Shown here: positions 1 to 61,649 of the stretch, in pieces
How positions within the stretch are numbered: the stretch's first letter is position 1
Layout: each line of letters begins with the position of its first letter
From: Propionibacteriales bacterium
GTDB taxonomy: Bacteria > Actinomycetota > Actinomycetes > Propionibacteriales > Nocardioidaceae
Direction of reading: 5' to 3'
DNA: 61,649 bases
Assembly (NCBI GenBank): GCA_026392465.1
Contig: JAPLCA010000010.1
Coordinates: 1-61,649 of the forward strand
The notes under the pieces: generated by a model
What the model saw: the letters and a program-made list of their open reading frames with translations, nothing else
Database searches by the model: none
Told to the model about the DNA's origin: nothing
Program-made: the position numbers and the translations under genes

Positions 1-300
1 CTCGGGCTCGTCGAAGGAGACCCGCACGTGCGACTGCGCCGCGAGGTTGTACACCTCATCCGGCGCGATCTCGTACATCAACGACACCAGCCGGGCCCCG
101 TCGGACTGGTCCCCGTAGTGCAGGAACAACTTCGTCGCAGGGTCGTGCGGGTCCTGGTACAGGTGGTCGATGCGCGACGTGTTGAACGTCGACGCCCGAC
201 GGATCAGGCCATGGACCTCATAGCCCTTGCCCAGCAGCAACTCGGCCAGGTACGAACCGTCCTGGCCGGTGATGCCGGTGATCAACGCGCGCTTAGTCAT
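1..300 (-). CDS. gmd: GDP-mannose 4,6-dehydratase, 5' part (cut by window edge)
   Basis: The first 100 codons are present; the gene runs off the left edge. The product converts GDP-D-mannose to GDP-4-keto-6-deoxymannose, the precursor of GDP-fucose and GDP-rhamnose type sugars. Visible signatures are the extended-SDR nucleotide motif GITGQDG at residues 9-15, the [15 protein letters not shown] stretch typical of Gmd at about 34-48, and NLAAQSHV, which is characteristic of the family. It is the last visible gene of the minus-strand polysaccharide locus and is separated from the upstream glycosyltransferase by 87 bases carrying an AT-rich inverted repeat. The family assignment is firm; the C-terminal catalytic YxxxK lies outside the window. 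Confidence 0.95.
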
Positions 301-345
301 TGCGTCATTCAATCTGCCGTGCGAGCGCAGCGCACCGACCTTTCA

Positions 346-371
346 CAAAAGTGAGAATTGACACACTTTTG
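346..371. promoter_or_regulatory. AT-rich inverted repeat upstream of gmd
   Basis: CAAAAGTG and CACTTTTG form perfect 8-base inverted arms separated by 10 bases, within an unusually AT-rich stretch about 46 bases upstream of the gmd start. It could be an operator for gmd or a weak terminator for the preceding glycosyltransferase gene. There is no U-rich tail on the minus strand, so an operator is slightly favoured (inference). Confidence 0.35.
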
Positions 372-387
372 AGCCAATTGAATCACA

Positions 388-1254
388 TCATCCCAATCTG
401 ACCCAGTCTCCCTCAGGCTGGCGCCAGGAGATCAGTGGGTAGTTGCCCGGGATCTTGCTGCGGATGTTCCGGCTGGGTCCAGGGGTCACGGGCAGCACGC
501 TGAGCGCCTCGTGCATGCCCGCGCGGAAGCGGCCACCACGGACGGGGGGAAGCAAGAAGCCGTCTGCTTCGGCGTTGTAGCGATCCATCGCGTCGGAGAG
601 GTGGTCACCGTGGAACCTGAATCCTCCGAGATGCGCAGCCACGATCGACAGGTCGGCATGCTGCGCGAACTGTGTCCACAGAAACAAGTCACCAGCGAGG
701 CGAAAACTCTTCAGTCGTTCGAGGTCCACCCTGTCCAAGAGTTCGCGAGACCAGAAGGTGGATTCTTGCTGGATGGATCCGCCGCGTCCGCGAGGGCCGT
801 AGTGACCTGATCGGATGAGACTCCGCCGGTAGGCGAACGGTACTCTCGAGGCGACGACCGCGCCTTCAGCGTTGTACAGCGTCCTCGTCCCGGTGAGCCA
901 CCGGGCCCCGAACCGCTCGAAGCACGTTCGTACGACCTCGAGGCACTGATCGGAATAGTAATCGCCGGCGTTGATGTAGGCGACGACGTCTCCGGACCCT
1001 GCGCGCAAGCCCTTGACGAGGGCGTCGTACATCCCTTGGTCCGGCTCACTCAGGATGCGAAGACTCGCGTTGGGCTGTTCGATCCATGCCTCATGAGCTG
1101 CCTCCACAGTGCGGTCCGACGAAGCTCCGTCAACGACCGTGTAATCGATGTGCACCGAGGGGTCTTGAAGTACAGACTGGCGTGCAACCGAGCGCACGGT
1201 CTCACCGATCCACTCTGCGGCGTTCCAGCAGGGAGTGACGATCTGAAATCTCAT
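388..1254 (-). CDS. family 2 glycosyltransferase
   Basis: 288 aa GT-A fold transferase that would add one sugar of the exported polysaccharide repeat at the inner membrane face. The N-terminus reads RFQIVTPCWNAAEW, followed by VDGASSDRTVEA, the usual GT2 nucleotide-binding signature, and YINAGDYY, in which NAGD occupies the metal-binding DxD position. I start at the ATG at 1254, with GAAGGA about 9 bases upstream, rather than at an in-frame ATG 23 codons earlier, because GT2 homology begins directly at that methionine. It lies downstream of the MptE-like gene in the same strand and locus. Donor and acceptor cannot be read from sequence. Confidence 0.88.
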   Translation of the reverse strand: MRFQIVTPCWNAAEWIGETVRSVARQSVLQDPSVHIDYTVVDGASSDRTVEAAHEAWIEQPNASLRILSEPDQGMYDALVKGLRAGSGDVVAYINAGDYYSDQCLEVVRTCFERFGARWLTGTRTLYNAEGAVVASRVPFAYRRSLIRSGHYGPRGRGGSIQQESTFWSRELLDRVDLERLKSFRLAGDLFLWTQFAQHADLSIVAAHLGGFRFHGDHLSDAMDRYNAEADGFLLPPVRGGRFRAGMHEALSVLPVTPGPSRNIRSKIPGNYPLISWRQPEGDWVRLG

Positions 1255-1348
1255 CGAAAGTATTCCTTCAGTGACCTCTGCCTGTGACGGCGTGAGGATC
1301 CGGATGGGGCGCGGGGGCGTCATCGTGGTAAGCGAAGATCGTCGGCGC

Positions 1349-2233
1349 CTAAGCGAGGTGCGTGGCGAGATCTACGCGGGGGAAGACGCGCAAAGCGCCG
1401 TCAACGGTCGCGTCGACGATACGGCGGCCGTCGTTCTCGAAGGCTTTGCGTGCGAGACTATAGGCGATCTCGGACGTCTCGAGGTCCGGGAGCTGCCACC
1501 GATACCCGGGGCCGAAGTACCGTGGATCGAAGTGATTCTCGTCATCGGAGTCGGACTCGACCAGCTGATGTGCGGGACCAGTGCTTGCAAATCGATGATC
1601 CACCCCGACGAGCACCACCTCGGTGAAACCCATGAAGTAGGCAAGTTGCATAGCCACGAAAGTGACAGTGGCGCCTTCCCACAAGCCGAACCGGACATCG
1701 CCGTAGAACCCGGGAGCTCTGTCGTTCAACAGGAAGTACGTCTCGGTCGTCCGAGATCCGATGTGATCGGCGTTTCCAAGGGTGGTGAACAGCGGACTTC
1801 TCACGCGAGCGAGCTCTGACCCGGACTGCTCGGCAACGTACTTGTTGACGGCGACGTGGTAAGTGGTGTCGAACCCCCATTCGTCGAACGCGAGATAGAC
1901 GCGATTCAATCCGAAGGTCACTTCGTCCTTGAAGAGCCGAACATCGGTCTTGCGCAGACTGGGACCATTGCCGATGATCACGCAACGCTCTCCGTGGTGC
2001 GAGTCGCGGAGATCTGCGAGGGAGCGCTCCTGGCTGGCCAGGATCGGCGTACGAGAACGTAGGTCCGCATAGCGGCGTCGCACGCGTCGCGCTTGGAGGC
2101 GAGGTGCCACCTCGTCGGCGACCCAGGTGGCGAAAGGGGTCCCTACAGTATCGGCCAATTTCGTGAAGCGCTGTGTGGGATAGGCGCTCTTCCCGGAGAT
2201 GGTCGGAGCGCCGTCGATCTGTCGTCGATTCAT
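1349..2233 (-). CDS. MptE-like / DUF115-type protein of the polysaccharide locus
   Basis: 294 aa soluble protein. VIIGNGPSL at residues 86-93 is the hallmark glycine-rich loop of the MptE-like (DUF115) family, and VLVGVDHRF is the second typical segment. Archaeal MptE transfers pyrophosphate to a pterin, but members inside surface-polysaccharide clusters, as here, are thought to make or transfer an unusual glycan substituent; their substrates are mostly unknown. Its ATG shares one base with the stop of the upstream polymerase gene (TGATG), so the two are translationally coupled. The family call is good; the function in this locus is inference. Confidence 0.75.
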   Translation of the reverse strand: MNRRQIDGAPTISGKSAYPTQRFTKLADTVGTPFATWVADEVAPRLQARRVRRRYADLRSRTPILASQERSLADLRDSHHGERCVIIGNGPSLRKTDVRLFKDEVTFGLNRVYLAFDEWGFDTTYHVAVNKYVAEQSGSELARVRSPLFTTLGNADHIGSRTTETYFLLNDRAPGFYGDVRFGLWEGATVTFVAMQLAYFMGFTEVVLVGVDHRFASTGPAHQLVESDSDDENHFDPRYFGPGYRWQLPDLETSEIAYSLARKAFENDGRRIVDATVDGALRVFPRVDLATHLA

Positions 2234-3699
2234 CAGTGTGCAGTCCAGTTCTTATTGCCTCGGAGAATCAGTGACATCTGCTCGGCCCCACGCTTCCTGT
2301 CCGCGCTGACCTTTGACGCTGTTCCGTCAGGGGGCAAGGTCGGCTCGACCCGTCCAAACAGCATCAGCCATAGCGCGACGATGAATGGTACGTGTCCATA
2401 CCCAGGGGCGATCATCACCTCGGAAGCGCCGGAAGCGATTGCGCCGAGGAGTGCTGTTGTTCCGATGCGGGCATCCAGGTGCGTGGCGAAGTCTCTGCGC
2501 CATCCCATGAGTGCGTAGACACAGAGGCCCAGAAGGCTGAGAAAGCCGAGAAGCCCGCCGTCGAAGAGCTGCTGGAGTCCAGTGTTGTGGACGCTGGCAG
2601 CGAGCGGTTCTGAGTATCCGCCCGAGAATAGGTCACTGTAAGTCGCCGATGCCCCCGACGTTCTTTGTCCGGCGGATCCGAAGCCGAACAACTTGTGGAT
2701 CACGTCGAGGTGGCTCTCGTTCCAGTAGGTCCAGGCGTTGTCCCAGATGATCGACCGTCCGTTGAGCGTCGAGTCGCCGCCATCGGCACGATCTCGGAAC
2801 TGCGGGAGCACAGCGCTCGCGACCTCGAGCGCTGGACGAACGACCGCGTTCTGCATGTGCGGAAAGATCGCCCACAGTGACAGGACCGCGACGGGCAGTG
2901 GGACAGCGACTCTCATCAGCAACCGTGGGCGAAGCATCGACAGTCCACCGAGGGTGAGCGCGAGAAGCAGCGGGATCCGGCTGCCAGCCTGGACGAGCAC
3001 GGCGACGGCGACGACGGAGGCGGTAGCGCGATAGACCAGCCTCCACCCGATCTTGTCGTGCAAGGCGATCGCTGCCGCGAGAAAGATCGCGGCCATGACT
3101 GGCCCGGTCTGGATCGAACTTCCGAGCGGGAAGAACACGCGGACGTCACCAGTCGCTAGGTCGAGTCCGCCGGTCCTTGAAGCCGCAGACGGTGATGATA
3201 CTCCCGCCATGTACATAAGGAAGTTGGCAACGAGAAATAGCCCGACTCCGTCGATGAGTGACGTGACCGCGTTAGCCCGTGGGAAGCGAGTTGCCACCCG
3301 ATAACCAAGAAGCAAGATCGCTGAGCCCAGCAAGATGTACTGATGCGTCGAGTTGACGACTATCGGGACCGTGCACGCTCCGACGACAAGAGCCAGCAGA
3401 AGAGGCGCTACGCGTCCTTCGCGTGGTCGGAGCGTCATCACCAGGAGACCCGCGAGGGGGAGCAGAGTGAGCGTGCCCAGAAAAGGTTGCAGGCCGTAGG
3501 TCACTGGTGCGAGCAGCGCGGGCCAGACGATGTGTGTCGCGCGGCCCTCCAACCTGCCCACCTCCGCGCGTGCCGCGAGGAAGAAGAGCAAGCCGACCAC
3601 AGCGATTGCGGTGAGAGCCGTCGCCGTAGCGGCCGTGGGCGTGAAGAGAGCGACCACGACTGCGAAGCCGAAGCCAGCGACGATCACTGCCTGTCGCAA
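2233..3699 (-). CDS. O-antigen ligase/polymerase-like membrane protein (Wzy type)
   Basis: 488 aa polytopic membrane protein with roughly 10-12 hydrophobic helices and one large extracytoplasmic loop (about residues 290-375) that includes GFGSAGQRTSGA. This layout is that of Wzy polymerases and O-antigen ligases, which join undecaprenyl-PP-linked repeat units outside the membrane. The position beside a Wzx flippase and several glycosyltransferases supports polymerase. Sequence conservation in this family is low, so the call rests on topology and context. The upstream gene ends about 60 bases away and the downstream MptE-like gene overlaps it by one base. Confidence 0.75.
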   Translation of the reverse strand: MRQAVIVAGFGFAVVVALFTPTAATATALTAIAVVGLLFFLAARAEVGRLEGRATHIVWPALLAPVTYGLQPFLGTLTLLPLAGLLVMTLRPREGRVAPLLLALVVGACTVPIVVNSTHQYILLGSAILLLGYRVATRFPRANAVTSLIDGVGLFLVANFLMYMAGVSSPSAASRTGGLDLATGDVRVFFPLGSSIQTGPVMAAIFLAAAIALHDKIGWRLVYRATASVVAVAVLVQAGSRIPLLLALTLGGLSMLRPRLLMRVAVPLPVAVLSLWAIFPHMQNAVVRPALEVASAVLPQFRDRADGGDSTLNGRSIIWDNAWTYWNESHLDVIHKLFGFGSAGQRTSGASATYSDLFSGGYSEPLAASVHNTGLQQLFDGGLLGFLSLLGLCVYALMGWRRDFATHLDARIGTTALLGAIASGASEVMIAPGYGHVPFIVALWLMLFGRVEPTLPPDGTASKVSADRKRGAEQMSLILRGNKNWTAH

Positions 3700-3760
3700 G
3701 GGAACCCTCCGTCAGTCTTCGCGGTGATGTCTTCATGAGTTCTGTGAGCCATCGGTCCAT

Positions 3761-4309
3761 CTAGACTAGTCGGCGCAGCGGTTCGGCTGGGATGCCTGCG
3801 ATGAACTGACCGGCCACCACGTCCGAAGCCACGACCGCGCCAGCTCCCACGATCACGTTGTCGCCGATGCTGACGCCGCCCAGGATGATCGCACCGGCGC
3901 CGATGAAGCATCCCTTTCCGATGCGAATGTCCCGTCCGTCTGCAGGCACCTCAGCGACTCCCAGGTCCGGCTGAAGAGATGCGCGGCGACCGTTGACGAA
4001 TCTGTGCATCCCAGTGAGCACATAGCACCCGTGAGAGAACAAGGTGTCGTCACCAATGTGGACGTGACCGGACACGAGGTTGAAGGTCGTGTCCATGAGC
4101 GAGACGCGCTGACCGCAATGCAGTCGTCTGGAGTCGCCATGGATGTAGGAGTGATCGACGTGCCGGAAGCCGGCGCGGACTCCTAGGAAGACAACGGGGC
4201 TCAGGAGCGTTCGGATCCAGCGAGGTCGGAGCGGGTGCTCGCGTCTCCAAGGATTCATCAACTGCGATGATCCGGATATCAACCAGCGGTCACGAATTCT
4301 CTTGAGCAT
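3761..4309 (-). CDS. hexapeptide-repeat acyltransferase (WcaF/LbH type)
   Basis: About 182 aa. The C-terminal half is built of imperfect [LIV]-G-x4 hexapeptides (HIGDDTLF, RIGKGCFIGAGAIILGG, SIGDNVIVGAGAVVASDV) that fold as a left-handed beta-helix, ending in the typical GIPAEPLR. Such enzymes O- or N-acetylate sugars of capsule or exopolysaccharide with acetyl-CoA. I choose the ATG at 4309 (MLKRIRDRW), 20 bases inside the end of the flippase gene; an in-frame ATG at 4357 would add 16 residues of unlikely composition. It decorates the repeat unit made by the neighbouring transferases (inference). Confidence 0.85.
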   Translation of the reverse strand: MLKRIRDRWLISGSSQLMNPWRREHPLRPRWIRTLLSPVVFLGVRAGFRHVDHSYIHGDSRRLHCGQRVSLMDTTFNLVSGHVHIGDDTLFSHGCYVLTGMHRFVNGRRASLQPDLGVAEVPADGRDIRIGKGCFIGAGAIILGGVSIGDNVIVGAGAVVASDVVAGQFIAGIPAEPLRRLV

Positions 4310-5726
4310 CCCTGGCCTCGTTTCTGCTGTGCGGCGGTGGACGAAGTCTCCTGACAACCAGGAAGAAGGCTGTCGTCTGGATGAGGAGGCATGTCACGTG
4401 CGACACGACCTGCAGTTGGACGGACGCTGCCATGGTCACGACCGACTGCGCTGTCGCCGTGGCGACTAGGAGACATGCGGGTGTGAGCGGGAAGGCTGAC
4501 CGGATCATTGCCGACGCTTCGGGAGCGAGGCGTGTCGCCACAACGAGCATGAGCAGGTACCCCACGATCGTGGCGGATACTGCGCCCCACCCGCCGAAGT
4601 GAGGGATCAGGGCGACGTTGAGGGAGATGTTGGCAGCGGCGCCAGTCGCTGATGCTCGCCAGACTCCACTCGTCCTGCCGATAGTGAGCGATAGAAGATT
4701 GACTGGAATGAAGTACAGCCCGTAGGCGAGCTGCGACAGGACCAGAGGTCCCAGGAACTGGTAGGCCTCCGAGTACTCTTCCCGGAAGAGCAGCGGTTGC
4801 AAGACCGTCGTCCCGGCCATGAAGAGCGAAAACAGCATGACGTTGATAGCTGCGTGTGCTCTGATTCCGCGGTCCACAGACGTTGCGCTCATCTTTACGT
4901 ACCAAGGCATCAGGGCGCGGTTGAGCTCCATGAGGACGAGACCGAGGACTGTCGCACACTGGTACGCAAGGCTGTACAAGCCCGTGAGCGCTGCTCCGCC
5001 GAGGGCGAGAAGAATCCAACGGTCGGCGAACGTCAGGGCCCACATCATCAGCTGATGCGGAACTAGGGGGAGCGTCAGCGAGAGCGGCTCGCGAAGACGC
5101 GGTGCGTGCCACCGGGGCCTGCAGAGGACGAGTCCCAGGCAGTAGGTGACCGCGGCCGCCCCGACTGCCGCGAAGCACCATCCCTCGACGCCGAGGTCGA
5201 GCCCGATGACGAGGAGGAGAGTAAGACCTGACTGTGCCGCGATCGAAAGAACCGATACCAGGACGAAGGGGCCCAACCGGTGTCGCGCTCGGAGGGTGGG
5301 CAGGAGTGCCGAGTAGTTCGATGCGCTGAGCGCTGCGGCAAGGGTCGCTGCGCCGAGTGCCCAGGACGGCACGCCGAAGATCTCGAAATGGATCAGCAGC
5401 AGTGCGCTCGCCAAGACCAGTGCGACACCGGGTACGAGGAAGAAGAGGTAGGAGAGAACCCTCTGGACGATCTCATGCGACTGTTCCAAGACCGTCGACC
5501 TGAAGACGAAGATCTCAAGGCTCAGACCCGCAGCGGCCGTCAGCAAAGCAACTAGCGCGGAGAGGACGGAGACGACTCCGTACTCCGCCGGCGTCAGAGC
5601 GATGATGAGAAATGGCAGCAGTACGAAGGCTACGGCTCGCTGAGCAAGTGCGAGGCCTACGTAGACGCCGGCCTCGACGCTGGTCCGACTGACGCGCGAG
5701 ATTCCTCTGCCCTCAGCGATCCGCAT
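4290..5726 (-). CDS. polysaccharide flippase, Wzx/MOP superfamily
   Basis: 478 aa integral membrane protein with about 12-14 predicted helices, alternating with short polar loops, of the RfbX/Wzx type. It would move the undecaprenyl-pyrophosphate repeat unit across the membrane before polymerisation. The start near SRVSRTSVEAGVYVGLALAQRAVAF gives the usual amphipathic N-terminal segment followed by helix 1. It sits between the SMP-30-like gene and the acyltransferase, and its 3' end overlaps the acyltransferase start. Together with the Wzy-like gene it indicates a Wzx/Wzy-dependent pathway instead of an ABC export route. Confidence 0.85.
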   Translation of the reverse strand: MRIAEGRGISRVSRTSVEAGVYVGLALAQRAVAFVLLPFLIIALTPAEYGVVSVLSALVALLTAAAGLSLEIFVFRSTVLEQSHEIVQRVLSYLFFLVPGVALVLASALLLIHFEIFGVPSWALGAATLAAALSASNYSALLPTLRARHRLGPFVLVSVLSIAAQSGLTLLLVIGLDLGVEGWCFAAVGAAAVTYCLGLVLCRPRWHAPRLREPLSLTLPLVPHQLMMWALTFADRWILLALGGAALTGLYSLAYQCATVLGLVLMELNRALMPWYVKMSATSVDRGIRAHAAINVMLFSLFMAGTTVLQPLLFREEYSEAYQFLGPLVLSQLAYGLYFIPVNLLSLTIGRTSGVWRASATGAAANISLNVALIPHFGGWGAVSATIVGYLLMLVVATRLAPEASAMIRSAFPLTPACLLVATATAQSVVTMAASVQLQVVSHVTCLLIQTTAFFLVVRRLRPPPHSRNEARDAQENS

Positions 5727-5732
5727 CGACGC

Positions 5733-6548
5733 TCACAAGACCTTCGTGAACACGGAGCCGCGAGCGTCTTCGTCGAGCGATGGAACGGCGGACCCCGCCG
5801 TTGTCACGACGACGGTCGACGGGCAGCCTGTGCTGAAGGCCAGACTCGTCACCATTGGATGAGGCACTTCCCACGAAGGGAGGGGTCTCCCGTCCGAGGT
5901 GAAGCGACGAACCTCGCCGGAACCCCAGAACGCCACGTGGACCCTGCCTTCGGCATCGATGGCCAGCCCGTCCGGTTCCTCTCCCGTCGCGACGCTGATC
6001 CAGACCGTTCTTCGGACTGGGTCGTCGTCGAGCGACAACGTGTCGATCGATCCCGACAGGGAATCGACATACAGCGCAGTCGTGTCGTCGATCCATGCCA
6101 GGCCGTTCGAGATGCCGATGCCGCTGATTACCGGCTGGAGTGATCGTGCGGCGGGGTCGTACCTGTACAACGACGCCTCGTCTCGGGCCCCGGTCATCGA
6201 CATGGTTCCAATGAAGATCTCTCCACCGGGAGAGATGGAGCCATCGTTGAATCGGATGCTGGGAGGGAAGTCGCACGACGTGAGTGGCGTGAGCTGGTCG
6301 CGATTCCACGCGTACTCAAAGAGCGCGTTGCGTGAGGCTACGATCGAGCGGTGGCCGTCGAGTGGCAAGGCGGCGGTGACGAAATCCAAAGGTAGGTGGC
6401 GAGATTCGATCTGCGTCGGTCTCACCGGATCCCAGCGAGAGATCGTTGCGCCGAGAATGTCGACCCACTGGAACAACTTCTCCTCGGTCACCCAGCGCGG
6501 TGACTCGAACAGGTAGCCGTGGCCGCCCGGGACGGCCGTCCAGCTCAT
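5733..6548 (-). CDS. SMP-30/gluconolactonase-like beta-propeller
   Basis: 271 aa six-bladed propeller of the SMP-30/gluconolactonase/LRE family, which open sugar lactones with a divalent metal. The expected metal ligands are visible: E15 in FESPRW, N148 in ISNGLAW and D193 in EPDGLAID, plus FNDG at about 100-103. The ATG at 6548 overlaps the stop of the preceding SDR (ATGA), which fixes the start; an ATG five codons upstream is less likely. Coupling to an SDR, a D-2-hydroxyacid dehydrogenase and a CMP-sugar synthetase suggests that it processes an aldonic-acid or lactone intermediate of an unusual activated sugar acid (inference). Confidence 0.82.
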   Translation of the reverse strand: MSWTAVPGGHGYLFESPRWVTEEKLFQWVDILGATISRWDPVRPTQIESRHLPLDFVTAALPLDGHRSIVASRNALFEYAWNRDQLTPLTSCDFPPSIRFNDGSISPGGEIFIGTMSMTGARDEASLYRYDPAARSLQPVISGIGISNGLAWIDDTTALYVDSLSGSIDTLSLDDDPVRRTVWISVATGEEPDGLAIDAEGRVHVAFWGSGEVRRFTSDGRPLPSWEVPHPMVTSLAFSTGCPSTVVVTTAGSAVPSLDEDARGSVFTKVL

Positions 6549-7273
6549 TCGGTCCCCAAGCACGCAGAAGCGCCGCCGTCGACGATCATGGTTGATCCGG
6601 TGATGAAGCTCGCTTCAGGGCCTGCCAGAAAGCTCACGGCGGCAGCGATCTCATCAGGAGTTCCGATGCGCCGCAGGGGAGTGCGGGACTCGAGGATCGA
6701 ACGACGTTCACGCGCCACTTCCTCGCCCCAACGGGCGAACCCCTCCTGCAGCTTGGCGGTGTCGATCGCTCCAGGCCGGACGGCGTTGACGCGCACGGTG
6801 GGACCGAGGTCGATCGCGGCTGACCGGACCCAGCCCTCAAGAGCTGCTTTCGAGGTGGCGTATGCGTTTATGCCGGCTGTCGTGGCGCTCGCGTGGACAG
6901 AGCTGACTACGACGACCGATCCGCGTTCACGGCTCAAATTCTCTCGCGTCGCATGGACGAGGCTGTCCGCTGCGAGAACGTTGACGCGCATGGTTTCGAC
7001 AAACGTCGCGTAGGGCGTGTCGCCCGCAGAGGCCATGGGTTGGACGGCGGCATTGTGGACCACAGCCGCGAGGGGGTGCTGAGAGCTAATCTCCGCCGCC
7101 GCCTGCCGGAGGCCACCCAGATCGCCGATGTCGATGTCGATCCACTGGTCGACATCGGTGCATGCATTCCGGTCGAACCCGATCACGACACGACCATCGC
7201 TACGGAAACGGGAACAGATGGAGCGGCCTATCCCACCTGCTGCGCCCGTCACAATGACCGCGGGACGACTCAT
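6545..7273 (-). CDS. SDR family oxidoreductase of the polysaccharide locus
   Basis: 242 aa classical short-chain dehydrogenase. TGAAGGIG at residues 9-16 binds NAD(P), NAA sits at 74-76, the catalytic serine is in VVSSVH (124/125) and the YxxxK pair is Y138/K142. The end has the usual ITGSTMIVDGG. The ATG overlaps the stop of the upstream dehydrogenase gene (ATGA) and its own stop overlaps the SMP-30-like start, so the four-gene block 5733-8882 is translationally coupled. The substrate is probably a keto group on a sugar or sugar acid precursor (inference). Confidence 0.9.
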   Translation of the reverse strand: MSRPAVIVTGAAGGIGRSICSRFRSDGRVVIGFDRNACTDVDQWIDIDIGDLGGLRQAAAEISSQHPLAAVVHNAAVQPMASAGDTPYATFVETMRVNVLAADSLVHATRENLSRERGSVVVVSSVHASATTAGINAYATSKAALEGWVRSAAIDLGPTVRVNAVRPGAIDTAKLQEGFARWGEEVARERRSILESRTPLRRIGTPDEIAAAVSFLAGPEASFITGSTMIVDGGASACLGTE

Positions 7274-8211
7274 GACGGTGACACCATCTCGAGAAGCAGC
7301 TCCACTGCGCGGGCGCTCGCTCGCTCTACGCCCTGACGTGTGTTGGACCCGTTGTGCGCGCCCAGGATGACGTTGTCGAACCTTCGCAGGGGACTGTCTG
7401 CGGGCAGCGGCTCGACCTCGAAGACATCGAGCCCCGCCCCGGCCAGCCGTTCCTCGACAAGCGCCACAGCGAGCGCGGCTTCGTCGACCACTGGGCCTCG
7501 GGCGACGTTGACGAGGAAGGCGTCCTTCCGCATCGACCTCAGAGCAGAAGAATCGATGAGGTGGAGGGTCTCGTCGGTGAGGGGGCAGGTGAGAACGACG
7601 AACCTGGACCGTGGCAAAAGATCATCGAGCGCTGGAACCATGGTCGCACCGTCCGGACAAGTACCTGTCGGAGCGTAAGGATCGAACGCCACGACCGTCA
7701 TGCCGAAACCGAGTGCGCGCTGGGCCACCGCTCGCCCGATGTCGCCCAGGCCTACGATGCCGATGGTCGAACCGGCGAGAGAGATCCCTTCCCGCTTCGG
7801 CCAAGCGCCTTCTCGGACGGATGCATCGACGAGGTGATGTCCGCGCGCGAGCAATAAGACGTAGGCGAAGGCGCTGTCAGCCACTTCGCCACCGAACACG
7901 CCCGGGGTGTTTCGTACCTCCACTCCGTGGCTGGCTGCCGCTCCGTGGTCGACAGAGTCCATACCGATACCCCAGCGCACGAGAGCACGCAGGTCTGGAC
8001 TCGACTCGAAAAAGGCCCGGGACAGCTCGTCGTCCCCTGCGATCATCCCCACGACGTCAGTCATCATGGGGGCGAGATCGGACGCGCTGAACTGCTGACC
8101 TCTCAGTTCGGGCGAGACAACCTCGAACCCAGCGGCCTCGAGTCGACCGCGGTGAACCGGCAGTTCCTCCTGCATCTGCGCGCAGGTGATGAGGATGCGA
8201 GGCTTCTTCAT
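7270..8211 (-). CDS. D-isomer-specific 2-hydroxyacid dehydrogenase
   Basis: 313 aa NAD-dependent enzyme of the phosphoglycerate dehydrogenase family. The Rossmann motif GLGDIG is at 154-159; the catalytic set is R238 (NVARGPVVDE), E265 (DVFEVEP) and H286 (GAHNGSNT). It lacks the C-terminal ACT/ASB regulatory region of true SerA, so housekeeping serine synthesis is unlikely. The start at 8211 is fixed by an ATGA overlap with the cytidylyltransferase stop; the open frame extends 84 codons further up, but only inside the other gene. It probably oxidises or reduces a 2-hydroxy acid in making the CMP-linked sugar acid (inference). Confidence 0.88.
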   Translation of the reverse strand: MKKPRILITCAQMQEELPVHRGRLEAAGFEVVSPELRGQQFSASDLAPMMTDVVGMIAGDDELSRAFFESSPDLRALVRWGIGMDSVDHGAAASHGVEVRNTPGVFGGEVADSAFAYVLLLARGHHLVDASVREGAWPKREGISLAGSTIGIVGLGDIGRAVAQRALGFGMTVVAFDPYAPTGTCPDGATMVPALDDLLPRSRFVVLTCPLTDETLHLIDSSALRSMRKDAFLVNVARGPVVDEAALAVALVEERLAGAGLDVFEVEPLPADSPLRRFDNVILGAHNGSNTRQGVERASARAVELLLEMVSPS

Positions 8212-8882
8212 CGACGCTCGAAGAGGTCGGATCTGATGATGGCCTCGGCCAGCCGGAACTCTGACTCGATGTCGATGTCGACTGCTTCGAGGCTGTCGAC
8301 TTCGAGCACTCCAGGCCTTCGACCGACCCGGTTGCCCGTCGCGATGAGCGACGCCTTGTCGAAGACGTAGAAGCACGAGTTCTCGAGATACACAGGGCTC
8401 AGGTCCTGCGTGCGTGCCAGGACTGCGGGGTCGTGGTTGATGGGCGCGAGCTCCGGCGTCCAAAGACGGCCCTGGATTCGCGTGACGCCGAAGACCGAGT
8501 CGTTGGAGCCATCTTCGAAGAAGCGCCGGATCGCAGCATCGAAGGTCTCTGGTCGCACGAACGGGTTGGTGGAGTGCGTCTGGAGGATGCTCGTCTCTGA
8601 GGCGTGCTGGATCGTGTTCCTCAGAACCTCATTCATGGGGGTGTGGCCGTCACGAAGGTGGGGGGGGCGCTCTACGAGTTTGACAGTGGGGAACGCCGCA
8701 GCCGCGTCCTCCATGATCACCGGGCTGTCGGTGTCGATGATGACCTCGCTGACGTGCTCGCTACGCAGAAGAGCTTGGACGACGTGGTGATACAACGGCA
8801 TCGTCCCGAGGACCCGGTAGTTCTTGCCGGGGACCCGTTCGCTGGAATGGCGCATGGGGACCACAGCGGACACGTTGTTCAT
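8208..8882 (-). CDS. acylneuraminate cytidylyltransferase family (CMP-sugar synthetase)
   Basis: 224 aa. The N-terminus VVPMRHSSERVPGKN carries the R-x8-GK nucleotide-binding signature of NeuA/KdsB enzymes, which activate 2-keto-3-deoxy sugar acids as CMP derivatives. TDSPVIM and QTHSTNPFVRPETFD are further family segments. No NeuB-type condensing enzyme is visible in the window; instead the gene is coupled to a 2-hydroxyacid dehydrogenase, an SDR and an SMP-30-like lactonase. It therefore probably activates something other than standard sialic acid (inference). It begins at the ATG at 8882, 24 bases after the GT2 gene that precedes it. Confidence 0.87.
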   Translation of the reverse strand: MNNVSAVVPMRHSSERVPGKNYRVLGTMPLYHHVVQALLRSEHVSEVIIDTDSPVIMEDAAAAFPTVKLVERPPHLRDGHTPMNEVLRNTIQHASETSILQTHSTNPFVRPETFDAAIRRFFEDGSNDSVFGVTRIQGRLWTPELAPINHDPAVLARTQDLSPVYLENSCFYVFDKASLIATGNRVGRRPGVLEVDSLEAVDIDIESEFRLAEAIIRSDLFERR

Positions 8883-8906
8883 GGTTTGGAGGCTCCTTGG
8901 GACAAG

Positions 8907-9836
8907 TCACACGTCGTAGTTGATGGGTGTGCCCGGCTTGTTTTCGTGCTCACCTCGCCCGTGATCGGGATAGTAGAAACGTCGCCGCAGTCGCTGACTC
9001 ATCCCGGGGTCGGTGCGAAACCCTTGAGCTGCGCCCAGGAACTGGGCCACGCGGAACCTGGGAATCTCCAGGATGTTGTTGGCGAACTGCCGCTCGCGGA
9101 GTGCGTGCCAGTAGTCACTCACCGTGTTCACCCCGGCGAGCAGGGCAGCCTCCGCAGCCGTGAACTGTTCCTCGCTCATGATCGCCTTGTATGCGATCGC
9201 TTCCCGACGGTAGCGGTTTCGGATGGTTGACCACGTCTCCTCGTGAACATGGACCACTGGCGCTTCGGCAACGTAATCAATTCTTCGGCCGCCCGCGAGA
9301 GCGCGCTTCGCCATGTCCAGATCTTCGAGACCCGTGAGGGTTTCGTCGTACCGAAGCTGCGACCAGACGTCCTTGCGGATCATCGCATTCGCGTTGTTGC
9401 AGAACGGATGGGGCTGGTTCCGGATGCTCTCGCTCGGGAACCACTGCCGCATGATGCGCGCCTCGGAGTACTTGGTCCTGTGGTCGCCGACCTGTCGACC
9501 GTACGCGATGGCGGTGGACGGCTCCCCGAACGGCGCCACCATGTTCTCGACGAATGAGTCGTAGACAGGGTAAACGTGTGCGGAGAGGATGAGGAGTAGA
9601 TCACCCTTCGCGGCGTCACAACCGAAATTGAGCGAGCGGCCGAAGGTGAACTCCTCCTGTGCGATGTGCACCACTCGGCACCCGCCGAGCTCCGCGATCT
9701 CCACCGTTCGATCCGTCGACCCGGAGTCGACGACGATCACCTCGTCGACAGGCACGGTCTGCTGTTTGAGTCCGTGCAGGAGGCGGCCGAGATGCGCCTC
9801 CTCGTTGTAAGCACGCACGACTGCGGTAACGGTCAC
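8907..9836 (-). CDS. family 2 glycosyltransferase
   Basis: 309 aa. VVRAYNEEAHL at the N-terminus, VDSGSTDRTVEIA at about 36-48 and GLEDLDMAKRA (an ED/DxD-like acceptor-base region) mark a rhamnosyltransferase-like GT2 enzyme. CNNANAMIRK is the usual segment before the acceptor site. It lies between the WecG-type and the cytidylyltransferase genes on the same strand and probably adds one residue to the lipid-linked repeat. Sugar specificity cannot be read. Confidence 0.88.
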   Translation of the reverse strand: MTVTAVVRAYNEEAHLGRLLHGLKQQTVPVDEVIVVDSGSTDRTVEIAELGGCRVVHIAQEEFTFGRSLNFGCDAAKGDLLLILSAHVYPVYDSFVENMVAPFGEPSTAIAYGRQVGDHRTKYSEARIMRQWFPSESIRNQPHPFCNNANAMIRKDVWSQLRYDETLTGLEDLDMAKRALAGGRRIDYVAEAPVVHVHEETWSTIRNRYRREAIAYKAIMSEEQFTAAEAALLAGVNTVSDYWHALRERQFANNILEIPRFRVAQFLGAAQGFRTDPGMSQRLRRRFYYPDHGRGEHENKPGTPINYDV

Positions 9837-9876
9837 GATTCTTCCTTGGGTACAGAGGTCCTGGAGCAGATGATGA

Positions 9877-10644
9877 TCAGGGGTGCCGTTTCAGCAGGAC
9901 GGTCGCGATGAATTGCGTGTTTCCGATCAGGTACCGACGCCACAGGCGTCGAGGCTCACGGAACAATCGGTATGCCCACTCCATCCCGCACTTGGTGATG
10001 AGGGCAGGCGCTTCGCGGACAGACCCGGCGACGAAGTCGAAGGCGGCTCCCACCGCCACCGCTGTGACCGGAAGCCGTTCCGCGAGTCGCGCGGCCTCGA
10101 AGTCCTGCTTGGGAGTGCCAAGGCCGACCCACACGACGTCCGCGCCGGCCTCCTGGATGCGCCGGTCCTGCTCCGCCAGTTCCTCTTCCCGGAGCTCGCG
10201 GAATGGCGGACTGAAGGATCCGACGATCGACGCATCTGGGTACCGGGATCTGAGGTTGGCTTCCAGCAGCGTCAGCGTCTCGGGCGTCGCCCCCAGCAGG
10301 TAGTGCTTGACCTCGGCCTCGAGCCCTCGCTCGAACGTCCGCAGGAAGAGTTCGACGCCCCTGATCTGTCGGAGCGGGACTTCATCGCGCCGGAGTCGAG
10401 AGACCCAGCCAATGGGTTTGCCGTCCGGGAGGTTGATGGCCGAGCCGGACACCGCTTCAAGATAACCTGAGCGACGCTCCGCGAGTGTGACGCTGTAGGC
10501 GTTCAGAAGATGCACGTGGGCACCAGAGGTGCCGAGCTGGGCAAGGTCACACAGGGCGACGGCCGCCGCGTCCAGATTCGTGGCGACAAAGGTGACTGGA
10601 CCCACCATGTGGCGAACAGAAAGGTCGGTGGGGGTCGTGCCCAT
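9877..10644 (-). CDS. WecG/TagA/CpsF-family glycosyltransferase (GT26)
   Basis: 255 aa. LLNAYSVTLAERR, INLPDGKPIGW (catalytic Asp in DGKPIGW) and WVGLGTPKQDFEAARL are the family hallmarks, and the C-terminal RLFREPRRLWRRYLIGN is the basic membrane-attaching tail. These enzymes add the second sugar (often ManNAc type) to the undecaprenyl-PP-linked first sugar. The start is the ATG at 10644, two bases after the stop of the priming transferase gene; the open frame continues 50 codons further up but only inside that gene. The order, priming transferase followed by GT26, matches the order of the reactions. Confidence 0.9.
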   Translation of the reverse strand: MGTTPTDLSVRHMVGPVTFVATNLDAAAVALCDLAQLGTSGAHVHLLNAYSVTLAERRSGYLEAVSGSAINLPDGKPIGWVSRLRRDEVPLRQIRGVELFLRTFERGLEAEVKHYLLGATPETLTLLEANLRSRYPDASIVGSFSPPFRELREEELAEQDRRIQEAGADVVWVGLGTPKQDFEAARLAERLPVTAVAVGAAFDFVAGSVREAPALITKCGMEWAYRLFREPRRLWRRYLIGNTQFIATVLLKRHP

Positions 10645-10646
10645 GA

Positions 10647-12200
10647 CTAGTAGGCACCCCTCGAGCGGATGACCGCACGGACAGTCCGCCAGATGATCTG
10701 GATGTCGCGGAACAAGGACCAGTTCTCGACGTAGTCGAGATCGAGCCGCACCGTGTCGTCCCAAGAGAGATCGGAGCGACCGCTGACCTGCCACAGGCCA
10801 GTGATGCCCTGCTTGACGAGGAGTCGACGGTGCACGCCTTCACCGTACTGCTCGACCTCGGAGCGCAACGGCGGGCGCGGCCCGACGATGCTCATGTCGC
10901 CTCGAAGGACATTGATCAGCTGGGGCAACTCGTCGATGGAATAGCGGCGCAAGACACTACCGACTCTGGTGACACGGGGATCGTTCTTCATCTTGAAGAG
11001 CACACCGTCATGGTCGGAATCAAGCTGACCGCGGATTTCGTCGGCGTCCTCGACCATCGAGCGGAACTTGAGCATCTGGAAGGGTACGCCGCCGACGCCG
11101 ATCCGCTCGGAGCGGTACAGCACCGGTCCAGTCGACGTGAGCTTCACGGCAAGGGCGGCGGCGAGCAGCACGGGGGACAGCGCCAGCAAGGCGACCGTCG
11201 CGAACGTCCGGTCGAACACGACCTTGCCCCAGCGGGTCGCGCCTTCGTACTGCGGCTTCTCGAGGTGGAGGAACGGCATCGCGCCGACGTTGCGCAGCGT
11301 GATCCGCGGCGTCGCGACGTCGACGACGTTGGGCGAGACCATGAGGTCGACCCCGGTGGTCTGCAGCTCCCAGGTGAGGTCCTTCAGGCCGTTCGGTCCG
11401 AGGTGCTCGGTGTCGGTCACGAACACGGCACCGGCGTCGGCGAGAGCCAGGGCATCGGTGAGGCTGCGAGTGTTGCCGAGGACGGGCACGAAACGGCTCG
11501 GGACGTCGAGCCAGCGGTTGAGCGACTCCGCCTCGTCGGGCACCCATACGCCCGTAAGCCGGAACCCGGCCTCGGGGTGGCGTCCGAAGTAGCGCTCGAT
11601 CGACTCGGCCGATCGCGTGCCGCCGATGACCAGCACGTTGGTGGACATCGCTCCGCGCCAACGCCGGCGCGCAAGCCACACGCGCAGGATCTTCCGACCG
11701 AACAGCAGACCCACCAGGCCCACGGGGAAGGCGATGGCCAGGTAGCCGCGGGAGAGGTCCTGCTTCAGCAGCAGCGTCACGATGGCGAGGAGGCCGAACC
11801 CCATGACCGACGCCTGCACCACCTTGCGGTACTCGTCCGGCCCGTGACCGAGGATGCGCTCGTCCGTCGAGCGGTAGAGCTGCAGCATCGTCCACCAACC
11901 AGCGGCGATGAAGACTCCGAGGGCGGTGTACGTGAGGCTCGTGCCAGCGGGCGTGACGGGGTCCAGGCCGAAGCGGATGAACTCGGCCAGCACGACCGAC
12001 CCGAGCAGGACGAGGGCGTCGACCGCCAGCACCGCGTGCCGATACGAGCGGTGCCATGGGGTGCGGCGTTGACGGTGCGGAATGGGCGGGGTCTCCGATG
12101 GTGCGGGGTGTGGGGCGCGGGGGGCGGTGCGGGCGGAGGGAAGCGGCTCCACATGGATAGAGCGCGTCGTCCTGCCGACGTCCTGGATGGTCATGTGCAC
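10647..12200 (-). CDS. polyprenyl-phosphate sugar-1-phosphate transferase (priming enzyme)
   Basis: 517 aa. Four to five membrane helices (about 50-170), a Rossmann-like CoA_binding_3 domain (about 175-300) and the C-terminal bacterial sugar transferase domain (about 325-517) with KFRSMVEDADE, YSIDELPQLINVLRGDMS, VGPRPP and GITGLWQVSGRS. It transfers hexose-1-phosphate from an NDP-sugar to undecaprenyl phosphate and so starts repeat-unit synthesis. It is the first gene of the minus-strand locus; the promoter should lie in the AT-richer stretch 12201-12300. An alternative start is the ATG two codons in. Neither the sugar (Glc or Gal) nor the exact homologue can be told. Confidence 0.92.
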   Translation of the reverse strand: MHMTIQDVGRTTRSIHVEPLPSARTAPRAPHPAPSETPPIPHRQRRTPWHRSYRHAVLAVDALVLLGSVVLAEFIRFGLDPVTPAGTSLTYTALGVFIAAGWWTMLQLYRSTDERILGHGPDEYRKVVQASVMGFGLLAIVTLLLKQDLSRGYLAIAFPVGLVGLLFGRKILRVWLARRRWRGAMSTNVLVIGGTRSAESIERYFGRHPEAGFRLTGVWVPDEAESLNRWLDVPSRFVPVLGNTRSLTDALALADAGAVFVTDTEHLGPNGLKDLTWELQTTGVDLMVSPNVVDVATPRITLRNVGAMPFLHLEKPQYEGATRWGKVVFDRTFATVALLALSPVLLAAALAVKLTSTGPVLYRSERIGVGGVPFQMLKFRSMVEDADEIRGQLDSDHDGVLFKMKNDPRVTRVGSVLRRYSIDELPQLINVLRGDMSIVGPRPPLRSEVEQYGEGVHRRLLVKQGITGLWQVSGRSDLSWDDTVRLDLDYVENWSLFRDIQIIWRTVRAVIRSRGAY

Positions 12201-12459
12201 CGATCTCCGAGCTTCAACTATGCGTGCTCCCCCGGGCTAGCACTCGCCAAGATTAGGGCGGTTCTCAGGGAGAAACGACCACTTTGTGTGAACGAGATGT
12301 GACATCACACGGGACCTCCCGTGATCCCGAGCACGCGAAAGACCTTCGACTCCTGCAATCCCGGGGCATTCGACCCGGACGACGCTCGGGCGAAAGTCAG
12401 AGCCGATGCAGTCGGGTCGGACGGGATCAGAAAACAGGCGGACGAATGTGGAGAAACCG

Positions 12460-12488
12460 CTGACGGGCGAGGGGGCGGTCGGTAGTGT
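12460..12488 (+). promoter_or_regulatory. promoter of the 6C-like RNA
   Basis: CTGACG at 12460-12465 and TAGTGT at 12483-12488 are separated by exactly 17 bases and resemble -35 TTGACA and -10 TANNNT. A transcript would start near 12495, directly before the hairpin at 12497-12534. No other function is apparent for a promoter placed immediately before a terminator-like hairpin. Confidence 0.5.
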
Positions 12489-12494
12489 TCTTCT

Positions 12495-12539
12495 CGAAGC
12501 CCCGCTGATTCACCCCCCGAGATCAGCGGGGTTTCTCTA
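12495..12539 (+). ncRNA. 6C-like small RNA (C-rich loop hairpin with U-tail)
   Basis: AAGCCCCGCTGAT (12497-12509) pairs with ATCAGCGGGGTTT (12522-12534); the loop of about 12 bases contains six consecutive cytosines, and the 3' arm runs into a T-rich tail. A C6 loop on a GC stem ending in a U-tract is what is seen in the actinobacterial 6C RNA family, which is thought to act through pairing with G-rich ribosome-binding sites. Classical 6C has two such hairpins and I see only one, so this is either a divergent member or a plain terminator. A promoter-like pair lies just upstream and a small ORF with a G-rich leader follows about 100 bases downstream. Confidence 0.5.
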
Positions 12540-12636
12540 TGCCGGAAGTGGCTTGCCGGTGGTGATGCAGCGCACCTGAGACCGACACGTTCTCGTCATT
12601 TTCCTTCCCTACCGTCAGAGGGGAAGGAGGAGGGCG

Positions 12637-12750
12637 ATGAGACGTACCTTGAGGCGCTGGCGCTGCCGGCTGAAGTACGGATACGCCTGCCCCCACCTGG
12701 AGCTGCACACCAGGGCGGGCAGAAAGAGCCTCGGCACGCGGAAGGACTGA
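12637..12750 (+). CDS. small basic ORF (37 aa) with strong ribosome-binding site
   Basis: An ATG at 12637 is preceded by GGGGAAGGAGGAGGGCG, an exceptionally strong Shine-Dalgarno region. The 37-residue product is rich in Arg, Lys and Trp (starts MRRTLRRWRCRLKYGY) and has two cysteines; it has no signal peptide or membrane segment. It converges on the sigma-factor gene, and a small hairpin (GACTGAC/GTCAGTC, 12745-12762) covers both stops. I do not recognise a family. The G-rich leader could pair with the C6 loop of the RNA encoded just upstream (inference). The alternative is chance G-richness. Confidence 0.4.
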   Translation: MRRTLRRWRCRLKYGYACPHLELHTRAGRKSLGTRKD

Positions 12751-12756
12751 CAGCCG

Positions 12757-14421
12757 TCAGTCGACCGAGACCGTGTTGTTGCTCAGGTTCGGGTCGGTGC
12801 GACCGGGCGACGTGACCGTCGCGAAGAAACCGGAAGCCTCGGGGGGCGACCAGGACGCCACGAGCGGTCCGGGGTTCGGCCCCGACGCCGTGCAGATCAC
12901 GACCCTCGACGACCCGCCCCCGGTGCACGCCCAGCCGCCCTGCTGCACCCAACCCCTCGACAGCTCCTGCGGGAACGTCAGCGTCACCTGCGGGATGTCG
13001 CGGGTGGCCACCACCGTGAGCCGCACGATGCGCTCGACGTCGGTGCGCTCCACGGCCGCAGAGATCGACAGGTCCTCGTCGGGCGTCGGCTCGGGTGTCG
13101 GTTCAGTCGTCGGCTCGGGCGTGGGCTCCGGGGTGGGCTCGGGTGTCGGCGGGGTGGTCGGCTCCGGCGTCGGTTCCGTCGTGGGCTTCGGAGTCGGCGT
13201 CGGGTCGGGCCGCGAGGGCTGCGTCGTCGGCACGGGCTTCACCGGCGCCGGCTGTGGCAGGGCGCGGTGATCGGCGAAGGGTGGCGTCGAGGGCGTCGGC
13301 TCGGGCGCCGTGCTCGCGAGCGGCTCGAGGGACGGCGACGGCGTCGGCTCGTCGACGGGCACCTCCGACGCCTCGGGCGTGGCCTGGGGTGACGCCGTCA
13401 CGGCACCGGGCACGTCCTTCGCGGTCACCCGCGTGGAGTCGCCCTGACGGGCCACCAGCACGGCACCCACCGCCACCGCCGCGACGAGCACCGTCGCCGC
13501 CACGGCAGCGACCACGCCGATGCCGGCACCGGCCAAGCCGCCCAGTCCCGACGCGCCAGCGGCGCTGCTGGACGACGTGGAGGAGCCGCCCGCGGACGAT
13601 CCGCCCGCCGAGGACGACGTCGCGACCACGCCGGCATCCACCGTCGTGCTCGCACTGCCGAACGCCGCGACCCCAGGAGCGCCGAGCAGCGCGGGCAGCA
13701 GGAGCAGGCCCAGGTTGGCGGTGATGCCGCCGACCATCAGCGCAGCTTCGCTGCAGCCCTCGCAGTGCTCGAGGTGCGCCTCGACCTTGGCCAGGGCGCG
13801 AGGCCGCAGCTTCCCGCGGTCGTAGGCGGGCAGCAGGTCGCGCACCTCGCGGCACTCCGGGTCGTCGGTCTGGCCCAGGTGCGCGGTCAGGTAGGCGTTG
13901 CGCAGTCCCTCGCGGGCCCGCAGCGCCAGCGACGAGACCGCGTTCGGACGGATCCCCAGCGTCTGAGCCACCTGCTCCGGCGACTCGTCGTGGATCGTGG
14001 TGTGCCACAGCACCGCCTGCCAGCGCTCCGGGAGCGTCGCGAACGCCTGCGCCAGCAGGCTCGACTCCTCCCGCAGGTCCGCCCCGTCACCGGCCGCCGG
14101 CACGGGTGCCTCGTCGACGTCCTCGTAGAGGTCGACGCGCGAGGCCGCCTTCGACGCCCGGTAGAAGCCGTTGCGCACCGACGTGAGCAGGTACGGACGG
14201 AACGCGAACTCGGGGCCGGCGCCGTTGCGGATAGCACGCAGCACGCCCACGAACGCCTCGGAGGCGAGGTCGTCGGCAGCGGAGCGGCCGGCCAGGGCTG
14301 TCGCGAGACGGACGGCCGGGGGGTGGTGGCGCTCGAACAGGGGACCTGCGGCGTCGTCGTCTCCATCGCGGTAGCGCTGGATCAGCTCGGCGTCGCTCGG
14401 GTCGAGAAAGAGGTCAGGCAT
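12757..14421 (-). CDS. ECF-type sigma factor fused to membrane-bound anti-sigma domain
   Basis: 554 aa. Residues about 10-90 are sigma region 2 and about 120-180 region 4 (FATLPERWQAVLWH...VAQTLGIRPNAVSSLALRAREG). A zinc-binding anti-sigma motif follows (C190, H216, C220, C223, the last in EHCEGC), then hydrophobic segments at about 231-254 and 293-324, a Pro/Thr/Glu repeat linker (about 345-475) and a beta-rich extracytoplasmic domain with a likely disulfide. One chain thus combines transcription factor, anti-sigma and outside sensor, as in ECF classes with C-terminal extensions. Release would need proteolysis or conformational change (inference). The gene is monocistronic and its start at 14421 has no close upstream alternative. 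Confidence 0.88.
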   Translation of the reverse strand: MPDLFLDPSDAELIQRYRDGDDDAAGPLFERHHPPAVRLATALAGRSAADDLASEAFVGVLRAIRNGAGPEFAFRPYLLTSVRNGFYRASKAASRVDLYEDVDEAPVPAAGDGADLREESSLLAQAFATLPERWQAVLWHTTIHDESPEQVAQTLGIRPNAVSSLALRAREGLRNAYLTAHLGQTDDPECREVRDLLPAYDRGKLRPRALAKVEAHLEHCEGCSEAALMVGGITANLGLLLLPALLGAPGVAAFGSASTTVDAGVVATSSSAGGSSAGGSSTSSSSAAGASGLGGLAGAGIGVVAAVAATVLVAAVAVGAVLVARQGDSTRVTAKDVPGAVTASPQATPEASEVPVDEPTPSPSLEPLASTAPEPTPSTPPFADHRALPQPAPVKPVPTTQPSRPDPTPTPKPTTEPTPEPTTPPTPEPTPEPTPEPTTEPTPEPTPDEDLSISAAVERTDVERIVRLTVVATRDIPQVTLTFPQELSRGWVQQGGWACTGGGSSRVVICTASGPNPGPLVASWSPPEASGFFATVTSPGRTDPNLSNNTVSVD

Positions 14422-14616
14422 GGGTCGCCATTCGGCTGGTGAAGGGGGATCTCGGGGGGTAGCCCCGTCACCAAGAGTGCGTCGTCATCGTCTCGTCACG
14501 CAAAATTCGGAGAAAAGATCAAAGAGATCCGCGTGATCGTCCCACCGTGGCCCACTCCTTCCCTCTCGTCGGCGGGAACGTCCCGTCATTCCAGGGGCGA
14601 GAGGAAGCGGTACACC

Positions 14617-15339
14617 GTGAGCGTCCGAGCCTTGCCCTGCCGACCCCCCACGCTGCGTCTCGTCGGGGGCCCTGGCGACGACATCGAGCACGTCGCGGGG
14701 CTGCTGGCGCGCTGCACCCCGGGCGGCGGCTGGCAGCCGACGCTCGCCGCGCGGCTGGGTCGCCTGCACGCGCGGGAGGGCGCCGACCTGCACGGGCTTC
14801 TCGCCTGCATCGACGACAGCCTCGTCGCGGCCGGCCGGTCCCCGGCGACGCCGCAGGTCGCACGCGCCGCGCTGGAGGCGTGGACCAAGGAGCGGTGCCG
14901 ACGCGGCGAGGACGTCGACAACCCGCTCACCGGCACGCCGGGCGCGGAGAACCTGCGCGGCCAGCTCGAGCGCGTCTGCCTCGCCGCGGCGCCACGGGTG
15001 CTGGTGGCCGAGGTGATCGTCGACGAGCTGGTGCAGTGCGACCGTGGCGCGCTGCGCGACGTGGAGGCCGAGCTGAGCCTCGCCCTCGTGCGAGCCGTCC
15101 TCGACGACCAGCTGGACGCCACCGACCGCCGACCCGACGACCGGTGGTCGCGCCTCGGGCCGCACCGCCTCGCGGCCCTCGTCGACGTCGTCGACGTCGC
15201 CGCCCTCGTGGCCGGGGTGAGCCGCTCGCGTCGCTGGCTCGGACGATGGCGCGCCGACATCGACGTCGCCGCCTGGTTCGAGCCGGTGCCGTCCGACCCA
15301 CGGGCGCGAGGCGCGCTCGTCAGGGACCTCGCCATGTGA
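14617..15339 (+). CDS. hypothetical protein, 240 aa
   Basis: No recognised family. The protein is soluble, Arg/Asp/Ala/Leu-rich and looks mainly helical, with no signal peptide. I choose the GTG at 14617 because GAGAGGAAG lies about 9 bases upstream; an in-frame ATG at 14533 would add 28 low-complexity residues. Codon use is strongly GC3-biased, as in real genes of this genome. It is divergent from the sigma-factor gene, with about 195 bases between them. The wide reverse-strand frames over it look like shadows. Confidence 0.55.
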   Translation: MSVRALPCRPPTLRLVGGPGDDIEHVAGLLARCTPGGGWQPTLAARLGRLHAREGADLHGLLACIDDSLVAAGRSPATPQVARAALEAWTKERCRRGEDVDNPLTGTPGAENLRGQLERVCLAAAPRVLVAEVIVDELVQCDRGALRDVEAELSLALVRAVLDDQLDATDRRPDDRWSRLGPHRLAALVDVVDVAALVAGVSRSRRWLGRWRADIDVAAWFEPVPSDPRARGALVRDLAM

Positions 15340-15520
15340 GGCAACCAAGACCGCCGTCCACGGACGTGATCAGGGGTGCAGGTCCGCGGTGGGGAGCACG
15401 CTCCCTCGGGGGGACGGTGCACGAAAGAGCCGGCGGCGACCGACCAGACGGTGCTGCGGAGGGAGCAGCGCCGAGAGGGACGGTGGTCGCCGCCGGCGAC
15501 GTGTGCGAAGGGGGAGGGCG

Positions 15521-15838
15521 TCAGCTGCCGACGTCGAACTTCGGCGACGGGGCAGCGGCGGGGTGGTCGGACGTCGGTCGGCTCACGGGCGCGATCGACG
15601 TCGGACGATCTCGGACGAACTCGCGTTCCATCCAGTGCAGGCGGTTCGCGCCGGTGCGCGGATCCCAGAAGTCGCAGAGCACGAGGCTCTCGTAGGTGTG
15701 GGTGGCCACGGCGGGCACCAGCTCCTTGACCTGCTCGCCGCCGTGGTCCCAGAGGCAGCCGACCCAGACGGGCCGGGGTTGCGCCAGCGGCACCGGCGTC
15801 CCCGAGGGCGTCGGTTGCTGGTTGATCAGGAGGGACAT
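15521..15838 (-). CDS. hypothetical protein, 105 aa
   Basis: Small soluble protein with a compact central part (WVGCLWDHGGEQVKELVPA and VLCDFWDPRTGANRLHW) and a Pro-rich tail. I do not recognise a family. The ATG at 15838 has no Shine-Dalgarno, but TAGGTT lies exactly 6 bases upstream, fitting a leaderless mRNA, as for several neighbours. It precedes nothing on its strand and stands alone. Confidence 0.55.
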   Translation of the reverse strand: MSLLINQQPTPSGTPVPLAQPRPVWVGCLWDHGGEQVKELVPAVATHTYESLVLCDFWDPRTGANRLHWMEREFVRDRPTSIAPVSRPTSDHPAAAPSPKFDVGS

Positions 15839-15844
15839 GCCCCC

Positions 15845-15850
15845 AACCTA
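15845..15850 (-). promoter_or_regulatory. leaderless-type -10 element for the 105-aa gene
   Basis: On the minus strand TAGGTT is followed by six bases and the ATG at 15838. The TANNNT-N6-RTG arrangement is typical of leaderless actinobacterial transcripts. Confidence 0.4.
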
Positions 15851-15904
15851 TTCATTGAAGAGGTTCTGACCAACTTTTGGTCGAGAAATCGTCCACCGAC
15901 CCGG

Positions 15905-16330
15905 TCACACCAGCTCGCGGTTCGCGAACTCGTTGAGCTTGTCGCACACGAACACGACGTGCCGGTGCAGCCACACGGTCGCTGCAGGCCCGAACGACGC
16001 CGACGTCGCGTCGACGGAGTAGGTGAGGCGGCTGCCCGTCAGGTGGTCGTGCAGCTCGATCGTCTCCAGCAGGTCCGCCATCGGCGTCTCGGTGCGCAGG
16101 GCCAGGCACTCCCCGACGCGGAAGTCCTCGACGTGCACCGTCGCGTCGACGCCGTGCAGGCCGTTGTGGTGCTTGCACACGTACGACGACGTGGGATCGA
16201 GGACCGGGCTGTCCGTCGAGACGCACTCCTCCAGCGCGCTCCACTCGGAGATGTTCTCCAGGGACACGAGCTCACCCCACAGTCGCTCGCGGGCGAGCGA
16301 GGACTCGATCTCGTGACCGTCGATGAGCAT
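15905..16330 (-). CDS. SRPBCC/START-like protein, paralogue of the gene at 22600
   Basis: 141 aa. It aligns over nearly its whole length with the protein at 22600-23043: LWGELVSLENISEWSAL matches LWANLLRLETLGEWSAV, and SFGPAATVWLHRHV matches MFGPAVTVWLHDHV. The pattern of strands plus a long C-terminal helix is that of SRPBCC polyketide-cyclase-like ligand-binding proteins; the ligand is unknown. I choose the ATG at 16330 because TACCGT stands exactly 6 bases before it, as in the paralogue; a frame extension to the ATG at 16384 is possible. It is divergent from pckG. Confidence 0.65.
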   Translation of the reverse strand: MLIDGHEIESSLARERLWGELVSLENISEWSALEECVSTDSPVLDPTSSYVCKHHNGLHGVDATVHVEDFRVGECLALRTETPMADLLETIELHDHLTGSRLTYSVDATSASFGPAATVWLHRHVVFVCDKLNEFANRELV

Positions 16331-16336
16331 TCCTGA

Positions 16337-16342
16337 ACGGTA
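16337..16342 (-). promoter_or_regulatory. leaderless-type -10 element, SRPBCC gene 1
   Basis: TACCGT on the minus strand lies six bases before the ATG at 16330. The paralogue at 23043 has the identical hexamer at the identical distance, so the element is conserved between the copies. Confidence 0.45.
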
Positions 16343-16376
16343 GGTCTGGTTCAGCGGGTCCGCAGTGCGAGAAACC

Positions 16377-16390
16377 GTTGACATGTCAAC
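16377..16390. promoter_or_regulatory. 14-bp perfect palindrome (candidate operator)
   Basis: GTTGACATGTCAAC is a perfect palindrome, 47 bases upstream of the SRPBCC start and about 225 bases upstream of pckG on the other strand. A dimeric regulator could bind it and act on either gene; which regulator cannot be told. Confidence 0.35.
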
Positions 16391-16615
16391 CATGGGCAGG
16401 GCTGGATGCGTGGAGACAGGCCCGCGCTTCGCCGTCACCGCCGTCGACGACCGGCAGCGCAGGCCCCACGACGGTGAGACACCCGTGACATTTCCCACTT
16501 GTTACGACCAGGTAGATGAAAACTTCTTCAACTCCGGTACGGTCGCTCCAACCGATTGCGGGGGAGGACCCCCCGGAACGTGTCCCCGGACGGGGCAACG
16601 AGAGGAAACGACACG

Positions 16616-18439
16616 ATGGCAGACGTGGCGGCGGCGCTCGACAAGGCCGGACTGACCAACAAGCACGTGCGCGAGTACGTGGAGCACTGGGCGGGGGTGA
16701 CGGGCGCCTCGCAGATCGAGGTCGTCTCGGCCGCCGACGACGCCCGACTCATCCAGGAGGCGCTCGACGCCGGGGAGCTCCTGCCCGCCGGCGAGGGCCG
16801 CTACTACTCCCGCTCCTACTTCAAGGACACCGCACGCGCCGAGGAGCGCACCATCGTCGCCACGCACGACGAGGCCGACAAGGGCGTCTACAACAACTGG
16901 CGCCCCGCCACCGAGATGAAGGAGAAGCTGGTCGGGCTCATGACCGGCGCCTCCGAGGGCAAGACGATGTACGTCATCCCCTACCTCATGGCGCCGAAGG
17001 GCTCGCCCCTCGAGGAGTACGCCGCCGGCGTCGAGCTCACCGACAACCGCAACGTCGTGCTGCAGATGATCCGCATGGCCCGCGTCGGCGCCGAGTACAT
17101 CAACGACCTCGGCGACTCCTTCGTCCGCGCCGTGCACGTCACCGGCGACCTGGAGAACCTCGGCCAGGGCACCCCCGACGACAAGCGGTACTTCGTGACC
17201 GTCGCCGACGAGCGCACCATCCTGCACTTCGGCTCCTCCTACGGCGGAAACGCGCTGCTCGGCAAGATCGCCCACGGCCTGCGCCAGGGCTCCTACGACG
17301 GCTGGAAGAACGGCTTCCTCGTCGAGCAGTTCATGCTGCTCGGCATCGTCGACAAGGAGACCGGCAAGAAGTACCACATCTGTGGCGGCTTCCCGTCCGC
17401 GTCGGGCAAGACCAACCTCGCCATGACGCTCGCCCCCGACGCCCTCGGCGACCGCTACTACGTCGAGTTCTACGGCGACGACATCGCCTGGCTGTGGGTC
17501 GGCGACGACGGCAAGCTCTACGGCATGAACCCCGAGAACGGGGTCTTCGGCGTCGCGAAGGACACCAACGAGAAGACGAACCCGACCGCCGTCGACTCCA
17601 TCGTCGAGGGCACCGGCGCCATCTTCACCAACGTCGCCTACAACCCCAAGACCCAGGAGGTCTGGTGGGAGGGCAAGGGCGACAAGCCCACCGACCTCGA
17701 CGGCTGGGAGGACTGGAAGGGCGACCTCATCGCCGACCGTCAGGGCGAGGGGGTCGACGCGCCGTGGGCCCACCCCAACAGCCGCTTCACCACCACCCTG
17801 GAGAACGTGCCCAACGTCGCGAAGGACTTCGAGGAGCCGCAGGGCGTCGAGATCCACGGCGTCATCTTCGGCGGCCGCACCCGCGACCGTGAGCCGCTCA
17901 TCCGCGCCATCGACGACGTCGCCGAGGGCGTCTACGACGGCCTGACGCTCGGCGCCGAGGCCACGGCCGCCGCCGACGGCCTCGAGGGCGTCCTGCGCTA
18001 CGACCCCATGTCGATGCGTCCGTTCATGTCCTACTCCGAGGGCGACTACGCCGCCCACTGGCTCGAGGTCTTCTCCCGCGCGCAGAAGAAGCCCGTGTTC
18101 GCGCACGTCAACTGGTTCCAGCGCGGCGACGACGGCCGCTTCCTGTGGCCCGGCTACCGCGAGAACCTGCGCCCGCTCGTGTGGCTCATGCAGTACATGA
18201 ACGGCGAGGTCGAGGGCGAGCGGACGCCCGTCGGCGTCATCCCGAAGCGCGACGAGCTGCTCCTCGAGGGTCTGGACGAGCAGGCCCTGGCCGACCTCGA
18301 CACGATCCTCACGATCGACGTCGACCGCTGGCGGGAGGAGATCGGCCACCGCCAGGTGCACCTGGAGCAGTTCCACGGACTGCCCGAGGAGATCTGGGAG
18401 GCGCACCGCCGCGTCGCCGCGGCACTCGACGACGCCTGA
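16616..18439 (+). CDS. pckG: phosphoenolpyruvate carboxykinase (GTP)
   Basis: 607 aa cytosolic gluconeogenic enzyme interconverting oxaloacetate + GTP and PEP + CO2 + GDP. Full-length and typical of actinobacterial GTP-PEPCK: SYGGNALLGKIAHGLRQG, the kinase-1 loop GGFPSASGKTNLAM (K265), FGGRTRDREPL and FVNWFQRG-like AHVNWFQRG. The residue that is Cys in the well-studied enzymes (FPSACGKTN) is Ser263 here. The start at 16616 follows GAGAGGAAACG and gives the standard N-terminus. An ArsR-type regulator gene begins 4 bases after its stop and a hairpin terminator follows both, so they are probably cotranscribed. The window also encodes PEP carboxylase (24517), the opposing anaplerotic enzyme. Confidence 0.97.
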   Translation: MADVAAALDKAGLTNKHVREYVEHWAGVTGASQIEVVSAADDARLIQEALDAGELLPAGEGRYYSRSYFKDTARAEERTIVATHDEADKGVYNNWRPATEMKEKLVGLMTGASEGKTMYVIPYLMAPKGSPLEEYAAGVELTDNRNVVLQMIRMARVGAEYINDLGDSFVRAVHVTGDLENLGQGTPDDKRYFVTVADERTILHFGSSYGGNALLGKIAHGLRQGSYDGWKNGFLVEQFMLLGIVDKETGKKYHICGGFPSASGKTNLAMTLAPDALGDRYYVEFYGDDIAWLWVGDDGKLYGMNPENGVFGVAKDTNEKTNPTAVDSIVEGTGAIFTNVAYNPKTQEVWWEGKGDKPTDLDGWEDWKGDLIADRQGEGVDAPWAHPNSRFTTTLENVPNVAKDFEEPQGVEIHGVIFGGRTRDREPLIRAIDDVAEGVYDGLTLGAEATAAADGLEGVLRYDPMSMRPFMSYSEGDYAAHWLEVFSRAQKKPVFAHVNWFQRGDDGRFLWPGYRENLRPLVWLMQYMNGEVEGERTPVGVIPKRDELLLEGLDEQALADLDTILTIDVDRWREEIGHRQVHLEQFHGLPEEIWEAHRRVAAALDDA

Positions 18440-18443
18440 GCCG

Positions 18444-18740
18444 GTGTCTGCCACGAGCGCACCGCTGCACCACAGCAAGGCCGAGCTCTTCCGCACGCTC
18501 GGGCACCCGGTCCGCATCCGGGTGCTCGAGCTGCTGGAGGACCGGCCGATGGCCGTGCGCGAGCTGCTCGCCGACATCGAGGTCGAGTCGTCGTCGCTGT
18601 CGCAGCAGCTGGCCGTCCTGCGCCGGGCCGACCTGGTGACGTCGACCCGACGCGGCGGCACCGTCGAGTACGCGCTCGCGACCGACCGCGTCGCCGAGCT
18701 CCTCGCCGCCGGCAGGGCCCTGCTCAGCGCCCTGCCCTGA
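18444..18740 (+). CDS. ArsR-family winged-helix regulator
   Basis: 98 aa, GTG start. HSKAELFRTLGHPVRIRVLELLEDRPMAVREL is the classic ArsR N-terminal and first-helix region; SSLSQQLAVLRRADLV is the recognition helix, and RRGGTVEYAL the wing. There is no CxC metal site, so metal sensing is not indicated; it may sense a small molecule or redox state. It lies 4 bases downstream of pckG, so the two genes probably share a transcript; control of pckG or of a distant target is possible (inference). Confidence 0.88.
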   Translation: MSATSAPLHHSKAELFRTLGHPVRIRVLELLEDRPMAVRELLADIEVESSSLSQQLAVLRRADLVTSTRRGGTVEYALATDRVAELLAAGRALLSALP

Positions 18741-18753
18741 CCCGCCCCCACCC

Positions 18754-18783
18754 GACCCCGCCCAGCACCCGCTGGGCGGGGTC
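18754..18783 (+). terminator. hairpin terminator after pckG-arsR
   Basis: GACCCCGCCCAGC pairs perfectly with GCTGGGCGGGGTC around a 4-base ACCC loop. There is no long T-tract after it, which is usual in high-GC actinobacteria. Confidence 0.65.
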
Positions 18784-18892
18784 GCGTGCGTGTGCGGTCG
18801 ACGAGCCGCTGCGACCGCGTCGCAGTGGTTTCGCAGCGACCGCCGTGATGGTGGAGCGGTGGCCCGCGCCGGGCGGGCCGAAGGAGGAAGCC

Positions 18893-19753
18893 ATGCCCAT
18901 CAGTCCGACCCTGAGGCGTGCCACCGCGGGAGCGACGCTGTCGCTCGCTGCCGCGGGACTCGTGCTCGGTCCGCTCCCCGCCCACGCCGCCCACGCCGTC
19001 GACGCGGAGCCCGCCGCCGCGGGCATCTCCGTCGTCGAGCAGAAGCAGCTGCAGGACAAGGTGGCACGGGGCGAGATCTCCGCCCAGACCTTCGACTCCC
19101 TCGGCAGCGTCAGCAGCGCCCCGGCCCGCACCACCACCACCACCACCGCCGCCGCCGCGAGCGACACTCCCACGCCCACCCCCGCTGCGCGCAAGCTTCC
19201 GTTCAAGCACTGGGGACAGAAGAACGGTTACTTCTGCGGCCCCGCGGCCGGCCAGATGATCGCCCACGCCTACCTCGCCGCGCGGAACGTCTCCACCGCC
19301 AGCAGAGCCACGGGTGCCGCGCTGTCGCAGGACGCGATGGGCAACTCCAGCCACATGAAGACTGCCGCCAACGGCAAGACGAGCTGGGGCAGCGGCAACT
19401 TCGTGAAGGGCCTGAACGCGTGGCTCGGTGCCGATCACTACCAACAGCTCAACACCCCGACCGGCACCCAGGTGCGGTCGGCCGTGCTCTCGAACATCGG
19501 CCGTAAGGGGATGCCGGTCGCTGCCGACACGGTGGAGATGTCCGGCGAGCGGCACTACAACGGACATCCGGTCAACCAGACCCTCGGCCACTGGATCGTC
19601 TTCTACGGGTATCACACCAACGGCGACGTCCTGCAGATCGCTGATCCGTCGTCCAGCATCTGGGGGGATCGCTACGGGACGGTGCCGTACTTCGAGTGGG
19701 GAACCAGCTCGTTCACGTCGCAGTGGCTGCGCCACAACGGGATCGCCTGGTGA
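18893..19753 (+). CDS. secreted C39-like cysteine peptidase
   Basis: 286 aa. An N-terminal Sec signal (about 1-33, ending HAAHA) and a Thr/Pro-rich linker (about 79-98) lead to a papain-fold C39_2-type domain. The likely triad is C115 in YFCGPAAGQM, H233 in LGHWIVFYGY and D251 in IADPSSS. The start is the ATG at 18893 after GGAGGAAG; an in-frame ATG at 18845 would interrupt the signal peptide. It is coupled to the following lipoprotein gene (2 bases apart or GTGA overlap). Export and papain-like residues are clear; the substrate is unknown, and bacteriocin-leader cleavage is not indicated because no transporter is fused. Confidence 0.8.
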   Translation: MPISPTLRRATAGATLSLAAAGLVLGPLPAHAAHAVDAEPAAAGISVVEQKQLQDKVARGEISAQTFDSLGSVSSAPARTTTTTTAAAASDTPTPTPAARKLPFKHWGQKNGYFCGPAAGQMIAHAYLAARNVSTASRATGAALSQDAMGNSSHMKTAANGKTSWGSGNFVKGLNAWLGADHYQQLNTPTGTQVRSAVLSNIGRKGMPVAADTVEMSGERHYNGHPVNQTLGHWIVFYGYHTNGDVLQIADPSSSIWGDRYGTVPYFEWGTSSFTSQWLRHNGIAW

Positions 19754-19755
19754 CC

Positions 19756-20898
19756 ATGCACCTCCGTGCGGCGGTGGCGGCGCTCGCCGTCACCGCCGCA
19801 CTCACCGGCTGCTCCTCCCACGCCTCGCCCGGGGACCCTGCGTCGTCGACCGAGGTCGCTCTCACCGCCCTGACCGACGCCCAGCCGCCCGGTGTCGACC
19901 AGCTCCGCGCCCTTGGCACCCGTCCCAGCCGTCCTGGAGTCACCGTGCTCGGGGTGCACGCGTCAGGCGACCTCGACGTCGCCAGCGGTCGCTCCTCGGG
20001 CACGAGCCTCGGGACGCCCCGGGTAGGTCTGCTGGACGAGCAGGGAGTGGAGCCTCTGCGCTACGACGCCAGGGCGTCCCGAGCCACACAGGTCACCGCG
20101 CTCGCGCACCGCGCGTCCCGCCAGGTGTGGGTGGAGACGTCGAGCACCAGGCTCGACACGTTCGACTGGCGCGTGTGGTCGAGCGCCGGCGAAGGTCGCA
20201 CCCTCCTCGGCGACTCCCGTCGGCTCGTGGACAGCACCGTGCGCGCCGTCGGCGAGACGCGCCCCGTCATTGCCGGGAGTACGGCCTACTGGGCGGCCAC
20301 GGACGGCGACGGCGACGACGTCCGCCCGGTCGTGCTCGGACGGGACCTCGACGGTCGCGGTGAGGTGCGCCGGTTGCGGGACGTCGAGCTTCCCGCCTCG
20401 GACGGCACGCACCTGCTCGTCGTCAGCTCGCCGCGTTCCCAGGGACGGGCGGCCGGTGGCCCCGTGCACGTGCTGAGCGTCGATCCCGAGTCGGGGTCGT
20501 CGGACCGCCTCCTCACCCTCCAGCTCGAGGACGGCGAGCAGGTGAACGCGCTCGCTGCCACGTCGACGCACGTCGCATGGGTTGTGGCGGACGACGACGG
20601 AAGGTCGAGGCTCGTCGTGCACGACCGCGCCACGGGCGACGAGCGGACCGTCGAGCTGCACCAGCCTGGGTTGGCGACCATGAGCTTGCAGATGACGGAC
20701 GCTGTCGTCGTCTGGGGAGGTGGATCGGCTCCGGGCGACGCCGGTCAGTACCTGCTCGACCTCGACGACCACCAGGTCTGGAGGCTCGGCGACCTGCCGG
20801 GCCTCAGCGTCGTGCACGCGTCGGGGGACACCGTCGCCTGGGCCGTCGAGGACGAGCGCGGTGGCATCGAGTACCAGGTCGCACGCTGGGTCGGCTGA
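19756..20898 (+). CDS. lipoprotein with beta-propeller-like repeats
   Basis: About 380 aa. A short signal peptide ends in the lipobox LTGCSS, giving Cys19 as the lipidated residue. The rest has repeated strand-turn units such as VLGVHASGDLDVASG, HVAWVVADD and TVAWAVEDERGG, suggesting a propeller of TolB/WD-like type outside the membrane. The start may be this ATG or a GTG at 19750 that overlaps the protease stop (GTGA); both keep the lipobox. Coexpression with the secreted C39-like protease suggests a joint cell-envelope role (inference). No closer function is recognised. Confidence 0.7.
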   Translation: MHLRAAVAALAVTAALTGCSSHASPGDPASSTEVALTALTDAQPPGVDQLRALGTRPSRPGVTVLGVHASGDLDVASGRSSGTSLGTPRVGLLDEQGVEPLRYDARASRATQVTALAHRASRQVWVETSSTRLDTFDWRVWSSAGEGRTLLGDSRRLVDSTVRAVGETRPVIAGSTAYWAATDGDGDDVRPVVLGRDLDGRGEVRRLRDVELPASDGTHLLVVSSPRSQGRAAGGPVHVLSVDPESGSSDRLLTLQLEDGEQVNALAATSTHVAWVVADDDGRSRLVVHDRATGDERTVELHQPGLATMSLQMTDAVVVWGGGSAPGDAGQYLLDLDDHQVWRLGDLPGLSVVHASGDTVAWAVEDERGGIEYQVARWVG

Positions 20899-20952
20899 CG
20901 GTCGGCCGGACGAGGGCCGTGGGCCACCGGTCGGCTTCCAGCGTCGGCGTGG

Positions 20953-21010
20953 GGTGGTCTCGATACGTCCGCCCCTGCTCCTTCGTCGCGGGGCGGACTA
21001 CTCGACCGGC
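20953..21010 (+). repeat. dispersed palindromic repeat, copy 1
   Basis: Opens GGTGGTCTCGATACG, contains CTCCTTCGTCGCGG and ends CTACTCGACCGGCG. The internal segment next to each end is self-complementary (GTCCGCCCC/GGGGCGGAC), so the unit folds on itself. At least two full copies, one inverted copy and two partial copies fill 20953-21243. Confidence 0.75.
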
Positions 21011-21025
21011 GGGGGGCGCGCTATC

Positions 21026-21076
21026 GCTGGTCGAGTAGCAGGGACGAGCTTGCGAGGTCCCTGCGTATCGAGACCA
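21026..21076 (-). repeat. dispersed palindromic repeat, inverted copy
   Basis: The reverse complement carries CTCGATACG at one end and CTACTCGACCAGCG at the other, with CAGGGAC/GTCCCTG as inner arms. It faces copy 1, so together they could form a large cruciform. Confidence 0.7.
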
Positions 21077-21120
21077 CTCGGCAGGGGTTCAGTGTGGGGT
21101 GGGTTCCAGCGTTGGCTGGG

Positions 21121-21179
21121 GGTGGTCTCGATACGCGCGAGCCAGCTCCTTCGTCGCGGCTCGCGCTACTCGACCAGCG
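21121..21179 (+). repeat. dispersed palindromic repeat, copy 3
   Basis: GGTGGTCTCGATACG, then GCGAGCC/GGCTCGC inner arms around AGCTCCTTCGTCGC, then CTACTCGACCAGCG. It is followed by two partial units (21190-21211 and 21219-21243) that keep only the GGCTCGCGCT-CTCGACC half. Confidence 0.72.
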
Positions 21180-21254
21180 GAGGGCGGGCGGCTCGCGCTG
21201 CTCGACCAGCGAGATTGCGGGGCTCGCGCTACTCGACCGGCGGGGGGCGGGCGG

Positions 21255-22421
21255 TCAGTCGCTGCCGAAGAGGTCGCGGGTGTAGATCTTGTCGGCCACG
21301 TCGGCGAGGTCGGGGGTGTGGCGGTTGACGACGATGACGTCGCTGCGACGCTTCAGCTCCTCGAGGTCGCGCAGGACCTCCGAGCCGAAGAACGGCTCGT
21401 CGGGCAGCAGCGGCTCGTACACGAGCACCTCGATGCCCTTCGCCTTCAGCCGCTTCATCACGCCCTGGATGCTCGAGGCGCGGAAGTTGTCCGAGCCCGA
21501 CTTCATCACCAGGCGGTAGATGCCGACCGTCGTCGGTTCGCGACGCAGGATGTCCTCGGCCACGAAGTCCTTGCGGGTCGAGTTGGCGTCGACGATCGCG
21601 CCGATCAGGTTCTGCGGCACGTCCTCGAAGTTCGCGCGCAGCTGCTTGGTGTCCTTCGGCAGGCAGTAGCCGCCGTAGCCGAACGACGGGTTGTTGTAGT
21701 GGCTGCCGATGCGCGGGTCCAGGCCCACGCCCTCGATGATCTGCCGCGAGTCGAGGCCGTGGATCGCCGCGTAGGTGTCGAGCTCGTTGAAGTACGCCAC
21801 GCGCAGCGCCAGGTAGGTGTTGGCGAACAGCTTGATCGCCTCCGCCTCGGTCGAGTCGGTCAGCAGCACCGGCACGTCGTCCTCGAGTGCACCCTCGCGC
21901 AGCAGCTCCGCGAACGCCTCGCCCTCCGGGGTGCGCGCCCCCACGACGATCCGCGACGGGTGCAGGTTGTCGTACAGGGCCCGACCCTCGCGCAGGAACT
22001 CCGGCGAGAACAGGATCGTCAGCCCCGGGTGCTGCTCACGGATGCGAGCCGTGAACCCCACGGGCACGGTCGACTTGATGACGATCGCCGCCGACGGGTT
22101 CACCTCGCCGACCGCCGCCACGACGCTCTCGACCGAGCGCGTGTTGAAGTAGTTGGTCTGCGGGTCGTAATCGGTGGGCGTCGCGACCACGACGAACGCC
22201 GCGTCCGCGTACGCCGAGGCGGCGTCGGTGGTGGCCGTGAGGTCGAGCGGCTTCTCGGCCAGGTACTGCTCCAGCTCGACGTCCTCGATCGGCGACGTGC
22301 GCGCGTTGATCTGCTCCACCTTCGCGGCGTCGATGTCGACGGCGACGACCTGGTGGCGCTGGGCGAGGATGACGGCGTTCGAGAGGCCGACGTAGCCGGT
22401 GCCCACCACTGCGATCTTCAT
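21255..22421 (-). CDS. ugd: UDP-glucose 6-dehydrogenase
   Basis: 388 aa NAD-dependent enzyme that oxidises UDP-glucose to UDP-glucuronate for surface polymers. The Rossmann loop is GTGYVGL (7-13); TPTDYD and KSTVPVGFT follow; FSPEFLREG, catalytic K197, and C253 in [11 protein letters not shown] are all present. Length and motifs match the short enterobacterial-type Ugd. The gene is monocistronic, begins at the ATG at 22421, and its 3' end abuts the repeat cluster. It may feed the polysaccharide locus at 1-12 kb, although it is 9 kb away on the same strand. Confidence 0.93.
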
Positions 22422-22478
22422 GGCCGCAGCCTAACGTCCGCCCCGGCGTCCCAGAGCGCGTGAGGTCGGGCGACGGCC

Positions 22479-22511
22479 GCCGCGACAGGCACCGTCCGGT
22501 GCTGTCGCGGC
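22479..22511. terminator. hairpin between ugd and the SRPBCC gene 2
   Basis: GCCGCGACA-G-GCACC pairs with GGTGC-TGTCGCGGC (14 pairs with one bulged G). It lies upstream of ugd and may end transcription from the SRPBCC side or act in the ugd leader. Confidence 0.4.
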
Positions 22512-22540
22512 ACCCCCGTGCGCCGCTACGATGAACGGAC

Positions 22541-22578
22541 CCCCGTCGCCTTCCTCACCCCTGGAGAAGGCGGCGGGG
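22541..22578. terminator. hairpin downstream of SRPBCC gene 2
   Basis: CCCCGTCGCCTTC and GAAGGCGGCGGGG pair over 13 bases (one G-U) about 20 bases after the stop of the minus-strand SRPBCC gene. Confidence 0.5.
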
Positions 22579-22599
22579 CTTCATCGTCCGCGGGTCGAG

Positions 22600-23043
22600 T
22601 CAGGGCTCGTCGGCCGCATACGTGTCGGTGCGCTGGACGAAGCGGGTCAGCCGCTGCTGGACGAGCGACACATGGTCGTGCAGCCACACCGTGACGGCTG
22701 GGCCGAACATCGACGACGTCGCGGCCGCCGTGTACCGCACCAGGGTGCCCCGGCCGTCGGGCTCGAGGACGACACGCTCGTTCACGACCGCCATCGCCGA
22801 CGCCGTGCGGAGCTTGAGCTCGTTCATCGGGTCGAGGTTCGTGACCACGATCGAGGCGTCGAGCTCCTCTTCGCGGTGCTGCAGGACGCACAGGTAGGAC
22901 TGCGCCTGCGCCAGGACGTCGGTGTCGGTGGACAGGCAGCGGCTGACGGCGCTCCACTCGCCGAGGGTCTCCAGGCGCAGGAGGTTCGCCCACAGTTGGG
23001 CGCGCGTCTGGGGCGACGCGATCTGGTACTCCTCCGCAATCAT
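22600..23043 (-). CDS. SRPBCC/START-like protein, paralogue of the gene at 15905
   Basis: 147 aa. Begins MIAEEYQIASPQTRAQLW and shows the same conserved blocks as the protein at 15905-16330, ending TVWLHDHVSLVQQRLTRFV. Probably a small hydrophobic-ligand-binding protein; the ligand is unknown. The ATG at 23043 has TACCGT exactly six bases upstream and no Shine-Dalgarno, indicating a leaderless transcript; a longer in-frame extension upstream has poor composition. It sits between corA and ugd on the same strand but with its own promoter-like element and its own hairpin. Confidence 0.65.
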   Translation of the reverse strand: MIAEEYQIASPQTRAQLWANLLRLETLGEWSAVSRCLSTDTDVLAQAQSYLCVLQHREEELDASIVVTNLDPMNELKLRTASAMAVVNERVVLEPDGRGTLVRYTAAATSSMFGPAVTVWLHDHVSLVQQRLTRFVQRTDTYAADEP

Positions 23044-23049
23044 GCTTCG

Positions 23050-23055
23050 ACGGTA
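23050..23055 (-). promoter_or_regulatory. leaderless-type -10 element, SRPBCC gene 2
   Basis: TACCGT six bases before the ATG at 23043, identical in sequence and spacing to the element of the paralogue at 16337-16342. Confidence 0.45.
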
Positions 23056-23120
23056 GGCATCCTGGGAGACGGGCGCATCTCCACGCGCCGTGTGCAGCAT
23101 GTGGAGAGGTTGGCCGAGCG

Positions 23121-24269
23121 TCAGATCCACCGGCGACGGCGGAACGCCGCCCACAGCCCGACGCTGACGCAGCCCATCAGCAGCAGCGCGAACGGGTAGC
23201 CGAGCCGCCAGTGCAGCTCCGGCATGCGGTCGAAGTTCATGCCGTACACGGTGCCGATCAGCGTGGGTGCGAACAGGATGGCCGCCCACGCCGAGATCCG
23301 CTTGACCTCCTCGTTCTGGTCGAGGCTGGCCTCGGTGAGCGCCTTCATCTCCTCGTTCTGCTTCTGCGCCACCAGCGTCGCGTTGACGGTCATGATGTCG
23401 CGCAGCAGCTGGCGGAACCCGTCGATCTGCTCGGTCACCTGCGTCAGGTGGTCCTCGACGTCGCGCAGGTAGCGCTGCAGCTCGTCGTCGATGCGGTACT
23501 TCGTGAACCCGCCGGCCAGGGAGCGCAGCACGCGCGCGAGCGGCGCGGCAGCGCGCTGGAACTCGATCACCTCGCGGGTCAGCTCGTAGATGCGCCGCGA
23601 GACGCGGGGGTCGCCGGAGAAGACCTCCGTCTCGATCTCGTCGATGTCGTTCGAGAGCCCGGCGACCACCGGCAGGTAGCCGTCGACGACCCGGTCGAGC
23701 ACGGCGTACAGGACGGCCTCGGGGCCGAGGCGCAGCAGGTCGGGGGTGCTCTCCAGACGGCGACGCACGGCCGAGAGGTCGGGGGCCTCGCTGTGCCGCA
23801 GCGTCACCACGAAGTCGGGCCCGACGAACACGTGCACCTCGCCGAACTCCACCTCCTCGACGTCGTCGAGGTAGCGGGCGGCGCGCAGCACCACGAAGAG
23901 CGTGTCGTCGTAGCGCTCCAGCTTGGGGCGCTGGTGGGCGACGATCGCGTCCTCGATGGCGAGGCTGTGCAGGTCGAGCTCGTCGGCGAGCGACCCGAGC
24001 TCGTGCTGGTCGGGCCGGTACAGGCCCACCCAGGCGAAGGCGTCAGGCCGCTCGCGCAGCGCGCCGTACGTGTCGGCGAGCGTCCGGGGTGACGCCACGC
24101 GGTCGCCGTCGACGTAGACGGCGCTGTCGACGAGGCTCTCACGACGTCCGGCGTGCCAGTCGGTCGCGTGCTCGGCGGTCGGGCGGTCGGTGGGGGACCG
24201 GTCGGCGGCGTGCTGGCGGCGCACCCGGGTGGTCAGGGTGCGCAGGGGCGTGAAGGAACGGTCGGACAT
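23121..24269 (-). CDS. corA: CorA-family magnesium/divalent cation transporter
   Basis: 382 aa. A large soluble alpha/beta N-terminal domain, the long stalk helix (about 210-320, including YRIDDELQRYLRDVEDHLTQ) and two C-terminal membrane helices with the signature GMN at 343-345, here followed by FDRMPELHW, and a basic end RRRRW. It forms a pentameric channel for Mg2+ (and Co2+). I begin at the ATG at 24269; the frame is open for 42 more codons, but the CorA domain needs none of them. It is divergent from ppc with about 250 bases between. Confidence 0.92.
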   Translation of the reverse strand: MSDRSFTPLRTLTTRVRRQHAADRSPTDRPTAEHATDWHAGRRESLVDSAVYVDGDRVASPRTLADTYGALRERPDAFAWVGLYRPDQHELGSLADELDLHSLAIEDAIVAHQRPKLERYDDTLFVVLRAARYLDDVEEVEFGEVHVFVGPDFVVTLRHSEAPDLSAVRRRLESTPDLLRLGPEAVLYAVLDRVVDGYLPVVAGLSNDIDEIETEVFSGDPRVSRRIYELTREVIEFQRAAAPLARVLRSLAGGFTKYRIDDELQRYLRDVEDHLTQVTEQIDGFRQLLRDIMTVNATLVAQKQNEEMKALTEASLDQNEEVKRISAWAAILFAPTLIGTVYGMNFDRMPELHWRLGYPFALLLMGCVSVGLWAAFRRRRWI

Positions 24270-24516
24270 GACGGACTCCGTCCGGGAGGGCCGCACGGGG
24301 GCGGCGGGCCGGTGCTGACGATGGTGATGGGGTGTGGGGCGACGACGGCGCTCAGGCGCGCGGTCGTCGACTGGGAGGTTCGCCGGACACGGCAACCACC
24401 TCCCTCGTCAGCCTGCGGACGTTCCACCGACCAGGGTAGCTCGTGCCCTCGGCCTACCCGTCCGTACGGCGGACGGGCGTCACGCGCGAGAAACCTCGGG
24501 GCGGCAGGATGGTGCC

Positions 24517-27357
24517 ATGACCTCCCCCAGCACCCGGTCGACCGAGCAGATCCTCGCGTCCGACCGCCGTGAGCCCGACGTCGCCCTCTTCGCCGGAGGG
24601 GTCGGGTCCGATGAGGAGCACGCCGCGCTGCGGGCCTCGGTGCGGCAGCTGACGACGCTGCTCGGGGAGGCGCTCACCCGGCACGAGGGGGCGGAGCTGC
24701 TCGAGCTGGTCGAGCGGGTGCGGCACCTCGCGCGACGGCCCGGCGCCGGGTCGGGCGAGCTGCGCGAGGCGCTCGACGGCCTGGACCCCGAGCGCGCGGT
24801 GGTGCTGGCGCGGGCGTTCGCGCTGTACTTCCAGCTGGTCAACATCACCGAGCAGCTGCACCGCTGGCAGGAGCTGACGCTGACGCTGAGCAGCGAGGGA
24901 CCGCTCGCGAGCACCTTCGGGCGCATCGAGGAGGCCCTCGCCGACGGCAGCCTGTCGGCCGAGGAGCTGGCCGACGTGCTCACCCGCGTGGAGTACCGGC
25001 CCGTGTTCACCGCCCACCCCACCGAGGCGAGCCGGCGCACGGTGCTGCGACTGCTGCGCAAGGTCGCCGAGGTCGTGCGCGACCTCGAGGACCCGCGTCG
25101 TCCCGCCGCCCACGCCGCCGCCGACGAGCGCCGCCTCGCCGAGCTGGTCGACCTGCTGTGGCAGACCGACGAGCTGCGCGTCGTCAAGCCCGAGCCGCTC
25201 GACGAGGCGCGCACGGCCGTCTACTACCTGCGCTCGATCGCGTCCGAGGTCGTGCCCGGCCTGCTCGACGAGCTCGACCGCCAGACCGCGCGCGTCGGCG
25301 TCGAGCTGGCGCCGGCGGCCCGACCGCTGCGCTTCGGCACGTGGGCCGGTGGCGACCGCGACGGCAACCCCAACGTCACGCCGGAGGTCACGCTCGACGT
25401 GCTGCACCTGCAGCACACGTCGGGCCTGGCCGAGCTGGTGACGATGGTCGACGACCTGCTCACCGAGATGACCGCGTCGACGCGCGTGGTCGAGGCCAGC
25501 CAGGAGCTGCTCGACAGCCTCGCCGAGGACGCCGAGGCGCTGCCGATCACCTGGAGCACCATCCGTCGCCTGAACGCCGACGAGCCCTACCGCCTCAAGC
25601 TGAGCTTCGTGCGCGTGCGCCTGCTGCGCACCCGCGACCGGCTCGTCGACGACACCCCGCACGAGCCCGGTCGCGACTACCTGGGCTTCGACGAGCTGGT
25701 GCGCGACCTCGCGCTGGTGCGCGACTCGATGCTGGCGGCCGGTGACGAGCTGACCGGCAACGGCGCCGTCCGACGTCTGCTGCGCACCGCGGTCACGTTC
25801 GGCGCGGGCCTGGCCACGATGGACGTGCGCGAGCACTCCGCCAAGCACCACGCGGCCCTCGCCGACCTCTACGCCAGGGTCGGCGAGACCGGGTACGGCG
25901 AGCTCGAGCGTCCGCAGCGCATCGAGCGGCTGGCTGAGGAGCTGCGGTCCGCGCGTCCGCTGCTGGGTGCTGCGGCGGCCGCCGACCGCGAGCGGCTCGG
26001 CGAGGCGGCGTCGGCATCGCTGGCGCTCATGGAGACCATCCGCACCGCGCTCGACACGTACGGACCGGAGGTGGTCGAGACCTACATCGTCTCGATGACG
26101 CACGACGTGGACGACCTGTTCGCCGTGGTCGTGCTGGCCCGTGAGGCCGGCCTCGTCGACCTGACCGGTGAGGAGCCGGTGGCCCGCATCGGCTTCGCGC
26201 CCCTGTTCGAGACCGTGGCCGAGCTCGAGTCGGCCGGTCCGCTGCTCGACGCGCTGCTGTCGGACCCGTCGTACCGTCGCGTGGTCGCGGCGCGCGGCGA
26301 CCTGCAGGAGATCATGCTCGGCTACTCCGACTCCTCGAAGGACGCCGGCATCGCCGCCTCGCAGTGGCAGATCCACCGCGCCCAGCGCGCCCTGCGCGAC
26401 GTGGCCCGCGAGCACGGCGTGCGGCTGCGGCTGTTCCACGGTCGCGGCGGGTCCGTGGGCCGTGGCGGCGGCCCGACGGCCGAGGCGATCATGAGCCAGC
26501 CCTACGGCTCGCTCGACGGTGCCATCAAGATCACCGAGCAGGGCGAGGTCATCTCCGACAAGTACGCGCTGCCCGGGCTCGGGCGACACAACCTCGAGGG
26601 CGCGCTGGCCGCGGTCGTGGAGGCGTCGGCGCTGCACCGCACGTCGCTGCTGCCGCGCGAGGTGCTCGACGGCTGGAACGGCACGATGGACGTCGTCGCC
26701 GAGCAGGGCAAGCAGGCCTACCGCGCACTCGTGCGCGACGACGCCCTGGTGCCGTTCTTCGTGGCCGCGACGCCCGTCGACGAGCTGGGCAAGATGAACA
26801 TCGGCTCCCGTCCCGCGAAGCGGCCCGGCGGTGCCGGCGGGCTCGACGACCTGCGCGCCATCCCGTGGGTGTTCGGGTGGACGCAGTCGCGGATCATCCT
26901 GCCGGGCTGGTTCGGTGTCGGCTCGGGGCTGCAGGCCGCGTTCGACGACGGCCGCGAGGACACGCTGCGCGAGATGTACGGCTCGTGGGCGTTCTTCCGC
27001 ACCTTCCTGTCGAACGTGCAGATGACGCTCGCGAAGACCGACCTCGAGATCGCCTCCTCCTACGTCGATGCGCTGGTGCCCGACGACGCCCGGCACCTGA
27101 TGGACGTCATCCGCGCCGAGCACGAGCGCACCGTGGGGCAGGTGCTGCGGGTGACCGGCCAGACGTCGCTGCTGGAGTCGGCACCGGTGCTGCGCCGCAC
27201 CCTCGAGCTGCGCGACGCCTACCTCGCGCCCCTGCACGCGCTGCAGGTCTCGCTGCTCGGTCGGGCGCGGGCCGCGGAGTCACCGTCGCCGGAGACCGAG
27301 CGGGCGCTGCTGCTCACCATCAACGGCATCGCCGCCGGTCTGCGCAACACCGGCTGA
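24517..27357 (+). CDS. ppc: phosphoenolpyruvate carboxylase
   Basis: 946 aa, close to the usual 900-950. It makes oxaloacetate from PEP and bicarbonate. Motifs in order: VFTAHPTEASRRT with catalytic H167, FGTWAGGDRDGNPNVT, GYSDSSKDAGI, FHGRGGSVGRGGGPT and the C-terminal GLRNTG that closes the active site. The ATG at 24517 follows GGCAGGA; the frame is open further up but without coding character. It ends at a very strong hairpin shared with the convergent gene at 27433. With pckG nearby it places two opposing enzymes of the PEP-oxaloacetate node within 11 kb. Confidence 0.97.
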   Translation: MTSPSTRSTEQILASDRREPDVALFAGGVGSDEEHAALRASVRQLTTLLGEALTRHEGAELLELVERVRHLARRPGAGSGELREALDGLDPERAVVLARAFALYFQLVNITEQLHRWQELTLTLSSEGPLASTFGRIEEALADGSLSAEELADVLTRVEYRPVFTAHPTEASRRTVLRLLRKVAEVVRDLEDPRRPAAHAAADERRLAELVDLLWQTDELRVVKPEPLDEARTAVYYLRSIASEVVPGLLDELDRQTARVGVELAPAARPLRFGTWAGGDRDGNPNVTPEVTLDVLHLQHTSGLAELVTMVDDLLTEMTASTRVVEASQELLDSLAEDAEALPITWSTIRRLNADEPYRLKLSFVRVRLLRTRDRLVDDTPHEPGRDYLGFDELVRDLALVRDSMLAAGDELTGNGAVRRLLRTAVTFGAGLATMDVREHSAKHHAALADLYARVGETGYGELERPQRIERLAEELRSARPLLGAAAAADRERLGEAASASLALMETIRTALDTYGPEVVETYIVSMTHDVDDLFAVVVLAREAGLVDLTGEEPVARIGFAPLFETVAELESAGPLLDALLSDPSYRRVVAARGDLQEIMLGYSDSSKDAGIAASQWQIHRAQRALRDVAREHGVRLRLFHGRGGSVGRGGGPTAEAIMSQPYGSLDGAIKITEQGEVISDKYALPGLGRHNLEGALAAVVEASALHRTSLLPREVLDGWNGTMDVVAEQGKQAYRALVRDDALVPFFVAATPVDELGKMNIGSRPAKRPGGAGGLDDLRAIPWVFGWTQSRIILPGWFGVGSGLQAAFDDGREDTLREMYGSWAFFRTFLSNVQMTLAKTDLEIASSYVDALVPDDARHLMDVIRAEHERTVGQVLRVTGQTSLLESAPVLRRTLELRDAYLAPLHALQVSLLGRARAAESPSPETERALLLTINGIAAGLRNTG

Positions 27358-27371
27358 GCGGGCCCGCCACG

Positions 27372-27419
27372 ACGACGACGGCGCTGCCTCCCCGGGCGGG
27401 GAGGCAGCGCCGTCGTCGT
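27372..27419. terminator. bidirectional hairpin terminator between ppc and the S55-like gene
   Basis: A perfect 22-base stem (left arm 27372-27393, right arm 27398-27419, core CTGCCTCCCC/GGGGAGGCAG) with a GGGC loop, between two converging genes. Confidence 0.85.
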
Positions 27420-27432
27420 GATGAGGCGGGCG

Positions 27433-29325
27433 TCAGCGGTAGCGGACCTTGAAGTACAGGAGTCCGGTGACGATCGACGTCTGGCGCAGGCGCTTGTCCT
27501 GGTTCACCAGCACGCGCTTGCTGGAGCGCTTCGACGGCTTCGTGAAGTAGTCCTGCGACACCACGAGGTCGTCGTTGCGCACGTCGTTCGCGAGCTGGTC
27601 GGCCACGCCCTGCGCCGACGTGGGCTGCTTCGCCGGGAGCGACAGCTCGTCCTCGTCGTCGTAGTAGTACTCCTCGTCGTCCCAGGGGGCGAAGTCGTCG
27701 AAGAACTCGTCCTCGTCCTCCCAGTCGTTGGTGTTGCCGCCGGCGATGACGATGCGGCCGGTGCCGATCGCGGTCGACGCGGGACGCACCTCGGTGGTCA
27801 CGTACCGCTTGGTGGCCTTCGACCAGCGGTTGGCGCGGTCGAGGGTGATGCGCAGCTTGATCGTGCGGCCCTTGGTGGCGGTGATCGTGCCACCCTCGCG
27901 CAGCTTCACCCAGCGCCGCGTCTTCGTGTCGTAGCGCTCGACGGCCGTGGCCTTCAGCGCCTTGTACGGCGACGTGAGGGTGTCGTCGATGGTCACGTCG
28001 GTGACGTCGATGTTCGAGAACGGGTTGTCCTGCAGTGCCTCGACGTTCGACGCGACGCCGGTGCCGACGAACTCCGCGAGGAAGTCCCGGCGGCTGTAGC
28101 GGTCGGTGCGGCGCATCTCGACCGGCTTGCCGTTGACGGTGCTCGTGCCCTTGACGGTCCAGGTCACGAGCGACTCGCCACCGGCCAGCTGGTCCTGCGC
28201 GAGCGCGGCGTCGCGGAAGGCGTGCGTGGCGGCGATCGCGGGCAGGGCGTCCGGGTTGGGGACGAACGACAGGTAGGTGCGCGCCGGCTTGCCGTCGGAC
28301 GACGCCGTCGAGCTGACGGTCGTGGTGAGCGGCAGCGCGCCGAGGCGACCGAACACGCCGGCCAGGCCGTCGTGCAGGAGGGTGCCCTGGGGAGCACCCA
28401 GGTTGGCGAGCTTGTAGGACTCGCCGCCGTCGGCCTGGATCAGCGCCGTCGACGCGTTGTGCAGGGTGCGCTGGGCGTTCGCGAACTCCATGGGGTGGCC
28501 GAAGCCGACCACGTCGCCGTCGCACACGAGCGACGCGGTGCCGAGCGCGTAGAAGCCGATCGACCCGTAGGAGTCGGCCACGGCCAGGTTGCCACCGGCG
28601 ACGATCGGGGCGTCGGCGGCCGCGCCACCGTTGCTGCCGGAGACGACCGTGGCGGCCTTGCTGCCGGCACGCTTGGCGATGGTGGCGTACCCGCTGGCGA
28701 GGCTGCTGGGCAGCGTGATGGCGGTGACCGGCTTGATGCTGCGGGCGCCGGTGCCGAGCTCGCCGCGGTCGGCGCCGGCGGCGACGAGGCGGTTCTTCTC
28801 GCGGGTGGTCAGGCGGATGCTGGTGGGTGCCTGGCCGCCGTTGGCGCGCAGGGCCTGCAGGCTCGCCGCGGGCGTGACGCCGGCGATCGAGGAGCCCTGC
28901 GTGCTGCCGAACGTGTACGCGACGGCGCCGATGAGGCGACCGTCGGCGGCGTAGACGGGCGAGCCGGACATGCCCGACCAGACGCCGGCGTCGATGGTGC
29001 CGTCGGCCTTGGTGATCCGTGAGCCCTTGAGGTCGAAGACGAGGGTGTCGCCGTCGTCGCTCTTCAGCGTGTCGAGGTAGGTGCCCGTGAACGACTCCGG
29101 CTCGACCTTCGACGACGGGCGACCGGGGGTGACGCCGGCGGTGGTGAGACCGGTGACCTCCTGACCCTCCTCGAGCTGGTCGGCGGGGTAGGTCTCGCAC
29201 GCGGCGGACGACGAGGGGGCGTCGGTCGGCTCGGCCTGGGCGGGCGCGGCCACGAGGCCGACGGTGCCGGCGACGAGCGCGGCGGATGCGCACAGCGCCG
29301 GCAGCGCCAGACGACTGCTGGTCAT
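27433..29325 (-). CDS. exported S55 (SpoIVB)-like domain protein
   Basis: 630 aa with a Sec signal peptide (about 1-31). WSGMSGSPVYAADGRLIGAV (GMSGSP at 118-123) matches the serine region of SpoIVB-type S55 peptidases and VGFGHPMEF is the second family block. No histidine precedes the GMSGSP region, although SpoIVB has its catalytic His on that side, so activity is uncertain. The C-terminal part is unusual: a run of Asp/Glu and Tyr (about residues 533-563), then a Lys/Arg-rich end. The start at 29325 follows GAAGGA; an upstream ATG (29373) would spoil the signal peptide. The acidic tract may bind Ca2+ or cell-wall polymers (inference). Confidence 0.75.
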   Translation of the reverse strand: MTSSRLALPALCASAALVAGTVGLVAAPAQAEPTDAPSSSAACETYPADQLEEGQEVTGLTTAGVTPGRPSSKVEPESFTGTYLDTLKSDDGDTLVFDLKGSRITKADGTIDAGVWSGMSGSPVYAADGRLIGAVAYTFGSTQGSSIAGVTPAASLQALRANGGQAPTSIRLTTREKNRLVAAGADRGELGTGARSIKPVTAITLPSSLASGYATIAKRAGSKAATVVSGSNGGAAADAPIVAGGNLAVADSYGSIGFYALGTASLVCDGDVVGFGHPMEFANAQRTLHNASTALIQADGGESYKLANLGAPQGTLLHDGLAGVFGRLGALPLTTTVSSTASSDGKPARTYLSFVPNPDALPAIAATHAFRDAALAQDQLAGGESLVTWTVKGTSTVNGKPVEMRRTDRYSRRDFLAEFVGTGVASNVEALQDNPFSNIDVTDVTIDDTLTSPYKALKATAVERYDTKTRRWVKLREGGTITATKGRTIKLRITLDRANRWSKATKRYVTTEVRPASTAIGTGRIVIAGGNTNDWEDEDEFFDDFAPWDDEEYYYDDEDELSLPAKQPTSAQGVADQLANDVRNDDLVVSQDYFTKPSKRSSKRVLVNQDKRLRQTSIVTGLLYFKVRYR

Positions 29326-29519
29326 GGGTCCTTCTCTCTCCACGGTGCCCCGCGACGGGGCGGCTGCGCTCACCGTAGTGGTCGCGCTCCTCGTTCCTGG
29401 GCGGATTCATCAAACAGACACCTGATGTCGGTGGACCGGGAAGGTCTTTGCGTAGCGACGGCCCCGGTTGCGCGACGTGGAGGGCCGTCCCGTAGACTCT
29501 TCGCTGTCCTTCGGGACGT

Positions 29520-29592
29520 GCGCCCGTAGCTCAACGGATAGAGCATCTGACTACGGATCAGAAGGTTTGGGGTTCGAATCCCTACGGGCGCG
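29520..29592 (+). tRNA. tRNA-Arg (anticodon ACG)
   Basis: A complete cloverleaf: acceptor GCGCCCG/CGGGCGC, D-stem GCTC/GAGC, anticodon stem TCTGA/TCAGA with loop CTACGGA (anticodon ACG at 29553-29555), T-loop TTCGAAT, discriminator G. CCA is not encoded. It reads CGN arginine codons, which are abundant in this genome. Confidence 0.97.
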
Positions 29593-29597
29593 CAGAC

Positions 29598-29631
29598 GAG
29601 GCCCGGAGCATCTCAGGATGTTCCGGGCCTC
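29598..29631 (+). terminator. terminator of tRNA-Arg
   Basis: GAGGCCCGGA pairs with TCCGGGCCTC, with an additional CATC/GATG pairing in the loop, starting six bases after the tRNA. Confidence 0.75.
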
Positions 29632-29684
29632 TGTGCGTCGTGAGTAGGGGCGTCGTGGCTAGGGGCGTCGTGGGGCGCGGTGCT

Positions 29685-29800
29685 GGGGCGGACGCACGCT
29701 TCTGCGTTCGTGTGCGACGTGACCAAGGATGCTGCGTCCGTGACGGGATCCCGTCGTGTACGCAGCATCGTTTGGTGCCGTGCACGGCGATGCAGCATCC
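29685..29800 (+). repeat. about 115-bp intergenic repeat, copy A
   Basis: Begins GGGGCGGACGCACG and contains a large palindrome: GATGCTGCGT (29728-) and ACGCAGCATC (-29769) surrounding the inner palindrome GACGGGATCCCGTC. Copy B lies at 30922 in the same orientation. The two copies flank a hypothetical gene and a VOC-family gene. Confidence 0.75.
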
Positions 29801-29901
29801 TGTCGACAGTCGGGGTCAGCGCCAGCTCCATCGCCGCGGAGCGTGAGGTCGGGTTCGAGGCGCCTGCGCGCATCGCGCCAGAGGATCGGGGAGGGGAGTC
29901 G

Positions 29902-30423
29902 GTGCTCGGCTCGTTCATGACTCTGGACGTCCTGACCGGCACGCCTCTTCTCGACACCGCACTCCTCCCGATGGTGAGCGTGTCGGCGGGAGTGCTCGTC
30001 GCGGTGTGGATCCGAGAGAGGAAGGCCCGTCGGTCGTCGATGCAGGCGCTCGTGGCGTCGTCCGATCCCCGAGCTCGCGAGATCTTCCTCCGGCTGCACC
30101 TGGACGGCGAGGTGGCGGGGATGGCCCGACTACGCCGGGCTCCCGTCTTCCTGAGCACGCCGTGGCGACCGTGGCGCCAGCCGACCGTCGAGTGGTGGTG
30201 GGACGTCGACTACGTGCTGGGCGAGCATCCCGACGACGTCTGGCACCGCGAGGATCTCATCCTCGGCAGCGATGTCGAGGCCGCCTGGCTCGTCGACCCC
30301 CGACGCCGAGAGCCCCAGGAGCTCGAGACACGCGAAGGTCCGACCCGGGCCTACCGCCTGACCGAGTGCTCGCCGACGGAGGTGTCCGAGAACCGCCGGT
30401 GGTTCGAGGTCGACGGGCGCTGA
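29902..30423 (+). CDS. hypothetical membrane-anchored protein
   Basis: 173 aa. A short N-terminus and one hydrophobic segment (about 13-32, ALLPMVSVSAGVLVAVWI) are followed by a basic stretch (RERKARRSS) and a soluble domain with RREPQELETREGP and a Trp-rich region (TPWRPWRQPTVEWWW). I choose GTG at 29902 because GGGGAGGGGAG stands 6-8 bases upstream; ATG at 29917 is possible. The frame remains open far upstream but there it translates the repeat. No family is recognised. It is convergent with the VOC gene. Confidence 0.6.
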   Translation: MLGSFMTLDVLTGTPLLDTALLPMVSVSAGVLVAVWIRERKARRSSMQALVASSDPRAREIFLRLHLDGEVAGMARLRRAPVFLSTPWRPWRQPTVEWWWDVDYVLGEHPDDVWHREDLILGSDVEAAWLVDPRRREPQELETREGPTRAYRLTECSPTEVSENRRWFEVDGR

Positions 30424-30472
30424 CGTCCGCCGCGCCTCGCTCGTCCCCGGACCGCTCCGGGCGAGGCATCCT

Positions 30473-30886
30473 TCAGGACGCGCCCTGCTCCCCGTGCGGG
30501 ACGGACAGCTCGACGAGGTTGCCGTCGGGGTCGCGCACGTAGACGCTGCGGAGGGGACCGGAGGAGCCGGTGCGGTCGACCGGACCGAGCTCGACGGCCA
30601 CGCCGCCGTCAGCCAGTCTCCGCTCGACCTCCTCCAGGGTGCGGTCGACGATGAAGCAGAGGTCGGCCGAGCCGGGGGTCGGAGCGGCGGCGTGCGGCGC
30701 GATCGGCGCCGCGGCCTCGTGCAGGTTGATCTTCCAGCCCGGCGCGTGGAGCGCGGTCCGTCCACCGCCGAAGGTCCGGGCCTCCAGCCCGAGGACGTCG
30801 GCGTAGAACCGGACCGTCGCGTCGATGTCCGAGACGGTGAGGACGAGGTGGTCGAGATGGTGCAGCACCAGTCCATCGTGCGCCAT
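30473..30886 (-). CDS. VOC family (glyoxalase/dioxygenase fold) protein
   Basis: 137 aa. LHHLDHLVLTVSDIDATVRFYADVLGLEA begins the first beta-alpha-beta-beta-beta module, and VYVRDPDGNLVELS ends the second. H9 or H12 and E131 in this pattern are likely metal ligands. The family includes glyoxalases, extradiol dioxygenases and fosfomycin or bleomycin resistance proteins; the substrate cannot be read from sequence. The start at 30886 fits the fold; an extension upstream would translate the repeat. Confidence 0.82.
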   Translation of the reverse strand: MAHDGLVLHHLDHLVLTVSDIDATVRFYADVLGLEARTFGGGRTALHAPGWKINLHEAAAPIAPHAAAPTPGSADLCFIVDRTLEEVERRLADGGVAVELGPVDRTGSSGPLRSVYVRDPDGNLVELSVPHGEQGAS

Positions 30887-30921
30887 CGCGCCCCGCGGGA
30901 CACCTGCTGCCTGGATGAACC

Positions 30922-31048
30922 GGGGGCGGACGCACGTCTCTGCGTTCGAGACTGAGGAGGTGAAGGATGCTGCGTCCGTGACGGGATCCCGTCGTGGACG
31001 CAGCATCCTTCGGTGCTGGACGCAGGAAGGCAGAATCCTGCGTCCAGC
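30922..31048 (+). repeat. about 115-bp intergenic repeat, copy B, with extra hairpin
   Basis: Same GGGGCGGACGCACG start as copy A. The palindrome is larger here: 15-base arms AAGGATGCTGCGTCC (30963-30977) and GGACGCAGCATCCTT (30996-31010) around GACGGGATCCCGTC. A second perfect 13-base hairpin follows (GCTGGACGCAGGA/TCCTGCGTCCAGC, 31015-31048), which may end transcription of the fabI-like gene on the minus strand. Confidence 0.75.
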
Positions 31049-31054
31049 GGCCCC

Positions 31055-31852
31055 TCACTCCCGACCGGAGCGCCTCAGGGGGCCGGCCATGGCGTGGTAG
31101 CCGCCGTCGACGTGGAGGATCTCGCCGGTGACGGCTCGCGCCAGGTCGGAGAAGAGGTAGCAGACGGAGTCGGCCACGGGCTCGGTGTCGCGGGGGTCCC
31201 ACGGGAGGGGCGACCGCTGCGTCCACGCGTCGAGCAGCTCCTCGAAGCCCGGGATGCCGCTGGCGGCGCGGGTGTGGACGGGTCCGGCGGCGACCAGGTT
31301 GGTGCGGATGCCGATCGCGCCCAGGTCGCGGGCGAGGTAGCGGTTCAGCGACTCCAGCCCGGCCTTGCACACGCCCATCCAGTTGTAGACCGACCACGCC
31401 CCTGCCGCGTCGAAGTCGAGCCCGACGAGGCTCGCCCCCGACGGTGGGCTCAGGCGGCGCAGGACCTCCGCCAGCTCCGCGTAGGAGACGGTGCTCGTGC
31501 GGAACGCCTGCTCGAGCTGTGCCGGGTCGACGCCCAGCATCGAGCCCGACAGCGCCGCCCGCGGCGCGAACGCGATGGCGTGCAGCGCCGCGTCGAGACG
31601 TCCGAAGCGGTCTCCGACGGCCTCGACGAGCTCCAGGCCCGCGCCCGGGCGGGTCGCGTCGTAGGTGAGGACGGAGTCGACGTCGAGCGACCGTGCGGCC
31701 TCCCTCGCCCGTTCGAGGTCGCGGTCGAGCGCGGTGAGCACGACCTGGGCGTCCAGCTCGCCGGCCCGTCGGGCCACGCCGTAGGCGATGCTCTCGGTCG
31801 TGACGACCCCCGTCACGAGCACGACCTTGCCGGCCAGCAACGCGGTGCTCAC
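31055..31852 (-). CDS. FabI/InhA-like enoyl-ACP reductase
   Basis: 265 aa. The N-terminus LAGKVVLVTGVVTTESIAYGVARRAGELDAQVVLT is the unusual FabI/InhA dinucleotide-binding region, and the active-site pair Y156-x6-K163 (YNWMGVCK) has the spacing specific to enoyl-ACP reductases, unlike YxxxK SDRs. It reduces trans-2-enoyl-ACP with NADH in fatty acid elongation, though divergence allows another enoyl or keto substrate. It starts with GTG at 31852, overlapping the stop of the bicarbonate permease gene (GTGA), so the two are coupled, an unexpected pairing. Confidence 0.87.
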   Translation of the reverse strand: MSTALLAGKVVLVTGVVTTESIAYGVARRAGELDAQVVLTALDRDLERAREAARSLDVDSVLTYDATRPGAGLELVEAVGDRFGRLDAALHAIAFAPRAALSGSMLGVDPAQLEQAFRTSTVSYAELAEVLRRLSPPSGASLVGLDFDAAGAWSVYNWMGVCKAGLESLNRYLARDLGAIGIRTNLVAAGPVHTRAASGIPGFEELLDAWTQRSPLPWDPRDTEPVADSVCYLFSDLARAVTGEILHVDGGYHAMAGPLRRSGRE

Positions 31853-32895
31853 GCGACGATCCCGGCGATCGCGTGGTACAGCGGGATGCCGAGGACGATG
31901 TTGAACGGGAACGTGATCCCGAGCGACATCGTCAGGTAGCGCGACGGCAGTGCCTCCGGGATCGCGTGCCGCGCGACTGCCGGGACGACGATGTAGGAGC
32001 CGCTGGCCGCCAGCACGGTCAGCAGCGTCAGGTCGCCGACGGACAGACCGGCCAGGACGCCGAGCACCAGGGCGAGCGTGGCGCCGAACAGGGGCATCAC
32101 CACGGCGAACCCGATCAGGAACGGCGGGACCCCCTTGACCTCGCGCAGCTGTCGGGCCACGACGAGGCCCATGTCGAGCAGGAAGAACGCCAGCAGCCCC
32201 TTGAAGAGGTCGTGCAGCAGCGGCGCCATGGTCTCCGCGCCGCTCGATCCGGAGGCGACGCCGATGACCAGGGAGCCGACGAGGAGCAGGAACGTGCCCT
32301 CGGTGAAAGCCCCGCGCAGGATGCTGCCCACGCTGGCGCCGGCCGGGGGCAGGTCCGACGTCGGCGTCGTGGGGGCGTCGGGTCCGGAGCCGGTGGTCCG
32401 CGCGGCCACGAGGGCCGGCTCGGCCGCCCGACGCTGCGAGCGCACCCAGGTGGCGAGCAGCACGGCCATGATCACCGCGGGCGTCTCCATCATGACCAGC
32501 GCGACCGTCATGTAGCCGCCGGGCTCGTCGCCGCGCGAGGTCACGAACTGCGTCGCAGCGACGAACGTGACGGCACTGACGGAACCGTAGGTGGCCGCGA
32601 TCGCCGCCGCGTCGAAGGGCGCCACCCGCCGGCGCAGCACGCGGTACCCGATGACCGGGATGGTGACGGACAGGAGCACCGCGAGCCCCATCACGGTGAG
32701 GGCGGTGCCGGTGATGCCGGTGGCCGCGAGCGCCTCGCCGCCCTTGAACCCGATCGACATGAGCAGGTAGAGGGAGAGGAACTTCGTGACGGCCGGTGGC
32801 AACTCGAGGTTCGAGCGCAGGGTCCCGGCCAGCAGGCCGAGCACGAAGAACAGGATGACCGGGTCGGTGAGGTTGCTGAGCATGGACAGATCCAT
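31849..32895 (-). CDS. SbtA-type sodium-dependent bicarbonate permease
   Basis: 348 aa, about 10 membrane helices. DLSMLSNLTDPVILFFVLGLLAG at the start, LPPAVTKFLSLYLLMSIGFKGG and PFDAAAIAATYGSVSAVTFV are the conserved family blocks (two inverted five-helix halves). The SbtA family imports HCO3- with Na+; a role in supplying bicarbonate for carboxylases such as ACC or PEPC is plausible here. CAGGAG lies before the ATG. Upstream is a divergent HTH gene, with a perfect palindrome in the shared intergenic region. Confidence 0.85.
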   Translation of the reverse strand: MDLSMLSNLTDPVILFFVLGLLAGTLRSNLELPPAVTKFLSLYLLMSIGFKGGEALAATGITGTALTVMGLAVLLSVTIPVIGYRVLRRRVAPFDAAAIAATYGSVSAVTFVAATQFVTSRGDEPGGYMTVALVMMETPAVIMAVLLATWVRSQRRAAEPALVAARTTGSGPDAPTTPTSDLPPAGASVGSILRGAFTEGTFLLLVGSLVIGVASGSSGAETMAPLLHDLFKGLLAFFLLDMGLVVARQLREVKGVPPFLIGFAVVMPLFGATLALVLGVLAGLSVGDLTLLTVLAASGSYIVVPAVARHAIPEALPSRYLTMSLGITFPFNIVLGIPLYHAIAGIVA

Positions 32896-32986
32896 GGAGG
32901 ACTCCTGGGCTGGCAGGGGGATCTCGTCCGCGCGGTGTCGCCACCCCGTCCGGCGCCGAGCGGTAAGAGATCGTTAACGGGAAGCA

Positions 32987-33000
32987 CAATACCGGTATTG
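32987..33000. promoter_or_regulatory. 14-bp perfect palindrome between sbtA-like gene and HTH gene
   Basis: CAATACCGGTATTG is a perfect palindrome 92 bases upstream of the permease start and 55 bases upstream of the regulator start. Its position between divergent genes makes it the best candidate operator for the HTH protein. Confidence 0.55.
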
Positions 33001-33042
33001 ATGTGCCGGTGTGGCGGACGTGAGGCACGCCACCTGCGCGGC

Positions 33043-33048
33043 TACGCT
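33043..33048 (+). promoter_or_regulatory. leaderless-type -10 element of the HTH gene
   Basis: TACGCT followed by six bases and GTG at 33055. Confidence 0.45.
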
Positions 33049-33054
33049 GGGCCC

Positions 33055-33339
33055 GTGACGTCGGAGCGCTCCTCGTGGACCTTTCTCAGTAACCACGGCC
33101 ACGTGCTCGTCCTCGTCGCGCGCGAGCCGGGCATCCTGCTCACCAGCCTCAGCGAGCGCGTCGGCATCTCCGAGCGCGCCGCCCGCACGATCCTGCGCGA
33201 CCTCGAGGAGGCCGGGTACCTCACACGCACCAAGGTCGGACGTCGCAACCGCTACGAGGTGCACCCCGACGGACCCCTGCGTCACCCCGAGGAGTCGACC
33301 ACCATGGTCAGCGACCTCCTCGCCGCCTTCGGCAACTGA
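33055..33339 (+). CDS. small winged-helix transcriptional regulator
   Basis: 94 aa, GTG start. LTSLSERVGISERAARTILRDLEEAGYLTRTKVGRRNRYEVHPDG contains a helix-turn-helix (about 31-55) and a wing, as in MarR/ArsR-like regulators. It has no ligand domain beyond a short C-terminal helix. The divergent position, with the palindrome at 32987-33000 between, argues that it controls the bicarbonate permease/enoyl reductase pair and itself (inference). TACGCT-N6-GTG indicates a leaderless transcript. Confidence 0.82.
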   Translation: MTSERSSWTFLSNHGHVLVLVAREPGILLTSLSERVGISERAARTILRDLEEAGYLTRTKVGRRNRYEVHPDGPLRHPEESTTMVSDLLAAFGN

Positions 33340-33354
33340 GCCGGGCGCGTCGTC

Positions 33355-33807
33355 TCAGGGGCGCGACGGCTCCCCGTCCCAGCCCGGGACGACGACCACG
33401 TCGATGCCCTCGGACTCCCATAGCGCGATGACGTTCGGGTTGTCGTCCCAGGCCCGCACGACGCGGTAGCGCTGGCGCACCTGGGCGAGGACGTCGCGCT
33501 TGACCTCGACGTCGGGCCGGCCGTCGTGCTCGCCGCGCAGGTAGAGGTGGTCCGACGGCACGTCGTGCAGCGCCAGCCAGAACGACGTGCCCGTACGCCA
33601 GTGCTCGCGCCGCGCCGTGACGACCACGACGGCCCGACCATCGCGCGCCGCGGCCCGGGCGCCCTCGACGACCCAGGCGTGCGGCGGACAGCCGAGGGCG
33701 GCCTCGTGGAACGCCTCGAAGTTGCGTCGGCTCCCGCGCACGTGGTGCCGGACGCTCGCCACGTCGCACAACGTGCCGTCGACGTCGAAGATCTCGGCCT
33801 CCCGCAT
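33355..33807 (-). CDS. HAD-family phosphatase, polynucleotide-kinase phosphatase-like
   Basis: 150 aa. AEIFDVDGTLCDVASVRHHV carries HAD motif I with D8 and D10; VVVVTARREHW is motif II; KRDVLAQ supplies the motif III Lys; and VRAWDDNPNV is motif IV. The layout matches the phosphatase half of phage/bacterial polynucleotide kinases, without a kinase domain. It may act on nucleic acid 3'-phosphates or another small phosphate ester. TAGGCT lies 7 bases before the ATG, so the mRNA is probably leaderless. Confidence 0.82.
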   Translation of the reverse strand: MREAEIFDVDGTLCDVASVRHHVRGSRRNFEAFHEAALGCPPHAWVVEGARAAARDGRAVVVVTARREHWRTGTSFWLALHDVPSDHLYLRGEHDGRPDVEVKRDVLAQVRQRYRVVRAWDDNPNVIALWESEGIDVVVVPGWDGEPSRP

Positions 33808-33814
33808 GGGCAGG

Positions 33815-33820
33815 AGCCTA
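33815..33820 (-). promoter_or_regulatory. leaderless-type -10 element of the HAD gene
   Basis: TAGGCT on the minus strand followed by seven bases and the ATG at 33807. Confidence 0.4.
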
Positions 33821-33890
33821 CGACGGGACGTCTCGTGGCGGCGTTCTCTTCAACCCCGGCGGAGGACGGCGCTGTCCGAGGTCGGCCGCG

Positions 33891-34172
33891 TCATCGGTAC
33901 AGCGGGATCTTGATCGTGCGAGAAGGTCCGCGGCCTCCCTCTCCACTCCAGGTGCATGTCAACGCTGCCTTGAGGCGGTCGGCGTCGTACGAGAGCGACG
34001 CCTGCCAGACCTCGAGGTCGCTCGGGGCGGCTTCGAGACATCGTTGAGCGAGATCTCCACGGCTCATCCACGCTGCTGCGCCCCCCACTGTCGCGGTCGT
34101 CAACACGCATCCGACCAGCATGCCTGCGAGAAACTGGCGACTTACTCGTGTTCGTGTGGAGGTCGATGGCAT
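33891..34172 (-). CDS. small membrane/exported hypothetical protein
   Basis: 93 aa. RVSRQFLAGMLVGCVLTTATVGGAAAWM is a single N-terminal hydrophobic segment (anchor or signal), followed by a short extracytoplasmic domain with two cysteines (QRCLEAA and LTCTWSG) that could pair. No family is recognised. The ATG at 34172 lies about 90 bases after the marC stop on the same strand, so it may be the end of that operon. Confidence 0.55.
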   Translation of the reverse strand: MPSTSTRTRVSRQFLAGMLVGCVLTTATVGGAAAWMSRGDLAQRCLEAAPSDLEVWQASLSYDADRLKAALTCTWSGEGGRGPSRTIKIPLYR

Positions 34173-34264
34173 GGAACCAATGTGACGTACGAGGACTCGG
34201 GCGATCCGCCCGGTCGAGGCCCGCGTGGGTTCCTCGTGCTCGCGGTGCAGGCAGCTCGAAGGAC

Positions 34265-34882
34265 CTACGAGGGCAGGACGGCCAGCACACCGTGCACGAA
34301 CAGCTCGACGCCGATCGCGAGGATCAGGAAGCCCATCACGCGGGTGAGGGCGCCGATGCCGGTCGGGCCCAGCCGGTCGACGACCGGGGTGGCGAAGCGC
34401 AGTGCGAGCGCGATGAGCAGGCCGATGGCGAGACCCGCGACCAGGATGCCGACCCGGTCGAGCGGGTCGGAGTGTCGCGCCGACAGCGCGATGACCACGC
34501 CGATGGCGCCGGGCCCGGCCACCAGCGGCAGCGCCATCGGCGAGAACGACACGTCGGCCTTGGCGGCGGCGTGCTCCTTCTCGGCCGCGGTGCTCGTCTC
34601 GCGCGGCACGATCATGCCGAATCCCGAGTGCGCCACCACGAGACCGCCCGCGATCTGCAGCGAGGCGATGGTGATGCCGAAGGCGCTGAGCACGAGGCTG
34701 CCGAGGAGCGCGAAGACGCCCAGGATCGCCGCGACGTAGATGCCGGTGCGCCACGCCTGGCGTCGCACCTGGTCGGCCGGCTGGCCCTCGGTCAGGGCCG
34801 CGAAGGCCGCCACGGCCCCGAGCGGGTTGGTGATCGGCAGCAGCGCCGCGAGGGCGGCGAGGGCCACGGAGACGGACGTCAC
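34265..34882 (-). CDS. MarC-family integral membrane protein
   Basis: 205 aa, six hydrophobic helices. ALLPITNPLGAVAAFAALT and LPLVAGPGAIGVVIALS (the two repeated N/GP segments) are the family marks. MarC proteins were once linked to multiple antibiotic resistance, but their function is unsettled. GTG at 34882 overlaps the stop of the GT2 gene (GTGA), so it belongs to the glycosyltransferase operon. Confidence 0.85.
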   Translation of the reverse strand: MTSVSVALAALAALLPITNPLGAVAAFAALTEGQPADQVRRQAWRTGIYVAAILGVFALLGSLVLSAFGITIASLQIAGGLVVAHSGFGMIVPRETSTAAEKEHAAAKADVSFSPMALPLVAGPGAIGVVIALSARHSDPLDRVGILVAGLAIGLLIALALRFATPVVDRLGPTGIGALTRVMGFLILAIGVELFVHGVLAVLPS

Positions 34883-35763
34883 GCCTCCATCGTGGCAGCC
34901 GTCGCCGCGTGCGTCGCGTCGGACCTCTCGTAGTCGCCGTCCTGGGTGCGTCGCACCAGCCCCTGCTCCTCGAAGGCGTCGAGCCAGCCCTGCATGGGCC
35001 ACCGGCCCCAGCGGTCGCGGAACAGCCTGCCGTTGCGGAGCACGTCGTCGAGGTGCTGCACCGGCGGGGTCTGCGTGGGGTGGTGCTGGTGCGCGGCCCG
35101 CGCCCCGCCCACCCACGCGAGCGGCACGCCGGCCGCAGCGGCCCGCTGCCCGACGTCGGTGTCCTCGGCGCCGTAGCCGGTGTACGCCTCGTCGAACCCG
35201 CCGACCCGCTCCCAGGTGGCGGGGGTGAGGGCGAAGGAGAGCGACCAGAACAGGTCGTGCCCGTCGGCGTCGACCACGACGTCGCCGGCGGCGGGGGCAG
35301 GACGGGCCGGGTGCGGCATCGCGAGCGTGTGCACGGTGTGCAGGTCGTAGCCGCCGGCCGGTGGCGGGGGCAGGTAGGAGACGGGTCCGCAGAGCAGGGC
35401 GTGTTGGGCCAGCGGTCGACGTGACGCCTCCTCGTACGCGAGGACGAGCCCGGGGGAGGCGATGCAGTCGACGTCGAGGAACACCAGCAGGTCGGCCCCG
35501 CGCTCGATCGCCGTGCGGGCGCCGAGGTTGCGGGCCGTGGCGAGCGGGAGCCGGCCGTCGGTCCGCGGCAGGTGCAGGACGTGAGGAGGTCGGCCGGCTG
35601 CGGGCCAGCGAGCCGCGCGCGGGTCGTCCATCGCGACCACGACGTGGTCGTCCGGCGGCACCGTGCCCTCCGCGAGCGACCGCTGCTGCAGCCACAGGTG
35701 CCGGTGCCGACCGTGCACGACCGTGACCACCGCGACGCGGCCCTGACCCCGCGTCGTCGTCAT
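34879..35763 (-). CDS. glycosyltransferase family 2 / galactosyltransferase-like
   Basis: 294 aa. VAVVTVVHGRHRHLWLQQRSL starts the GT-A fold; LPLATARNLGARTAIERGADLLVFLDVDCIAS holds the DxD metal motif (DVD); and FDEAYTGYGAEDTDVGQRAAA is the galactosyltransferase-type acceptor/base region (GYGAED). The ATG overlaps the preceding gene's stop (ATGA). It is the fourth transferase of an operon running 39054 to 34265. Confidence 0.87.
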   Translation of the reverse strand: MTTTRGQGRVAVVTVVHGRHRHLWLQQRSLAEGTVPPDDHVVVAMDDPRAARWPAAGRPPHVLHLPRTDGRLPLATARNLGARTAIERGADLLVFLDVDCIASPGLVLAYEEASRRPLAQHALLCGPVSYLPPPPAGGYDLHTVHTLAMPHPARPAPAAGDVVVDADGHDLFWSLSFALTPATWERVGGFDEAYTGYGAEDTDVGQRAAAAGVPLAWVGGARAAHQHHPTQTPPVQHLDDVLRNGRLFRDRWGRWPMQGWLDAFEEQGLVRRTQDGDYERSDATHAATAATMEA

Positions 35764-36782
35764 CGGTCCGCCGTCCGCGCGTGCGCCACGTCGAGGACGA
35801 CGTCGGCGGCGCGAGCCGCGCCCTTGCCGTCGTTCCAGACCTCCCAGTCGCGGCCGTCGCGGCGCACCGCCTGCTCCAGCAGTGCGGCCCAGTCGTCGTC
35901 GGCCGGGGCCTCGGCGACCACGACGGGCAGCCGCCCGTCGGCCTGCAGCGCCTTCGCGGTGGTCCGCTGCTCGTCGTGCGGACGCTCCTGCGGCACGACC
36001 ACGGCGGGCCGGCGCGCCGCCGCCACCTCGGCCAGCGCGTTCTGCCCGGCGTGGGTCACGACGACGTCGGCGCGCAGCAGCGCGGGCCACGGGTCGGCGA
36101 GCCAGGTCCCGGCGTGGCCGCCGAGCACGGTCCACGTCCAGCCGGGCGTGCCGCGTCGCGCCCGCTCGAGCGAGACGTCGTCGATGCCCGGTCCCCCGGT
36201 GCCCGAGAGGACGGTCACCTGACGGGTCGCCGGAGGTGCGGCGTGGGGCGGCTCCGGGCGGTCGTCGAAGCGCGAGAACGCGCCCACGTGCACGAGGCGC
36301 GGGTCGTCGGCGGCCACGCCCTCGACGACGTCCGCGACGTCGGCGGGCCACGGCGCGACGATGCGGTCGGCGAGGTCGAGGGCCAGCTGGTGCGGTCGGT
36401 CGGTGCGGACGCCGGGCTGCAGCATCTGCACCACGGGCACGCCGTGCAGGCGGCAGAGCGCGGCCACCTCGACCGACGTGTCCACGACGACGACGTCGGG
36501 GTCGGTCAGGTCGATCCACCGCGAGATCGTCGCCATGCGCGAGCGCAGACCGTCGTGCCCGCGGGGCACCCAGTGGAAGACGCCACCGGCGGTCGGGTCC
36601 GGTGGGAGCTCGAAGGGGTCGTCGTCGGCGTCCGGGTCGAGCCCGATCCACAGCTGCGGCCAGTCGCGCGGGGCGCGCAGTGTCGACAGCCCGGTCACCT
36701 CGTGCCCGGCGAGGTGCGGCAGGAGGGTGGTCGCCCGCATCACGTGCCCGTGCCCGTGGTGGTGCACGTAGTAGCCGATCAC
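35760..36782 (-). CDS. glycosyltransferase, GT28/MurG-like GT-B fold
   Basis: 340 aa. It begins VIGYYVHHHGHGHVMRATTL, a His/Gly-rich N-terminal loop typical of GT28-like enzymes that bind the sugar acceptor, and has TVLSGTGGPGIDDV and DVVVTHAGQNALAEVAAARRPAVVVPQ, the nucleotide-sugar binding region with the THAGxN pattern. GTG at 36782 overlaps the upstream stop, and its own stop overlaps the GT2 start. Donor unknown. Confidence 0.85.
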   Translation of the reverse strand: MIGYYVHHHGHGHVMRATTLLPHLAGHEVTGLSTLRAPRDWPQLWIGLDPDADDDPFELPPDPTAGGVFHWVPRGHDGLRSRMATISRWIDLTDPDVVVVDTSVEVAALCRLHGVPVVQMLQPGVRTDRPHQLALDLADRIVAPWPADVADVVEGVAADDPRLVHVGAFSRFDDRPEPPHAAPPATRQVTVLSGTGGPGIDDVSLERARRGTPGWTWTVLGGHAGTWLADPWPALLRADVVVTHAGQNALAEVAAARRPAVVVPQERPHDEQRTTAKALQADGRLPVVVAEAPADDDWAALLEQAVRRDGRDWEVWNDGKGAARAADVVLDVAHARTADR

Positions 36783-37858
36783 GCCGACGCCTCGGCGGGC
36801 TGCGTCGGGCGCTCGGCCCGGGCGTAGAGCTCCTCGTACCGCGTGACCATCCGCTGCACCGAGCAGTGCCGGACCGCGTGGTCGCGTACCGCGGCGCGGT
36901 CGAGCACCACCGCCTCGCGGGCGGCGCGGGCGAGGTCGTCGACGTCGTCGGGTCGTGCCAGGCAACCGGCGGAGATGCCGACCACCTCGGCCAGCGCGCC
37001 GCGGGCGTACGCCGCGACGGGGGTGCCGCACGCCATGGCCTCCGCCGCGACGAGGCCGTACGGCTCGTCCCACTGCGGGGTCACGAGGGCCACGCTGGCC
37101 CGTCCGACGAGGTCGCAGAGGGCGTCGGTGTGCAGGTGGCCGACGAGCCGGGCGTCGTTGCCGAGCAGCGGCTCGACCTCGCGACGCACGTACTCGGCGT
37201 CCAGGACGGGTCCCGCGAGGTCGATCGCGAGGCCGGCGCGTCGGGCGGCGAGGATGGCCACGTGCGGAGCCTTCTCCGGCACCAGTCGGCCCGTCCACAC
37301 CGCTCGCCCCCCGCCCGGGCCCGGCTGCCACCGGGAGGTGTCGACGCCGTTGGGCACCACCTCGGCCCGCACGGCGTGCGCCCAGGCGGTGGCCGTGTGC
37401 CGGCTCACCGCGGCGAACGTCGACGCACCGCCGGACATGGCGATGGCCGACTCCAGCCAGCCCAGCGGCGGGGTGTGCAGCGTCGTGACCATCGGCACCG
37501 ACAGCATCGAGGCCATCGCGACGGGGAGGTGGTGGAGGCTGTTGTTGTGCACGACGTCGAAGCGCGTCTGGCCTCCGCGGGCGAGGCGGAGCATGAGCGC
37601 CAGGTAGGCGTGGTGCTCGCGCATCCACGCGTCCGGGTGCGCCCCGACGTCGGCACGCGCCGCTGCGCTCGGCTCGAACGGCGGCACGTCGAGCTCCTCG
37701 ACGTCGAGGGAGGGGTCGGACCCGGGTGCGGCGAAGACGCTCACCCGGTGGCCGCGGTCCACGAGCGCGCGGGCCAGCGTGGCGGTGTGCGCCTCGAGCC
37801 CTCCGTGGAACGGCTCGGCGACGGGGAAGCGAGCGGACGCGACGAGGCAGATCCTCAT
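36779..37858 (-). CDS. glycosyltransferase family 4
   Basis: 359 aa GT-B enzyme. RFPVAEPFHGGLEAHTATLARALVDRGH is the acceptor-side glycine loop; DVVHNNSLHHLPVAM, VVPNGVDTSRWQ and EPYGLVAAEAMACGTPVAAYARGALAEVV (the EX7E donor motif) complete the family. ATGA overlaps on both sides show translational coupling in the operon. Confidence 0.92.
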   Translation of the reverse strand: MRICLVASARFPVAEPFHGGLEAHTATLARALVDRGHRVSVFAAPGSDPSLDVEELDVPPFEPSAAARADVGAHPDAWMREHHAYLALMLRLARGGQTRFDVVHNNSLHHLPVAMASMLSVPMVTTLHTPPLGWLESAIAMSGGASTFAAVSRHTATAWAHAVRAEVVPNGVDTSRWQPGPGGGRAVWTGRLVPEKAPHVAILAARRAGLAIDLAGPVLDAEYVRREVEPLLGNDARLVGHLHTDALCDLVGRASVALVTPQWDEPYGLVAAEAMACGTPVAAYARGALAEVVGISAGCLARPDDVDDLARAAREAVVLDRAAVRDHAVRHCSVQRMVTRYEELYARAERPTQPAEASA

Positions 37859-39054
37859 CGCCCACCCACGGTCACGATGCTGCACGCACCCGTCAGGGCG
37901 TCGGCATAGACGGTGGCGTGGGCCTCCGCGAGCTGGCGACGCTGCGCCAGCCGCTGCGCGACCGTCGGGGCGGGGGCGGGCGTCGACGTCCAGGCGTCGC
38001 GCACCGCGGACACGAGGCTGTCGGCGTCGAAGCGGTGCTCGTCGAACGTGAACGGGTGCACCGGCCCCTGGTCGGCGTAGTAGCCGCAGCTCGGGGCCGC
38101 GACCGGGGTGCCGACGTCGCGGCACAGCTCGAGCCAGCCCGAGTGGGTGCCGAAGCGGTACGGCAGCACCGAGAGGTCGAGCGACGCGAGGTAGTCGACG
38201 AGCTCGTCGTCGGTGAAGTAGTCGTGCACGCGCACGTCGACGACGTCGGGCGTGTCGGCGAGCCAGGCGGCCAGGTCGGCGTCGAAGCGCGCGCCGCTCG
38301 GGTCGAGCACGTCGGTGTGGCCGTCGACCTGCAGCACGCCGTCCGGCACCTCCTGGACCGCGCGGAGCAGGGTCGGCAGGAGGGTGGCCGGGTCCATGCA
38401 GGCGCGCAGGCTCTTGACGTGCAGGCCGACGCGGAACTCGCCACCCCGCTCCGCGGGCGCGGACCGGTGTCGGGCGAGCCGCTGCATCGTGGGGGGCTCG
38501 ACGACGTGCGGGTGGGGGAGCACCAGCGCGTCGCGGTCCCACCGTCGCCGCACCTCGGCGGCCGCGCCCTCGGTCAGGGTCGCCACCACCGACGCCGCCG
38601 GAACGAGGACGTCGAGCTGGGCGTCGTGCAGGGTGCGGTCGAGGTGGTGCGGGTTGCGCAGGTCGTGCACGGTGAGCACGAGCGGCTTGCCGTGCGTGCG
38701 CAGCGCCTCGACCAGCGCGGTGAGCTGCGCCGGGGCGAGGGCGTCGAAGCCGAAGTGCACGTGCATCAGGTCGAAGGAGCCGTGCGACCGCTCCACCCAG
38801 GCTGCCTCGAGCATCGCCGGCGGCCACCACGGCTGGCCCGCGGCAGCCGGTCCGCCCCCGGGTGCGGGGTCGGCCAGGCGGCGCACGGGGTCGTCGAGGT
38901 CGAGGTCGGGCGACGACAGGTGCCGCACGTACACATGCCCGGCGGGCACGGACGCGACCCTGATCTCGGGACGACCCCGGCGGGGCCCCATGGACGGCCC
39001 AGTGGACGACACCGTGGATGGCCCGGTGGACGACTCCGTGTCGGCGAGCGGCAT
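37855..39054 (-). CDS. glycosyltransferase, GT-B type, first gene of operon
   Basis: 399 aa. HGSFDLMHVHFGFDAL and PLVLTVHDLRNPHHLD are acceptor-domain features; DVRVHDYFTDDELVDYLASLDLSVLPYRFGTHSGWLELCRDVGTPVAAPSCGYY is covered by the usual donor domain, with SGWLELC in place of the EX7E loop. The start at 39054 follows GAGGGGG at 9 bases. The operon of four coupled transferases plus marC points to a separate glycolipid or glycan pathway, apart from the Wzx/Wzy locus (inference). Confidence 0.82.
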   Translation of the reverse strand: MPLADTESSTGPSTVSSTGPSMGPRRGRPEIRVASVPAGHVYVRHLSSPDLDLDDPVRRLADPAPGGGPAAAGQPWWPPAMLEAAWVERSHGSFDLMHVHFGFDALAPAQLTALVEALRTHGKPLVLTVHDLRNPHHLDRTLHDAQLDVLVPAASVVATLTEGAAAEVRRRWDRDALVLPHPHVVEPPTMQRLARHRSAPAERGGEFRVGLHVKSLRACMDPATLLPTLLRAVQEVPDGVLQVDGHTDVLDPSGARFDADLAAWLADTPDVVDVRVHDYFTDDELVDYLASLDLSVLPYRFGTHSGWLELCRDVGTPVAAPSCGYYADQGPVHPFTFDEHRFDADSLVSAVRDAWTSTPAPAPTVAQRLAQRRQLAEAHATVYADALTGACSIVTVGGR

Positions 39055-39152
39055 GCTGACTGACCCCCTCGAGGCTGTGGGCGACCGCGGACCGGTCGCG
39101 TCCCAGGAGGTACCCGTGGCTGAGGGGGTGAACCCTCCCCGTCACACGCGTC

Positions 39153-39182
39153 GGGGGAGGCGTCCAGCGGACGGCCTCCCCC
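39153..39182 (-). terminator. hairpin terminator after the 105-aa gene at 39201
   Basis: GGGGGAGG and CCTCCCCC pair with an inner GTCC/GGAC, located 18 bases downstream of the minus-strand gene stop. Confidence 0.6.
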
Positions 39183-39200
39183 GTGGCGGGTGCGCCCGAC

Positions 39201-39518
39201 TCAGAGGTCGAGCGTGCCCACCCAGCGCTCGCCCTCGTCGCGGCCCCACGCGTCCCACGCGACGCGACCGGGCGACGGGAAGCCGTCGGAGCCGTTCGTG
39301 AAGCCCTCGGCGTCCTTGTCGACGTCGTGCCGCTTGAAGTAGGCGCGCATCTTCGTGGCCTGCTCGTCGGTGAGCTTCTCGCCGTTCGCGAGCTGGTGGG
39401 CCCGGTGCTCGCCGGTGTCGGTGAAGCCCTTGCCGGCCTTGCCGTCCTCGATCCAGCGGACGGCCCGCTGCGCGGTCTCCTGCACGCCCTTCGGCGGCTC
39501 GTGCTTGCCCTCGCTCAT
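39201..39518 (-). CDS. conserved small hydrophilic protein
   Basis: 105 aa, rich in Gly, Asp, Lys and Glu. ETAQRAVRWIEDGKAGKGFTDTG and HQLANGEKLTDEQATKMRAYFKRHDVDKDAEGF look like a compact soluble protein, and the end VAWDAWGRDEGERWV is distinctive. I recall similar small proteins in actinobacteria without known function. It lies just downstream of the PPOX-fold gene, same strand, about 40 bases apart, so the two may be cotranscribed stress-type genes. Confidence 0.68.
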   Translation of the reverse strand: MSEGKHEPPKGVQETAQRAVRWIEDGKAGKGFTDTGEHRAHQLANGEKLTDEQATKMRAYFKRHDVDKDAEGFTNGSDGFPSPGRVAWDAWGRDEGERWVGTLDL

Positions 39519-39557
39519 CGTCGGACCTCTCTCGTCGTCAGCGCGTTGGTCGCGAGG

Positions 39558-40043
39558 TCACGGGTTCTCGACGACGCCGTGGTCGCTCTTGTACGGCTCG
39601 CCGGTCAGCTTCGACTTCACCAGGCTGATCGCGGACGCGACCTTGCTGCCGGGCGTGTCCCAGTACTCCGCCTTGTCGACGCGCACCTTGATCAGCGTCG
39701 AGTTGTCGCCCTCCGGTCCCTCGGGCAGCCAGGCCTCGGCGAAGGTGTTCCACAGCTCCTTCAGCTTGGCCGTGTCGTCGACGACCTCCGCGTGGCCCGT
39801 GAGCGCCACCCAGGAGTCCGACGAGCTGAACGTCAGCTGCACGTCGGACCGCTTCGCGACGTCGCGCGTGTGCTCGGTGTCCTTCGCCGTGATGAACCAC
39901 AGCTCGGCGGGGTCGAGGTCGGTGTCCTGGCGTGCCATCGGGATGCTGCGCAGGGTGCCGTCGTCGGTGACGGTCGTGAACATGGCGATCCGCAGGTCGG
40001 TCAGCAGGTCGTCGAGGGTCTTCTCGTCGGTCGTGTCACTCAT
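39558..40043 (-). CDS. pyridoxamine-5'-phosphate-oxidase-fold protein (GSP26-like)
   Basis: 161 aa split-barrel flavin-binding family. RIAMFTTVTDDGTLRSIPM, AELWFITAKDTEHTRDV and VQLTFSSSDSWVALTGHAEVVDD match general stress protein 26-like members that bind FMN, FAD or F420. The start follows GAGGAG. It is divergent from the SRPBCC gene at 40188. The actual substrate is unknown. Confidence 0.83.
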   Translation of the reverse strand: MSDTTDEKTLDDLLTDLRIAMFTTVTDDGTLRSIPMARQDTDLDPAELWFITAKDTEHTRDVAKRSDVQLTFSSSDSWVALTGHAEVVDDTAKLKELWNTFAEAWLPEGPEGDNSTLIKVRVDKAEYWDTPGSKVASAISLVKSKLTGEPYKSDHGVVENP

Positions 40044-40187
40044 GGTGGCTCCTCGTCTCGGGGTCGTCTCGACCGTAGGACGGGGTCGGCGGGTACGCCT
40101 CCCGAAATCGGGGGGTTCGACATCGCGTTCCGGGGTACCGGGCCCGGTCGACGTGCACGGCCGTCGATCGTCGCCGACGGTGGAGAC

Positions 40188-40619
40188 ATGACCGAGATCA
40201 GCCGCACGTTCACCGTCCAGCCCGCCCCCGCGACCGTCCTCGAGTACCTGAAGGACTTCTCCCACGCCGAGGACTGGGACCCGGGCACCGAGTCGTGCCA
40301 GCGCATCGACGACGGCCCCGTCGCCGTCGGCAGCCGGTGGCGGAACACGTCGAAGATCGCAGGCGTGAGCACCGAGCTGGAGTACGAGCTCACCGAGCTC
40401 GACGACACGCACGTGCAGTTCGTCGGCACCAACGACACCGCCCACACCACCGACACGATCACCGTCCAGCCGCACGGGTCGGGCAGCGAGATCACCTACG
40501 TCGCCGACATCCAGCTGAAGGGCGCCGCGAAGGTCGCGACCCCCGTCGTCAAGCTGGTCTTCGAGAAGATCGGCAGCGACACCGAGGACGACATGGTGCA
40601 GGTGCTCAACCGGCTCTGA
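40188..40619 (+). CDS. SRPBCC family protein (polyketide cyclase/dehydrase-like)
   Basis: 143 aa. ISRTFTVQPAPATVLEYLKDFSHAEDWDPG is the typical first strand and helices, and LEYELTELDDTHVQFVGTND the inner barrel. It is a single hydrophobic-ligand pocket protein and shows no close similarity to the SRPBCC pair at 15905 and 22600. The ATG at 40188 follows GGTGGAGAC. Ligand unknown. Confidence 0.78.
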   Translation: MTEISRTFTVQPAPATVLEYLKDFSHAEDWDPGTESCQRIDDGPVAVGSRWRNTSKIAGVSTELEYELTELDDTHVQFVGTNDTAHTTDTITVQPHGSGSEITYVADIQLKGAAKVATPVVKLVFEKIGSDTEDDMVQVLNRL

Positions 40620-40762
40620 CCCCACCGGCCCTGCGCCGCGGACGTCGGTGGTCGGCGGGGAACATCCCGCCGCCGTCCGACGTTCACCCCCAGGTCTGCG
40701 CCGTGGTCGATGATGGACTCCACGCGCCACGAGCACGTCCGGCACCGACCCCAGGGGACTTC

Positions 40763-42223
40763 ATGAGCACCGCCACGACCGACCAGGCCGAGACGAGCGA
40801 CGGGGCGCTGTCGCGCGAGCACCTGTTCGTCATCGGCACCCTGCTGGTCGCCACCTTCGTGACCATCCTCAACGAGACCGTCATGAGCGTCGCCGTGCCC
40901 GTCCTGCAGACGGACCTCGGGGTGCCGCCGTCGACCGGCCAGTGGCTCACGACGGCGTTCATGCTGACGATGGCGGTCGTCATCCCGCTCACCGGGTACC
41001 TCATCCAGCGGGTCCCGACCCGCACGCTCTACGTGGCCGCGATGTCGCTGTTCACCGCCGGCACCGTCCTCGCGTTCGCCGCCCAGGGCTTCGGCATGCT
41101 GCTCGTGGCCCGCGTCGTGCAGGCGTCGGGCACCGCGGTGATGCTGCCGCTGCTCATGACGACGGTCATGACGATCGTGCCGGTCGCGCGTCGCGGCGCG
41201 ATGATGGGCAACATCACGGTGGTCATCGCCGTCGCCCCCGCGCTCGGCCCGACGCTCTCGGGATTCGTGCTCGACCACTTCGGCTGGCGCTGGATCTTCG
41301 GCGTCGTCGCCCCGATCGCGCTCGCCGCGCTCGTGATCGGCGCGCGCTACGTGGTCAGCGTGTCCGCCACCGGCGACCAGCGCATCGACGCCGTGTCGGT
41401 GCCGCTCTCGGCGCTCGGCCTCGGCGGCCTCGTGTACGGCCTCGTCGGCATCGGCGAGCACGCGCAGGGGTCGTCGGGCACGCCCACCTGGCTGCCGTTC
41501 GTCGTCGGCGGCGTGGCCCTGGCCGCCTTCGTCGCCCGCCAGCTGCAGCTGCAGCGCGACGACCGGGCCCTGCTCGACCTGCGGGTGTTCACGTCGGGCC
41601 AGTTCCGCATCGCCACCGGCGCGATGCTCATCGCCATGGCGGCCATGTTCGGCTCCTTCCTCCTGCTCCCGCTCTTCGCGCAGCAGACGCTCGGCCTCAG
41701 CGCGCTCGAGACCGGGCTGATCACCCTGCCCGGTGGTGTGGTGATGGGCGTGACCGGACCGTTCGTCGGCCGGCTCTACGACCGGCTCGGTCCGCGCGTG
41801 CTCGTCGTGCCGGGGTCGCTGCTCGTGTCGGCCGGCCTGTGGCTGCTGGTCGACGTCGACGCGGACACGTCGGTCGCGTGGCTGGTGGGCGCCAACCTGG
41901 TGCTGATGCTGGGTCTGTCGGCCACGTTCACGCCGCTCATGACCACCGCGCTCGGGTCGGTCGAGCCGCGCCTGTACTCCTACGCGAGCGCCGTCATCGG
42001 CAGCCTGCAGCAGGTGGCCGGCGCAGCCGGAGCCGCCCTCTTCATCACCATCATGACCGTCGTCTCGGCGCGCGGGGTCGACGACGGCCTCGCCGAGGGC
42101 GAGGCGTTCGTCGGTGGTGTGCAGCAGGCGTTCCTGGTGGGTGCGCTGCTGAGCCTCGTGCTCGTCGTCCTCGTCCCGTTCCTGCGCAAGGCCGACGCGC
42201 CCGAGGGTGCGCCCGCTCACTGA
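40763..42223 (+). CDS. MFS drug transporter, DHA2 (14-TM) family
   Basis: 486 aa with about 14 helices. LNETVMSVAVPVLQTDLGVPPSTGQWLTTAF is covered by helix 1 and motif D (LNETVMSVAVP), RVPTRTLYVAA is motif A, and APALGPTLSGF is the antiporter motif C. It exports drugs or other amphipathic compounds using the proton gradient. It stands alone; substrate not predictable. Confidence 0.9.
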   Translation: MSTATTDQAETSDGALSREHLFVIGTLLVATFVTILNETVMSVAVPVLQTDLGVPPSTGQWLTTAFMLTMAVVIPLTGYLIQRVPTRTLYVAAMSLFTAGTVLAFAAQGFGMLLVARVVQASGTAVMLPLLMTTVMTIVPVARRGAMMGNITVVIAVAPALGPTLSGFVLDHFGWRWIFGVVAPIALAALVIGARYVVSVSATGDQRIDAVSVPLSALGLGGLVYGLVGIGEHAQGSSGTPTWLPFVVGGVALAAFVARQLQLQRDDRALLDLRVFTSGQFRIATGAMLIAMAAMFGSFLLLPLFAQQTLGLSALETGLITLPGGVVMGVTGPFVGRLYDRLGPRVLVVPGSLLVSAGLWLLVDVDADTSVAWLVGANLVLMLGLSATFTPLMTTALGSVEPRLYSYASAVIGSLQQVAGAAGAALFITIMTVVSARGVDDGLAEGEAFVGGVQQAFLVGALLSLVLVVLVPFLRKADAPEGAPAH

Positions 42224-42248
42224 GGGCGCCCCCGTCGGCTGCCCCGCG

Positions 42249-42395
42249 GGCGGTAGGTGGCGCGCGCTTCCTCGTCGGCGGCGGTAGGCAGCACGCGGAA
42301 AGCAGCGTCGAGAGCGCTACCCACCTACCGCTGGCCCGGAGGTAGCGCGCGCCACCTACCGCTGACGGGTCGGGTTCCGCGCGCCACCTACCGCT
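42249..42395. repeat. short repeats of AGCGGTAGGTGGCGCGC type
   Basis: GCGGTAGGTGGCGCGCG at 42249, and its inverse GCGCGCCACCTACCGCT at 42347-42363 and 42379-42395, plus a degenerate CCACCTACCGCT at 42321. The opposed copies can pair and may end transcription between the converging MFS and Ldi-like genes. Confidence 0.6.
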
Positions 42396-42405
42396 CGGGG
42401 GCGGG

Positions 42406-44337
42406 TCAGCGCAGCCGCACCTCGCGGCGACCGTCGAGGTCGACCCCGACGATCGCGCGACCGTCGGCGTCGGCCGTGACGGTCGGCTCGAGGCCGCCGT
42501 CGACGGTGTAGGTGCGGCCGGGCACGAGACGCTCGACGCCGAGCGTGGTGCGCACGGACCCGCGGCCGGGCAGCAGTATTAGGTCGAGCGCGTGCCCGTC
42601 GGTCACCGCCTTCGCCACCAGGACCTCCGGGTACGCGCACTCCGCGAGCACCGGGCCCGTGTGCCATGCGTGGGGCACGCCGTGCGCCACGAGGTCGCGC
42701 AGCCCGTCCTGGCGCAGGAAGCGCCCGAGCGTCGCGTACAGGTTGGCCAGCCCTGACGCGTCCTTCATCCGGCGGACGCCGTCGCGGTCCTCGATCGGCT
42801 CCCGCTCGTCGAGGGTGCGCTGGGCGGCCGCGGCGTACTCCTCGTCGCCGATCTCGCGGGCCGCCATCATCGTGACCGCCTGGCCGAACGTGTCGCGCCC
42901 GAGGAGGTAGCTGCCCGGGTCCAACCCCTTCGTCAGGAACCGCGGCTGGTGCAGCAGGCCGTCACGGATCTCCAGGTCGCGCTTGAGTAGCCACCAGGTG
43001 CGCAGCGACAGGTCGGTGAGTGCTGGGTGCATCCAGAACGACGTCGTCGTCTGCACCGACGGGTTCGCCCAGAAGTTCCACGACAGGCCCAGGTACGACG
43101 CGCGCACGCCGAGCAGCTTGCCGTCGGGCCGGAAGAACTCGCGTTCGTACCCGTCGCGGAGGCGCTCCAGCGTCTCCGCGGAGTAGCTGGTGCCGCGGAG
43201 CCGGTCGTGGGCGAGGAGCGTGTTCGCCCCGAACGTGTTGCAGACCGTGTAGATCCAGTTCGGCTCGCAGGGGAACAGGGCGTAGTCGTTGGCGAGGGAG
43301 TTGCGGTGGATCGACGCCGCGACGCTGCCGAGGTCGTGGGCGTACTCGCGGCCGTCGGACCAGCGGAACGTGAGCGCACCAGGGCGGGCGTACCGGTCGT
43401 CGCCGGTGACCGTCTCGTAGGAGGTGACCATGAGGCCGAAGAAGCCGGTCAGCATGATGTTCTCGCTGTTCTCGACCGGCTCCGGGTCCCACCGCAGGTT
43501 GCCCCACAGGTTCTCCAGCGCCCAGTAGCCCCACGCCTTGCGCTCCAGCATCTTCTCGATCGCGTTGCGCTGGGCCTCGGCGAGATAGCCGTGGAAGGCG
43601 GGCGTGCGGGTGAGCTGGGCCATCGACAGCCCGTAGGAGAGCGCGTTGAGCTGGTAGCGCAGCGCGGCCTCGCGGTACTGGTCGAGGTGGGTGAAGCCCT
43701 CGAAGGTCTCGAGCGGCTGGAGTGCGAGGTCGAGGCCGAAGCGCAGTCGGGCGAGGTCCTCCGCCGAGCTCTCGACGACGGGCAGCCCGGCGTCGAGGTC
43801 GGGCGGGGGGGAGACCGTGAACCGCACCTGGGCGAGCTCGGCGTTGAGCCGCTCGCCGCGTCGCGCCTGCGCGCGGTGCCGCAGCACGTGACTGACCACC
43901 GACAGCGCGACGGCGGCGGGCGCGAGCAGGAGGGCGACGAGGGTGGCGGTGCCGTGCCCGGCGTCGGCCACCGCGGCCGACCACCCCGCGCACGCGAGCG
44001 TGACCGCGGGCGGGAGCACCGTCGCGCCGAGGAACCACCAGGCCACGAGCGACGTGACGACCAGCGCCACCACCACGAGCGCCAACACCGGGTGGCCGCC
44101 CGCGAGCATGCCGGCGCCCGGGAACGTCAGGGCGAGCGCCCCCGACGTGGCCGCGGCGCCGCCGTCCGCCAGCACCAGGCCCGCGGCCAGGGCCCAGAGC
44201 GCCGCGAGCACCAGCAGGCCGCGGCGCGCGCGTCGGGCCGACTCCGCGCCCATGAGGCTGCGGGGTCGAGGGATCTGGAGCACGACGCCGCGGGCGTGGC
44301 TGTCCGTGGGCTCGGGTCCGGCGTCGACGGTGGTCAT
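42406..44337 (-). CDS. linalool dehydratase/isomerase-like domain membrane protein
   Basis: 643 aa. About four N-terminal membrane helices (40-160) precede a large alpha/alpha-barrel domain. KAWGYWALENLWGNLRWDPEPVENSENIMLTG is covered by the conserved domain start; FPCEPNWIYTVCNTFGANTL has the two-cysteine segment of linalool dehydratase/isomerase (Ldi) relatives. Ldi hydrates and isomerises monoterpenes; members in actinobacteria with added helices are uncharacterised. It is coupled by ATGA to a small membrane protein gene, and a truncated TetR gene lies next to that. Family fairly secure, reaction unknown. Confidence 0.75.
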   Translation of the reverse strand: MTTVDAGPEPTDSHARGVVLQIPRPRSLMGAESARRARRGLLVLAALWALAAGLVLADGGAAATSGALALTFPGAGMLAGGHPVLALVVVALVVTSLVAWWFLGATVLPPAVTLACAGWSAAVADAGHGTATLVALLLAPAAVALSVVSHVLRHRAQARRGERLNAELAQVRFTVSPPPDLDAGLPVVESSAEDLARLRFGLDLALQPLETFEGFTHLDQYREAALRYQLNALSYGLSMAQLTRTPAFHGYLAEAQRNAIEKMLERKAWGYWALENLWGNLRWDPEPVENSENIMLTGFFGLMVTSYETVTGDDRYARPGALTFRWSDGREYAHDLGSVAASIHRNSLANDYALFPCEPNWIYTVCNTFGANTLLAHDRLRGTSYSAETLERLRDGYEREFFRPDGKLLGVRASYLGLSWNFWANPSVQTTTSFWMHPALTDLSLRTWWLLKRDLEIRDGLLHQPRFLTKGLDPGSYLLGRDTFGQAVTMMAAREIGDEEYAAAAQRTLDEREPIEDRDGVRRMKDASGLANLYATLGRFLRQDGLRDLVAHGVPHAWHTGPVLAECAYPEVLVAKAVTDGHALDLILLPGRGSVRTTLGVERLVPGRTYTVDGGLEPTVTADADGRAIVGVDLDGRREVRLR

Positions 44338-44768
44338 GCGCGTGCTCCTTCGGGACGGATGGTGCGGTGGCGGCGTGTGCCGAGGGGCTGCCAGAGCAGG
44401 AGGCCCGCGTAGAGCGCGAGCAGCCCGGCGAGGTGCAGGGCCACGTCGGTGGCGAGGGTCGTGGCGTGGCCGTGGCCGAGCACGTGCACGTCGACGACGA
44501 GCACGGCGGTCCAGGTGAGGCCGGCGGCCACGAGGCAGCGGCCGCGGTGCTCACGCCGTGGTCGCTGACGGGGCCGGGCGCGGGCGGTGACGACCAGCAG
44601 CGCCGTGAGCGTCATGAGGAGCACGAGGTCGCGCGCGAGGGCGTCGACCAGAGGGTGGGCGGAGCCCTGCACGAGGCCGAGCCATCCGAGCCCGGCGGTC
44701 GCGACGGTGTAGGTCAGCACGACCAGGGCCGAGGTGGAGGCCGGTGCGAGGAGGTCCCGCCGTGGCAC
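44334..44768 (-). CDS. small multi-pass membrane protein
   Basis: About 144 aa, four hydrophobic helices (STSALVVLTYTVATAGLGWLG, DLVLLMTLTALLVV, CLVAAGLTWTAVLVVDV and LALYAGLLLW). The GTG at 44768 is the most upstream plausible start and lacks a clear Shine-Dalgarno. Its stop overlaps the Ldi-like start (ATGA), so it likely partners that enzyme in the membrane (inference). No family recognised. Confidence 0.6.
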   Translation of the reverse strand: MPRRDLLAPASTSALVVLTYTVATAGLGWLGLVQGSAHPLVDALARDLVLLMTLTALLVVTARARPRQRPRREHRGRCLVAAGLTWTAVLVVDVHVLGHGHATTLATDVALHLAGLLALYAGLLLWQPLGTRRHRTIRPEGARA

Positions 44769-44804
44769 GGCGGGGCGGCTGCCGGGGCCGAGCCGCGGGC
44801 GCGC

Positions 44805-45104
44805 GTCGCCGCCACCGTCGCCGCCCTCGTCGACACGCTCGCGGCCGACCCGCCCCGCGCCCGCCTGTACGCCGAGTCGCCGCTGCGCCAGTCGCTGCAC
44901 GACCGGCGTCGTGCAGCGCAGGGCGAGTTCGCCGACCTCGTGCTCGGTGCCGTCCTCCAGGCAGGGCCGGAACGACGTCTGGACGCGCTGTTCGTGGTCG
45001 CCGGCGCCACCGACGTGGTCACGCGGTGGCTGCTCGGCGAGCTCGACGTCGACCGCGACACCCTCGTCGAGGGGGTCACGGCCATCGGCGTCGGGCTGCT
45101 CTGA
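44805..45104 (+). pseudogene. TetR-family regulator, C-terminal remnant
   Basis: 99 codons that read as the ligand-binding half of a TetR protein: VAATVAALVDTLAADPPRARLYAE, LHDRRRAAQGEFADLVLGAV, DALFVVAGATDVVTRWLLGELDVDRDTLVEGV. No helix-turn-helix is encoded upstream in any frame; the space is taken by the start of the divergent membrane-protein gene. Either the N-terminus was deleted or the domain survives alone. It precedes the TauE/SafE gene by 13 bases. Confidence 0.5.
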
Positions 45105-45117
45105 GAGGGTCGGGTGC

Positions 45118-45846
45118 GTGGCGGACCTCGGGATGGGCGCGCTCGTGGTGGTGCTGCTCGCGGTGCTCGTCGGCGCGTTCGTGCAGTCGGCCGTCGGCAT
45201 CGGGCTCGGCCTCGTCGCCGCCCCCGTCGTCACGCTCGCCGCGCCGCAGCTGATGCCGGGCGGCATGTTGATGGTCGTGCTGTTGCTGCCGCTCGTCACC
45301 CTCGCTCGTGAGCGCGAGGACGTCGACTGGCGCGGGCTCGGCTGGGCGTTCCCCGCCCGCGTCGTCGGCACCGCGGTCGGCGTGTGGGTGGTCGCGAGCG
45401 TCGACGAGCGACAGCTGGGCGTGGCGGTCGGCGCGATGGTCCTGCTCGCGGTGCTGCTCACCGCGCGCACCGTCGTGGTGCCCGTGAACCCCGGCACGCT
45501 CGGCGTCGCCGGGTTCGTCAGCGGCATCACGGGCACCGCGTCGTCCATCGGCGGACCGCCGCTCGCGATCCTGCTGCAGCACCGGGCCCCGCGCCAGATC
45601 CGCACCACCCTGGCGGTCTACTTCCTGCTCGGGTCGGTGCTGAGCCTCGTCGGCCTGGGCATCGCGGGCGAGCTCGACGTCGCCGAGGTCCAGCTCGCCC
45701 TGCTCTGCATCCCTCCCCTCGTCCTCGGCTTCGCCGTCAGCGGACCCCTGCGGCGACACCTGCCGCCCGGCCTCGTGCGGGTGCTGGTGCTCATCGTCAG
45801 CGGGTCGTCGGCGCTGCTGCTGCCCGTGCGCTCCCTCCTCGGCTGA
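45118..45846 (+). CDS. TauE/SafE family sulfite exporter-like permease
   Basis: 242 aa, about eight helices. LVGAFVQSAVGIGLGLVAAPVVTLAAPQLMPGG and GVAGFVSGITGTASSIGGPPLAILLQHR are the two repeated signature halves (TSUP family). These permeases move small anions such as sulfite, sulfoacetate or taurine-derived products. The start is GTG at 45118. The HELGH-protein gene begins 49 bases after its stop. Confidence 0.87.
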   Translation: MADLGMGALVVVLLAVLVGAFVQSAVGIGLGLVAAPVVTLAAPQLMPGGMLMVVLLLPLVTLAREREDVDWRGLGWAFPARVVGTAVGVWVVASVDERQLGVAVGAMVLLAVLLTARTVVVPVNPGTLGVAGFVSGITGTASSIGGPPLAILLQHRAPRQIRTTLAVYFLLGSVLSLVGLGIAGELDVAEVQLALLCIPPLVLGFAVSGPLRRHLPPGLVRVLVLIVSGSSALLLPVRSLLG

Positions 45847-45895
45847 GCGCGGTCGGCTGTGAGACGGTGGTCGCACGCGCGACCCGGGGGGGAGC

Positions 45896-47509
45896 ATGGA
45901 GCACGATCGCACCGACTGGTCGGCCTTGTCGGCGACCGACCTGGTGAGGCGACTCGACGCCCTCCTGGAGACGTCGCTCGACGCCGACGCGTGGGTGGCG
46001 GTCGCCGCGATGCACAACGAGATGGCGTACCGGGTCCACCGGCACCGCCTGCTCGGCTGGGGCGCGGCCCCGGAGGCGTCGGCCGTCGTAGCCTTGGTCC
46101 AGGATCCCGGCCGGACGCGCGCCCTGCGGGAGAAGCTTGCTCTCCGGTGCTTCGCGGGCCATGACGACGAGCTCGAGCTGTCGCGGCTGTCCTACCTCTC
46201 CGACGTCGGCGTCCCGGCGACGCGGGAGGAGCAGGAGGCCGAGGAGGCGCTCGCGCACGCCGGCGAGCGGTTCGAGCACGACCTGCACGCGGTGCTCGAC
46301 CGCCTGTCGGGCGGACGGACCCCGGGCACCCCGCGGCAGCGCCTGCTCGCCCTCGCCAGCAGCTCGGACCAGGATCGGCGCACACGGTTGAGCCGTGTCC
46401 CTGCCCACGTGGGAACGAAGCACGGCGGTCTGGTCGAGCGGCTCGATCGAGTGGTGGACCTGCGCTTCGCGCGCGCGTCGTCGATGGGTCATGCCCACCC
46501 GCTGGAGGCAGTCCTCGCGGCGGGAGGACTCCCGATCGGTGGGCTCGACGCCGCGTTGCTGGCCGTCGTCGACGCGGCGGTGGACGCCCGACCACGCTCG
46601 GGCGAGCAGGCAGGTCCGGCGACCGACACCGAGCTGGTGCCGCCCCGCCGAGAGCCGGGCGCGGACACGGAGCCGCGCTACCGTCTCGAGGAGATGCTGG
46701 AGGCCTTCGGTCGACGCGCTGGGGCCGAGCTGGGTGTCCACGTGACCTGGCAGGTCTCCGGAACGACCATCGTCGCGGAGGTGGAGCGCGCCGACGGTCG
46801 GACCGGGACGATCGTGGTGCGCCGTGGAGGACGGGGTCCCGCATTCACCACGGCGCTGCGGAACCGCACCGACTGGCCCGGCCTGCACCAAACCCCCGTG
46901 GCCTGCTGCACGCTCGACCTCCCGCCCGGCGACGTGAGCCTGGGGCAGGCCCGGGTGCTCTTCCACGAGCTGGGCCACGGGCTGCAGCACGTCCTCTGGC
47001 GACGCCGGATCTCCAACCTGGCCGGACTCGAGTACGTCAGCGTGGAGCGCCGCGAGCTGCTGAGCCAGGCCTGCGAGTTCTGGGTGCACCGGTCCGACGT
47101 GGTCGACCCGGGGAGGTCGGATCGGACACGGGGCGGGTCCCTGGACGCGGCGTGGACCGCGCACCAGGTCGGCGTCCTCGGGCGCGCGGTCCTCGGCTGG
47201 GTCGACCTGCAGATCCACACGCAGCGCGGTCTCGGCGTGGAAGCCGCCCTGGACCGGCTGCGCCGGCTGGTCGACCTGCCGCCGGACCTCGACGCCGTCG
47301 CGGTCGCCGCGTCGTTGTCGAGTCCGCGTCACCGGGCTCGTCCCGGCACGGCCTTCGTCTACCCGCTCGGCGCGGCACGGGCCGCTGAGCTCGCCCACGA
47401 CGGTGGTCCGCTCCTGAACGAGGCGTCGGACCCCGAGCACCCGTGGCGACGGCCTCGACCAGACGTCGAGCTCCGCACCCGTCCGGCGCAGTGGGTCGGA
47501 CGATCCTGA
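45896..47509 (+). CDS. M3-like HELGH metalloprotein 1 (RiPP cluster)
   Basis: 537 aa, cytoplasmic. The zinc motif HELGH (H357-H361) is followed at fixed spacing by H365, E379, E384 and E387; E387 is 26 residues after H361 and sits in RRELLSQACEFW, resembling the third-ligand region of M3 oligopeptidases (xFVExPSQ). The chain is shorter and otherwise very diverged. Two homologues with the same spacing lie at 48617 and 55267. It may cleave the precursor or modify it as a metalloenzyme; both are inference. The stop overlaps the aldo/keto reductase start (TGATG). The start uses GGGGGGAG close to the ATG. Confidence 0.8.
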   Translation: MEHDRTDWSALSATDLVRRLDALLETSLDADAWVAVAAMHNEMAYRVHRHRLLGWGAAPEASAVVALVQDPGRTRALREKLALRCFAGHDDELELSRLSYLSDVGVPATREEQEAEEALAHAGERFEHDLHAVLDRLSGGRTPGTPRQRLLALASSSDQDRRTRLSRVPAHVGTKHGGLVERLDRVVDLRFARASSMGHAHPLEAVLAAGGLPIGGLDAALLAVVDAAVDARPRSGEQAGPATDTELVPPRREPGADTEPRYRLEEMLEAFGRRAGAELGVHVTWQVSGTTIVAEVERADGRTGTIVVRRGGRGPAFTTALRNRTDWPGLHQTPVACCTLDLPPGDVSLGQARVLFHELGHGLQHVLWRRRISNLAGLEYVSVERRELLSQACEFWVHRSDVVDPGRSDRTRGGSLDAAWTAHQVGVLGRAVLGWVDLQIHTQRGLGVEAALDRLRRLVDLPPDLDAVAVAASLSSPRHRARPGTAFVYPLGAARAAELAHDGGPLLNEASDPEHPWRRPRPDVELRTRPAQWVGRS

Positions 47510-48594
47510 TGGAGCACAGGAGCCTGGGGCGGAACGGGCCGTCGGTGTCCGTCCTCGGACTCGGGGTGGCGTCGTTCGGCGACGCCTGGGGCTCGGGCTG
47601 GACCACGGACCTGCGCGACGCGCGCGACCTCCTGCGCGCCGCCGTCGATCTCGGCATCACCTGGGTGGACACCGCGAGCGTCTACAACCGGGGGCGGAGC
47701 GAGGAGTGGCTGGGGGCGCTGATGGCCCGCGACGGTCTGCGTGACGACCTGCTCGTCGCGACGAAGTTCGGGTACCGGACGGCGCCGGACGACCCCCACG
47801 CGGGCGGCTCGGGCGTCGAGGCGATGCGTCGTTCGGTGACCCGGTCCCTGCGCCGGCTCCGCACCGACCACGTCGACGTGCTCTACCTCCACCTGTGGGA
47901 CGGGGTCACCCCGCCGGAGGAGACCTGGGAAGCCGCGTCGGACCTGGTCGACGAGGGCCTCGTCGGGTCCTTCGCACTGAGCAACGTCCCGGCGTGGTAC
48001 GCGGCGCTCGTCCACGGGAGGGCCACCGCGCTCGGTGGACACGCCCCGGTGTGCCTGCAGATGCACCACAACCTGTTGGTCAGGGAGTGGGAGGACGAGT
48101 TCGTCGACCTGCTCCGTCACACCGGGACGGGCCTGGTGTGCTGGGGGCCGCTTGCCAACGGGCTCCTGACGGACCGGTACGTCGTCGACGAGGACGGGAT
48201 CCGCGGGGAGGGGCGGATGACGACCGGCACGTTCACCACCGGTTCGGTCGACCCCTTCAGTGAACGCACGGCGACGGTGCGCACCGAGCTGGGACGGGTG
48301 GCCCGGGAGGTCGGCCGTCCGGTCGCGGAGGTGGCGCTCGCGTGGCTGCTGGGCCGTCGGTACGTCTCCTCGGTCATGCTGGGCGTCACGTCGGTGGAGC
48401 AGCTGCAGCAGGCCTCGGCGGCGGTGGACCTGCGACTCGACGCCGCGCTGCGGGCACGTCTCGATGCCGCGAGCGCCGTGCCCGTGCACTACCCGCACAC
48501 CTTCGTCCAGGACGACACGCTGAGGTTGGTGCACGGGGACCGGCTGCCCCCGGACCGCGCGGGGCGGCACGACGCGGACCCCGGCCCGCCCTGA
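47509..48594 (+). CDS. aldo/keto reductase (RiPP cluster)
   Basis: 361 aa TIM-barrel NADPH enzyme. GLGVASFGDAWGSG, WVDTASVYNRGRSEEWLGALM (catalytic Tyr in VYN), VATKFGY (Lys) and VLYLHLWDG (His) form the usual Asp/Tyr/Lys/His tetrad, and SNVP, GPLANGLLT and VMLGVTSVEQL follow. It is coupled to HELGH protein 1 by a one-base overlap. In the cluster it could reduce a carbonyl on the peptide or supply a small substrate (inference). Confidence 0.88.
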   Translation: MEHRSLGRNGPSVSVLGLGVASFGDAWGSGWTTDLRDARDLLRAAVDLGITWVDTASVYNRGRSEEWLGALMARDGLRDDLLVATKFGYRTAPDDPHAGGSGVEAMRRSVTRSLRRLRTDHVDVLYLHLWDGVTPPEETWEAASDLVDEGLVGSFALSNVPAWYAALVHGRATALGGHAPVCLQMHHNLLVREWEDEFVDLLRHTGTGLVCWGPLANGLLTDRYVVDEDGIRGEGRMTTGTFTTGSVDPFSERTATVRTELGRVAREVGRPVAEVALAWLLGRRYVSSVMLGVTSVEQLQQASAAVDLRLDAALRARLDAASAVPVHYPHTFVQDDTLRLVHGDRLPPDRAGRHDADPGPP

Positions 48595-48616
48595 CCCCCC
48601 CGGTGCCGTGGCGGGT

Positions 48617-50134
48617 TCAGGGACGCGTCCGCACGTCCCGCGCCGAAGCCCAGGTGCGCACGAGCGCTCGGTCGCCCTCGGCGTGGGCCCGTTCGGCCTG
48701 CGTCGACGCCCACAGGTACGTCCAGGCCGTTCCGGGTCGGACCGCCGACGGGCCCGTGGCCAGCGCCTCGTAGAGATCGGCGAGGACGATCTGCGACGCG
48801 ATCGACGGGCGGTCGCGCACCAGCCGCGCCCAGACCTCGAGCAACGACCGGCCCGGGGTGCCGTCAGCCTGGAGGTCCAGCACGGCGACGACCGCGCGCT
48901 CCAGCGACGCGGCCCCGTGCTCGATCCGCTTGGCCTCCCAGGCGCGCTGCAGACCGGCCTGGTCGACGCCCTCCATCCGCGCGTCGGCGACGAACGCGGT
49001 CTCGAACCACAACGGCAGGAGCTCGGCGTGCTCCGGGGCGAAGCGTTCGAGCGCGGTGGTCAGCGGGAGAGCCCCGCCCGTCGTGGCGTGCGCGACGGCG
49101 TGTCCCAGCTCGTGGGCCAGGGACAAGGCGTCCTGGGGCGTCAGGACGCCTCGCACGCCCGAGGACCAGCTCGACTCCACGAGCGTCACCGGACCGCGCC
49201 GCACGCCAGGGGCGTCGATGCGGTTGCGCAGACCCAGCGTGTGGTTGGGACGGTCTCGACCTCGGCGCAGGACGATGCGGACGTCGCCGTCGCCCCGGTC
49301 GTCGAGGATCCTCACCCGCCAGTGCCCCCCGGAGTCGGGGCCGACCACCTCGGCGTCCAGACCCAGGTGCCGGGTCGCCAGCGCGCAGACAGCCTCCAGG
49401 GCGGCCCGGATCGGGACCCCGACGTCCGTCGACCCCGCGACGGGGTGGCGGCGCAGGTAGGCCGGGACGTCGGCGACGAGCAGGACCTCGTCGGTCGGGA
49501 TCTCCAGCACCTCACCGAGCTCCTCCTGCAGGCGCTGAACCGTCGTCGAGGCGGAGTCGAGCACTTCGTCGAGGAGGTCCGCCGCATCGGGCGACGCCTC
49601 GGCGCGGCGAGCGTGCGCGGCGCTCGCCCAACGGTCGAAGGCCGCGGCGAACGTTTCCTCGTGGACCTCGCGGACCCGACGCCGGGCGAGGACGACACGC
49701 CGGCGCGTGCGCGCGGCGTCGGCGTGACGGAGCACGGAGTAGAGCCGAGCGGCGGACGAACCCGCGCGCGGGGCGCCGATGCGGTCGCACAGGTCGTGGT
49801 CGGCGCGTCGGACCGTGTCGAGGACGGCGTCGAGCGACGCCCGCGCCAAGGCGATCTCGGCGGGTTCCGGGTCCTGCTCGTCGGCACGGTGCTGCGCGTG
49901 CCACTGGCGGAGGAGGTCGACCTCGACGGCAGGCAGGCCGAGGTCGCTCGCGTGCTCGACGAGGGTGTCGAGGGTCCCGTCTTCGAGCCGCACGTCGGTG
50001 GTCGCCGACGACCCGAGCCAGTGCTCGGGCAGGCCCCGCTCGCGGAGCACGCGACGGCCGGCCTCGGCGTCCAGGGCACCCAGGACCAGGGCCAGCCGCT
50101 CCAGGTCGTCACTGCCGTGCGCACATCCGTCCAC
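48617..50134 (-). CDS. M3-like HELGH metalloprotein 2 (RiPP cluster)
   Basis: 505 aa from GTG at 50134, preceded by AAGGGGG at 8 bases; GTG at 50161 is an alternative. HELGH lies at 341-345, with H349, E363, E368 and E371 at exactly the same distances as in the other two copies. It has no signal peptide or membrane segment. The gene is divergent from the precursor gene, with about 120 bases between, and converges on the aldo/keto reductase gene. Role as for copy 1: leader/follower protease or peptide-modifying metalloenzyme, not distinguishable from sequence. Confidence 0.78.
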   Translation of the reverse strand: MDGCAHGSDDLERLALVLGALDAEAGRRVLRERGLPEHWLGSSATTDVRLEDGTLDTLVEHASDLGLPAVEVDLLRQWHAQHRADEQDPEPAEIALARASLDAVLDTVRRADHDLCDRIGAPRAGSSAARLYSVLRHADAARTRRRVVLARRRVREVHEETFAAAFDRWASAAHARRAEASPDAADLLDEVLDSASTTVQRLQEELGEVLEIPTDEVLLVADVPAYLRRHPVAGSTDVGVPIRAALEAVCALATRHLGLDAEVVGPDSGGHWRVRILDDRGDGDVRIVLRRGRDRPNHTLGLRNRIDAPGVRRGPVTLVESSWSSGVRGVLTPQDALSLAHELGHAVAHATTGGALPLTTALERFAPEHAELLPLWFETAFVADARMEGVDQAGLQRAWEAKRIEHGAASLERAVVAVLDLQADGTPGRSLLEVWARLVRDRPSIASQIVLADLYEALATGPSAVRPGTAWTYLWASTQAERAHAEGDRALVRTWASARDVRTRP

Positions 50135-50256
50135 GTGCTGAACCCCCTTGACATGGTGCACACCTCCACCTTGACTGAAGAGGTCGGGGCTCGTCCACGG
50201 CACGATCGGGCGGTCCGCGACTTCATCGAAACCACACAGATCGGGGAGTGATTGAC

Positions 50257-50412
50257 ATGGCAGACACGACGTTCGACAAGAAGCCCGCCTTCTTCCGGGT
50301 GGCGACGTTCGAGATGTTCTTCGAGGCGGAGTCCGCCGACAGCAAGGCTGCTGCGGCGAACCTCGCGCAGGACGTCGACCTGGACGCCGAGCTCGACGCC
50401 ATCCTGGGCTGA
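50257..50412 (+). CDS. candidate RiPP precursor peptide, 51 aa
   Basis: The ATG at 50257 has GGGGAG nine bases upstream. The N-terminal half has FDKKPAFFRVATFEMFFEAE with the only arginine (R14) and five phenylalanines within residues 12-22 or close by (F6, F12, F13, F18, F21, F22). The C-terminal half is acidic and helical, ending DLDAELDAILG. There is no Cys and no His. Size, isolated position at the head of an operon of modifying enzymes plus an exporter, and the hairpin right after its stop are typical of RiPP precursors. The core may be the aromatic N-terminal part with a C-terminal follower, or the reverse; sequence alone does not decide. Confidence 0.75.
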   Translation: MADTTFDKKPAFFRVATFEMFFEAESADSKAAAANLAQDVDLDAELDAILG

Positions 50413-50423
50413 CCGGGCAGCAG

Positions 50424-50462
50424 GCCGGGGTCGTGGTCGCTTCGAGCGGCCGCGGCCCCGGC
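50424..50462 (+). terminator. 17-bp hairpin after the precursor gene (partial terminator)
   Basis: GCCGGGGTCGTGGTCGC pairs with GCGGCCGCGGCCCCGGC around a TTCGA loop (17 pairs, three of them G-U), 11 bases after the precursor stop and followed by TTCTTCC. Such a hairpin lets more precursor than enzyme mRNA be made by partial read-through or protects the 3' end (inference). Confidence 0.65.
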
Positions 50463-50549
50463 TTCTTCCGCGTGGCTGCAAGGCCGCGGCGGGTGGAGCA
50501 CGAGGACCGGGCAGTCGAGGGTTCGGGCAGACGAGGGTTCGGGGGAGCC

Positions 50550-51497
50550 ATGGAGACAGCGACGTTCGCAGGTACGACGAGCAGTGACGGTGCAGGAGCG
50601 GCGTCGAGGACCGGGACCGTCGTCGGCGTCCCCACGTCGGCGGGTTCTCCGCACGAGGGCAGTGAGAACGGACCGTACTTCCTGCGGAGGGTGTCCCAGC
50701 ACCTGACGTGGGGCTACGACGACGGCGTCCCCCTCGCGGTCGACACGCTGGAGGCCATGAGCGGATGGGTCGACGGTGGCGATCTCGAGCTGCCCGACGG
50801 TGCGGACGCCGAGAAAGTCGCCTCGGCCGTGCGCCGCGAGGTCGCGGACCTGGCGCGCCTCGGCGTGGTGGGGCTCGTCGGGGGCGACCACAGCATCACC
50901 GCCGGCGCCGTCGAGGCGCTCGTCGAGCACCATCCCGACCTCTGGGTCGTGCAGCTCGACCACCATCTCGACGTGCAGATCTGGGACCACGGACCGCTCG
51001 ATCCCCTGTTCCACACCAACGTCATGTCGCACGTCGGTCGCTGGATCCGTCCCGGCCACCTCCTCCAGCTCGGTCTGGCGCCGTTCGTCGCCGCGCCCGG
51101 TGGCTCGCTGGACGACGTGAGAACGCTGCTGTCGGGAATGGGACGGCAGGTGTCCTCGGTGGCTGGCATGATCGACGACGACGTCGCCCTGGCCGAGCTG
51201 CTCGGCCGTGACCGGGCGGTCTACGTGACCGTCGACCTGGACGTCCTCCAGCCCGAGGCCATGTCCAGCACCGGATATCCCGCGACCACGGGACTCTCCC
51301 TCGGTCGGGTCGTCCAGCTCCTGCGGCTGCTCTCCCGCGCCAACACGATCGTGGGGTTCGACGTCGTCGAGTTCTCCGCGGACCGCGACGACCGCAGCCC
51401 CGTGGTCCTCGCCGACGCGGGTCGGGCCGCCGTCGTCCTTGCCGAGCTCATGCGTTGCTCGTCGCCCGCCCCAACGCGCGGGGAGGCCCGTCGATGA
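50550..51497 (+). CDS. arginase/ureohydrolase family enzyme, candidate peptide arginase
   Basis: 315 aa. All six binuclear Mn ligands are present: H114 in GGDHS, D137/H139/D141 in LDHHLD, and D229/D231 in VDLDV. FDVVEFSADRD is the last conserved block. Free-arginine arginases and agmatinases use the same fold; the location directly after a precursor with one arginine suggests conversion of that peptide Arg to ornithine, as known for the OspR type (family knowledge; target inferred). ATG at 50550 follows GGGGGAG; the frame continues 39 codons upstream and there encodes GFFRVA. The stop overlaps the TPR-like start (ATGA). Confidence 0.85.
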   Translation: METATFAGTTSSDGAGAASRTGTVVGVPTSAGSPHEGSENGPYFLRRVSQHLTWGYDDGVPLAVDTLEAMSGWVDGGDLELPDGADAEKVASAVRREVADLARLGVVGLVGGDHSITAGAVEALVEHHPDLWVVQLDHHLDVQIWDHGPLDPLFHTNVMSHVGRWIRPGHLLQLGLAPFVAAPGGSLDDVRTLLSGMGRQVSSVAGMIDDDVALAELLGRDRAVYVTVDLDVLQPEAMSSTGYPATTGLSLGRVVQLLRLLSRANTIVGFDVVEFSADRDDRSPVVLADAGRAAVVLAELMRCSSPAPTRGEARR

Positions 51498-52729
51498 CCG
51501 TCCAGGCGCGCCCCCTGCAGACCTCGACGAACGCCTTCTCGCGCACGATGGTCGAGCTCGACGTGACCGACGATGTCACGCACGACCTCTTCAGCCGCAG
51601 CGTCCGCCAGCACCTGCGCGACCTCCGTTCCTTCCGGTGGACCTTCCCCCTCACCCAGGTGTTCGAGCCGGAGGTGCTGGACGAGGCGGCCCTGCTCCGT
51701 GGGCTGGACCCGACGGCCGTCCGCCGTCTCGACGAGGGCTCGTCGACGGCGCAGGCCCTGGCCGAGGAGGCGGCCGCGGCCGCGGATGAGCCGGCGGAGG
51801 AGACCCTGTGCGTCGCGGCCGCGCTCGTGAGCGTGTCGCGGTTTGAGCTCGCCCGCGAGGTGCTCCGGACGGTCGACGCCACCGCGCACCCGCGCGCGGC
51901 GTTCGAGCGCGCGATGCTCGAGTTCGTCATCGCGAACCGCACCACGCTCTCGGCGGAGCGGATGACCGCTGCGTTCCGGCGCATGCAGGCCGCGGCACGG
52001 AGCGAGGAGGTCCCGCGCGACCGCCTTCTCGACGCCTGTGCGCAGGCCGTCGTCTGGTACCTGAAGTGCGAGGCGGTCCCTCGCGAGCTCTTCGAGTGGT
52101 TCTCCCGGGAGGGGCAGTCCTTGGTCACGCACCGGCGCGACGAGCTCGGCGCAGCCACCGTCTCGTCCTGGTACCGCGGGATCGCCATGGTCCCGGCCGG
52201 TCGGCGTGATGCCGACCTGACCCGGCGCGTGATGCGCCAGGCAGGTCGGGTGGCGGAGGAGGCCATCGCACAGGCGGGGTCGGGAGCCCTCGAACTCACC
52301 CTGCGCAAGACCTACCACGAGTCCTCCGTCAAGGAGTACCTCTACGTGTCCCGGGACCAGGAGCAGGCGCTGTACCACGCCGACCAGCTCGTGGACCTCG
52401 ACCCGGCATGGTCGGTCAGCCACGGCGAGAAGGCCGAGGTCTGCCGTTCGTTCGGGCTCCTGGAGCAGGCCGCGGAGAACTTCGACGCGGCGGCGACCGT
52501 CGGCCCTCCCTACGTGCGCCACCATCTGTTGCAGGCTGCTCGTGCGTGGGACGAGCTCGGCGAGCCCCGCGCGGCGTTGGAGCGCTACGACGCGATCTGC
52601 GCGATCGGGATGCCGTTGCCAGGGCTGCTGCAGGAAGCTGCAGCCGTGCGTCAGCGCGTGCACGACGCGGCGGTGACGCCCGTGGCCGGGCGGACGGACA
52701 CGTCAACCTTCGACCGCGGGGGCCGGTGA
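51494..52729 (+). CDS. TPR-like helical protein (RiPP cluster)
   Basis: 411 aa, soluble, almost entirely helical. Paired-helix units are visible, for example CVAAALVSVSRFELAREVL, then in the C-terminal third EQALYHADQLVDLDPAWSV, EVCRSFGLLEQAAENFDAA and RAWDELGEPRAALERYD, which match TPR spacing. No enzyme motif is found. The most likely role is binding the precursor and bringing enzymes together (inference). It is coupled upstream to the arginase gene, and the MATE gene begins 4 bases after its stop. Confidence 0.62.
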   Translation: MTVQARPLQTSTNAFSRTMVELDVTDDVTHDLFSRSVRQHLRDLRSFRWTFPLTQVFEPEVLDEAALLRGLDPTAVRRLDEGSSTAQALAEEAAAAADEPAEETLCVAAALVSVSRFELAREVLRTVDATAHPRAAFERAMLEFVIANRTTLSAERMTAAFRRMQAAARSEEVPRDRLLDACAQAVVWYLKCEAVPRELFEWFSREGQSLVTHRRDELGAATVSSWYRGIAMVPAGRRDADLTRRVMRQAGRVAEEAIAQAGSGALELTLRKTYHESSVKEYLYVSRDQEQALYHADQLVDLDPAWSVSHGEKAEVCRSFGLLEQAAENFDAAATVGPPYVRHHLLQAARAWDELGEPRAALERYDAICAIGMPLPGLLQEAAAVRQRVHDAAVTPVAGRTDTSTFDRGGR

Positions 52730-52733
52730 GACG

Positions 52734-54086
52734 GTGGAGCGTGCTGACGACCACACCCGGTTGACCACCCGCTCGTTCACCGGGTTCTCCCTCACGATGT
52801 TCGCGGTCGGCATGATCTCGGTGGGGTTCGGTGCCGTCGACATGGCCCTCGTCGCGCCGTTCGGTGTGGAGGTCCTCGCGGCCGTCGGCCTGGGGGAGGT
52901 CGTCGTCGTCACGGCGAGCGCGTTCCTCGCCGGACCGATCGACGTGCTGACCTCCCGCGTCGCGCAGTCCGAGGGCGGTGAAAGGCTGGCCCACGAGCTC
53001 GGCTCGCTCCTCGTCGGGTTCGTGGCCGTGCTCGCGCTCCTGCAGGTCGTCGCCGTCGGGTTCGCCTGGTCCAGCGAGACGCTGCTCGTAGCCCTGGGGC
53101 AGGACCCGGCGGCGGCCGCGGGTGCCGCGACCTACGTGCAGGTCCGGCTGGGCGGGGTGGCGCTCACGGTCCTCTTCATGGTCACCATGGAGCTCCTGCG
53201 CATCCTCGGCATGAAATCCGCCTCGGTGGTCGTGCTGGTGGTCGGTCTGGCCGCCAACGCCGGGCTCGACCTGCTGCTGCTGCACGGACCGCCGGCGGAC
53301 CACGTCGACCCGGTGGCGGGGGTGGCCGTGGCCACGGTGCTCGTCCACGCCGGGGCTGCCCTGGTCGGTGCCGCGCTGCTCGTGCGCCGACTCCGGGCGC
53401 GGGGATCGGTGGCGCGTCCCGGCGCGGCCGCAGTGCGCGACCACGCTCGGGCGACGCTGGTGACGGGCAGCGGCGTGGGCCTGCGGCACCTGAACGACTA
53501 CGCGGCTGCCGCGGTGCCGTTCCTCCTCGTCGGTACCCTCGGGGTGCAGGTGACCGCCGCGGCTGCAGTCGCCACCAAGATCTGGACGCTCTACTGCCGG
53601 GTGCCGCAGGCCTGCACCTCGGCCAGCTTCGTCTTCTACGGGTACGCGCTGGGCCGTGAGCAGGTGTCGGCCGAGCTGCGCCGACGTCTTCTCGTGATGA
53701 CGGCCGTGCCTACCCTGTCGTCCGCCCTGCTGGTGCTCGCGGCCACGCCCTGGTTGGTCGACCTCCTCGGTGGCGGGAGCGTCGACCGTGGCATGGCCGC
53801 GCTGCTGACCGCGGCCTTTCTGGTGGGCACGCTTCCGTACCTCTTCGAGAAGCTCGCCGGTGAGCTGCTCACGGTCGAGGGCGACGCGGGATACCTGGCG
53901 GTGACCTCGACCCTGACGACCTACCTCCTGACCCTGCCCCTGGCGGCGCTCTCCGTGCTCGCCCTCGGGTCGGCGTTCGGCGCCTTCGCCGCAGGAGCCG
54001 TCGGCTCAGCCGTGCTGGCGGTGCTCTTCTGGCGACGGCTCACCCACGTCACCGGTCGTCGACAGGTCGTGGAGGTAGCACGGTGA
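52734..54086 (+). CDS. MATE-family exporter (RiPP cluster)
   Basis: 450 aa from GTG, about 12 helices in two six-helix halves. FSLTMFAVGMISVGFGAVDMALVAPFG begins the first half, and LNDYAAAAVPFLLVGTLGVQ the second; the fold is MATE/MOP. It is the only transporter in the operon and thus the candidate exporter of the mature peptide (inference); MATE export is uncommon for RiPPs, which usually use ABC transporters. Its stop overlaps the propeller gene start (GTGA). Confidence 0.82.
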   Translation: MERADDHTRLTTRSFTGFSLTMFAVGMISVGFGAVDMALVAPFGVEVLAAVGLGEVVVVTASAFLAGPIDVLTSRVAQSEGGERLAHELGSLLVGFVAVLALLQVVAVGFAWSSETLLVALGQDPAAAAGAATYVQVRLGGVALTVLFMVTMELLRILGMKSASVVVLVVGLAANAGLDLLLLHGPPADHVDPVAGVAVATVLVHAGAALVGAALLVRRLRARGSVARPGAAAVRDHARATLVTGSGVGLRHLNDYAAAAVPFLLVGTLGVQVTAAAAVATKIWTLYCRVPQACTSASFVFYGYALGREQVSAELRRRLLVMTAVPTLSSALLVLAATPWLVDLLGGGSVDRGMAALLTAAFLVGTLPYLFEKLAGELLTVEGDAGYLAVTSTLTTYLLTLPLAALSVLALGSAFGAFAAGAVGSAVLAVLFWRRLTHVTGRRQVVEVAR

Positions 54087-55270
54087 CGTCGCGGAGCTCG
54101 CGGTTCGACCCTGCGCCGGCCTGTCTGCGGGCTGCCGGCGCGGACGTGGCGTGGGACCAGGAGCCGGTCGTGGCAGCCCACCGGACTGTGCGGGGCACCG
54201 ACCTGCGGGACGGGTCGAGCGTCCCGGTGGCGGTGAGTGCCACCCCGGGCGTGGTCGACGGGGTCGGGGTGGTGGTGGCGTCGGACGACGGCTGGCTGCG
54301 ATTCCTCGACCGCTCCCTGACCCGCACCTACTGGGAACGGCGGCTGAACCGCGGGTTCTACGCCCCGCTCTCCTTCCTCCAGGACGCGGAGGCGGTCCTG
54401 GTCGTGACGACTGCAGGGCTGGTCGGGTGCTTCGGCGTGCGTGGTGAGCTGCGCTGGGCGCGCGCGCTGGACCACGGGGTGCTCGCCCCGGTCACGACCA
54501 TCGGCACGTCGCTCCTGGTGGCGACCTTCGACCACCGGTGCGTCCTGCTCGACCCCGAGTCCGGCGACGTGCGCGCCGAGGTCGACCTGCCGGCGCCCTG
54601 GGCCCGTCAGGTCGGCGGGCTCGCGGGACGCCGTGACGTCTACGCGGCGCCGGTGACGACACCCGCGGGGGCGGTGGTCTGCTGTGGTGAGCACGTCGTC
54701 GGCCTCGCCGACGACGGCGCTGCGGCCTGGACCGTCGACCTCGGCGTCGCGGTCAAGGCTTCCCCGGTCGTCGTCGACGACGAGCGCGTCGGGGTCGTCG
54801 GCGTCGACGGCGTCTGCCGCGAGATCGACCTCGTGACGGGGACGGTGCAGCGGTCGCTGCGGCTCGGTGCCAAGGTCACTGCGAGCCCGGTCGTCTCGGA
54901 CGGCGTCGTCGTGGTCGGTCTCGCCGACGGGCGCAGCGTCGGCATCGACATCGCCTCGTGGCAGCGACGGTGGGAGGAAAAAGGTGGGGGTCCCTTCGAC
55001 CATACGGGGTACACCCGACTCCCCGACGGCGGCGTCGTGTGCGTCAACCAGCGCGGGAACGCCGAGTGCCGCGACCCGGCGGACGGAGCGTTCCGGTGGG
55101 AGAGCAGCCAGGTCCTCGGGTTGCCGGACCACGAGACCGCGCTCCACACCACGCCGGTGGCGGGACCGTCCGGCGACCTGTACGCGACGTCCTACACGGG
55201 TGACGTATACCGCTTCATCTTCCGGGACAAGCGGTCTGCGACCCGTCCGAGAGGGGAGCTCGTCCCATGA
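54083..55270 (+). CDS. PQQ-like beta-propeller protein without signal peptide
   Basis: 395 aa from GTG. Repeated units such as VVASDDGWLRFLDR, LVGCFGVRGELRWARALDHG, HRCVLLDPESGDVRAEVDL, VVGLADDGAAAWTVDLGV and AECRDPADGAFRWES have the quinoprotein propeller pattern with A-W/G-D ends. No signal peptide and no PQQ-binding Cys pair are seen, so a cytoplasmic binding or scaffold role is more likely than dehydrogenase. Propellers are rare in RiPP operons. Coupled on both sides (GTGA and ATGA). Confidence 0.75.
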   Translation: MTSRSSRFDPAPACLRAAGADVAWDQEPVVAAHRTVRGTDLRDGSSVPVAVSATPGVVDGVGVVVASDDGWLRFLDRSLTRTYWERRLNRGFYAPLSFLQDAEAVLVVTTAGLVGCFGVRGELRWARALDHGVLAPVTTIGTSLLVATFDHRCVLLDPESGDVRAEVDLPAPWARQVGGLAGRRDVYAAPVTTPAGAVVCCGEHVVGLADDGAAAWTVDLGVAVKASPVVVDDERVGVVGVDGVCREIDLVTGTVQRSLRLGAKVTASPVVSDGVVVVGLADGRSVGIDIASWQRRWEEKGGGPFDHTGYTRLPDGGVVCVNQRGNAECRDPADGAFRWESSQVLGLPDHETALHTTPVAGPSGDLYATSYTGDVYRFIFRDKRSATRPRGELVP

Positions 55271-56937
55271 CGACCACGATCAGCTCGACCGACCCCCAGC
55301 AGCTCGCGCAGCTCTTGGCGGGCCGGCTGCATGCGGAGACGGTCCACGACCCCGAGTCGTTCGAGCGGCACGTGCTCGGCCGTTCGAACCTCGCCTACCT
55401 GATGCTCTACCTGGAGTCCAACGACGTGCCGGCAGCGCAGGTCGCCGCGGTGCGCGCAGCGCTCGACGGTACGAGGCAGGACCGCCTCCGGCTCGCCGCG
55501 GACCTCGAGGCGCTCCGCCTGCCCGGCCCTCTCGAACGGGTCCGAGGTCGGTGGGTCGAGGAGCTGCACCGTGCGGGCGGTGACCCGACGCGCGCCGACG
55601 TCCAGGCAGCCCGGGAACGCTTCGACGGCGCGCTCGCCGCTCTCGACGCCTCGGTCGACGAGCTCGTACGGCGCCTCGGCGGCCCGGAGGGCCCGGTGGT
55701 CGGCACGGGCGACAGCGTCGTGTACGCCTGGCTCGCCCGGTTCGACGACCCGCAGCGGCGCGTGAAGCTTTCGGCCGCACGGGAGCGGGTTCGGTCGCAG
55801 CAGGTGCCGCAGGCGGTCGACGCACTCGAGGAGCTCGTCGGGCTGAGGACGGTCGAGGCACGCGAGCGTGGGTTCGGGTCCGCCCTGGAGGCGTCGCTCT
55901 CCGCGAGCGACCTCGACGTGGACCGTGCCACCGACTACGTGCAGGCCCTGCTGCGCGAGGCCGTCATCGACAACGCGAGCCTGCGCTCGGAGCTCGAGGC
56001 CGGGCTCGGCGAGCGGTGGCTCGGCCGCGTCGGCGACCACCTGCCCGCTTACCTGCGTGCAGAGGACACCTCGACGACCGTGCTGCTCGACGCAGGACGC
56101 CTCGTCGAGCACGCTCTCGAGGAGCTGACCGAGCCGCTGCCGGTGGACGGCGTCGCCGTCGACCGCCAGACCGACACCATCCGGCTCCTGCGTGGACGTT
56201 CGGTGCTCGGGACCATCGCGCTCCAGGCATGGGTCGAGCACCGTCCGACCACGAACGTGACCCTCTCCCAGGCGGAGCTGGAGCGCCCGCTGGCCTTCGT
56301 CGCCGTCCCGCCCGCAGACGGTGACGGTCGGCGGACCCTGCCGCTCGGCGCGGCGCAACGTCTGATGCACGAGCTCGGTCATGCGCTCAACCACGTGCTG
56401 ATCGAGGAGCGTGGCCCGAGCAGCACGGGTCTGGACTACCTGCCGCTCGAGCGGGTCGACCTGTTCAGCACCTGTCTCGAGCGCTGGGTGTACCGCCTCG
56501 ACCTGCACGAGAGCGGCGTCGTGCGTCAGGGCACGCACACGGACCTCCAGCGCGCCCAGCGGCTCCGTCAGGTCCAGGCGCGCCAGGCGGCCGCCGAACG
56601 GGCGGTCGTCAGCGCGCTCGACCTCGCGATCCACGGATCGTCGAGCCCGGGGGTGGTGGCCGCGTACGACGTCCTCGTGGCCGAGCACGGGGTCGACAGC
56701 ATCGTGAGCCTCGACGCGGTCCTGCCCTACTTCGGCTGGCCGAGCCTGCTGGCCCACCCGGGAGCCGACCTCGCCGTGCCGTACGCGGCTGCGCTCGCGG
56801 AGGTCACCATGGAGGGCCTCCTCGCCCGACGTCCGGGCGCAGGTGCGACGCTCGTCGAGCAGGCGCTGCGGCCCGCCGCGCGCTCGACGGACTCGGACCC
56901 GCGCCGCGCCGTCCGTCCGGGAGCGTGGATCCGATGA
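55267..56937 (+). CDS. M3-like HELGH metalloprotein 3 (RiPP cluster)
   Basis: 556 aa. HELGH is at 368-372, then H376, D390, E395 and D398 at the same spacings as in copies 1 and 2. The residue at the third-ligand position (+26) is Asp here where the others have Glu, which could change metal chemistry or activity. LDYLPLERVDLFSTCLERW corresponds to the M3 FVExPSQ region. No signal peptide. It starts with ATGA overlapping the propeller stop and ends with ATGA overlapping the methyltransferase start. Confidence 0.8.
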   Translation: MTTTISSTDPQQLAQLLAGRLHAETVHDPESFERHVLGRSNLAYLMLYLESNDVPAAQVAAVRAALDGTRQDRLRLAADLEALRLPGPLERVRGRWVEELHRAGGDPTRADVQAARERFDGALAALDASVDELVRRLGGPEGPVVGTGDSVVYAWLARFDDPQRRVKLSAARERVRSQQVPQAVDALEELVGLRTVEARERGFGSALEASLSASDLDVDRATDYVQALLREAVIDNASLRSELEAGLGERWLGRVGDHLPAYLRAEDTSTTVLLDAGRLVEHALEELTEPLPVDGVAVDRQTDTIRLLRGRSVLGTIALQAWVEHRPTTNVTLSQAELERPLAFVAVPPADGDGRRTLPLGAAQRLMHELGHALNHVLIEERGPSSTGLDYLPLERVDLFSTCLERWVYRLDLHESGVVRQGTHTDLQRAQRLRQVQARQAAAERAVVSALDLAIHGSSSPGVVAAYDVLVAEHGVDSIVSLDAVLPYFGWPSLLAHPGADLAVPYAAALAEVTMEGLLARRPGAGATLVEQALRPAARSTDSDPRRAVRPGAWIR

Positions 56938-57581
56938 CCCAGCCGCACTTTCCCTCCGGGTACGTCCGTGCCGTGCTGGGCGGACGTGATCCCGTCGCGG
57001 ACTCGATCCTGAGGTCGTCCCTGGGCGAGCACGCCCAGCCGACGATCCAGGTGGACGACAACGCCGCGCGGCTCCTCGAGCTGCTGGTGCGGGTCGCCCG
57101 CCCCGAGCGGGTGCTCGAGATCGGGACGCTGTTCGGCTACTCGACCCTTCACCTCGCCCGCGGACTGGCCGGGACGGGCACGGTCACCAGCATCGAGGTC
57201 GACCCCGCGGCAGCCCGCCTCGCCCGCGACAACCTCGACGCCGCCGGTCTAGCAGACCGCGTGTCGATCCTCGTCGGTGACGCGGTGGAGGTGCTGGCGA
57301 CCCTGCCGGAGGACCCGTTCGACTTCGTCTTCGTCGACGGACGCAAGTCCGAGTACCCCCGGTACCTCGCCGCGGTCCACCCTCGGCTCCGCGTCGGAGG
57401 TCTGCTCGTGGCCGACGACGCCTTCTCCGCGGGGGACTTCGCCCCCGACGGTGATGACGACACCGACGCCGCCCGGGGGATCTCGGGCTACGTCCGGGCC
57501 CTGGGCCGCTCCTCGTCGTACGCGTCCGCGTTCGCGGGGACGGAGACGGGTCTGCTCATCTCACGGAAGGAGTCGGCATGA
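56934..57581 (+). CDS. class I SAM-dependent O-methyltransferase
   Basis: 215 aa. VLEIGTLFGYSTLHLARGL is SAM motif I, SIEVDPAAARLARDNL motif II and FDFVFVDGRKSEYPRYL the catalytic Asp/metal region of the catechol/caffeoyl-CoA O-methyltransferase (Mn/Mg) type. In the cluster it could methylate a hydroxyl made by the JmjC oxygenase or a carboxylate of the peptide (inference). The ATG at 56934 overlaps the HELGH 3 stop; an in-frame ATG three codons upstream is less likely. Confidence 0.88.
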   Translation: MTQPHFPSGYVRAVLGGRDPVADSILRSSLGEHAQPTIQVDDNAARLLELLVRVARPERVLEIGTLFGYSTLHLARGLAGTGTVTSIEVDPAAARLARDNLDAAGLADRVSILVGDAVEVLATLPEDPFDFVFVDGRKSEYPRYLAAVHPRLRVGGLLVADDAFSAGDFAPDGDDDTDAARGISGYVRALGRSSSYASAFAGTETGLLISRKESA

Positions 57582-58333
57582 GCACGGGTCTGGCCCTGGT
57601 CACCGGGTGCCACGGAGGGCTGGGGAGCCACGTGGTGTCCGTCCTCCTCCAGGAGGGCTGGGAGGTCGTCGGCGTGGGTCGGCGTCCGCAGGAGGAGGGC
57701 GGCCTGCCGACCGGTGCCACCTACCTGCAGGTCGACGCCCACCACGAGGAGGCAGTGCAGGACGTGGTGGCCCGGCTCGGACGTCGCCCGTCCCTGGTGG
57801 TGCACGCCGCATCGGAGTACCCCCGGGCTACGGAGACACTGCCGGCCGCGGTGATCGAGGCGGCCTTTCGCGTGAACTCGGTGTTCCCCTACCTGCTCGA
57901 CCTGGCCGTCCTCGACATGCCGCGGGACGACCACCAAGGGGTCACGTTGGTCACCGTCGGCTCGGAGGCGATGTTCCACGCGGACGCCGTGTCGGGCGTC
58001 TACGCCGCGACCAAGGCCGCCGCGCGTGTCCTGACGACCGCCGTGGCCGATCGGTGCCGCGGTACGGGTGACCGGGCCTGCACTCTCGTGCTCGGACCGC
58101 TGCTGACCCCTGGTCGGGAGGACGAGATGAACCGGCTGGCCACACGGCTCGAGCGCGACGTGACCGAGCTGACCCGCCATGCCCTCGCTCGCAGCAACCC
58201 CTCGCTCGTGATCGACCAGTTCATCGACCTCGACGCCTGCGCCCGAGCGATCCTCGCCCTGCAGCAGCTGGGGACCGCCGCCAACGGAGCCGTGTGGCGG
58301 CTCGACGGCGGTTCAGCCGGTTCGCTGATCTGA
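57578..58333 (+). CDS. SDR family oxidoreductase (RiPP cluster)
   Basis: 251 aa. VTGCHGGLGSHV at 9-20 is the nucleotide loop, and GVYAATKAAARVL gives YxxxK. HAASEYPRA replaces the more usual NNAG/NAG motif and LGPLLTPGREDEMN fills the substrate loop. It would oxidise a peptide alcohol or reduce a ketone (inference). ATGA overlap with the methyltransferase stop; 37 bases to the next gene. Confidence 0.85.
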   Translation: MSTGLALVTGCHGGLGSHVVSVLLQEGWEVVGVGRRPQEEGGLPTGATYLQVDAHHEEAVQDVVARLGRRPSLVVHAASEYPRATETLPAAVIEAAFRVNSVFPYLLDLAVLDMPRDDHQGVTLVTVGSEAMFHADAVSGVYAATKAAARVLTTAVADRCRGTGDRACTLVLGPLLTPGREDEMNRLATRLERDVTELTRHALARSNPSLVIDQFIDLDACARAILALQQLGTAANGAVWRLDGGSAGSLI

Positions 58334-58370
58334 ACCCCGACCCCTGCCCGACCCGACCAAGGAGGACACC

Positions 58371-59198
58371 GTGACCGTCGCGGACACTGCCGCCAGCCCC
58401 TTTGACTCACCGGCCGAACGTGAGCGTTTCTGGAAGGAGCACTGGCGTCGTCGGCCCTACTTCGTGAAGGGAGGCGCGAGGACCGTCCTGCCGGACCGGT
58501 GGGACGACGACCGCTTCGCTGACCTCCTCGCCGCCGCGCGGCCGGTGGCGGGACGCGGTGGGCTCGCGATCCACGAGCGCGAGGACGATGTCTGCTTCGT
58601 CGAGACGGCATCCGTCGCCGACGACGGGCTCGCGCAGCGCGCCGCGGAGCTCGCAGCCGCGTTCGGTGCTCCTCGCGCCTGGTTCGACGTGATCCGCACG
58701 TACCGACGCAGCGGGATCGGGTCGCACTTCGACCACAGCGACAACATCGTGCTCCAGCAGCAGGGCGTCAAGCACTGGCGGCTCGCACCGCCGACGTCGA
58801 TCGCGCGGGAGACGTATGCGGCTCGGATGATGGGCGTGCCCGGCGTGGGAGCCCAGGAGCTGCCCGACGACGGTGCGCTCGAGTTCACGCTCGAGCCCGG
58901 TGACCTGCTCTACATCCCGCTCATGTGGATCCACTCCGGGGTGTCCGAGGCCGGGTCGCTGAGCATCTCCCTCGTGTGCCCCGCGCAGACCCTCGCCTCC
59001 GTCGTGCTCGGCGCGACGTCGAGGCTCCTCCAGCAGTCGGGACTCGGGCACCAGGCGGTCGGGACCGTCCCCGCCTGGCTCGACCCCACCGAGGCCGCTG
59101 CGGAGGACGAGCGTCTGGCCCACGCCGCGGGTGTCTTGCTGAGGCACCTGGGCAGCGACGAGGTGGTCGAACGCGTCGTCGCCGGGTTGCGATCCTGA
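58371..59198 (+). CDS. JmjC/cupin-type Fe(II)/2-oxoglutarate oxygenase
   Basis: 275 aa from GTG after AAGGAGG. The iron triad H119/D121 (SHFDHSDN) and H188 (WIHSGV) is complete; QQGVKHWRLAPP and LEPGDLLYIPLMWIH are the conserved cupin-4 strands. The closest characterised relatives I can name are ribosomal-protein oxygenases such as YcfD/RoxA, which hydroxylates an arginine of L16. That makes hydroxylation of the precursor, perhaps at its single Arg or an aromatic residue, a reasonable proposal (inference). Last gene of the operon. Confidence 0.83.
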   Translation: MTVADTAASPFDSPAERERFWKEHWRRRPYFVKGGARTVLPDRWDDDRFADLLAAARPVAGRGGLAIHEREDDVCFVETASVADDGLAQRAAELAAAFGAPRAWFDVIRTYRRSGIGSHFDHSDNIVLQQQGVKHWRLAPPTSIARETYAARMMGVPGVGAQELPDDGALEFTLEPGDLLYIPLMWIHSGVSEAGSLSISLVCPAQTLASVVLGATSRLLQQSGLGHQAVGTVPAWLDPTEAAAEDERLAHAAGVLLRHLGSDEVVERVVAGLRS

Positions 59199-59422
59199 CC
59201 GACGCGCGCGGCGGGAACTGGGCAGAACGCGCCAGACGAACCCCTCTCGTCTACACTGGGCGGAGCAGGAGCCGTACGGCCCGCACTCGTGGGTGGGTGC
59301 TCAGCCACCGACCCGCCGCCGAGATCACTGGCGGCCGAGTCGCCGTACGCCCTGTCGCGGTGACGGGCACGACCCGTCCGCCGCCGGCCGAGGCAGACGT
59401 CCGGCCGTGGAGGAGGAGCCTG

Positions 59423-61549
59423 TTGGCCACGAGAACGCAGCAGCGGAACCCGCAGAAGGCACGCCAGAACGGCAACGGGGCCCGTCGCAAGAAGCACGAC
59501 GACGACACCGGACTGATGCCCGTGCTCGCCAAGGCGGTGCGCGAGGTCGAGAACGCCGTGCAGCGACGGCGCGTCACCGCGTCGACCCGCGCCACCTTCC
59601 AGGCCGTCGGCCTGCTGGTGCGCGAGGAGCGCGCCCGCGTCAAGACCGACCCCGACCTGACCGAGCCGCAGCGCGCCGACCAGCTCAAGCGTCTCGACGG
59701 CGTCGCCACCATCCTGGCCAAGACCGCGACGCGTGAGCCTGCGCTGCTCATGCTGCTCACCGACGACGCCGAGATCTCCAGCTCCACCCTCGCCCTCAAG
59801 CGTGAGCTGATGGCAGCGGCCGGACTCGAGCTGGCCGTCGAGCCGCCCGCCGCCACCGCCGAGCTGCGGGTCGACCGCTCTGTGGTCCCCCGCTCGGTCG
59901 TGGCGCGCCAGCTCGCCAACCCCTTCATGCCTCCGGAGTTCTCGCCCGAGCCGCCGCCCCGCACCGGGCCGAGCCGGCTCGCCACGTGGGAGCTCATCGG
60001 CCCCCTGCTGTCGTCCTTCGAGCGGGCCGCCGCCGGGGCGCCCGCCTGCATGGAGCTCCCCGAGCCCCTGCCGCTGAACCACCGCGGTCCCGACCTCATG
60101 CGCCACCAGGCGCAGCTCGTGTCGGCCGCCGCCGAGGGCCACCGCACCTTCCTGCTCGCCGACGAGCCCGGCCTCGGCAAGACTGCGCAGTCCCTGCTCG
60201 CCGCGCACGCAGCGCAGGCGTACCCGCTGCTCGTCGTCGTGCCGAACGTCGTCAAGGCGAACTGGGCGCGCGAGGTCGGGCTCTGGACGCCGCAGCGTGC
60301 CGTCACGGTCGTGCACGGCAACGGTGACGACATCGACGCGTTCGCGGACATCGTCGTCGTCAACTACGAGATCCTCGACCGCCACGCCGGCTGGCTCGGC
60401 GACCTCGGCTTCCGCGGCATGGTGCTCGACGAGGCGCACTTCATCAAGAACACGTCGTCGCAGCGTTCGCGCCACGTGCTGCGCATCGCCGACCGCATCC
60501 GCAGCCGCACTGCGCGGCCGCTGATGATGGCGCTCACGGGCACCCCGCTCATCAACGACGTCGAGGACTTCCGCGCCATCTGGCAGTTCCTCGGCTGGAT
60601 CGACGAGAAGAAGCCGCTTCCCGAGCTGATGCACCGGCTCGACGAGACCGGCCTGACGCCGCTCGACCCCGGCTTCTTCCCCGCCGCCCGGCAGGCCGTC
60701 ATCGACATGGGCATCGTCCGTCGTCGCAAGATCGACGTCGCCGCCGACATCCCCGCCCGCCGCATCGCCGACATGCCCGTCGAGCTCGACGGCGAGGCCG
60801 GCCGCTCCATCCGGGCCGCCGAGGCCGAGCTCGCACGCCGGCTCGTCGCCCGCTACGACCGGGCGGCCGCCGCCCGGGTCGAGGCCGGGCACCCGGTGGC
60901 CGACGTGCTCGACGTCGACCTGGTGCGCAAGGTCGCGGCGTGGGAGCGCGAGGAGGCCAACGAGTCGACCGGCGAGAACGTGTTCTCCATGGTGCGTCGC
61001 ATCGGCCAGGCCAAGGCCGGCCTGGCCGCCGACTACACCGCCCAGCTGGCGCGCAGCGTCGGCAAGGTCGTGTTCTTCGCGAAGCACCTCGACGTCATGG
61101 ACGCCGCGCAGAAGGCGTTCGAGGAGCGCGGCATCGGCTACTCGACCATCCGCGGCGACCAGACCGCCGCCGCGCGCGCGAAGGCGATCGACGCGTTCCA
61201 GAACGACCCGGACACGCAGATCATCGTCTGCTCGCTGACCGCGGCCGGTGTCGGCATCAACCTGCAGGTGGCGTCGAACGTCGTCCTCGCGGAGCTGTCG
61301 TGGACCGACGCCGAGCAGATGCAGGCGATCGACCGCGTGCACCGCATCGGTCAGGAGGAGCCGGTCACCGCGTGGCGCATCATCGCCTCGCAGACGATCG
61401 ACACGCGCATCGTGGAGCTCATCGACAGCAAGGCCGGGCTCGCCGCCCGCGCCCTCGACGGTGAGGACACCGAGGTCGACGTCACCGACGTCCAGCTCGA
61501 GGCCCTCGTCGGCATCCTGTCGGACTCGCTCCGCTCGCGCCGCCGCTGA
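59423..61549 (+). CDS. SNF2-family DNA-dependent ATPase/helicase
   Basis: 708 aa. RHQAQLVSAA, LLADEPGLGKTAQS (Walker A), VVPNVVKANW, VLDEAHFIKN (DEAH), ALTGTPLIND, then in the second lobe KVVFFAKHLDVMDA, SLTAAGVGINLQVAS and DRVHRIGQEEPV follow the SNF2 motif order. The start is unclear: TTG at 59423 has GGAGGAGGAG at good spacing, while the frame is open further upstream. The 3' end coincides with the palindrome that ends the window. About 225 bases without a gene separate it from the RiPP operon. Confidence 0.88.
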   Translation: MATRTQQRNPQKARQNGNGARRKKHDDDTGLMPVLAKAVREVENAVQRRRVTASTRATFQAVGLLVREERARVKTDPDLTEPQRADQLKRLDGVATILAKTATREPALLMLLTDDAEISSSTLALKRELMAAAGLELAVEPPAATAELRVDRSVVPRSVVARQLANPFMPPEFSPEPPPRTGPSRLATWELIGPLLSSFERAAAGAPACMELPEPLPLNHRGPDLMRHQAQLVSAAAEGHRTFLLADEPGLGKTAQSLLAAHAAQAYPLLVVVPNVVKANWAREVGLWTPQRAVTVVHGNGDDIDAFADIVVVNYEILDRHAGWLGDLGFRGMVLDEAHFIKNTSSQRSRHVLRIADRIRSRTARPLMMALTGTPLINDVEDFRAIWQFLGWIDEKKPLPELMHRLDETGLTPLDPGFFPAARQAVIDMGIVRRRKIDVAADIPARRIADMPVELDGEAGRSIRAAEAELARRLVARYDRAAAARVEAGHPVADVLDVDLVRKVAAWEREEANESTGENVFSMVRRIGQAKAGLAADYTAQLARSVGKVVFFAKHLDVMDAAQKAFEERGIGYSTIRGDQTAAARAKAIDAFQNDPDTQIIVCSLTAAGVGINLQVASNVVLAELSWTDAEQMQAIDRVHRIGQEEPVTAWRIIASQTIDTRIVELIDSKAGLAARALDGEDTEVDVTDVQLEALVGILSDSLRSRRR

Positions 61550-61649
61550 CCCCGCTCCACCTGCGCGTTTGCGTGGGGCCCCACGCAAACGCGCAGGTGG
61601 AGCGGGGTCAGCGGCGGCGCGAGCGGAGCGAGTCCGACAGGATGCCGAC
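61508..61649. repeat. 142-bp perfect palindrome at the window end
   Basis: Bases 61579-61649 are the exact reverse complement of 61508-61578, with no spacer, and include the last 42 bases of the helicase gene. A coding end copied in mirror image up to the final base looks like an assembly or sequencing fold-back at a real hairpin (core CACCTGCGCGTTTGCGTGGG). Confidence 0.9.

Follow-up and report, generated by a model that had tools for sequence, protein, structure and literature searches.

Does the small open reading frame embedded among enzyme genes in a 61,649-nucleotide stretch of a Propionibacteriales genome (contig JAPLCA010000010.1, hereafter the window) encode the precursor of a ribosomally made natural product, and if so, what would the neighbouring enzymes do to it? 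An earlier note on this DNA had proposed a RiPP-type cluster outside the known classes, with a product carrying ornithine, hydroxyl and methyl groups. The RiPP-type reading is supported by the joint occurrence of peptide and core enzymes in all ten loci compared and by a match between residue 14 of the peptide and its neighbouring enzymes. We consider it probable that this is a pathway in which the single arginine of the peptide is converted to ornithine by an arginase and then likely hydroxylated by a JmjC oxygenase, a proposal supported because residue 14 predicts the presence of both enzyme genes.

Extent and gene content of the island

The genes form one discrete island whose limits are close to those first drawn, because positions 45846–59214 are missing from the matching site in two congeners, in one of which the flanks are 93–97 % identical to those of the window. 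At one empty site (L062) the bases equivalent to 45845 and 59215 lie only 30 bases apart, and at the other (L063) those equivalent to 45812 and 59249 are separated by only 86 bases. All 12 genes were found where the earlier note had placed them, and the island limits differ little from its own.

All of the genes are on the forward strand except the second of three that encode HELGH proteins, here termed H1 to H3. H1 (45896–47509) overlaps at its end with the start of an aldo/keto reductase gene (47509–48594; Aldo_ket_red, PF00248), which is followed on the reverse strand by the divergent H2 (48617–50134). Downstream of the peptide gene and an arginase gene come a TPR-like helical repeat protein (51494–52729), a predicted scaffold whose structural model gives weak matches to TPR superhelices, a MATE transporter and predicted exporter (52734–54086; MatE), a PQQ/BamB-like beta-propeller (54083–55270; PQQ_2), H3 (55267–56937), an O-methyltransferase of the metal-dependent type (56934–57581; Methyltransf_3) in which the D and DD residues are kept in 10/10 loci, a short-chain dehydrogenase (SDR) with YxxxK (57578–58333; adh_short) and the JmjC oxygenase. 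As read from the sequence, 4-base overlaps join arginase to TPR, MATE to propeller, propeller to H3, H3 to O-methyltransferase and O-methyltransferase to SDR. Pfam had no match for H2, the TPR-like protein or the peptide.

The putative precursor peptide and its family

The 51-residue open reading frame (50257–50412, forward strand), recognised by family profile and synteny, belongs to a real, previously unnamed peptide family. It is not a chance reading frame, because a single-sequence search finds 26 relatives, a profile search at E<=0.01 finds a family of 203 proteins with the window peptide counted among them, and its synteny is kept in nine other genomes. The family has no Pfam or NCBIfam entry, its members are annotated at most as 'hypothetical protein' among the matches listed, and no paper on this cluster was found among the literature matches listed. 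A search for the precursor in the phylum (396 genomes) and order (342) of the window returned nothing except the window itself, and a plasmid search with the window peptide gave no match; a scan of genome contigs matched 95 stretches, of which 3 were confirmed, and misses many relatives because it used the single pattern K[KT]PAFFRV.

The family motif is KxPAFFR/P ... FFEAE ... LDAELDAIL, and the arginine at residue 14 is the only one in the window peptide. Among the matches listed, 82 of 104 relatives with Arg14 have no second arginine in the conserved body. Metagenomic precursors with Pro, Ala, Gly, Asn or His at residue 14 also occur. Upstream of the arginase gene, positions 50457–50480 (forward strand) match the FFRVA-coding segment at 19/24 bases, the best match in the window (the next best has 17), and this is possibly a decayed second copy of the segment, or possibly chance.

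Conservation in the family is position-specific and lies in blocks along the length of the peptide, with no obvious hypervariable core in the alignment, as might be expected if the small protein were a structural or carrier subunit of a small-molecule enzyme complex and the arginase acted on a guanidino intermediate. The closest solved relatives of the arginase, agmatinases and proclavaminate amidinohydrolase, do use small guanidino compounds, O-methyltransferases, SDRs and aldo/keto reductases are common in small-molecule pathways, and AMP-binding and P450 genes, related between the loci concerned, adjoin the peptide gene in two loci. We nevertheless judge a carrier role improbable, as the arginase gene comes and goes with the residue at position 14 of the small protein, other loci include a RiPP-type aminotransferase, and the window peptide has neither cysteine nor a C-terminal motif like that of LysW.

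A conserved core across ten loci

The earlier note had staked its reading on the small ORF recurring beside these enzymes in related genomes. In the window's genome and nine other actinobacterial genomes, the peptide, TPR protein, propeller, M3-fold H protein, O-methyltransferase and SDR are found together in 10/10, so that every locus has the arrangement by which RiPPs are recognised, an encoded precursor beside maturation genes, conserved together. In the Micromonospora genome the peptide gene lies on a different contig from the enzymes, and the TPR gene spans two reading frames. Five members of the eight-gene set originally described (TPR, propeller, H, O-methyltransferase and SDR) thus form a common core, whereas the arginase and JmjC genes are optional and tied to residue 14. 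With flanks of unequal length, MATE was found in 7/10 loci and the aldo/keto reductase in 5/10, its relative lying after the SDR in four other loci (L004, L005, L040 and L026).

Residue 14, the arginase and the JmjC oxygenase

The arginase-fold enzyme (50550–51497, forward strand), a predicted peptide arginase, matches the ureohydrolase profile PF00491 (122 bits, 4.6e-35), and its six Mn ligands (H114, D137, H139, D141, D229, D231) are invariant in 5/5 arginases aligned. Arginases of its subfamily are present in 6/6 genomes whose peptide has Arg14 (471–571 bits) and in 0/4 of those with Pro14 (<=90 bits), giving a one-sided Fisher value of 1/210, which overstates independence because the ten loci are related and their tree can be explained with Arg14 and Pro14 exchanged just once or twice. 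The JmjC_2 oxygenase with HxD...H (58371–59198, forward strand; JmjC_2 by Pfam) behaves similarly, occurring in five of six Arg14 genomes (371–524 bits) and none of four Pro14 genomes (<=39 bits). The Arg14 genome that lacks it is from Kitasatospora (G058), and with this absence and those in all four Pro14 genomes JmjC is ruled out as a gene of the common core. R14 is the only arginine in 4/6 Arg14 precursors, and 3/4 Pro14 precursors have no arginine whatever.

These patterns might instead be a by-product of ancestry, with one lineage carrying both features by chance. The concatenated tree allows for this, needing so few switches and grouping L016, L025 and L027 (95) with L026 apart on weak support (53). 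Two features make this explanation rather unlikely. Loci with Arg14 are spread over the families of Kitasatospora, Actinokineospora and Micromonospora and include the window locus on its long branch, and two of these families also contain loci with Pro14; the arginase gene has also moved relative to the operon in L017, where it is upstream and reversed, and has still been retained.

The conversion of Arg14 to ornithine by the adjacent arginase, as predicted in the earlier note, is therefore supported by the tracking of the enzyme with the residue. Subsequent hydroxylation of Orn14 by the JmjC oxygenase is likely, and the predicted hydroxyl group is more weakly supported, by the tracking of JmjC with the arginase; for the predicted methyl group the evidence is the O-methyltransferase gene in all ten loci. 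The switch at residue 14 amounts to a natural experiment that predicts which enzyme acts on which residue.

The H proteins: an M3 fold with a changed loop

Described earlier as M3-like, the HELGH proteins do have the M3 oligopeptidase fold and its metal site, and it is in the C-terminal loop that they have changed. H1 and H3 each match Peptidase_M3 at 32 bits (cut-off 27), H2 aligns with both, and the H proteins align along M3 oligopeptidase A; the best structure matches of the H3 model are M3 proteins, with M2 (ACE/ACE2) chains close behind. A profile search with H returned at least 5 proteins among the matches listed. HExxH is kept in 16/16 H proteins, and the third-ligand Glu in 14/16, with Asp in H3 and in P0122, a metagenomic relative 79 % identical to H3. 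The H proteins were also considered as alphaKG-HExxH hydroxylases, a candidate rejected since H1, H2 and H3 have no match at E<=0.01 to the NCBIfam model, presumably TIGR04267, and M3 fits.

Such a fold and metal site would suit ordinary M3 leader or follower peptidases in a conventional RiPP route, an option compatible with the pathway proposed here and to which we give only slightly less than an even chance; true Dcp-like M3 peptidases adjoin the precursor in two loci. Both of these loci retain H in addition to the intact peptidase, however, and the loop itself argues the other way. One His and four Tyr of the C-terminal loop, presumably catalytic, are common to all 4 M3 proteins used for comparison, whereas the His is kept in none of the 16 H proteins and the Tyr residues in 1/16, 1/16, 0/16 and, for the last, 14/16, with none kept in window H3. 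As the loop His and three Tyr are almost always replaced, plain peptidase action by the H proteins appears doubtful. They thus share fold and metal site with thimet oligopeptidase, oligopeptidase A and Dcp, and differ in that nearly all replace the loop His and three of the four Tyr.

Comparison with known RiPP systems

None of the classes tested by Pfam and NCBIfam fits the island proteins, in agreement with the earlier placement outside known RiPP classes. No lanthipeptide, YcaO, lasso or radical SAM class enzyme was found among them (Pfam, E<=0.1), and no RRE (PqqD-like) was matched by Pfam. The thiomorpholine of the enteropeptins is formed in a radical SAM step. The PF00491 arginase KgrD makes ornithine in these RiPPs, in the company of a methyltransferase, as might happen here (PMC12703449). 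There KgrD acts after formation of a Cys-derived thiomorpholine, whereas the window peptide contains no Cys and no radical SAM match turned up in the island; this comparison is with the pathway as described.

The peptide arginases OspR, FlmR and OhkR (PF12640), some of them orphan, likewise convert Arg to Orn in RiPPs, as predicted for the window arginase, which has no match to PF12640 and matches PF00491 alone at E<=0.1. The precursor types named for PF12640 (NHLP, N11P, SCIFF, SCCRRSCN, DD(I/V)LF and MGXRRSSE) do not include the window peptide's family (PMC12703449).

A parallel in logic is biphenomycin, where the arginase BipC and the JmjC ornithine hydroxylase BipG act in turn at one Arg adjoining Phe (PMC12707348). 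BipC belongs to the UPF0489 family and not to PF00491, the core is FRF where the window peptide has PAFFR, and the MNIO, B12 radical SAM and TldD protease required there are absent from the island proteins (Pfam, E<=0.1). Arginase-made ornithine in RiPPs, and the pairing of arginase with JmjC, are thus already known (PMC12703449, PMC12707348).

A daptide-type RiPP aminotransferase (NF041821, class III) is present at the G329 locus, outside the window island, at 558 bits (cut-off 450), and has relatives in three more loci. Daptides require a PF00465 dehydrogenase together with a class III aminotransferase (PMC10036551, PMC12338566), and Pfam found neither among the island proteins. Membership of the daptides is ruled out for the window cluster, as the only match is an accessory aminotransferase found at other loci.

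Proposed pathway and its implications

In the pathway that we favour, the C-terminal LDAELDAIL block, perhaps with FFEAE, would be a recognition element read by a scaffold of TPR protein and propeller, leaving the N-terminal part around PAFFR as the putative core. The adjacent arginase would turn Arg14 into ornithine, which the JmjC oxygenase would then likely hydroxylate, and the O-methyltransferase and SDR may tailor the peptide further, joined in the window by the aldo/keto reductase. The M3-derived H proteins could trim or otherwise modify it, and the product would be exported by MATE.

A bolder reading, which we hold only tentatively, is that of a new RiPP class in which the H proteins are M3-descended maturases acting non-hydrolytically on the invariant Phe-Phe blocks. 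Modules exchanged according to residue 14 (arginase and JmjC for Arg, DUF6445 for Pro) would decorate the position adjoining Phe-Phe, and the products would act on the ribosome, some producers guarding themselves with Otr(A)-like protection proteins. If the H proteins are indeed maturases and not peptidases, they would represent new chemistry for a large protease fold. The precursor family, with about two hundred members, defines a new natural-product group that can be mined at once, because the family is recognisable and its members bear at most the label 'hypothetical protein' among the matches listed.

Otr(A)-like ribosome-protection genes were observed in 4/10 loci, a count taken over flanks of unequal length. 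Their position beside four clusters hints at a translation-directed product, and so suggests translation as a possible target.

Gene content and conserved core

The earlier note had described a run of biosynthetic genes behind a small peptide gene at 45896-59198 of the window; its gene placements are borne out and the ORFs are genuine. Pfam matches identify a PF00491 arginase-family enzyme, a MATE transporter, a PQQ/BamB-like propeller, an aldo/keto reductase, a Methyltransf_3 enzyme (the O-methyltransferase, OMT), a short-chain dehydrogenase (SDR) and a JmjC_2 oxygenase. The HELGH/M3-fold metalloproteins H1 and H3 have weak M3 matches, and at E<=0.1 Pfam gave no match for H2, the TPR-like protein or the 51-residue peptide (50257-50412, forward strand). 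NCBIfam gave no name for this peptide or for the JmjC protein. The model of the TPR-like protein (pLDDT 86) weakly matches TPR superhelices (best E 4.4e-5), and on this predicted structure a peptide-binding scaffold is plausible. All six metal ligands are kept in the arginase (5/5 aligned), YxxxK in the SDR (9/9 aligned) and HxD...H in the JmjC protein (3/3), and the OMT retains D and DD (10/10) at its metal positions.

Related loci were sought by scanning 84,980 species genomes with one pattern, which gave three loci, by profile searches in 394, 350, 346, 396 and 342 genomes, and with a smaller profile in 70 additional genomes of one genus. Ten genomes, the window's included, carry the precursor in this context, and all ten loci have in common the TPR-like protein, propeller, an H protein (a relative of H1-H3), OMT and SDR. 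The Micromonospora genome has the peptide on one contig and the enzymes on another, with the TPR gene read in two frames, and in genome G884 the SDR lies outside the first fetched stretch. Within the stretches fetched, MATE occurs in seven of the ten loci and the aldo/keto reductase in five.

The precursor family and residue 14

A single-sequence search found 26 relatives of the 51-residue peptide, and a profile built from them, scored against the 7990 candidates with most shared words, recovered 203 proteins, the window peptide among them, at E<=0.01, with source names that include Streptomyces, Kitasatospora, Nocardia, Micromonospora, Curtobacterium and an Actinomycetales MAG. Among the 120 of these that were aligned, Pro10, Ala11, Phe13, Phe21, Phe22, Glu23, Leu46 and Leu50 are invariant, and variation is greatest at residues 15-18 and 26-41. 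At residue 14 there are 104 with Arg, 12 with Pro and single cases of Ala, Gly, Asn and His. The tail beyond the LDAELDAIL block varies in length. The peptide of locus L025, which is not among the 120, has Thr at position 10.

Gene content follows the identity of residue 14. Six genomes encode an Arg14 precursor, namely the window's, G058, G059, G060, G386 and G671; each of them has an arginase orthologue scoring 471-571 bits, and five have a JmjC protein at 371-524 bits, G058 having none. In the four Pro14 genomes the best arginase scores are 81.5 (G329), 90.2 (G884) and none (G1038 and G1048), and no JmjC score exceeds 39 bits. Of the six Arg14 precursors, four contain no arginine besides Arg14 and two contain one extra; three of the four Pro14 precursors contain no arginine. 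One-sided Fisher values for residue 14 vs gene are 0.0048 (arginase) and 0.024 (JmjC), and these overstate the evidence because on a tree from four concatenated proteins the pattern takes no more than one or two Arg14/Pro14 switches. Within the stretches fetched, three of the four Pro14 loci contain a DUF6445 gene, a candidate for the enzyme acting on Pro14 (L026 18610-19278, by Pfam; L025 13054-13659 and L027 17380-17982, by similarity), and all six Arg14 loci lack one.

Accessory genes in other loci

Four of the ten loci contain an Otr(A)-like ribosome-protection gene (L016 6325-8514; L018 894-2861; L026 7532-9544; L064 2724-4700), of which three score 697-760 bits, under the Otr(A) model cut-off of 900, and the fourth is assigned by similarity; in two loci this gene directly adjoins the JmjC gene. 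A daptide-type class III aminotransferase is found in four loci (L016 15851-17113, the one to which model NF041821 was applied; L017 17073-18641; L025 17660-18937; L070 1427-2659), three of which also have a KASIII-like gene. P450, AMP-binding/carrier proteins and a large unannotated protein adjoin the cluster in Actinokineospora (L005 1380-7511) and Micromonospora (L040 50-5700), which suggests additional tailoring.

Proposed pathway and known systems

The comparisons establish the peptide family, its synteny, the island and the residue-14 pattern; the route set out next is inferred. The conserved C-terminal block of the peptide would serve as a recognition follower, with the core region around PAFFR. 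The arginase would convert Arg14 to Orn14, which would then likely be hydroxylated by the JmjC protein; OMT, SDR and aldo/keto reductase may add or adjust further groups, H proteins may act in cleavage or modification, and MATE would export the product. The arginase and JmjC logic is already known: in biphenomycin an arginase step by BipC is followed by JmjC hydroxylation by BipG (PMC12707348), the same order as proposed here, and in enteropeptins ornithine is produced by KgrD (PMC12703449), as proposed for the island arginase. None of the RiPP classes tested fits the island. The precursor family, core set and altered M3 proteins were not found among the papers listed from a mainly non-subscription literature, and the island is a candidate new RiPP class.

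The island as a unit

The equivalent chromosomal site was examined in two congeners. In G005, where the flanks are 93-97% identical to the window's and the helicase protein 99%, 30 bases separate the counterparts of 45845 and 59215; in G019, 86 bases separate those of 45812 and 59249. The twelve genes are thus one island, either gained in the window genome or lost in the congeners. Its members include H1, H2 and the aldo/keto reductase, since the congener sites are without the whole stretch. A search of 58 genomes, the window's own included, found no H3 relative at E<=1e-5 in any of the 36 labelled as the same genus.

Elsewhere in the window, 42408-45713, comprising a linalool dehydratase/isomerase-like gene (42406-44337) and its neighbour, is likewise missing from the G005 locus (L062), where 42407 abuts 45714. 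At 61550-61649 the final ~90 bases map in inverted orientation to where the helicase region ends, with a visible palindrome, and this inverted repeat is most likely a fold-back artefact of the contig end. Across 1-12000, G+C is 0.61-0.64 to about 10 kb and 0.67-0.76 thereafter, the lower value suggesting that the left end is foreign DNA.
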